Below the pieces are notes generated by a model. That model saw only the letters and a list, made by a program, of their open reading frames with translations, did not search any database and was not told the origin of the DNA. A program made the translations under genes and the position numbers. From a virus, in the IMG/VR virus record IMGVR_UViG_3300044732_001748, positions 1 to 26,281 of that record: a stretch of DNA of 26,281 bases; one strand, 5' to 3'. The first letter of the stretch is position 1. Each line of letters begins with the position of its first letter. This document shows, piece after piece, positions 1 to 26,281 of the stretch.

Positions 1-1
1 G

Positions 2-514
2 GATATAAAAAATAATTGTTGGAAAGAATCAAAAACCGATTGGAATATTATTTGTGATTGTGATGAATTAATTGAGGTAACATACGAGGATTTATTAAAT
101 GAGGAAAAATTGGGAACTAATTGTTTTAAATTTGAGGGGTATTCTATGATGAATAATACTGATGATATTAATATTCCTAAAATGAAATATGGATTTAAAG
201 ATCCTGGTTATAGTAAAGATTATTTATTTAACAAAAAATACATTAATGAAATAAACTATGCCCCAGGATGTCACTCATCTAACCCAAGATTAACAAACCC
301 AAATAAATTGAAATATAGTAATAAAATTTATAGAGCATTACATTATAAGTATTTAAGTCCTAAATATACTATTGACAGACATTCTTTATTTAATCAAAGA
401 TTGAGTGACGATAATAAACACAAAGGGTGGGGAATTCACTACTCATTTAGTAGTGAAAGTATTATAAAATACTATGAAGAAACAAATAAACATTTAATAA
501 AAATATTACAATAA
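2..514 (+). CDS. Glycosyltransferase family 2-like protein, 3' part
   Basis: The reading frame is open from the left edge, so the start lies outside the window. TTG at 110 is an internal codon, not a believable start. The upstream codons read NNCWKESKTDWNIICDCDEL, which resembles the region around the metal-binding Asp in GT-A glycosyltransferases whose sequence runs W..S..DW.I..D.DE. Further on come FEGYSM and INYAPGCHSSNP, also typical of that family, followed by a helical C-terminal tail. The expected role is transfer of a sugar from a nucleotide sugar in the cytoplasm. Six bases separate it from the methyltransferase downstream, so it belongs to the same plus-strand cluster. The assignment to GT-A is from remembered motifs; donor and acceptor cannot be told. 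Confidence 0.7.
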   Translation, partial: DIKNNCWKESKTDWNIICDCDELIEVTYEDLLNEEKLGTNCFKFEGYSMMNNTDDINIPKMKYGFKDPGYSKDYLFNKKYINEINYAPGCHSSNPRLTNPNKLKYSNKIYRALHYKYLSPKYTIDRHSLFNQRLSDDNKHKGWGIHYSFSSESIIKYYEETNKHLIKILQ

Positions 515-520
515 ACAAAT

Positions 521-1087
521 ATGAAACATAATTACAAAGAATTAGAGGGTTGGTTTGATATGGAAAAACAATACCTTGATTTATTAGAATTAACACCAAA
601 AAATGGTGTGTTTGTAGAGTTAGGGGCGTATAAAGGAAAGTCAACTTCATTTATCGTAACAGAAATAATTAATAGGGATAAAGATATTAACTTTTACACT
701 ATTGATACATTTGAGGGAGATAGTGGATCTAACGATAACAATGAAATATTGGCATACAAAAAAGTTGATGTTTCTAAAATGTTTGAGGAATTTAGTAAAA
801 ATACTAAACATATAAAAGAACATTTTAATGTTATTGTTGGTAAATCGGACGAATCATCAAATAATTTTGATGATAATAGTGTTGATGTGATTTTTATAGA
901 TGCCGGACACAGTTATGAATCGGTAATTAAAGACATCAAATCTTGGCTACCTAAAATGAAAGATGGGGGTGTTATGTCAGGTCACGATTATAAAAGCTGG
1001 CCGGGAGTCAAAACCGCAGTTGACGAGATGTTTAAAAATATTGATAAGATTGAAAATGATTGTTGGTTTGTTAAAATAAATAAATAA
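521..1087 (+). CDS. Class I SAM-dependent methyltransferase (Methyltransf_24 type)
   Basis: The 188-residue protein has the Rossmann methyltransferase layout. Motif I is FVELGAYKGKST (residues 31-42), followed by an acidic residue in YTIDTFEGD (59-67) that would hold the SAM ribose. VIFIDAGHSYESV (123-135) and DGGVMSGHDY (148-157) are characteristic of the CmcI/Methyltransf_24 group, often found in glycan and secondary-metabolite clusters. It is full length for the single-domain version. Its neighbours are glycosyltransferases and a second methyltransferase, so an O- or N-methylation of a sugar is a reasonable guess. The acceptor is unknown. ATG at 521 follows the previous stop by six bases with no Shine-Dalgarno sequence. 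Confidence 0.85.
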   Translation: MKHNYKELEGWFDMEKQYLDLLELTPKNGVFVELGAYKGKSTSFIVTEIINRDKDINFYTIDTFEGDSGSNDNNEILAYKKVDVSKMFEEFSKNTKHIKEHFNVIVGKSDESSNNFDDNSVDVIFIDAGHSYESVIKDIKSWLPKMKDGGVMSGHDYKSWPGVKTAVDEMFKNIDKIENDCWFVKINK

Positions 1088-1106
1088 ATAAAATAAATAA
1101 AATAAT

Positions 1107-1667
1107 ATGATACACGAAACAGGTTATTGGACTAAAGAAAACTCAACTAGTCACCACATACACAGTCCAAATTTAAGTAATTGGATTTCTGATTTTTTAA
1201 ATGATTATAAAGATCACCAAATTTACGATTTTGGTTGTGGATTGGGTAATTATCTAAATGATTTACATTTAAAAGGTTTTAAAAATTTAAAAGGTATTGA
1301 AGCTGACCCTATGAAAACTGATTATGATTTTGAAATATTAAAATTAAATTTGTCTGAACCCATTTTATTGGAGAAAAAGGGTATTGTAATATGTTTAGAA
1401 GTGGGGGAACATATACCCAAACAGTATCAAGAAACACTTTTAAATAATTTTATAAATAACTGCGATAAATATTTAATCCTATCTTGGGCGGTAAGAGGTC
1501 AAGGAGGATACGGACATTATAATGAATTAAATAATGATGAGATTCTTCCTCTAATTGAAAATTTAGGTTTTAAATTCCTTAAAGAATTAAGTGAGTCAGT
1601 AAGATTAGTCCCTGAAGATAAATGTTCTTATTTTAGAAATACTTTAATGGTTTTTGAAAAACAATAA
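1107..1667 (+). CDS. Class I SAM-dependent methyltransferase
   Basis: This 186-residue protein carries motif I as IYDFGCGLGNYL (39-50) and an acidic residue in KGIEADP (62-68) that would bind the SAM ribose. VICLEVGEHIP (94-104) matches the motif IV region of Methyltransf_11/23-type enzymes, in which an E.VEH-like string is common. The C-terminal half ends in a beta strand (NTLMVFEKQ), as this fold should. It is different from the upstream Methyltransf_24-type enzyme, so the cluster holds two distinct methyltransferases. The acceptor may be a sugar in the glycan made by the surrounding transferases; this is inferred from position only. The stop is followed after one base by the ATG of the next gene (TAATATG). 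Confidence 0.82.
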   Translation: MIHETGYWTKENSTSHHIHSPNLSNWISDFLNDYKDHQIYDFGCGLGNYLNDLHLKGFKNLKGIEADPMKTDYDFEILKLNLSEPILLEKKGIVICLEVGEHIPKQYQETLLNNFINNCDKYLILSWAVRGQGGYGHYNELNNDEILPLIENLGFKFLKELSESVRLVPEDKCSYFRNTLMVFEKQ

Positions 1668-1668
1668 T

Positions 1669-3180
1669 ATGATAACAATAATATACTCAACACATAAAGA
1701 TAAAGAATACAATGATAAGTTTAACGATCATCTTGTATTAACTTCAGGACTTCAGTGGGTTCAAATTTTACCTTATGAGAATTTTAATGAATATTCATTA
1801 TCCGAACTCTACAATAAAGGAATAAAAGATTCTAAATATGACATTGTAGTTTGTTGTCATAATGATATTAAACTTGAGAAGGGTTGGGGTAAAAAACTAT
1901 TAGAAGATTTTTCCAATAATCCCGAATTTGGCATAATTGGGAAGGCAGGATCTTGTTATTTCCCAGAGTCAGGTGTGTATTGGGAAAAATTACGACAAAC
2001 TATGGTTGGTCAAGTTTATCACCACCCTGAAGGACAAAAAAAATTTTTAAGTAAATATTCACCAAAATTACCTTTTTTGGTTCCCGTTGTAACTGTTGAT
2101 GGATTATTTATATCCTTTGATAAAACAAAAATCAAACATAAGTTTGATGAATCATATGGTAAGTTCCATTTTTACGATCACGGATTTGCAATTCCTAACT
2201 ATTTAGATGGGGTTAAAATTGGTGTAACATCTTCTTTTGAGATTACCCATCAATCTGTCGGACAACCAAATCAAGAATTTTGGGAAAGTAAGGATAAGTT
2301 CTTGGAAAAATATATTAGTAAATTACCTTTGGATTTGAAACCTGAATCCGTTTATGTTCCACACATAAAAGAAAAAACATTTAATAAATTTGGTAGAATT
2401 GCGGTAATAATACCAACTAAAGGTAAGGTTGAGATGTTAACGGATTGTATCAATTCATTTTTTGAACATTGTAAATCCGATAGATTTGACATTTTTATTG
2501 CGGACACCGGATCAACCGAAGAAGAAAAAAATCAAATAAAATTAAACATATCCCAATTCAATAATGTTAAATTAATTGAATACGACTATTATAATTTTGC
2601 AAAGATTAATAATGATGTGGTTAAAAACCACATAGGTGATGAATACGAATTTTTATTATTTTGTAATAACGATATTAAAATTCTTAACGATGTCATTACC
2701 GGGATGTTAAGTATTTACGATAAACATAAAAAAGCCGGTACGGTTGGGTGTAGATTACATTTTGCCGATAATACAATTCAGCACGACGGAATATATATGG
2801 GGATAAAAAAAGAAACCTCATCGTTAGGTGTTGATCATTTAAATATTAGGAATTATTATAATTTCTTTAACGCAACTACCGAAGTTTTTGGAAATACGGG
2901 TGGTTTACTAATGATAAGAAAAAGAACATTTGAGTTGTGTGGTTTATTTAATGAAAACTATATTTCTTGTTTTGAGGATGTTGAATTAAATGTAAAAGCG
3001 ATTTCTATGGGGTTTTCAAATTATTTATGTGGTGATGGTGTGGCATATCATTATGAATCAACAACAAGAAACGAAGATCCCGATAATTTAGTTAAATTAC
3101 AAAAAGATTATGTTAACAATCTAGTTCCAATGGTTAAGGAAAAGTTTGAATCAATTAAAAATAAATTAGTGTCAATATAA
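1669..3180 (+). CDS. Two-domain family 2 glycosyltransferase
   Basis: The reading frame extends back to a TTG at 1654, but ATG at 1669 is preferred because the frame then starts directly in a beta strand (MITIIYSTHK) one base after the preceding stop. The 503-residue protein contains two GT-A-like units. The first (about 1-225) has CCHNDIKLEKGW (62-73) in the DxD position and a VDGLFISF strand. The second (about 241-490) is a clear GT2 domain: IAVIIPTKGK (244-253), IADTGSTEE, LLFCNNDIKI (329-338), NTGGLLMIRK (409-418), and CFEDVELNVKA (434-444) holding the likely catalytic ED, with a trailing AYHYES. Such tandem GT2 proteins build repeats of two sugars or a backbone. The first unit is more divergent, so its activity is less sure. 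Confidence 0.85.
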   Translation: MITIIYSTHKDKEYNDKFNDHLVLTSGLQWVQILPYENFNEYSLSELYNKGIKDSKYDIVVCCHNDIKLEKGWGKKLLEDFSNNPEFGIIGKAGSCYFPESGVYWEKLRQTMVGQVYHHPEGQKKFLSKYSPKLPFLVPVVTVDGLFISFDKTKIKHKFDESYGKFHFYDHGFAIPNYLDGVKIGVTSSFEITHQSVGQPNQEFWESKDKFLEKYISKLPLDLKPESVYVPHIKEKTFNKFGRIAVIIPTKGKVEMLTDCINSFFEHCKSDRFDIFIADTGSTEEEKNQIKLNISQFNNVKLIEYDYYNFAKINNDVVKNHIGDEYEFLLFCNNDIKILNDVITGMLSIYDKHKKAGTVGCRLHFADNTIQHDGIYMGIKKETSSLGVDHLNIRNYYNFFNATTEVFGNTGGLLMIRKRTFELCGLFNENYISCFEDVELNVKAISMGFSNYLCGDGVAYHYESTTRNEDPDNLVKLQKDYVNNLVPMVKEKFESIKNKLVSI

Positions 3181-3183
3181 ATT

Positions 3184-3810
3184 ATGTCAAACGGAGCTTA
3201 TAAAATAACTGAAGATTTTGAAAAATCTTTATCTGAATATACAGGAGCCCCTTTTGTGGTTACGGTAGATAATCAATCTAACGCACTTTTTTTATCTTTA
3301 ATGTATGAGAAAGTTTCAGGGATTGAGATTGAAATACCGTCAAGAACTTACCCTTCGGTCCCTTGTGAGATAATTCATGCGGGTGCTAAAGTTAAATTTA
3401 AATCCATTGATGGTGAAACATTGAAAGGATCATACCAACTATACCCAACTAAAGTGTGGGATTCCGCACTTTCATTCACATATGGAATGTATAAACCAAA
3501 TACACATATGTGTGTTTCATTCACAGGACCTTATAAACATTTAAAACTATCTAAAGGTGGTGCAATTTTAACAGACGATTACGAAGCATATAAATGGTTT
3601 AAAAGGGCTAGGTATAGTGGTAGAAGAGAATGTTCATATCACGAAGATAATCTTGATATGTTAGGGTGGAACTTTTATATGATACCGGAATTATCCGCAA
3701 GAGGATTAATATTAATGAATCAATTTTATCGTAATGGTGAACCAATACATAATGAAGATATTGAATTACCGTATCCTGATTTATCTAAATTTGAAATATA
3801 TAAAAAATGA
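3184..3810 (+). CDS. Compact DegT/DnrJ/EryC1/StrS-type PLP aminotransferase
   Basis: This resembles the sugar aminotransferases that place an amino group on a 3- or 4-keto nucleotide sugar using PLP and glutamate. The visible pattern is YTGAPFVVTVDNQSNAL (19-35), matching the family's G..yav.v.sgt.AL. Then IPSRTYPSVP follows, VWDSALSF (91-98) for the Asp that contacts the PLP ring nitrogen, and SFTGPYKHLKLSKGG (112-126), in which Lys118 is the likely Schiff-base lysine. LGWNFYMIPELSARG corresponds to the gyNyRms..qAA helix. It has only 208 residues against roughly 370-400 in the family: the middle is shortened and the C-terminal small domain is absent. The stop overlaps the next start (ATGA at 3807-3810), so the short end is a settled gene boundary and not an obvious frameshift. 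It may need a partner or may have lost activity. Confidence 0.72.
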   Translation: MSNGAYKITEDFEKSLSEYTGAPFVVTVDNQSNALFLSLMYEKVSGIEIEIPSRTYPSVPCEIIHAGAKVKFKSIDGETLKGSYQLYPTKVWDSALSFTYGMYKPNTHMCVSFTGPYKHLKLSKGGAILTDDYEAYKWFKRARYSGRRECSYHEDNLDMLGWNFYMIPELSARGLILMNQFYRNGEPIHNEDIELPYPDLSKFEIYKK

Positions 3811-4640
3811 AAAAAATAATAAATTTTACCCCCACTGGAACCCAAACTACAAGGGGAAACTCAAAAGCTCCTTTATTACCTAACGAAATTATTGAAGAGG
3901 TTCACCAAGCATCTGAATTGGGTATAACTATGGTACACATACACGCAAGGGATCCAAAGGATTATTCGAATACATATAAAAAAGAAATTTATCAACCAAC
4001 TATTGAAGGGATTAGAAAATATTGTCCCGATTTAACTATTTGTGTTTCTTTAACCGGTAGATTATATCCCGAATTTGAAAAAAGATCCGAAGTTTTGGAG
4101 TTGTATCCTGATATGGGGTCATTAACGATGTCTTCAATTAATTTCCCAAAAGCATCGTCGGTGAATGAACCGGATATGATTTTAAAATTAATTGAAAAAA
4201 TGAATCAATACGGTGTGACTCCCGAAATAGAATGTTTTGATTCAGGAATGATAAATTATACAAATTATTTAATTAATAAGGGAATACTAAAAGGTCCTCA
4301 CTATATGAATATGATATTCGGTAATATCTATAATGGGCAAATAGACACATCTACCTTATCTTCCGTAGTAAATAATTTACCTAAAAACACTAAAGTTTGT
4401 TTTGGTGGTATTGGGAAGGATCAATTAAATTCAAATATTTTAGGATTAATTTATGCTGATGGAGTTAGAGTCGGTCTTGAGGATAATTTATATTTTAAAA
4501 ATAAAGAACTTACCACCAATATGGAATTATTAAAACGAGTTCATAATGTTATGGGAGATATGGGATTGGAGTTGTTAACCCCAAAAGAATTTAAAAATAT
4601 GGGATATGGAAACAAAAAACATAATGATAATAGGATATAG
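3807..4640 (+). CDS. BKACE family beta-keto acid cleavage enzyme (DUF849/Kce-like)
   Basis: BKACE enzymes are zinc-dependent TIM-barrel proteins that react a beta-keto acid with acetyl-CoA, giving acetoacetate and a new acyl-CoA. The N terminus has the family pattern (FTPTGTQTTRGNSKAPLLP, residues 7-25, then NEI). MVHIHARDP (42-50) supplies the two zinc-binding histidines, 44 and 46. VRVGLEDNLY near residue 220 supplies the third metal ligand, Glu, and the following Asp, and an LTPKEFKNMGYG tail follows, as in the family. Its length of about 277 residues is normal. The His that often precedes RVGLEDN is replaced by Gly, so the substrate class may be unusual. It overlaps the aminotransferase by 4 bp and the acyltransferase by 35 bp, a tight trio. 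No phage role for this family is known to me. Confidence 0.85.
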   Translation: MKKIINFTPTGTQTTRGNSKAPLLPNEIIEEVHQASELGITMVHIHARDPKDYSNTYKKEIYQPTIEGIRKYCPDLTICVSLTGRLYPEFEKRSEVLELYPDMGSLTMSSINFPKASSVNEPDMILKLIEKMNQYGVTPEIECFDSGMINYTNYLINKGILKGPHYMNMIFGNIYNGQIDTSTLSSVVNNLPKNTKVCFGGIGKDQLNSNILGLIYADGVRVGLEDNLYFKNKELTTNMELLKRVHNVMGDMGLELLTPKEFKNMGYGNKKHNDNRI

Positions 4641-5238
4641 TGATGCATACATTACTATGATATTTGACATATTTAAAAATCAAAAAGTAAAATTTAAAAT
4701 ATTGGACAATTTAAATTTATTTAATGATTTTAGAATAAAAAATCAAAATATTGATTACACGATTATTAATGATTTTGAAGAGTGTGATTATTATTTATAT
4801 GGTTCCGCCAAATCCTCAACAAGAAAAAAATTAATAGAAAACTTTAAAGTTGATAAAGATAAACTTTTTACCGTAAAAAGTGACAATTCTTTTATATCCG
4901 AAACAGTTAGTATTGGAAAAGGTTGTGTTGTAAATCCAATGTGTTCAATTGCGGGACAAACAACTATATCAGACAATGTATTTATAAATCGTTCAGTTTC
5001 CATTGGGCACCACACATATATTGGTGAAAACACATCGGTTAATCCCGGTGTAAATATTGCCGGTAATGTTAAAATTGGTAGTAATTGTCAAATAGGTATC
5101 GGGACAAACATAATTGATAATATAACTATAGGTGATAATGTTATTATTGGTGCGGGATCAGTTGTAACTAAAAGTATTCCTGATAATGTGATTGCCTATG
5201 GTAATCCGTGTAAAGTAATTAGAAAAAATGAAGAATAA
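4606..5238 (+). CDS. NeuD/PglD-type sugar O-/N-acyltransferase (left-handed beta-helix)
   Basis: Residues 1-95 form a small Rossmann-like N-terminal domain (KNIMIIGYSD). From about 100 to 190 there are consecutive hexapeptide repeats, for example VSIGKG, TTISDN, TYIGEN, VKIGSN, ITIGDN and VIIGAGS, which fold as a left-handed beta-helix. SVSIGHHTYIGE (130-141) holds the candidate catalytic base, His135 or His136, and NPGVNIAGNVKIG matches PglD/NeuD. The end, IAYGNPCKVIRK, is typical of the family. These trimeric enzymes use an acyl-CoA to acylate an amino sugar or sialic acid. Together with the aminotransferase two genes upstream it would make an N-acylated amino sugar. The start could be ATG 4606 or ATG 4624; 4606 is kept because it restores a full first beta strand. 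Confidence 0.85.
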   Translation: METKNIMIIGYSDAYITMIFDIFKNQKVKFKILDNLNLFNDFRIKNQNIDYTIINDFEECDYYLYGSAKSSTRKKLIENFKVDKDKLFTVKSDNSFISETVSIGKGCVVNPMCSIAGQTTISDNVFINRSVSIGHHTYIGENTSVNPGVNIAGNVKIGSNCQIGIGTNIIDNITIGDNVIIGAGSVVTKSIPDNVIAYGNPCKVIRKNEE

Positions 5239-5293
5239 AATTTTTATTATATAAATCAATAAACCGTCCCCACATTTGAATAAGAATTAACAT

Positions 5294-5866
5294 ATGTTAC
5301 ACATTATTACCCCATTATACCGATTTGATTTAATTGAAAAGGTATATAATTCAATATTATCCAATAACGATATAACTTGGCATATTTCCTACTCAAACAA
5401 ACGAGAATTACCTGATTTACCATTTTTAAAAAACAACAAACAAATTAAAATTTATGAGGTTGATTGTGAAGATAGTAATACCACATTAAAAAGAAATGCG
5501 ATGTTGGAAAACATAAAAGATGGATATTTTTGTTTTTTAGATGATGACACAGTTTTTCACGAAAATATGTATATGAAATACTTGGAGTGTTCGGAACATA
5601 ATTTTAGAGGTATGTTAGTTGGGGAACAATTGAATTTTAAAAATAAACTTCGTTTAATTGCCAGTAAACCCGTTTTTTGTCGTATTGACACCGGAAATGT
5701 ATTAAGTCACCATTCTTGTTTATCTGAATGTAAATGGCCTAAAGAACATACACCAGGTGTTAATCAAAAAGATTTCCTTTTTTGGGATTCTGTCTATAAT
5801 TATTACGGTAAGAAATGTGCTATTTGGAATCAACCAATTAGTTACTACAATAAACTAACATCATAA
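5294..5866 (+). CDS. Small family 2 glycosyltransferase
   Basis: A 190-residue single GT-A domain. It starts at once with the first strand (MLHIITPLYR). It carries TLKRNAML (64-71), the conserved stretch before the metal site, and YFCFLDDDTVFHENM (78-92) with the metal-binding DDD. The C-terminal third contains KDFLFWDSVYNYYG and a final ISYYN. It is shorter than most GT2 enzymes, which usually exceed 220 residues, but the core motifs are present. There are 55 bp upstream with an A/T-rich TATATAAAT, possibly a weak promoter, which suggests a partial break in the operon. Donor and acceptor are unknown. Its position at the end of the sugar cluster supports a part in the same glycan. Confidence 0.75.
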   Translation: MLHIITPLYRFDLIEKVYNSILSNNDITWHISYSNKRELPDLPFLKNNKQIKIYEVDCEDSNTTLKRNAMLENIKDGYFCFLDDDTVFHENMYMKYLECSEHNFRGMLVGEQLNFKNKLRLIASKPVFCRIDTGNVLSHHSCLSECKWPKEHTPGVNQKDFLFWDSVYNYYGKKCAIWNQPISYYNKLTS

Positions 5867-5870
5867 ATAA

Positions 5871-6563
5871 ATGGTAAGAAGAAAATCAGATCCGTCAATT
5901 AAATCGGAAACGCAGGACTCTAAACCCTTTTCAAAAAAGGATTTTATTAATTCAGTAATTAAACGAAAACAAAAAAATAAATTTTTATCCGAACATCAGG
6001 AAGATTATTATAACATTTTAAAAAATAATCAAATCACGGTTGCATCAGGACCGGCGGGTGTTGGTAAAAGTTTTATCGCAATGAAGGCGGCAGTGGATTT
6101 ATTAATGGATACAAACAATTCATATGAAAAAATCATTATTGTTAGACCCGCAGTTGAAGCGGAAGAAAAATTAGGTTCATTACCTGGAAACCTTGAAGAA
6201 AAATTGGATCCGTATATCTTCCCCTCTTATTATCTATTAAATAAAATTATCGGTAAAGAGGCTAGAGAAGAATTAAAGAAAGCCGAAATCATTGAGGTAT
6301 TTGCTTTGGCTTATATGAGAGGTATGAATATTGACAACTCAATATTAATTTTTGAGGAAGCTCAAAACTCAACACCTAACCAAATGAAATTGTTATTAAC
6401 AAGAATTGGTTACAAAGATAAAAAACAATCGGGACTATACGACGCAATCCATAAATTTAATGGTGTTCCAGATATTGGGGTTTATGATTTTAGAGACGCT
6501 AAAAATGTAAGAAACCCATTAATCAGTAAAATATTAGCTAAATACGATGAGAATAGGGATTGA
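5871..6563 (+). CDS. phoH: PhoH-like ATPase, motif-deleted variant
   Basis: PhoH proteins are RecA-like ATPases related to SF1 helicase cores and are common in T4-like and marine phages. Seen here: Walker A ASGPAGVGKSFIA (58-70), IIIVRPAVEAEEKLGSLPG (88-106), which is the diagnostic PhoH strand, FALAYMRGMN (144-153), and a Walker B-like LIFEEAQNSTPNQMKLLLTR (159-178). Two departures stand out. The usual DEAQN reads EEAQN. The stretch after LTRIG that normally carries the GD..Q motif is absent, the chain passing from RIGYKDK straight to KQSGLYDAI. The C-terminal part (DFRDAKNVRNPLISKIL) then resumes as normal. The N-terminal 40 residues are basic and probably disordered. Its 3' end overlaps the next gene by 17 bp. 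Confidence 0.88.
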   Translation: MVRRKSDPSIKSETQDSKPFSKKDFINSVIKRKQKNKFLSEHQEDYYNILKNNQITVASGPAGVGKSFIAMKAAVDLLMDTNNSYEKIIIVRPAVEAEEKLGSLPGNLEEKLDPYIFPSYYLLNKIIGKEAREELKKAEIIEVFALAYMRGMNIDNSILIFEEAQNSTPNQMKLLLTRIGYKDKKQSGLYDAIHKFNGVPDIGVYDFRDAKNVRNPLISKILAKYDENRD

Positions 6564-7209
6564 GATTAATGGTGTGTTAAGAGATACCATCGGTAAATTT
6601 AAACAACTTTATGAAAAACATTTAATAGAATCCAACGATGTTGAATCTACGGATAAAACATATGAGATAACTTTTTCGGGAGATACTGAAGATGTAATTG
6701 AGATGAATGAGGTATCTACCATAACACCATTTAAATATGAAATTTTAAGTGATGTTAGTTCTTTAGAGTTAAGTAACCACTTTTCTTTTCAATCAAGAGA
6801 AGAATTATATTCGTTTATGTATGAAGATTATACTATGGAATTGTTTGGTCACGCCCCATCAACAGAAACTATGAGTTTTAATTATCTTAACGACTTATAT
6901 CTTAATTTGAGAGATGAGAACGAATTGTTAATAGTATCTGATGAGATTGGAAGATCAAAACCATCTTCATTATTTTTCTTATCAAAATTCGGATGTTTGT
7001 TAGAACAAGTATTTTTTTACAGTAATCTAACAAAAAATTCAATGTGGAATAACATAGACATTTTACTTACATCAAACCCTGACTTATTATTAAATCATCC
7101 GTCAGATAAAATTGTTATAAAATTTAATACTGACTACAATAAACACATTAACTCAAAATATCAAATTTCATCATTATCAGAATTTGAAGAGTTATTAAAA
7201 ACTTTATAA
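6547..7209 (+). CDS. Degenerate HAD-like protein
   Basis: The N terminus MRIGIEINGVLRDTIGKF has the shape of a haloacid dehalogenase superfamily first strand and cap linker (hhhDhDGvLrDt), as in deoxyribonucleotidases. The later LLIVSDEIGRSKPSSLFFLSKFG and DILLTSNPDLLLNHP resemble the motif II/III and motif IV strands. The catalytic Asp pair is replaced by Glu6 and Asn8, so phosphatase activity is doubtful. A region of about 70 residues rich in Glu and Ser (about 30-115) is inserted where a cap domain would lie. It overlaps the PhoH gene by 17 bp, which suggests coupled translation. The fold call rests on the N-terminal motif and is tentative. It may be a binding or regulatory relic of a nucleotidase. 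Confidence 0.5.
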   Translation: MRIGIEINGVLRDTIGKFKQLYEKHLIESNDVESTDKTYEITFSGDTEDVIEMNEVSTITPFKYEILSDVSSLELSNHFSFQSREELYSFMYEDYTMELFGHAPSTETMSFNYLNDLYLNLRDENELLIVSDEIGRSKPSSLFFLSKFGCLLEQVFFYSNLTKNSMWNNIDILLTSNPDLLLNHPSDKIVIKFNTDYNKHINSKYQISSLSEFEELLKTL

Positions 7210-7212
7210 ATT

Positions 7213-7497
7213 ATGTTTAAAATCTTTGGAGAACATTATTATGTTGATTTGGATGCAATTGCCGATTACACCAAAATTGAAGATGAGGTGGTATCAGGAG
7301 ATACCGAAAACACTGAAAGTCAGGCAAAAATCCACATCGTTAAATTTGATATGGTTAAATTTATGTTAGAAATTTTAACGGATCCTCACGATGAAATTGA
7401 TGAAAAAATTGCAATGAGTTCGTCAAATGAAACATCGGTTCCTTTTAGAATCGCATTCAATACACTATTAACGAAAAAAATAATAAATAAATATTAA
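7213..7497 (+). CDS. Small acidic protein of unknown function
   Basis: I do not recognise this 94-residue protein. It opens with a short beta-like segment (MFKIFGEHYYVDLDAIADY), then an acidic linker rich in Glu, Ser and Thr. A strand-helix segment follows (KIHIVKFDMVKFMLEILTD), and a basic C terminus ends it (LLTKKIINKY). There is no signal peptide, membrane segment or cysteine. It sits three bases after the HAD-like gene and four bases before a GT-B transferase, so it is part of the plus-strand operon. Codon use matches its neighbours, which supports a real gene. Confidence 0.7.
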   Translation: MFKIFGEHYYVDLDAIADYTKIEDEVVSGDTENTESQAKIHIVKFDMVKFMLEILTDPHDEIDEKIAMSSSNETSVPFRIAFNTLLTKKIINKY

Positions 7498-7501
7498 TAC
7501 T

Positions 7502-8560
7502 ATGAACCAAGAACAAATATCAAAACTTGAGAAGTCAATCCAAAATATGAAGGACAAGTCGTCCCGAATTTATTTTTTGGTGCAAGACACAAAAGGTAAT
7601 GCTAGAGCGTCGGTTAGATACATTTATCAAATGGCTATGGCTCTTAAAAACAATGGGTTTAACTCAATTATTCTACACGAAAAACCTGAATACTTCGGTG
7701 TTTCAAGTTGGTTGGACGAAGAATATATGAAATTACCTCACAACGCAATTGAGGGAACAAATTTGGCAATCTCTCCAGAAGACATAATTATAATCCCTGA
7801 AATATACGGATTTGTTATGGATCAAATATCTAACTTACCTTGTGGTAAAGTAGTTTTGTGTCAAGCTTACGATCACATTTTTGAAACTTTAAATCCTGGT
7901 GATACTTGGACTAAATTAGGTTTTTATAAATGTATCACAACATCTGACAGACAAAAAGAAATGATTGAATCTATGATGAGAGGACTTTCAGTTGATGTTG
8001 TTTCTCCGTTTATTTCCGAAGTTTTTGAAAAACAAAAATTTCCACCTAAAACAATTATTTCAGTTCACTCAAGAGATCAAAGAGAAACTGTTAATATGAT
8101 TAAAGCGTTTTACGCTAAATTCCCACAATATAGATGGATTACTTTTAGAGATATGAGAGGTTTATCAGAGTTAGAATTTGCAAACGCAATGAAAGAAAGT
8201 TTTTGTTCAGTGTGGTTGGATTCTACAAGTGCCTTCGGAACATACCCTCTTGAATCATTTAAAATGGGTATTCCTGTAATTGGTTTAGTTCCAAATCTAC
8301 AACCTGAATGGATGAATGAGAACAATGGTATTTGGATTAACAACCAAAATATGATTGTTGATGTGGTTGCGGACTTTATCCAAAATTGGTTGGAGGATAA
8401 TATTAGTCCTGTGGTTTTTGAAGAAATGGAAAAAACTATGTCCGAGATTTCAGATAAATCTAAATTTGAATCTGATGTTGTTACTTTATTTAACAATATG
8501 ATAAACACTAGGTTGACTTCATTTGAAGAACAACTTTCTAAATTTGAAACAATTGAGTAA
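7502..8560 (+). CDS. GT-B fold glycosyltransferase (GT4-like)
   Basis: The 352-residue protein looks like a two-Rossmann-domain GT-B transferase. The N-terminal domain begins at IYFLVQDTKGNARASVRYIY (23-42), then AMALKNNGFNSIILHEKPEY, and EDIIIIPEIYG (93-103). The C-terminal donor domain has ISVHSRDQRETVNMIKAF (186-203), and FGTYPLESFKMGIPVIGLV (245-263). In the latter, the PLES..MG.PVI string is the place where GT4 enzymes bind the nucleotide sugar; Glu251 is the candidate ligand. The first 20 residues form a short charged helix. No signal or membrane segment is visible. The following GT2 gene starts one base after the stop (TAATATG), so the two are probably translated together and act on the same glycan. 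Confidence 0.78.
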   Translation: MNQEQISKLEKSIQNMKDKSSRIYFLVQDTKGNARASVRYIYQMAMALKNNGFNSIILHEKPEYFGVSSWLDEEYMKLPHNAIEGTNLAISPEDIIIIPEIYGFVMDQISNLPCGKVVLCQAYDHIFETLNPGDTWTKLGFYKCITTSDRQKEMIESMMRGLSVDVVSPFISEVFEKQKFPPKTIISVHSRDQRETVNMIKAFYAKFPQYRWITFRDMRGLSELEFANAMKESFCSVWLDSTSAFGTYPLESFKMGIPVIGLVPNLQPEWMNENNGIWINNQNMIVDVVADFIQNWLEDNISPVVFEEMEKTMSEISDKSKFESDVVTLFNNMINTRLTSFEEQLSKFETIE

Positions 8561-8561
8561 T

Positions 8562-9365
8562 ATGGAAAAAAATACAATTTCAGTTATTTTACCAATAAGA
8601 AGTGGTAAGACGGGGTTTTTTGAGGAATACCTTGAAAAATCAATAACTTCATTGAAGTTACAAAAAGAACAATTTGACGAAATCGTTATTGTTCATACTA
8701 ATGAAACATACTTAACCAACCTTTTACAATCTTATGATTTTGGTGAACTAAATGTTAAACTTGAGGAATGGACAAAAGAACCTAATTTCTCGGCACAGGT
8801 TAACCACGGGGTTAAAACGGCAACATCTAAATGGGTTACATTTTTTGAGTTTGATGATGAATACTCAAACATATGGGTTAAAAACTTTAAAGAATATTCA
8901 AACATCTATCCAAATGTGGATGCGTTCTTACCTATTGTTGTTGATGTTGACGAAAAAGGTTCGTTTTTAGGTTTCACTAATGAAGCAACATTTGCGGCAA
9001 ACTTCTCAAGTGAGATGGGAATTTTAACAAATGAAACTTTATTGTCATATCAAAATTTCCAATTATCAGGATTGGTAATTAAAAAAGAATCATTTGTTAA
9101 TTATGGGATGTTAAAGACATCGTTTAAATTAACTTTTGGATATGAGTTTCTTTTAAGAATGACACATAATTCGGTAAGATTTATGACAATCCCAAAAATT
9201 GGTTACAAACATACTAACCTACGAGAAGGATCTATTTTTTGGAATTATAAAAATGGAGATGGTAGATTAGAAGAAGATGAGGTTAGATTTTGGATTGACT
9301 CGGCGAAAAAAGAGTATATGTTCATTAATCAAAGGGAAATAAAATATGAACCTCAAGAAGTTTAA
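8562..9365 (+). CDS. Family 2 glycosyltransferase
   Basis: The frame is open back to a TTG at 8523 inside the previous gene, but ATG at 8562 sits one base after that gene's stop and starts directly in the first strand (NTISVILPIRSGK). The 267-residue protein is GT-A-like: DEIVIVHTNE (39-48), NHGVKTATSKWVTFFEFDDE (81-100) with the metal-binding DD, and a central GLVIKKESFVNYG. Then LTFGYEFLLRMTHN supplies the acceptor-side acidic residue, and IPKIGYKHTNLREGS follows. This is the last transferase before the late sigma gene, and the two overlap by one base (TAATG). Sugar specificity is unknown. Confidence 0.8.
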   Translation: MEKNTISVILPIRSGKTGFFEEYLEKSITSLKLQKEQFDEIVIVHTNETYLTNLLQSYDFGELNVKLEEWTKEPNFSAQVNHGVKTATSKWVTFFEFDDEYSNIWVKNFKEYSNIYPNVDAFLPIVVDVDEKGSFLGFTNEATFAANFSSEMGILTNETLLSYQNFQLSGLVIKKESFVNYGMLKTSFKLTFGYEFLLRMTHNSVRFMTIPKIGYKHTNLREGSIFWNYKNGDGRLEEDEVRFWIDSAKKEYMFINQREIKYEPQEV

Positions 9366-10111
9366 TGAACGACAATGAAGTAATTGTAAACACTTTAGAT
9401 GAAGTAAAAAAGAAAGGGAGAAAACCAAAACCTAATAATTATTTTGATGAAAGAGAAGAAAACGCGGTTAGAATGTATCTAACCGCCGAATCTTTTGAGG
9501 AAAAAAATAAAATTTATAATGAGTTTTTAAAACATCCTTTAGACAAAATGATATCTTCAATTATTAGGAGATATAAATTGTATAGAAAAGATATGAACTT
9601 TGAGGAAGTCCATATAGATACTCATTCATTCTTGATGACTAAAATTGATAAATTTAAGCCGTCAAAAGAAAAAAAGGCGTATTCATATTTTGGAACCATC
9701 TGTAAAAATTATTTGATGGGACAAATAATGAAAGATCAGAAAGAAACAAATAGAAAAATATCTTATGAAGATATTTCGTCCGATTTACAACATAGTCCAG
9801 ATATGATATATCATATTGACGATTATAGTATTACCACGGAAGAAATCATTAAAAGATTTTTAGACAAACTATTAGACACTTTAAATGATAAACAAATGTC
9901 CGAACAAGAAGTGAAATTAGGACAGGCATTGTATGATATGTTTGAAAACTATAATAACATTTTTCTTGACACCTCAAATAATAAATTCAATAAGAATATC
10001 ATTCTATTTGAATTGAGGGAAATGACGAATTTAACCACTAAAGAAATTAGATCGTCAATTAAAAGATATCGTAAAATATACTTTCAACTTATTCAAGAAA
10101 TGGTAAAATAA
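9365..10111 (+). CDS. Late-transcription RNA polymerase sigma factor (T4 gp55-like)
   Basis: The product would bind host core RNA polymerase and direct it to phage late promoters, as gp55 does in T4 with the sliding clamp and gp33. The 248-residue protein is helical and basic. Residues 60-130 resemble the reduced sigma region 2 of gp55 relatives: helices around SSIIRRYKLYRKD and FLMTKIDKFKPSKEKKAYSY (98-117), then FGTICKNYLMGQI. This F.P.k..kA.SYF..i..N.l pattern is what phage late sigmas share with sigma-70 region 2. A second helical region ends in LTTKEIRSSIKRYRKIYFQL, perhaps a region 4-like or clamp-contacting tail. It overlaps the preceding glycosyltransferase by one base and lies just upstream of virion genes, the group it should control. 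Confidence 0.75.
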   Translation: MNDNEVIVNTLDEVKKKGRKPKPNNYFDEREENAVRMYLTAESFEEKNKIYNEFLKHPLDKMISSIIRRYKLYRKDMNFEEVHIDTHSFLMTKIDKFKPSKEKKAYSYFGTICKNYLMGQIMKDQKETNRKISYEDISSDLQHSPDMIYHIDDYSITTEEIIKRFLDKLLDTLNDKQMSEQEVKLGQALYDMFENYNNIFLDTSNNKFNKNIILFELREMTNLTTKEIRSSIKRYRKIYFQLIQEMVK

Positions 10112-10131
10112 AAATATAAGTATTTATTGTT

Positions 10132-10500
10132 ATGGGTAGACCTCAAAAAAAACAAATTAATTTAACAAAAGAATCAATGTTATCTCTAATGCAAGAGATA
10201 TACAATGAACTTGTTGAGCAAAGAAATACCGCAATAAGAATTCAAAATAAAATGTTAACAATGATGAAGGAACCTGAAGATATGCAACTTATCGGTCCTG
10301 TTATTGAAAAACAACAAAAAATTATAAACGACTGTGTTGAGAAGAAGTTAACTCTATCAAAACTTCAATCTCAAATGTGGCAAAAATCTTCGGAAAAACA
10401 AGACGATTTTACACTATCCGACATTGATTTAGATGATGATATAATTAAAAATTTAATTGAGAAAGACATATCTGACGATAAAAATTATAAATTAAAATAA
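10132..10500 (+). CDS. Small helical protein with acidic tail, unknown function
   Basis: I do not recognise this 122-residue protein. It begins MGRPQKKQINLTKES, continues as a long helix or coiled coil (about 13-90) rich in Gln, Glu and Lys, and ends in an acidic tail (LSDIDLDDDIIKNLIEKDIS). Size, helical content and position directly after the gp55-like sigma would fit a late-transcription co-activator like T4 gp33. A small virion or terminase-type subunit is equally possible, and no motif decides. GTATTTATT stands just before the start (10120-10128) and may be a divergent copy of the promoter-like element seen elsewhere. The next gene starts one base after its stop. Confidence 0.7.
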   Translation: MGRPQKKQINLTKESMLSLMQEIYNELVEQRNTAIRIQNKMLTMMKEPEDMQLIGPVIEKQQKIINDCVEKKLTLSKLQSQMWQKSSEKQDDFTLSDIDLDDDIIKNLIEKDISDDKNYKLK

Positions 10501-10501
10501 T

Positions 10502-12424
10502 ATGGCTTTAGATATCAACGATGGTTATAAATCAATACAAAAAAAGATTTCCTCAACCCAAAAATACAAACAAGTTGATAAAGACATCCAAGATTTAAAA
10601 AAGAAAAATGGAGAATCTTTAGAAATTGTTAATAAAGATATATCAAAACAATTATCTACCGCAAAAAAAGAGGTGGATAAATTTGAAAAATCTATTAGAG
10701 ATAAGAAGAGTCAACTAGACGAATTATTAAATCTTACAAAAATATTATCAAATGATAATGGTAAAGGTGGGGGTAGTAAAACTGCCAAATATTTAAAAAA
10801 AACATTTGTATCCGCAATTAAAGAGTTAACACCAAAATTAAAAGGTATTTTAAATGAATTAGGGGTTAAAGCCATTGGGTGTTCTGAAGATCAAGAATAC
10901 ACCCCAAACACATCTATCTACATTAAAGTGTCTTCAATTGATTTATTTGGACAATTGAAAGACGATCCAACAAGCCCTGTCGGTAAAATTACATACGAAA
11001 AAAGGAATGTGGTTTATAATAGTTTTCCGTTTTCAATGAATAAAGAACTATACAATAGAATACAAAATATAAATCAACCTTATTCGGTGTCTGCAGGTAA
11101 TAATTATCTTGGTAAGTCAACCCAAAATTTATTTGATATTACTTATGTTGAATCGTATGTTAATTCTTCCGGACAAACAGTTATTGGACAATTTTACAAA
11201 ATTGATTTAAAAAATAGACAAAGTAATAAAGTTACTGAATTTCTTGAGGATTATTATGACACAATTGATGTCGTTGACTTTAAAAATATTTTTGCACAAT
11301 TATTAGATCAATTAACCGGAGCAATCTCAATTAGTAAAGGTTATGGAAATTTTAAATTAATTGATTTAAGTAAGGCTTTATTAATCCTTAAACGAATCGG
11401 GGGTTTATGTTTTGATTCAAATAAAGAGATTGATGTTGCCGGGACATCAAAAATATCTCAACTTGATAATGTTAACGATGGGTTTTTTGAATTTGATGAA
11501 ATTGATTTACGAATTATTGAACAAAGAATCTCCGATATAAAAAACGGTGTTGTTGAGTTTGAGGAATGTGAGACGGTTAAATTACCCGTAAATTCCGACA
11601 CCATTATAGATGCAATTTCAACTTTAAATTATATTGATGGTGAAAATAATAACAACCAAATAAACGCCGCGGTTGATTTAACTAATGTAGTTACCGATAA
11701 TTTTTTCCCATTAAAAATTGATATTGATTTGAGTTTTTTAAGAGAATTTCCAAAAGCACTTATTAACGCAATACTATCACCAAAAGTAATATTACCATTA
11801 TTGGTAATAGCAAAATCATTAGGTAAAACATTTGCGGATTTAATAGGTTCATATATGGATTTTATCGTAAAGTTGAGTCAATTTTTTATTGAGTTTGTTT
11901 CTAAAGTTATTGGATTGTTTATTACCATTATTTTTAACATAATTAAGAAAGATATTATTAATTTAATAACTTCAATTAAATTAGGTATTGAAAGTGAGAA
12001 AAAGAAAAAATATTACACGATGATTTTATCTTTAACATCAATACTGGTTCAAATTGGTAATATCATTAAAGATGTTAGGGAATGTAAGTCGGTAATTGAT
12101 AAAATCACATCTTTACTTAGTAACATTCAAAAAACCACTGAATCGGTACCATTACCTTTATTATTGGCATCAAGGTTAAGGAAAGGATATTCTAAAACAG
12201 GTGCGTTTTTAAAGGTTTTAACCGAATTTGAAGAATTGGGTTTACCTACAGGTCCTATGCCAGATGGTAGTCCTAATTTAATGTTAGCGGCAATAAAAGG
12301 AATTATAAATGGTATTGATGATGAATTTACGGAGAACGGAAGAACTGATGTTGGAATACCTCCATTAAGTATTACACCTTTATTCCAAACAATACCTAAT
12401 AAAGCATACGGGATAATAGTTTAA
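10502..12424 (+). CDS. Large virion structural protein (tail or baseplate), hydrophobic core
   Basis: The 640-residue protein has a coiled-coil N terminus (about 10-85), rich in Lys, Glu and Asp. A Gly-rich hinge follows (GKGGGSKT, 87-94), then a middle beta-rich region (about 135-250) and a helical region. The stretch from about 415 to 490 is strongly hydrophobic and helical (for example FPKALINAILSPKVILPLLV), followed by more amphipathic helices to about 565. Such a mix is seen in tape-measure and baseplate hub proteins, which insert into or contact the host envelope. Its length is close to T4 gp29, and it lies two genes before the gp5-like hub. I cannot match it to a named family, so tape measure/hub is an inference from architecture and context. 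Confidence 0.6.
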   Translation: MALDINDGYKSIQKKISSTQKYKQVDKDIQDLKKKNGESLEIVNKDISKQLSTAKKEVDKFEKSIRDKKSQLDELLNLTKILSNDNGKGGGSKTAKYLKKTFVSAIKELTPKLKGILNELGVKAIGCSEDQEYTPNTSIYIKVSSIDLFGQLKDDPTSPVGKITYEKRNVVYNSFPFSMNKELYNRIQNINQPYSVSAGNNYLGKSTQNLFDITYVESYVNSSGQTVIGQFYKIDLKNRQSNKVTEFLEDYYDTIDVVDFKNIFAQLLDQLTGAISISKGYGNFKLIDLSKALLILKRIGGLCFDSNKEIDVAGTSKISQLDNVNDGFFEFDEIDLRIIEQRISDIKNGVVEFEECETVKLPVNSDTIIDAISTLNYIDGENNNNQINAAVDLTNVVTDNFFPLKIDIDLSFLREFPKALINAILSPKVILPLLVIAKSLGKTFADLIGSYMDFIVKLSQFFIEFVSKVIGLFITIIFNIIKKDIINLITSIKLGIESEKKKKYYTMILSLTSILVQIGNIIKDVRECKSVIDKITSLLSNIQKTTESVPLPLLLASRLRKGYSKTGAFLKVLTEFEELGLPTGPMPDGSPNLMLAAIKGIINGIDDEFTENGRTDVGIPPLSITPLFQTIPNKAYGIIV

Positions 12425-12428
12425 TATT

Positions 12429-12641
12429 ATGGAAAATAGAATTGAGTCAACTAAAATTGTTGAGATAATAAAAGATTATAAAAGTGCAACGAATCAAGAT
12501 TTGAAGTTATCAATGGATTTTATTCAAAAAGATTTTGAATTAACTAAAGAAACTGTAATAAAGTTGACAAATCATTTGGATAAATTAGAATTAAGTTATA
12601 ACACTTTATTAAAAGAATATCAATCAAGAAATGCTAAATAA
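12429..12641 (+). CDS. Small coiled-coil protein of unknown function
   Basis: A 70-residue protein, almost entirely helical and charged (TKIVEIIKDYKSATNQDL, then LTNHLDKLELSYNTLLKEYQ, with a heptad-like spacing of Leu and Ile). No family is recognised. It lies four bases after the large structural protein and overlaps the gp5-like gene by 11 bp, so its translation is probably coupled to both. This suggests a chaperone or small baseplate component made in step with them; that is inference from position. Confidence 0.7.
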   Translation: MENRIESTKIVEIIKDYKSATNQDLKLSMDFIQKDFELTKETVIKLTNHLDKLELSYNTLLKEYQSRNAK

Positions 12642-14181
12642 TAAAAATATATTTTACGGTGAAGTTAAAGATATTGACGATCCTAAAGGAATTGGGAGAA
12701 TTCGTGTTGAACCAAAAATTGAGATAATAAAATATATTTATCCTGTTGATTGGGATCCAAATGTTGATAAATGGACAATTAAAGATCCGTTAGTTTTTTT
12801 ACCTCTATTACCAATGTATATTTCCCAAATACCAAAAGTTGGGGAATATGTAAATGTTATTTACGCAAATAACGAAGAAAGATATGACGGGAATAAATTT
12901 TATGTCCAAGGACCATTATCAAGACCTTGGAATGTAAGATTTGAAAGTTACACTAACTCCCAATCAGTGTTGGCGAGTGGTGAGAAATTAAAACAATCTG
13001 AATCAATTATTGATCCTCAAACAGGTAAAGTAAAAGTAAGCCTTGAGGGGGTTTTCCCAAAACCTGGGGATAACGCATTTTTAGGTAGGGGTAGTAGTGA
13101 TTTAGTTATGGTTGAAAACTCTACAGATGGTTCATCAAGTGCATTATTAAGATCAGGTAAATTTTTATCTTCAGGTAATGAGAATATACCCATTGTAAAA
13201 AATGATGGTAGATCATTTTTACAATTATCAAGTTATCAGTTAGAAAATGTTGATGCCGGTACCGATGTTGTGAATAGAGAAACATACGAAGATATTCAAA
13301 CTAACTACTATGTTGAGTGGTCTTTAGATAATTTATCAACCACCGCAATAACATATGATGGTAAAGTTAAACTTTATTCATTACCGAAAAACAATGAAAA
13401 CACAAAGGTTTCACAAATAAATGAATCCGTTAACATATTGAATAATATCTCAATAAATCCATTATACACTTTAACATTCACCGGTAAAACTTTAAGTGAT
13501 GCTTCGGAAATAATTAATAATTTCATTAGTGGTGTAAATGAAGGTAAGATACAAATTGACGGTTATATTAATTACCCCGCAGGTAATGGAGAAACATTAT
13601 TCAGTCAATTCCCATTTTTTTACGGACCAAGTTACGACACATATCAATATTTTAACGATATTACTGATGTTATAGACGACTTTGAATCTTCTTTAAAAGT
13701 TAAATTATTGTATAATAACATAACATTAAGTAAGGGATATACCGAAAGAGGTTCTGGTTTGGTGTGGAAAAAAACCCCACCTAAATTGGGTATTTTAAAA
13801 AACTTGGTAACGGACAGAGTCAAAAAAAGAGATTACATTTCAAACCCTGTTACTTATTCGGTTATGGGTGGAGATAAACTATACTTATTAAGTCACAGAT
13901 CGTCGGGTAAATTTGCAATTAATTTAAAGGACACCTTATACGGAATACCTCAACAAATGTTAGCAACTCAATTAGAAACTAAAACTAACTCAATGGTAAG
14001 AGGTGAGGAAATAATAAGTTTCCTATCTTTATTAACTAGATTTGTTTTATTTCACGTTCACCCATTTCCTGGAGTTCCTCCGGTACCAACCGCAAGTGAC
14101 GGAACACTCGCAAGTGAAATCCTACAAAGACTAGCAACCGCTGATAATATCATTTTAAATAAAAATATCAGGATTAATTGA
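12631..14181 (+). CDS. Baseplate hub / tail lysin-like protein (gp5-like), no lysozyme domain seen
   Basis: The N terminus (about 1-105) has the OB-fold pattern of T4 gp5 and relatives: YGEVKDIDDPKGIGRIRVEP (9-28), VGEYVNVIYANNE and FYVQGPL. In T4 gp5 this domain docks the membrane-piercing needle on gp27. The C terminus (about 474-516) holds FHVHPFPGVPPVPTASDG, a His/Pro-rich string common at the end of such hub proteins and reminiscent of needle or PAAR-contact ends. Between them lie a Ser/Gly-rich linker (about 115-185) and a beta-rich unknown region (about 190-470). I find no lysozyme-like catalytic motif, unlike T4 gp5, which carries one in the middle. The length of 516 is near that of gp5 (575). 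Role: puncturing tip of the contractile tail. Confidence 0.72.
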   Translation: MLNNKNIFYGEVKDIDDPKGIGRIRVEPKIEIIKYIYPVDWDPNVDKWTIKDPLVFLPLLPMYISQIPKVGEYVNVIYANNEERYDGNKFYVQGPLSRPWNVRFESYTNSQSVLASGEKLKQSESIIDPQTGKVKVSLEGVFPKPGDNAFLGRGSSDLVMVENSTDGSSSALLRSGKFLSSGNENIPIVKNDGRSFLQLSSYQLENVDAGTDVVNRETYEDIQTNYYVEWSLDNLSTTAITYDGKVKLYSLPKNNENTKVSQINESVNILNNISINPLYTLTFTGKTLSDASEIINNFISGVNEGKIQIDGYINYPAGNGETLFSQFPFFYGPSYDTYQYFNDITDVIDDFESSLKVKLLYNNITLSKGYTERGSGLVWKKTPPKLGILKNLVTDRVKKRDYISNPVTYSVMGGDKLYLLSHRSSGKFAINLKDTLYGIPQQMLATQLETKTNSMVRGEEIISFLSLLTRFVLFHVHPFPGVPPVPTASDGTLASEILQRLATADNIILNKNIRIN

Positions 14182-14189
14182 TATTTATA
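14181..14189 (+). promoter_or_regulatory. Promoter-like ATATTTATA element
   Basis: ATATTTATA ends 13 nt before the ATG at 14203, in the short gap after the gp5-like gene. Same sense and almost the same spacing as the copies before 15699, 21671 and 26159. Confidence 0.5.
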
Positions 14190-14202
14190 TTAAAAAATGT
14201 AA

Positions 14203-15672
14203 ATGTCAATTAACAATTCATATTTTAGTAGAAACAATACCATAATATCTAATAGTCGTACAAATACGGGAAGAAATCCTGTAATGGAATTATTTTATGG
14301 TAATGGTAGTATTGCAAACCCAATAGGGTTTAGTAGATTCATTTTTAATTTAGATTTAACCCTACTTAAAGAAAAGTATTCAGACGGTTCAATACCTCCT
14401 GTTGGTTGTAATCCGAATATGAAACACACTTTAAGAATGGTAAACACATCATTCTTTGATAAGGAGTTATTAAATACCTCAACATCAACAGGTAGATTAA
14501 GAGCAACATCATTTGATTTAATTTTATTCAGAATACCATATAGAGATTTGGATCCTAATCAACCACAAAATTGGGATGAAGGGGTTGGATATGATTTTGC
14601 GGATTTGATGAATCAAGTTCCTAACGATAAAGATTTTTCCGATAGACCATCCAATTGGTTTGTAACATCAGGAATAACGACTTGGGAAGAACCCGGAATA
14701 TATAATAACAATAACACCGGAACATTTAACTTTAACGATTTGTATATTGTTGATACTCAACATTTTGAATTTGGGGATGAGAATATAGAATTTGATATGA
14801 CATCCGAAATCAATGATATATTAACATATTCAACAACAGGTGTTACAGGATGGGGTATTGCGTATATGCCACAAGTGGAAAACGCTTCAGGAACAACAGG
14901 AACTTATGAAGTAGGTTTCTTTACAAGACACACTCAAACATTTTACGAACCATTTTTAGAATCAAACTTTAACGACATTATTGATGATGATAGAAATAGT
15001 TTTTCTTTGGGGAAATCTAATAAATTATATTTGTATATCTATGAAGATGGGGATTTCCAAAATTTAGATAATAATCCTTTGGTAAGTATTAGTGATTCTA
15101 ATGGTGATCCAATCGTGGGGTTAACGGGTTTAACTTCTTGTAGAAGATCAAAAGGTGTGTATGAAATAACACTACCCCCTTTACCTCCTGGTGGATATAG
15201 AACTCCTTGTACATTTACAGATACTTGGTCGGATATAACATTGAATGGGTTTTCACTACCCGATGTTGAAAACGAATTTGTTATTTACCCTTTAAAAAAA
15301 TCAATTCAAATTGGGACAGAATCCCAACAACCTTCAATATACGGATTTGATTTTTACGGTATTAAACAAGACGAAAAAATATATAACACTGATGTTAGAA
15401 AAGTTGGTGTGGTAATTAAAAAGGCGTATACCACAAATCAATTACAACCTAATGTTGATGCGTATTACAGAATATATGTTAAAGAAGGTAAAACGGAAGT
15501 TGGTGTTCAAGATTGGACAAGAATAAATAGAACTCCTAATGAATATTATTTCCTTTTTGATACGAGGGATAAAATACCTAATGAATATTTTGTGGATATA
15601 AAGGTTATATCATCGGGAGAAGTTAACACATATAAAAAAGAAATCAAGTTTCAAATTGTAAATTACAAATAA
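14203..15672 (+). CDS. Virion structural protein, beta-rich (possible DNRLRE-like module)
   Basis: The 489-residue protein begins with Ser/Asn-rich sequence (MSINNSYFSRNNTIISNSRT) and then a beta-sandwich-like region, about 30-250. This contains GFSRFIFNLDLT, SFDLILFRIPYRD, WDEGVGYDFAD, ITTWEEPGIY, FDMTSEINDIL and TGWGIAYMP. That order, with paired W, D and G, resembles DNRLRE-type wall/fibre domains. A second region follows (about 265-345; KLYLYIYEDGD, GVYEITLPPLPPGGY) and then a C-terminal Ig-like region (about 375-489). It is preceded by an ATATTTATA element 13 nt before the ATG, so it may start a late transcript. It is probably a tail, baseplate or fibre component, judged by composition and its place after the gp5-like gene. 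Confidence 0.6.
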   Translation: MSINNSYFSRNNTIISNSRTNTGRNPVMELFYGNGSIANPIGFSRFIFNLDLTLLKEKYSDGSIPPVGCNPNMKHTLRMVNTSFFDKELLNTSTSTGRLRATSFDLILFRIPYRDLDPNQPQNWDEGVGYDFADLMNQVPNDKDFSDRPSNWFVTSGITTWEEPGIYNNNNTGTFNFNDLYIVDTQHFEFGDENIEFDMTSEINDILTYSTTGVTGWGIAYMPQVENASGTTGTYEVGFFTRHTQTFYEPFLESNFNDIIDDDRNSFSLGKSNKLYLYIYEDGDFQNLDNNPLVSISDSNGDPIVGLTGLTSCRRSKGVYEITLPPLPPGGYRTPCTFTDTWSDITLNGFSLPDVENEFVIYPLKKSIQIGTESQQPSIYGFDFYGIKQDEKIYNTDVRKVGVVIKKAYTTNQLQPNVDAYYRIYVKEGKTEVGVQDWTRINRTPNEYYFLFDTRDKIPNEYFVDIKVISSGEVNTYKKEIKFQIVNYK

Positions 15673-15677
15673 ACGAT

Positions 15678-15686
15678 ATATTTATA
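15678..15686 (+). promoter_or_regulatory. Promoter-like ATATTTATA element
   Basis: ATATTTATA ends 12 nt before the ATG at 15699. The flanks (GATATATTTATATATTAAAA) are A/T-rich. It is probably the start of a transcript for the Cys-rich repeat protein. Confidence 0.5.
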
Positions 15687-15698
15687 TATTAAAAAGAA

Positions 15699-16298
15699 AT
15701 GGCGAATTATTTAATACTTGGATGTGACGAAATAATTGAATTAGTGGTAAATCCGGGTGAAAACACTTTAACACCAGGTAGTATCTATTTTATTGAATTT
15801 ACAGGTGAGACAACTGCGGGGTGTTTCAAAGTTGTCGAAGAATCTTTGGAAATAGTTGAAGAGGGTGTTTCATCGTCTGTTGAGTTTGATGATTGTTTAT
15901 TATGTTTACAAAGCAACGGTTTATCTTTTTTAGCAGTATCCTGTGACGATCCGGAAATATCTGGACCAATTGATTCAAACCAATTTACAGAATGGCCGAT
16001 AGGACAAAATTATCTTATATGTGAAGGTGAGGTTATTGGTTGTCTTTGTGTGACAGTAACAGGAATAATTAATGACTCTTCCCCGTTTACTTTCAATATT
16101 ACAGGACCTTTCACAAGTTGTTTATGTGAAGACACCCCAAGAAGTGCAAATACGGAATCAACAGTATGTGTAATTGACTGTAGCGGTAATACAGTATCAA
16201 TTGTACCACCTCACCCAATATGGACTGATGGGTATGGAACTCAAGTAACTCAATTAAATATGATAACATTAGGTGGTCCTAATGGATTAAATTCTTAA
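15699..16298 (+). CDS. Cys-rich protein with two tandem beta repeats, probable virion surface protein
   Basis: Two repeats of about 50 residues can be aligned by eye. The first runs from PGSIYFIEFTGE through GCFKVVEE to VEFDDCLLCLQSN. The second runs from IGQNYLICEGE through CLCVTVTG to FTSCLCEDTPR. Each has a Y.I strand, a central Cys and a closing F..C..C or SCLC pair, which suggests a disulphide- or metal-stabilised beta module. There is no signal peptide. The C terminus (PPHPIWTDGYGTQVTQLN, then GGPNGLN) looks like a fibre tip or attachment segment. An ATATTTATA element lies 12 nt before the ATG, and the gene follows a probable fibre/baseplate gene, so a late virion protein is likely. The exact role is unknown. 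Confidence 0.6.
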   Translation: MANYLILGCDEIIELVVNPGENTLTPGSIYFIEFTGETTAGCFKVVEESLEIVEEGVSSSVEFDDCLLCLQSNGLSFLAVSCDDPEISGPIDSNQFTEWPIGQNYLICEGEVIGCLCVTVTGIINDSSPFTFNITGPFTSCLCEDTPRSANTESTVCVIDCSGNTVSIVPPHPIWTDGYGTQVTQLNMITLGGPNGLNS

Positions 16299-16301
16299 GA
16301 T

Positions 16302-16769
16302 ATGAAAAAAGTAATTAAATTAAGTGAATCAGATTTAAGTAGAATCATCACACGAGTTGTTAATGAACAAGAGAATACTCGTTATATGTTCTTTTCAAAT
16401 ATTGAGCAAATGAGAAGACAATGTGATATATTGTTAGAAATGGATAAATCAATGGTTGAGGAAATTCTTGAGGACGGACACGATTGGGCTCAAGATCACA
16501 TATCTGAAGCAAAAAACAATATGGATCAAGTTTTTGATTTTTTGATGAATGAAACCGAATCGGAAGATAATCGTATGGATGATGATGTTATGATGGAGGG
16601 TAGTGAATTGACAGAAAAAAAGAAAAAAAATAAACCTACTAATCCAGGATTGTGGCAACAATGTTTAGCATGGGCAAAACAAAGATACGAAGTTTGTCCA
16701 AGTGCGTATTGTAATGGTGCCGCAGTTAAAAGATATAACTCAAAAGGGGGTAAATGGAAAAAAGAATAG
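16302..16769 (+). CDS. Basic-tailed protein with capsid-targeting-like N terminus, unknown function
   Basis: The 155-residue protein starts MKKVIKLSESDLSRIITRVV (1-20) followed by NEQ, a short amphipathic helix ending in Asn-Glu. I recall such helices at the start of several hypothetical proteins in large phages, and they are shaped like the gp21-cleaved leaders of T4 internal head proteins. The middle (about 25-105) is helical and very acidic. The last 50 residues are basic and Trp/Cys-containing: KKKKNKPTNPGLWQQCLAWA and YEVCPSAYCNGAAVKRYNSK, then GGKW. This matches a small PSAYA-n-GW-like domain I remember from phage proteins of unknown function. A nucleoid-like, head-packaged protein would fit, but this is inference. 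A strong terminator overlaps its stop codon. Confidence 0.62.
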   Translation: MKKVIKLSESDLSRIITRVVNEQENTRYMFFSNIEQMRRQCDILLEMDKSMVEEILEDGHDWAQDHISEAKNNMDQVFDFLMNETESEDNRMDDDVMMEGSELTEKKKKNKPTNPGLWQQCLAWAKQRYEVCPSAYCNGAAVKRYNSKGGKWKKE

Positions 16770-16783
16770 AAATATTCTTTTTT
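16758..16783 (+). terminator. Intrinsic terminator closing the plus-strand virion operon
   Basis: A perfect 11-bp inverted repeat, AAAAAAGAATA / TATTCTTTTTT, encloses a GAAA tetraloop (16769-16772) and runs into a T tract to 16785. The left arm contains the end of the preceding coding sequence, including its TAG stop. It would end transcription coming from the structural genes before the HNH gene. Confidence 0.82.
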
Positions 16784-16817
16784 TTAATTTATTTTGTTTA
16801 TCCGTATATTTATTAAT

Positions 16818-17309
16818 ATGGATAAACAATGTAGTAAATGTGGTGAAATAAAATTAGAAAATGATTTTTATGGAACCCAAAGAGGTCACAGATGTAAAGA
16901 GTGTGTTTTAAAAATAGGTAGGGATTATAAAAGAAAAAAAAGATTAAACCCTGAACATAGAAAAAAAGAAGGTGTAAAACAAAAAGAAAGAAGAGTTAGA
17001 TTGTGGCAAAACACACTACTACACGATTCTAAACACAGAAAAATAGACCATACTCTCACCGTTAACGACATTAATGAGATTTTTAAAAATCAAAATGGAT
17101 TATGTTATTGGTTTAATGTCCCTTTAATTCCTTCAGATAAAAAAAAACACCCTCTACAACCTTCGTTAGATAGAATAGATAAGAATAAAGGATATACTAA
17201 AGATAATGTAGTATTATGTTGTTATTCCGCAAATATTGGTAGAAATGAAAACGATTTAGAAACTTGGTTAGATTTTATTGAAGTTTTAAAACGTAATTTG
17301 TTAATTTAA
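16818..17309 (+). CDS. HNH endonuclease with N-terminal zinc knuckle
   Basis: The frame is open from a TTG at 16794, but ATG at 16818 is chosen because MDKQCSKCGE starts a zinc-binding unit directly. CSKC (5-8) pairs with CKEC (26-29). A highly basic linker follows (about 33-75). The C-terminal half is an HNH-type nuclease core: GLCYWFNVPL (94-103), PSLDRIDKNKGYTKDNVVLC (115-134) and SANIGRN (137-143). The SLDRID..kGYt.dNv..c...N pattern is common among phage HNH proteins. The 163 residues are normal for a free-standing homing-type endonuclease. A terminator lies just upstream and accessory genes follow, consistent with a mobile insertion. A TATATTTATT sequence sits only 3 nt before the ATG, too near to be a normal promoter. 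Confidence 0.75.
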   Translation: MDKQCSKCGEIKLENDFYGTQRGHRCKECVLKIGRDYKRKKRLNPEHRKKEGVKQKERRVRLWQNTLLHDSKHRKIDHTLTVNDINEIFKNQNGLCYWFNVPLIPSDKKKHPLQPSLDRIDKNKGYTKDNVVLCCYSANIGRNENDLETWLDFIEVLKRNLLI

Positions 17310-17361
17310 CATTTGTCTTAACTAAATTTTTTTCATATATTTCATTCATAGAAATAATGAT

Positions 17362-17802
17362 ATGAAAAAAAGAGTTATAAGATTTTTTAGAAGGTTAAAA
17401 TTAAGATTGTATTTATCGTTAAAGAAAAATTCGTTTGTCCCCACTTATGAGGAAGAGGAATCGTCGTATGAAAAAACTTGTTTTAAAATTTGTTTAAAAA
17501 CAATTAAACATCCCAACACTAAATTTATGATTGCCCCAATGTCAAATAAAAGATACATTGAGAATAAAGAAATGGGGTTATTCATAACAATGAATTACGG
17601 TAGAGTTGATTTAACTAATCACGTTTATCACTATAGTGTTAAATTAACCAAAAGAGATTGGGAACGTATTACACAAATTTTTGATGGTGAAACAGAAAAA
17701 AGAAGATTAAATTATGAGGAAAAAATTAATTCTCAAATTAAAAACTCCTTACATAGTGTTTTAGAAAGAATTTCTAATCTCGGTAATGATTCTATCAACT
17801 AA
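17362..17802 (+). CDS. Basic protein of unknown function
   Basis: I do not recognise this 146-residue protein. The N terminus is very basic (MKKRVIRFFRRLKLRLYLSL), then acidic (YEEEESSYEK). The middle (about 40-100) is beta-rich (FMIAPMSNKRYIENKEMGLF, VDLTNHVYHYSVKL) and the end is helical (WERITQIFDGETEKRRLNYE). It does not look like a secreted protein because the first 20 residues lack a hydrophobic core. Its last 42 bp overlap the end of the convergent minus-strand gene ending at 17761. It follows the HNH gene by 52 bp of A/T-rich DNA. Confidence 0.65.
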   Translation: MKKRVIRFFRRLKLRLYLSLKKNSFVPTYEEEESSYEKTCFKICLKTIKHPNTKFMIAPMSNKRYIENKEMGLFITMNYGRVDLTNHVYHYSVKLTKRDWERITQIFDGETEKRRLNYEEKINSQIKNSLHSVLERISNLGNDSIN

Positions 17803-18681
17803 TATATCAATAGATTCTTTTCTTGGTTTGTATGATGTCATAACAGGTTTTTGACCTTTACCTGTTTGAGTATCTTTTTTCTCGGCTTTACGTTTTTGTT
17901 GACAAGCGGATTTTTTTGATGAATCACTCATTTTACCCGCAACACTCGCAGCACGACATTTTGGGTAAGAACCTTTATCGGAATCACTTCTACCACAAGG
18001 GGGATGTTTTCCGTCAACTTTTTTACATATATCAACCCAAGGACCTTTTGGTTGTTTAGAACCTTTTGGTTTTTTCTTTGTTCCAAACCAAACCGCCAAA
18101 TCTTCTTGGATAGAATGGACATCGTGTTCATATGCGTCGTAAGTTCCTTCAGAGTTTTTTTCCCAAACACCTACAACTTTTTTAATATTATTCTTCATTG
18201 TTTTTTGTTTTTTTTGATGATTAAATTCAGTATCAACAAATTCGGTAAATGGTTCTAAATGATATTTTTTCCATTTTTTTAAACCAAGTTCAATCGGTCC
18301 GGTATATTCCCCTGATGATATTGAGGTTGAGCTTTCTTTAATTGGAACTACTTTCTTATTCTTACCGGGAGTTGGGTTTATATTATTACCATCTTCATCA
18401 CTAAATGTTGATTGTGGGTGGTTTTTGATATAATTAGTAACTTTCTTTGCTTTAGATTCTATTTTTTTAATTTGTTTTTTTGTTTCGTCCATTTTCCCGT
18501 CATAACTATCAAATTCTAACATAGGACTATCATATTTAGAAACGGGTATCGTAAATGGAGCCGTATTACTATCCTTGAACTTTCTAATTCCCAACGATAA
18601 TGGTGCGATATATGATCCACGACTACCCCCACTATCTGAAGTGGCTTCCTTTAAAACTTTTTTTATGATATCATTTAACAT
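17761..18681 (-). CDS. Duplicated-domain protein with gp21-type cleavage site and basic Cys tail
   Basis: ATG at 18681 is preferred over the TTG at 18714, which lies in the promoter-like region. The 306-residue protein begins MLNDIIKKVLKEATSDSG, where VLKE|ATS resembles the processing site of the capsid protein here (INE|ATS). Two units repeat: GSYIAPLSLGIRKF...APFT (22-43) and GEYTGPIELGLKKW...EPFT (124-145), each preceded by KE-S/T-S and followed by a Lys-rich helix. The C-terminal domain (about 203-270) has GPWVDICKK, CGRSDSDKGSYPKCR and a KRKAEKK tail, like a short Cys/Gly/Lys-rich domain of unknown function I recall from phages and large viruses, possibly DUF5872. It ends in a helix, ILVDRIITEI. 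A head-packaged or DNA-associated protein is plausible; function is unproven. Confidence 0.65.
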   Translation of the reverse strand: MLNDIIKKVLKEATSDSGGSRGSYIAPLSLGIRKFKDSNTAPFTIPVSKYDSPMLEFDSYDGKMDETKKQIKKIESKAKKVTNYIKNHPQSTFSDEDGNNINPTPGKNKKVVPIKESSTSISSGEYTGPIELGLKKWKKYHLEPFTEFVDTEFNHQKKQKTMKNNIKKVVGVWEKNSEGTYDAYEHDVHSIQEDLAVWFGTKKKPKGSKQPKGPWVDICKKVDGKHPPCGRSDSDKGSYPKCRAASVAGKMSDSSKKSACQQKRKAEKKDTQTGKGQKPVMTSYKPRKESIDILVDRIITEIRNSF

Positions 18682-18702
18682 ATTAACAAACTTATCTATT
18701 AT

Positions 18703-18711
18703 TATAAATAT
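18703..18711. promoter_or_regulatory. Promoter-like TATAAATAT/ATATTTATA between divergent genes
   Basis: This element lies in the 44-bp gap between divergent starts. For the minus gene it reads ATATTTATA, 21 nt before ATG 18681, the same sense as other copies here. For the plus gene at 18726 it reads TATAAATA, the T4 late consensus, 14-15 nt upstream. It might serve either or both. Confidence 0.45.
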
Positions 18712-18725
18712 CAAACAATACTAAA

Positions 18726-18938
18726 ATGGAAGAAGAACAGACAGAAAACTATGGTAATTTATTTGGAACCATAAATCTTTTAACGGAGGATCACTTGGAT
18801 ATGATCTTATCATCAATGGATAAAGAACACTCAATTTACTATTTGGTTGAGGCAGTTAAATCCGCACACAGTAGAGGTGCGTTTACAATAGGTGAATCCG
18901 AAATAATTTCAAAATCAATTAGAGTATTGTCTAAATAA
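18726..18938 (+). CDS. Small protein of unknown function
   Basis: A 70-residue acidic, helical protein (EDHLDMILSSMDKEHSIYYL, then VEAVKSAHSRGAFTIGESEI, ending KSIRVLSK). No family is recognised. The pattern of two or three helices separated by a Gly-containing turn suggests a compact helical bundle. It is divergent from the duplicated-domain gene and ends two bases before the end of the convergent secreted-protein gene, leaving almost no non-coding DNA. Coding character (sensible amino-acid use, clean ATG) supports it, but with only 70 residues the call is moderate. Confidence 0.6.
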   Translation: MEEEQTENYGNLFGTINLLTEDHLDMILSSMDKEHSIYYLVEAVKSAHSRGAFTIGESEIISKSIRVLSK

Positions 18939-18940
18939 AA

Positions 18941-20500
18941 TCATTTCATCACCTTCATTATTGAACCATCGTCATAGATTTCAAAATACATTCCATTAGG
19001 TGAAAACGAACTTACCTCTTGTCCTATTGTATTAACAATTTTAACTACTTCTTTTTGATTTAAGGTGTTGGTAATTGAAACATTATTAAAATATGTTCTT
19101 ACACCGTTAAAATCAGTTTGAGATAATCTATAATAATTAGTCACACTTCTATCATATGTTTTATGAATATATGAATATGACAATTCTTGTTGTGAGTTAC
19201 CGGCAGCATTTATATTTGAAATGTCCAACCAAAATTCTCCGTCAATAGAATATTCTAAAGTAAAATAATCATTATCCCTTTCAGATGCAGTCACCCAATA
19301 TAAAAAATTATCACCATTCTTTTTCATACCATTAAAAGATATTAACTCAATTGGTAAAGAAGAAATCCTATTTACTGTGACATCCCTACAATTTGCATCG
19401 TCCACACAATAACCATTTGTTTTTATATGAACATAGTAAGTGTTATTTGATGGTGCAGTAAATGAAAGTGGGTTTGTTCCATACCCAATAACAGTACCCG
19501 AAGGTGAACCAACAGTTACCGTAACCCAATCTGTTGATAAACTTGATTGAACATTATATATGGTACCAGTAACACCTGTATTCCAAGTACTATATTCATC
19601 AGTAAATTGACCATTCCCACTTAAACAGGTGGATGAAACTGTGGTCGGAGATGTTGGCATATTTAACACTGACCATGGAGATGTTGCAAAACAAGGTCCA
19701 ATAACGGGACAATTTAATGTGAATGTTACATTACCACCTATTGTTGATTCGGGATCACCCATAATATAATATGTTAGTCCGGCAGTTAACGGAATATTCA
19801 CATTAGAATTCCCAATATTTCCTGAAGATATATCATCAATACAAGTCCATCCTGTCCCCGTACATCCCCCCGATGATAATTTGTAAAACCAATCAATATA
19901 ACCAAAACTTGTTGGTTGGGATATTCTATAGTTTCCTGAAATAGTTGGGGTGAATTGGAATATTCTTTCTTGTCCTGGTGTAGTGAATCCACAACTAGTT
20001 GATGGTGGATTATACAATCCGTTTCCCGATGAAATGGTGAATGTTGTTGAGACACCACAAGAAAGTGTTGTTATACTTGAGCAGGGGTTAAATGGTGTCA
20101 CACAACCCGATATATAAAATCTTACACGAGTTGCAACACTTAATACCGCACAGGACCAATTTGTTACTAATATTGAGTAGGTACCACTTGTTGTGCAAGT
20201 CCAAGTAATTCTTGATTGTGATCCACAATTATCATCACCTGTTACCAATACAGTACCTCCTGTCCCTGTTGAATATAATCTTAAATATGTGTCTGCGGTT
20301 GAATACCCACAGGTTTCAAATACATAAGTACATCCCGCAGTTGCAACAAAATTAAACGCCCTTCTTCCGGAATTATAAGAAGTGGTTAATTGTGCGGTTG
20401 TAGAAGGTGTAATTGGGACATTAGTTGTTACAGTATTACAATATTGTGAATGAAGATTAAAACTTAAAACAGTTAATAGAATAAATAAAAAATTATGCAT
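18941..20500 (-). CDS. Secreted multidomain protein with type IX secretion C-terminal sorting domain
   Basis: Residues 1-18 are a Sec signal peptide (MHNFLFILLTVLSFNLHS, likely cut before Gln19). Two beta-sandwich units follow, about 35-130 and 140-265, with pre-peptidase-like features: TYLRLYSTG, LVTGDDNCG, GTYSILV, then GNYRISQP, TAGLTYYIMGDPES. An Ig-like unit occupies about 270-380. Residues 382-484 are the LPIELISFNG...SERDNDYFTLEYSIDG module that stands before sorting domains in Bacteroidota proteins. The last 35 residues (VVKIVNTIGQEV...FEIYDDGSIMKVMK) look like a Por/type A sorting signal. Known family behaviour predicts Sec export, outer-membrane passage by the type IX system and cleavage at the surface. 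It is rich in Cys, Thr and Ser. No enzyme motif is seen; an adhesin or surface-coat role is possible. Confidence 0.8.
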   Translation of the reverse strand: MHNFLFILLTVLSFNLHSQYCNTVTTNVPITPSTTAQLTTSYNSGRRAFNFVATAGCTYVFETCGYSTADTYLRLYSTGTGGTVLVTGDDNCGSQSRITWTCTTSGTYSILVTNWSCAVLSVATRVRFYISGCVTPFNPCSSITTLSCGVSTTFTISSGNGLYNPPSTSCGFTTPGQERIFQFTPTISGNYRISQPTSFGYIDWFYKLSSGGCTGTGWTCIDDISSGNIGNSNVNIPLTAGLTYYIMGDPESTIGGNVTFTLNCPVIGPCFATSPWSVLNMPTSPTTVSSTCLSGNGQFTDEYSTWNTGVTGTIYNVQSSLSTDWVTVTVGSPSGTVIGYGTNPLSFTAPSNNTYYVHIKTNGYCVDDANCRDVTVNRISSLPIELISFNGMKKNGDNFLYWVTASERDNDYFTLEYSIDGEFWLDISNINAAGNSQQELSYSYIHKTYDRSVTNYYRLSQTDFNGVRTYFNNVSITNTLNQKEVVKIVNTIGQEVSSFSPNGMYFEIYDDGSIMKVMK

Positions 20501-20609
20501 GACTTTATATTTTTTGTATGTTAATAAAAAAATATAAGCCTCATTTGAAGAATCGTTTAAGAAACCCCCAACTTCCTTGGGCGGGTCGAGATCTTACACC
20601 TATAAATAT
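20501..20609 (-). ncRNA. Candidate structured 5' leader upstream of the 519-residue secreted protein
   Basis: On the minus strand this 109-nt stretch starts with an ATATTTATA element (20601-20609). Its first half is much richer in G and C than its surroundings. Possible helices are CCCAA-ggaag-TTGGG (20567-20581) and GTTT-ctt-AAAC, with an outer pairing of AAGA.TCG to CGA.TCTT around them, giving a three-way junction shape. It is not a tRNA. It may be a leader that controls the gene, or a separate small RNA. The structure was folded by eye only. Confidence 0.3.
20601..20609 (-). promoter_or_regulatory. Promoter-like ATATTTATA element
   Basis: Same element, in the same sense, as those before other virion-region genes, but 100 nt from the start at 20500. 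If it is a promoter the transcript would have a long leader holding the hairpins described for 20501-20609. Confidence 0.35.
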
Positions 20610-20639
20610 AATAATATAGTTTAAAAAAATTATTTGAGA

Positions 20640-20671
20640 CAAAAAAAAAGGGGTAAATTACCATTTACCCT
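20640..20671 (-). terminator. Intrinsic terminator after the 323-residue secreted protein gene
   Basis: GGGTAAAT (20651-20658) and ATTTACCC (20663-20670) pair around a TACC loop. On the minus strand the hairpin is followed by a run of nine T (A run at 20641-20649). It lies 29 nt past the stop at 20700 and separates the two secreted-protein genes. Confidence 0.85.
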
Positions 20672-20699
20672 CTCACAATTATAATTCGTGGATTTATTT

Positions 20700-21671
20700 T
20701 TAATATTGGTAGGTTTTAATTACCTCCCCATTTTCATAATAAATTACAACCCATCCTTTATGATATTGGTTAACAATCCTACCCATTAAATCAACAATGT
20801 TAATAACATTTGTCTTTACCCTATTATCAATTGAAATTACTGAATAAATTTCGAATTTCCCATCAAAATCAAATTGTTTTAATCTGTAATACGATATACC
20901 AAATCTCACATCATTATCGGTAAGTGAATAATTAACGGTTTGACTACTATTACCTGACGCATTAACCGAACCAACTAAATCCCAATCAATACCGTCAAAA
21001 CTTTTCTCAATTAAAAAATAATCCGAATTGAGTTCAGATGAGGTTGACCAATATAAATGATTAGTAGTTGATATGGCATTACCTTTAAAATATAATAATT
21101 CAACAGGTAGTGCGGTTTCGTTTGTTAATTTGATATCATCAATTCTAAATTGAATTGATGAGGATGTTTGTTTCCACCTTAATCTAAGGTTTGATACATT
21201 GTTCACCGATGATGGTAATACGATATTAGAGATTAACCTCCAAGATGAGGTTCCTGTTCCTGTTGGTTGTGTTGGAATTGTAATCGGTAAGTATTTAGTA
21301 CCGTCAACACTATACTCCAATACTAATTCAGACATAGTAGATGCGTTTGTACTTTTATATGCCCCAAATGATAATTTAAAATTATATCTATTAATCGTTG
21401 AAATTGACGATATCTGAAAAGTGGTTCCGACAGTTGGAGTTAAAAATACATTCCTACTTCCGCTGGCTCCGACATATCCCGTTGATGGTGTTGTTGTTCT
21501 AGTGTCGGCAGTCCCACCAAAAGTTAAACTACTATTTTGAAATGGGTTACTTGTTACTAAAATTGTTGCTGGAGATACTGCGGTACCAATATTCTCACTA
21601 AATAATACATTTTGACTGAACCCTATAAAAGTGGTTAATACAAAAACAAATGTTAATAATAAATTTCTCAT
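20700..21671 (-). CDS. Secreted protein with type IX secretion C-terminal sorting domain
   Basis: Residues 1-19 are a signal peptide (MRNLLLTFVFVLTTFIGFSQ, cut near the FSQ). The N-terminal domain (about 20-185) is beta-rich: FSENIGTAV, SGSRNVFLTPTVGTTFQISS, KLSFGAYKS, ELVLEYSVDGTKYLPI and a closing FRIDDIKLTN. This is a lectin-like choice-of-anchor pattern seen in many flavobacterial extracellular proteins. Residues 188-287 are the LPVELLYFKG...SDYFLIEKSFDG module, and YYRLKQFDFDG ends it. The last 36 residues (NVINIVDLMGRIVN...VIYYENGEVIKTYQY) resemble a type A sorting signal. It shares the last two modules, but not the N-terminal domain, with the next secreted protein. It lies directly behind the capsid gene, with its own promoter-like element and terminators on both sides. 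It probably acts at the host surface. Confidence 0.8.
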   Translation of the reverse strand: MRNLLLTFVFVLTTFIGFSQNVLFSENIGTAVSPATILVTSNPFQNSSLTFGGTADTRTTTPSTGYVGASGSRNVFLTPTVGTTFQISSISTINRYNFKLSFGAYKSTNASTMSELVLEYSVDGTKYLPITIPTQPTGTGTSSWRLISNIVLPSSVNNVSNLRLRWKQTSSSIQFRIDDIKLTNETALPVELLYFKGNAISTTNHLYWSTSSELNSDYFLIEKSFDGIDWDLVGSVNASGNSSQTVNYSLTDNDVRFGISYYRLKQFDFDGKFEIYSVISIDNRVKTNVINIVDLMGRIVNQYHKGWVVIYYENGEVIKTYQY

Positions 21672-21685
21672 ATAGTATGTTTTTT

Positions 21686-21694
21686 TATAAATAT
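21686..21694 (-). promoter_or_regulatory. Promoter-like ATATTTATA element
   Basis: Sense-strand ATATTTATA ending 14 nt before the ATG at 21671, just after the terminator of the capsid gene, so the secreted-protein gene probably has its own transcript. Confidence 0.5.
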
Positions 21695-21701
21695 ATGAAA
21701 T

Positions 21702-21730
21702 AAAAAAAAGGAGACAATTACTTGTCTCCT
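21702..21730 (-). terminator. Intrinsic terminator after the major capsid gene
   Basis: AGGAGACAA (21709-21717) and TTGTCTCCT (21722-21730) form a perfect 9-bp stem with a TTAC loop. On the minus strand it is followed by an eight-base T run. It lies 24 nt beyond the capsid stop codon. Confidence 0.9.
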
Positions 21731-21754
21731 TTGAGGGTTATTTTAAGTTGTTGA

Positions 21755-23599
21755 TTATCTCAATTCTCTTAAATCAAATGTACGAACTCCGTCAACAGTG
21801 ATACGAGCGTAGAAACGGTTGTTAACCATTTTTTTAGCGTATCTTGTCATAATACCTTTGATAGGTGTGAAGTTGAATGGGTTGTACATTGTAGGTGTCA
21901 ATTGTAATGGTACGTAAGGTGCGTAAATGTAACCTGTGTCTAACAATGATGTTCCTTTGTGTCCAATCAAAATTGTATTTGGTGGGAAGTAAGGATCACG
22001 ATACACTTGGTAACGTCCTTGTAAAGTACCAACTCTTTCGATACCCATATTATACTGATCTTGCTCAGGAGATGCGTTAGATACGTGGAAGTATTCTAAA
22101 TCATCAAAGATTGCAGAAATTTCAGAAGAAACTACGATCCAGTTAGCTCCACCTCTCAAAGTAGATTTGTGGATTTGTGCTGACAATTGGTTAATTGCAG
22201 TAATCAAAGTTTGATTCCAATCTTTTTGAGTGTAAGATGTTGTTTGTGCAATTCTTCTCCATCCGTTGTAATCCCAACGTAAGTTCCAAGCCGCACCTTT
22301 TCTCAAGTCACGTAAAATTTCACGGTCGATTTCAGCCGCCACTTGTTCTGACAATAAAGCCGTTAATTCAGCTTCAGCATCAATATTGTGGAATGCAGCA
22401 ACGTCTTGTGCCATTTCAGGAGACCATTGAGCTCTTAATTTTCTTTCAGATACAGAAACTGTTACAGATTCCAAATCAAAAGAAACCTCACCAATTTGGT
22501 CTTCAAACTCCATATTTTTGTAAGTTCTATATACCGCAGTAAATGAAGTACCTGATGCTCCTGAAAAAATTGTAGTACCTGTGTAACCATCTAAAGATGA
22601 TGAGTCACAATCAGCACATACAGGACAAGAAAGATCAACTTCTATGAACATATAACCATCTGCATCACAAATATCGTAGTAAGAACCTCCATTACCTGTA
22701 GTAGGGAAAGATGTTTGTGCTTGACTACCGTATTGAACAATACCTTTACCATATTGTTGAGTAACAACTCTAAACAATAATGGAATAAAGTTATTTGCGG
22801 AATCTTTAATCACATTACAAGGTGTTGTAGATGCCGACAAAGATGATGTTGCAATGATTTTAAGATCTGATAAGAATGTTTCTGAATCCATTTCATTACC
22901 ATCAGGTCCGATTAATTTACCAGCTCCTGAATTTCTGAATCCTGAAATTTTTAAAATCAATTTTCTTTGGTTACCCGCAGGTGCCGCAGAATTAACCAAT
23001 GTTCCATTTGACCACACTTGGATTGCAGTATCTGCAGTAACCGCAGTCCATGCTCCTTTAGAGTAATCAAACAATCCTGGAGGATCTAAACCTGCTTCAC
23101 CACCTTCATAAAATAAATCATAAAGATTTTTAGCGTAAGCGTTAGGTCCTGTGTAACCCGCATTAACTTGTGCTTGAATGTCGTCATCAGGTGAATTTCC
23201 TGGAGCTCCTACTGGTGAATAATGTTGTCCACCTGTAACGTTATCACCAAAACCTGTTTGGTAACCTTGAATTTTAGGTACGAAGTAGAACAATTTACCG
23301 ATAGGTAAGTTCATTGCTTGTACAGAAACGATATCGTTAGCCAATAATTTAGAGAAAACTCTTCTTACGATTGGGAAAACAACAGTTTCAAATGCTCCGT
23401 TAGAACCTTCTGAAGTTGCTTCGTTAATCAAGAAAGACGCTTGATTCTCATACAATTGAGCTACGTTTTCTTTTAGATGACCTTTAAGTCCATCAAGGAA
23501 CCCTAATTTGTCCCATTTGTTAATAGTATCTTCTTTGATAACTTTAAGGTGTTTCAACCCGATGTTACCAACAAGACCTGATTCTAATAATGCTCCCAT
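21755..23599 (-). CDS. 23: Major capsid protein (T4 gp23-like)
   Basis: This 614-residue protein is the HK97-fold head subunit of T4-like phages. The N-terminal leader contains LKENVAQLYENQASFLINEA (42-61), and cleavage by gp21 is expected after Glu60, as for T4 gp23 after Glu65. The mature part opens FETVVFPIVRRVFSKLLAND, a gp23 signature. The C-terminal half has RKLRAQWSPEMAQDVAAFHN, DAEAELTALLSEQVAAEIDR, GANWIVVSSEISAIFDDL, VGTLQGRYQVYRDPYFPPNT and a final TRYAKKMVNNRFYARI, all matching gp23 homologues. The length is above T4 gp23 (521). Part of the extra sequence is a loop with CPVCADC near residue 328, perhaps a metal-binding or surface insertion. It follows gp22 by 34 bp, without a clear promoter, and has its own strong terminator. 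Confidence 0.95.
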   Translation of the reverse strand: MGALLESGLVGNIGLKHLKVIKEDTINKWDKLGFLDGLKGHLKENVAQLYENQASFLINEATSEGSNGAFETVVFPIVRRVFSKLLANDIVSVQAMNLPIGKLFYFVPKIQGYQTGFGDNVTGGQHYSPVGAPGNSPDDDIQAQVNAGYTGPNAYAKNLYDLFYEGGEAGLDPPGLFDYSKGAWTAVTADTAIQVWSNGTLVNSAAPAGNQRKLILKISGFRNSGAGKLIGPDGNEMDSETFLSDLKIIATSSLSASTTPCNVIKDSANNFIPLLFRVVTQQYGKGIVQYGSQAQTSFPTTGNGGSYYDICDADGYMFIEVDLSCPVCADCDSSSLDGYTGTTIFSGASGTSFTAVYRTYKNMEFEDQIGEVSFDLESVTVSVSERKLRAQWSPEMAQDVAAFHNIDAEAELTALLSEQVAAEIDREILRDLRKGAAWNLRWDYNGWRRIAQTTSYTQKDWNQTLITAINQLSAQIHKSTLRGGANWIVVSSEISAIFDDLEYFHVSNASPEQDQYNMGIERVGTLQGRYQVYRDPYFPPNTILIGHKGTSLLDTGYIYAPYVPLQLTPTMYNPFNFTPIKGIMTRYAKKMVNNRFYARITVDGVRTFDLRELR

Positions 23600-23633
23600 T
23601 TTTTTGGTTTTTTTATTTGTTTTTAGTTTATTT

Positions 23634-25061
23634 TTATTTTAATTTTCCCATTAAATCTTTCATTCTCAAGAATTGTGGATTTTCATAAGTTTTAGATTCA
23701 ATTAGATTCATTGCCGATCCACTTGATGGTGTCTTAACAACATTTCTTTCTAATGATTCTGTAATTGTGTTATCCGTAGTACTTGTACTTGAAAGTTCGT
23801 TTTTAATAGATTTGTAAAGATTTTTTGATTCTTTAAGAGTATCTACACTGTCAAATCTTCTTAAGATGTTAATCTTTTCTTGTTTTGTTGTTGAATGTTC
23901 AGTAAACAATCTCGTAGCGTATGCTAAATTTGAATTGAATGTTGCAACTTCGTTTAACTTTGTTCTGAAAAGATTAAGTGCCTTTCTATACTCTTCGTTT
24001 TTTTCTCTAAGTAAGTTTAACTCAACTTCTGTTGACTCAACACGTAAATGTCTTGGAGCTGCTTTAGGTTTATCTAAACCATTTCTACCCCATCTTTTTC
24101 CGTTACCTAATGTTCTTGAAGCCTCTTTTGTTTCAACTTTCTTAACCATTGGTTTTTTTGTTGATTTTTTCTCAACATCAGTGTTGTTAACTTCTTCTTT
24201 ATATTCAAATTTGGCTTTACCCATTCCAACTCCTCTGGTTCCTTGTTTCATTTTTGTTTTGAAACCTTCTCCTTGGTTTGGTTTTTTGTCGTATTTGAAT
24301 TTAGATGCGCTACCCATTCCAACTCCTTTGGATTTAAATTTAGAAGATTCCATTACGTATTCTTCGTCTTCTTCTGATTCTTCCATTTCAAAATAATCAT
24401 CAGACATTGGATCCATTTCATCTTCGTCTTCAAAATCCATATCATTACCCATATCGTCAAGTTCTAACTCATAGATAACTCCTTCAGATTCTTCATCTTC
24501 CATTTCATCTTCCTCTTCATACATTTCGGTTTCTTCCATTTCGTCTTCCTCATCGTACATTTCGTCCAATTCCATTTCGTCATCAGATTCTCCAAGTTGA
24601 ACCATGTATTCTACATCTTCATTATCGTCTGATAAATGTAACATTCCACCATCTTTTTTAACGATGATTCCATCTTCGTCTCCCATCGCTTTAAACACAC
24701 GAAGAATTTCTTCGTCTGAAGCTCCTGTTAAGTCGATAGTATCATCTTCAACATCCATATCCATGTCCATGTCCATTTCTTCGTCATCAAAATCCATATC
24801 AGTATCTACATCCATTTCTTCGTCATCAAAATCCATATCCATATCCATTTCCATTTCGTCGTTATCAGCGTCGGTATCAACCTCGGCATCTAAATCAATC
24901 TCATCCTCGTCTTCTTGTTCGTTCAGAGATTCTTTTACTAATTCTTTGATTTCTTGCTTCATTGTTGATGCAAGTATTCCTTGTGCGTTTTCCGCGATTA
25001 CATCCTCCAAATTCTTTAATTGGATAAATGTATCTTCTACTAATGATTCTTTTTTGTTCAT
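23634..25061 (-). CDS. 22: Prohead core scaffolding protein (gp22-like)
   Basis: The 475-residue protein has a short N-terminal helix region, then an extremely acidic stretch (about 50-235) of Asp, Glu and Met with tandem repeats such as DMDFDDEEMDVDT. A basic, Gly/Lys-rich middle (about 240-345) follows, with GVGMG twice. The C-terminal helical domain (about 345-475) has NEEYRKALNLFRTKLNEVAT, NLAYATRLFTEHSTTKQEKI and RRFDSVDTLKESKNLYKSIK, which matches T4-like prohead core proteins. It would form the inner core around which gp23 assembles and would then be degraded by gp21. Its place between gp21 and gp23 is the T4 order. T4 gp22 is shorter (269); the acidic repeats account for the growth. 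Confidence 0.9.
   Translation of the reverse strand: MNKKESLVEDTFIQLKNLEDVIAENAQGILASTMKQEIKELVKESLNEQEDEDEIDLDAEVDTDADNDEMEMDMDMDFDDEEMDVDTDMDFDDEEMDMDMDMDVEDDTIDLTGASDEEILRVFKAMGDEDGIIVKKDGGMLHLSDDNEDVEYMVQLGESDDEMELDEMYDEEDEMEETEMYEEEDEMEDEESEGVIYELELDDMGNDMDFEDEDEMDPMSDDYFEMEESEEDEEYVMESSKFKSKGVGMGSASKFKYDKKPNQGEGFKTKMKQGTRGVGMGKAKFEYKEEVNNTDVEKKSTKKPMVKKVETKEASRTLGNGKRWGRNGLDKPKAAPRHLRVESTEVELNLLREKNEEYRKALNLFRTKLNEVATFNSNLAYATRLFTEHSTTKQEKINILRRFDSVDTLKESKNLYKSIKNELSSTSTTDNTITESLERNVVKTPSSGSAMNLIESKTYENPQFLRMKDLMGKLK
24772..24839 (-). repeat. 39-bp tandem repeat in the acidic region of gp22
   Basis: A 29-base stretch at 24772-24800 recurs identically at 24811-24839, a period of 39 bases (13 codons), within a longer GAT/ATG-rich tract from about 24750 to 24870. 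It encodes DMDFDDEEMD-type units. Such near-identical DNA suggests recent slippage or recombination in the repeat. Confidence 0.85.
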
Positions 25062-25081
25062 TATTTTTTGAATAGTTTACA

Positions 25082-25090
25082 GATAAATAC
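25082..25090 (-). promoter_or_regulatory. Possible gp22 promoter, divergent element GTATTTATC
   Basis: Sense-strand GTATTTATC lies about 20 nt before the gp22 start at 25061, downstream of the terminator at 25157-25187. It differs from the ATATTTATA element at both ends. Because gp22 sits behind a terminator some promoter is expected in this 143-bp gap, and this is the best candidate. Confidence 0.35.
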
Positions 25091-25156
25091 TTGACAAATT
25101 CAAAAAAATCATTTTAATGGTGTTTTTAGATAAAAAAAATTAAATTTTGGGCATAA

Positions 25157-25187
25157 AAAAAAGGATGAACATTTGTCCATCCTTTTA
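25157..25187 (-). terminator. Intrinsic terminator after the small DUF4494-like gene
   Basis: AAAAGGATGAAC (25159-25170) and GTCCATCCTTTT (25175-25186) pair around an ATTT loop with one mismatch. On the minus strand it is followed by a T run. It lies 18 nt beyond the stop at 25205, so gp22 is probably transcribed from a start after it. Confidence 0.8.
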
Positions 25188-25204
25188 AATTAGGTTATTT
25201 ATGA

Positions 25205-25420
25205 TTAATCAATTACCTCATCAATTTTACTTTCTGTGATTGAAGTGATTCTCCAATCCATTGTATAATTCTCATATACTTTAGTAACTTTAGCTTCCAC
25301 ATCAGTTGGGGTATACCCCATAACTAATTTTTCTTCTCTTACTTTTTTAACTTTACCTGATTCAGTATCTAATAAATCAGATGTAATCTTTGCGACAAAA
25401 TATTTTTCTCCTTGTTCCAT
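25205..25420 (-). CDS. Small DUF4494-like protein
   Basis: The 71-residue protein (KYFVAKITSDLLDTESGKVK, then REEKLVMGYTPTDVEAKVTK, ITSITESKIDEVID) follows the pattern of the DUF4494 family: two strands with a G..KKV turn, a central YLV.a.s.tEAEak..k helix, then an I...k..Ei ending. DUF4494 is known to me mainly from Bacteroidota and their mobile elements; its function is unknown. The gene stands seven bases after gp21 and before gp22, an insertion relative to the T4 order, and ends at its own terminator. The family match is from memory of a short pattern, so it is moderate. Confidence 0.55.
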   Translation of the reverse strand: MEQGEKYFVAKITSDLLDTESGKVKKVREEKLVMGYTPTDVEAKVTKVYENYTMDWRITSITESKIDEVID

Positions 25421-25427
25421 AATTTTT

Positions 25428-26159
25428 TTATTTATCCAAATAATCGGATAAACGCTTCATTAAGTCAAGTGATTTGTTACCACTACCACCAATATTTCTT
25501 TCTACCGCAATTTTTTTATCTTCCTCAAGGTTTTCGTCAAATTTCATTCTGTCGTTTTTATCCATAAAAAGATACGCCCCAGGTGTGGATGGTGAAGAAA
25601 CCAAGTCAAAACAAATTAATTCAAAATCGTCTTGTACTTCGTTTTGTTCCCCAACTTTTTTAAGTGAACCAACCCCACGAGAAGAAATACCTAAAGTTAC
25701 TCCTTGTCTTAAATAGTTTGCCGCCAAATCACCTTTAGTGGAACATATACCACTTTCGTGAAAACCTGGACTTGTTAATAATTTTAACTTTCCTAATAAT
25801 ACTGGACCGTCCCACCATATTTCAGTAATCATATGTGAAACTCTATCTAAATCTATTAATGATGATTCGGGGTGATTAAGTTCTGATAACGCAGTTCCCT
25901 TCTCAATCATTTTTTTATAATTATCGGCTTCACGCTTTAATACTTTTTCAGGATATAATCTACCATTTCTATTTGGGGTATTGTATTTTTGTAATACCGC
26001 ATAGAACTCAAATGGTTTTGAGTGATCCAAAGAATTTTTGGATTCTTTAATTAATTCTGAATTATATTTATCTGAAGGATCAATATACCCGGCATCGTAT
26101 TCGATAAGAATCCCCCTCGTGTCTGTATCATTTGGACCTAATATTCTGTTTTGGCTCAT
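25428..26159 (-). CDS. 21: Prohead core protease (gp21-like)
   Basis: The 243-residue protein is a serine protease of the herpesvirus-assemblin/T4 gp21 type that matures the prohead. YAVLQKYNTPNRNGRLYP (53-70) is the family's N-terminal pattern. LSELNHPESSLIDLDRVSHM (91-110) holds the catalytic His96. GVTLGISSRGVGSL (153-166) holds the nucleophile, likely Ser160. LICFDLVSSPSTPGAYL (181-197) supplies the third residue, probably Asp185. The length is near T4 gp21 (212). Its targets here should include gp22, the gp23 leader after Glu60, and possibly other proteins with [I/L/V]-x-E|A sites. An ATATTTATA element stands 15 nt before the ATG and overlaps the stop of the upstream gene. Confidence 0.93.
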   Translation of the reverse strand: MSQNRILGPNDTDTRGILIEYDAGYIDPSDKYNSELIKESKNSLDHSKPFEFYAVLQKYNTPNRNGRLYPEKVLKREADNYKKMIEKGTALSELNHPESSLIDLDRVSHMITEIWWDGPVLLGKLKLLTSPGFHESGICSTKGDLAANYLRQGVTLGISSRGVGSLKKVGEQNEVQDDFELICFDLVSSPSTPGAYLFMDKNDRMKFDENLEEDKKIAVERNIGGSGNKSLDLMKRLSDYLDK

Positions 26160-26174
26160 ATTAAAAGTTTTCTA

Positions 26175-26183
26175 TATAAATAT
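26175..26183 (-). promoter_or_regulatory. Promoter-like ATATTTATA element before gp21
   Basis: Sense-strand ATATTTATA ends 15 nt before the ATG at 26159 and overlaps by one base the stop codon of the upstream gene. It may start the gp21 transcript. Confidence 0.5.
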
Positions 26184-26281
26184 TAAACTTTCTCTATTTT
26201 TACCTTTGGTTTTTTTATATTCCCATTTTTTGTCAAATAAAATTTAAAATATTCATTTTTATTTAATACATCGTCGTAAAT
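26183..26281 (-). CDS. C-terminal end of an unidentified gene
   Basis: From the right edge the minus strand is open for 32 codons and ends in TAA at 26185-26183. The peptide starts IYDDVLNKNEYFKFYLTKNG and ends KVKIEKV, a plausible basic C terminus. The gene begins outside the window. In T4 the genes before gp21 are 20 (portal), 67 and 68, so this may be one of them, but the visible residues cannot show it. Confidence 0.55.
   Translation of the reverse strand: MYDDVLNKNEYFKFYLTKNGNIKKPKVKIEKV

Follow-up and report, generated by a model that had tools for sequence, protein, structure and literature searches.

The window analysed here, the whole 26,281-nt stretch of IMG/VR virus record IMGVR_UViG_3300044732_001748, carries directly behind a T4-type capsid gene two genes, P1 and P2, whose products are most likely exported, adhesin-like proteins that a short C-terminal tail would route through the type IX secretion system (T9SS) of the host to the outside of the cell. 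With a probability of about 0.7, we regard P1 and P2 as accessory late genes of a T4-like phage of Bacteroidota, and their tail as a reduced type IX signal on surface cargo. The features on which this reading draws are the following (minus or plus strand; aa, amino acids).

17761-18714, minus: ORF317, conserved, far-side boundary of the cargo slot (likely ATG at 18681 by reading)
18726-18938, plus: 70-aa ORF, in many relatives also a boundary of the slot
18941-20500, minus: P1 gene (519 aa), coding for a signal peptide followed by two small beta-sandwich domains, a middle part, the fibronectin-like module and the short tail
18944-19060, minus: P1 tail (aa 481-519), putative short signal for type IX sorting; predicted strands 485-490, 504-509, 514-518
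19061-19357, minus: P1 fibronectin-like LPxEL...YYRLSQTDFNG module (aa 382-480; sequence and structure comparison)
19709-20095, minus: P1 second beta-sandwich (aa 136-264), collagen-binding-domain-like fold (structure comparison)
20105-20437, minus: P1 first beta-sandwich (aa 22-132), PliG-like and prepeptidase-C-like folds (structure comparison)
20601-20608, minus: TATTTATA promoter-like element, 108 nt before P1
20651-20670, minus: terminator-like hairpin behind P2
20700-21671, minus: P2 gene (323 aa), coding for a signal peptide followed by a jelly-roll domain, the fibronectin-like module and the short tail
20703-20816, minus: P2 tail (aa 286-323), putative short signal for type IX sorting; predicted strands 289-294, 306-312, 317-322
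20817-21110, minus: P2 fibronectin-like LPVELLYF...YYRLKQFDFDG module (aa 188-285; sequence and structure comparison)
21114-21614, minus: P2 jelly-roll, adhesin/carbohydrate-binding-like domain (aa 20-186; structure comparison)
21686-21693, minus: TATTTATA promoter-like element, 22 nt before P2
21707-21732, minus: terminator-like hairpin between the capsid gene and P2
21755-23599, minus: T4-type major capsid protein (Gp23; Pfam Gp23 246.6 bits, phrog_138 E 3.1e-66)
25428-26159, minus: prohead core protease (PF03420, 81.6 bits)

An earlier note, made from the letters of this DNA, had described two open reading frames behind a T4-type capsid gene, each with a signal peptide and a shared module; the frames, their position and the identity of the capsid gene all stand as listed above. 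P2 starts 83 nt from the capsid gene and P1 starts 199 nt from P2, and the survey of relatives for the same pair that the note had suggested recovered the order capsid-P2-P1 in three other contigs (L002, L003 and L004), while a further contig (L001) holds P1 and another gene where P2 would be. The note had also seen phage-style terminators and a promoter-like element around the two genes. Terminator-like sites number 6 in the scanned region, as against 3.4 expected, and TATTTATA, a motif picked after being seen, occurs 10 times in the window, 6 of them before genes on the same strand, including the protease gene; sigma-70-like sites show no excess in the region scanned (39 sites, as against 34.1 with a standard deviation of 5.7 in shuffles).

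The anatomy of P1 and P2 is as follows. Their N-termini, read from the translations, are signal-peptide-like. By a crude hydropathy test the same holds for 53 of 55 viral proteins that have the short tail, counted without redundancy and only where the 5' end is closed, and module and tail together are 51/144 identical between this pair (E 5e-23). By structure comparison, the first beta-sandwich of P1 resembles 4dzg (Z 11.2, rmsd 2.5, 102 residues) and 5sv5 (Z 10.6, rmsd 2.7, 98 residues), and the second 2o8o (Z 11.3, rmsd 2.8, 102 residues). The jelly-roll of P2 is closest to reelin (6a48: Z 14.0, rmsd 2.8, 139 residues), followed by the cleaved adhesin of Kgp (3km5: Z 12.6, rmsd 2.6, 136 residues; also 3m1h, 12.3, and 4itc, 12.2) and a porphyran carbohydrate-binding module (8xmz: Z 11.9, rmsd 2.7, 130 residues). 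The gingipain Kgp is itself type IX cargo, but its likeness to P2 (12-15% identity) is one of fold only, because reelin and meprin chains score equally well or better. AlphaFold2 places three strands in both tails (strand assignment only; block mean pLDDT 73-79 in P1 and 76-93 in P2). Family searches with both proteins returned nothing except a sub-threshold Reelin repeat in P2, too little to base the claim on; Foldseek/VIA comparisons of the two models, in which the tail was barely probed, gave no T9SS CTD among the matches listed. In a collection of phages, P1, P2 and the L112 protein match 4 records each, all of them uncultured huge phages without a named host. When P1 is compared with its counterparts in L001-L004, dN/dS lies at 0.12-0.14; for P2 and L002-L004 it is 0.23-0.43.

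The tail is a distinct, short form. Among the 103 viral rows retrieved by the module, repeats included, 99 have 50-59 residues after the module motif, as do 79 of 83 viral ends when each is counted once; of 95 closed cellular rows, 79 have 80-111 residues there, a full-length CTD. In our alignment of the tails (A3), the glycine of motif B is present in 55/56, the glycine of motif D in 56/56 and the basic residue of motif E in 54/56, and all three are found in both P1 and P2; A3 omits 7 of the 61 non-redundant tails (L006, L009, L011, L013, L143, L157, L171), some of which deviate. The GxY motif occurs in 8/56 of these tails (present in P1, absent from P2) and the tyrosine of motif B in 3/56. 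The short tail follows differing N-terminal parts across proteins. A tree of the module (174 rows, with L010 and L094 left out) is poorly resolved, with 18 of 171 inner branches starred; short-tail and full-tail modules cluster in it (16 changes), and the direction of transfer is not given by the tree.

The earlier note had expected a match to type IX sorting families and had counted its lack against the type IX reading; the check by NCBIfam profiles gave none, with no model matching P1 or P2 at E<=10 (type B TIGR04131 being covered only if it is in the library). For TIGR04183 (cut-off 23 bits) in particular, neither P1 nor P2 matched at E<=10, nor did any of the 56 tails taken alone, and none of 58 proteins matched at E<=0.01. 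Pfam was dropped as a CTD test: it gave no Por_Secre_tail row even for a protein (L014) that passes TIGR04183. A home-made profile of full CTDs gives individual short tails low scores (P1 E 0.005, P2 E 0.016, among 64 sequences). When the tails alone were compared profile to profile, positions 5-36 of the short form aligned with positions 30-79 of the full CTD (score 18.3, P 6.7e-4, at a probability of only 27%), a score reached by none of 200 column shuffles, the highest of which gave 15.0. This weak profile comparison, the three predicted strands, the place of the tail behind the same module and the slot orthologues described below together suggest a link between the tail and the T9SS. What survives of the type IX sorting reading is probably exported proteins, most likely T9SS cargo, with a CTD-like tail, in a short form of about 39 residues instead of one of TIGR04183 type.

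The tail is found in phages and in one bacterial lineage. It was detected in 87 of 150 genomes of the Fluviicola family (at E<=1e-6), 126 of 299 of the host order, 14 of 247 at class level and 1 of 395 at phylum level, the last being the centre genome itself; first-look candidate sets were tighter in larger samples and the phylum search scored 18 candidates per genome, so that the phylum count may be too low, the spread of the samples within groups not being given either. Control sampling of two other orders found it in 0 of 4 genomes, both samples being the same 4 genomes. SprA is present in 149 of the 150 Fluviicola-family genomes and in 292 of the 299 of the host order, where, being near-universal, its co-occurrence with the tail says little; it was not detected in 3 of the 126 short-tail genomes (G584, G619, G753), and MAGs may be incomplete. 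MAG contigs with the short tail have chromosomal-looking neighbours (judged by eye; no hits to viral loci), and on these grounds, together with the Fluviicola-family count, the idea that the tail is exclusively viral was rejected. A search of 12 MAGs with phrog_138 gave no match, the controls being silent too. In one case (L186) the tail stands, as judged by eye, on an LRR-like protein without the module.

The slot behind the capsid gene is accessory. Starting from the capsid protein, we took the best 80 of at least 599 relatives and surveyed the 49 loci among them that run on for 3 kb or more past the capsid gene. A short-tail gene lies in the slot in 12 of these loci, and the search by the tail had already turned up 4 of the 12 contigs (L222, L290, L292, L293); neither a short-tail nor a full-CTD gene was detected behind the capsid gene in the remaining 37. 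The notion that the slot always holds a short-tail gene was rejected on this count. Two contigs show what else the slot can hold: L097, whose capsid protein is 82% identical over 384 residues, and L098 (the same contig as L290, also returned by the capsid search), at 78% over the full length. Their slot encodes subtilisin-type proteins that end in a TIGR04183 CTD (37.7 and 40.6 bits), and the neighbouring 274- and 275-aa proteins pass the same profile (28.8 and 37.7 bits), making two slot proteins over the cut-off in each contig. The L098 subtilisin matches 48 records in the phage collection, mostly via its protease part among the 20 of 48 matches listed. Orthologues of the protease in L118 and L160 (203/383 and 152/262 residues identical) end in a short tail that has no match to TIGR04183 and belongs to another subfamily than those of P1 and P2: with the A3 profile L160 scores 15.4 bits and L118 -1.5. 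In relatives, then, this one slot holds orthologous phage cargo that ends either in a full CTD or in a short tail.

We propose that P1 and P2, whose genes fill a variable slot next to the capsid gene in a T4-like Bacteroidota phage, would first undergo Sec export; that the tail, as a reduced type IX sorting signal which lacks the first strands but keeps motifs B, D and E, would be taken through SprA by a PorV-like shuttle; and that the adhesin-like cargo would be left on the outer membrane of the infected cell or outside it. There the binding folds may cover or occupy surface structures late in infection, resulting in less further adsorption or altered cell contact, which seems to us the most likely use of P1 and P2, if less firmly argued than their route; relatives would deliver a subtilisin-type protease in the same way. 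More tentatively, and at somewhat under even odds, the slot may be, in a group of T4-like phages, an exchangeable surface-display cassette, in which varied cargo (jelly-roll adhesin, beta-sandwich binder, subtilisin) would be joined to the short tail of the host lineage, a lineage-specific address common to phage and host, and the host surface would be repainted late in infection, the displayed cargo keeping rival phages off.

Other explanations account for parts of the same evidence. It is rather unlikely that the tail is a surface signal of another kind than PorV/type A, served by another shuttle (e.g. PorP/SprF-like) or by an outer-membrane route particular to the lineage: the tail sequence departs from type A, and PMC12618676 describes PorP/SprF shuttles as serving type B signals in Flavobacterium johnsoniae, but the tail aligns, if weakly, with motifs B and D of type A, orthologous cargo in one slot ends in a full type A CTD or in a short tail, and short CTDs described in PMC11969387 were modelled on PorV. 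The loss of GxY and of the motif-B tyrosine in most tails, like the lack of a TIGR04183 match, might instead reflect decay, the phage having taken up cargo together with its host CTD, of which the tail is what is left, and the proteins stopping in the periplasm to act there or idle; the strong conservation of the two glycines and the basic residue, the low dN/dS of both genes, the presence of the same form on cellular proteins of more than half of the Fluviicola-family genomes and its place behind different N-terminal parts make this improbable.

P1 and P2 could also be virion parts (head decoration or fibres with Ig-like domains) whose resemblance to signal-peptide and CTD proteins is incidental. 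Their genes immediately follow that of the capsid protein and share the TATTTATA element with the protease gene, and Ig-like domains are common on phage virions; yet signal-peptide-like N-termini, general among the relatives, would divert the proteins from cytoplasmic assembly, no such gene was detected in 37 of the 49 surveyed relatives, and slot neighbours include subtilisin-type proteins with a TIGR04183 CTD, all of which renders this reading very improbable. That host DNA was misassembled into the phage contig, as the same tail on host proteins might suggest, is barely credible, because the arrangement recurs in other contigs: the capsid-P2-P1 order in three of them, while further contigs have different cargo in this position.

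Should the reduced-signal reading of the tail be true, a whole class of type IX cargo, in the host lineage as well as in uncultured phages, escapes annotation by TIGR04183, phages use an outer-membrane secretion machine of the host late in infection, surface remodelling by Bacteroidota phages becomes directly testable with a tail-reporter fusion, and the tail gives a new hint at the hosts of uncultured phages, as it would on the cassette reading.

Compared with known systems, P1 and P2 share with T9SS type A cargo (TIGR04183) the signal peptide, the C-terminal place of the tail behind the same LPxEL fibronectin-like module, the glycines of motifs B and D and the basic motif E. They differ in that type A CTDs form a seven-strand Ig-like sandwich of about 70-100 residues, whereas their own tails have 38-39 residues and three predicted strands, and tails of their type give no TIGR04183 match and are mostly without GxY and the motif-B tyrosine. 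Closer in form, as set by the published description (PMC11969387) and not by direct sequence comparison, are the short CTDs of Prevotella intermedia, a species of another lineage: these are described as cleaved and glycosylated, and resemble the P1/P2 tails in length class, three-strand prediction, short distance between motifs B and D and the Gly/Gly/basic pattern, but they strongly conserve the motif-B tyrosine and GxY, both of which the phage-type tails mostly replace. In that account P. intermedia is the only species of the phylum reported with both long and short CTDs, whereas the short form is common in the Fluviicola family; on the reading preferred here, short CTDs would extend to another lineage.

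The earlier note knew of no described phage system of this type; in this it was mistaken. In Cryophage, Bellas et al. 2020 (PMC7468147) report canonical type A sorting domains of the T9SS on the products of three genes, for which they propose a role in competition or in superinfection exclusion. Among crAss-like gut phages, one cluster encodes proteins with T9SS sorting domains upstream of the head genes (PMC6949934); the available text of PMC11205867 says nothing of phage T9SS cargo. With Cryophage our locus shares variable phage genes that carry a signal for the host T9SS and a proposed surface or secreted cargo. That phage, as described, is circular and of 76 kb, with type A domains on an endoglucanase, a GH39 protein and a PA14 protein, whereas ours is T4-type, its signal is short and missed by TIGR04183, and its slot lies directly behind the capsid gene. 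The crAss-like phages have T9SS sorting-domain genes close to the head genes in common with it, but are other phages with a BACON-domain context, and the short form does not figure in their description as far as it is available. Phage-encoded T9SS cargo was already known; the short signal, its sharing with the host lineage and the slot behind the capsid gene appear to be new.

P1 (519 aa; 18941-20500, minus strand) and P2 (323 aa; 20700-21671, minus strand) have the anatomy ascribed to them in the earlier note: a signal-peptide-like start, a shared fibronectin-like module of about 100 residues (consensus in both LP[VI]EL...W.T[AS]SE..[ND][DS]YF.[LI]E.S.DG...YYRL.Q.DF[ND]G) and related tails, each some 39 residues long. 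The proposed match of these tails to a type IX secretion system (T9SS) sorting family was not borne out: neither protein has any NCBIfam match at E<=10 or a sorting family in Pfam, and TIGR04183, the model of the full C-terminal sorting domain (CTD), matches none of 58 related proteins at E<=0.01 and none of 56 related tails searched alone. With the module removed, a tail-only profile aligns to motifs B and D of the full CTD (5-36 on 30-79) with a score of 18.3 (P 6.7e-4; probability only 27%), and none of 200 column-shuffled profiles scores as high. In an alignment of both window tails with 54 of the 61 non-redundant viral tails (L006, L009, L011, L013, L143, L157 and L171, some of them deviant, being left out), the motif B Gly is present in 55/56, the motif D Gly in 56/56 and the motif E basic residue in 54/56; GxY occurs in 8/56 and the motif B Tyr in 3/56, which counts against full membership. 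AlphaFold2 predicts three tail strands in both P2 (mean pLDDT 75) and P1 (mean pLDDT 71).

The short tail is a recognizable class, with the approximate consensus V[VI]K[IV][IV]N[LI][LM]GQEV[DN]....KG[IL][VI][IF]E[IV]YDDG[ST]..K. Searched with a profile of module plus tail, viral contigs gave 149 confirmed stretches and bacterial genomes at least 580; 80 of each were used. The distance from YYRLxQxD to the end is 50-59 residues in 99/103 viral rows (79/83 unique; L010, L012, L014 and L162 fall outside) and 80-111 residues, mostly with a YPNP-type start, in 79/95 closed cellular rows, 15 of the remainder being short and one masked; because the rows were retrieved by the module, these counts are silent on proteins that lack it. 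Among 55 viral short-tail proteins with a closed 5' end, hydropathy alone indicates a signal-peptide-like start in 53. The module is also present in four records of huge uncultured phages (462-642 kb), including LR756500 (L014), which scores 32.7 bits with TIGR04183, above the cut-off, and LR745206 (L011), whose P1-like short tail lies in an ORF interrupted by a change of frame.

The window is a linear record of 26,281 bases in IMG/VR. Read from right to left, its minus strand encodes a prohead protease (PF03420), an acidic ORF, the Gp23-type major capsid protein (246.6 bits), P2, P1 and ORF317. Terminator-like hairpins with T runs lie 3' of the capsid gene and of P2; in the region scanned, sigma-70-like sites are no more frequent than in shuffled sequence. 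An element that may serve as a late promoter, and that differs from the TATAAATA of T4, lies 20-30 nt ahead of P2, the protease, ORF489, ORF199 and the probable ATG of ORF317, and 108 nt ahead of P1; these account for six of its ten occurrences in the window:

14182, 15679, 18710, 20608, 21693 and 26182, coding strand: TATTTATA, ahead of several late genes

Read post hoc, these positions suggest that P1 and P2 belong to the late genes and that each has its own start. At the other end of the window, the plus-strand cluster 1-9365 resembles, by eye, sugar-biosynthesis and glycosyltransferase genes, which may bear on surface sugars; beside these lies PhoH:

5871-6563: PhoH (PF02562)

Short-tail genes recur in related phages in the slot behind the capsid gene, ahead of ORF317 where the contig extends that far, and their N-terminal parts differ. 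The 31 slot loci (after removal of four repeats) were found via tail or module and are therefore a biased sample; the gene lies on the capsid strand in 29, including a broken copy in L103, and is convergent in L139 and L142. Capsid proteins of these relatives are 73-96% identical to that of the window in the aligned part, the 96% coming from a 159-residue piece. When the search started from the capsid protein (best 80 of at least 599 loci), 49 loci extended 3 kb or more past the capsid gene; slot short-tail genes were found in 12 of them, four being contigs known from the tail search, and none was detected in 37. One more (L227) was among the 31 loci with less than 3 kb. All lay in the 386 kb of sequence downstream of the capsid genes, and the 364 kb upstream gave no match. 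The slot is accessory, its cargo dispensable.

Both kinds of ending occur there. The L097 and L098 slots each hold a subtilisin-type protein (37.7 and 40.6 bits) and a 274/275-aa protein (28.8 and 37.7 bits), all above the TIGR04183 cut-off; the 198-aa protein next to them in L098 gave no match. Orthologues of the subtilisin in L118 and L160 (203/383 and 152/262 identical residues) end in short tails that TIGR04183 does not match:

L097, 1340-3385: subtilisin-type protease adjoining the capsid gene, T9SS CTD
L098, 684-2732: the same, T9SS CTD
L118, 1400-2827: the same, short tail
L160, 2081-3220: the same, short tail

Thus, in the same slot, orthologous cargo ends with a full CTD in certain phages and with a short tail in other ones. 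With the alignment profile the L160 tail scores 15.4 bits and the L118 tail -1.5, which places them on a side branch outside the P1/P2 subfamily and makes the argument from orthologous cargo somewhat weaker. The large secreted slot proteins in L282 (8478-10730) and L300 (12073-14394) end differently again, that of L282 with ..EKGFYVIHIHHSDGSVEIIKKVIY, and may represent another short-tail variant.

The dN/dS ratio is 0.12-0.14 for P1 against L001-L004, 0.23-0.43 for P2 against L002-L004 and 0.27-0.41 for more distant pairs. Over codons 1-187 (21111-21671) P2 is identical to L002 and L004, yet it departs from them in the module and the tail (26-27% of tail residues), a sign that P2 is probably a mosaic formed by recombination inside the gene. 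By structure comparison of the models, P2 residues 20-186 form a jelly-roll resembling reelin repeats, meprin, gingipain cleaved-adhesin domains and carbohydrate-binding modules, and the two small sandwich domains of P1 are of prepeptidase-C or collagen-binding type; Pfam (E<=0.001) found GEVED, MAM and P-domain in three each of the 58 proteins, S8, fn3 and CUB in two each and five other families once each. Since these are mostly binding folds, the folds alone would suggest that such cargo forms a surface coat.

In a host survey centred on a Fluviicola MAG, short tails were found in 87/150 genomes of the family (Crocinitomicaceae in NCBI; E<=1e-6; up to 14 per genome), 126/299 of the order and 14/247 of the class; in the phylum sample only the centre genome itself had one (1/395), a figure that may be low given its tighter first-pass screen. 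SprA is present in 149/150 family and 292/299 order genomes, and three of the 126 short-tail genomes of the order have no SprA match. On MAG contigs the neighbours of short-tail genes look chromosomal by eye. Given the short tail on cellular genes of this lineage, we infer that the likeliest host of the window phage belongs to it. Within the family, secreted proteins commonly end in short CTD-like tails (for example G496, G004, G001 and G545; L179-L208), sometimes in tandem arrays, and in L213 a short-tail protein adjoins one ending, by eye, in a full CTD.

The earlier view that no such phage system had been described does not hold, as phage-encoded T9SS cargo is already reported in PMC7468147 and PMC6949934. 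Short CTDs in phages and in the Fluviicola lineage are apparently unreported: queries of the open-access literature, without Fluviicola as a term, found none. In P. gingivalis the secretion signal has been mapped to the last 22 CTD residues (PMC5445135). A parallel is Prevotella intermedia, for which PMC11969387 predicts 48 short CTDs, 43-55 residues long, with three predicted strands that correspond to strands 3, 6 and 7 of long CTDs; there is experimental support for cleavage of short CTDs and glycosylation of their cargo. The P. intermedia short CTDs show the same Gly, Gly, basic pattern as the phage tails, with a reduced B-D distance, and the Fluviicola family would be a second short-CTD lineage besides P. 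intermedia.
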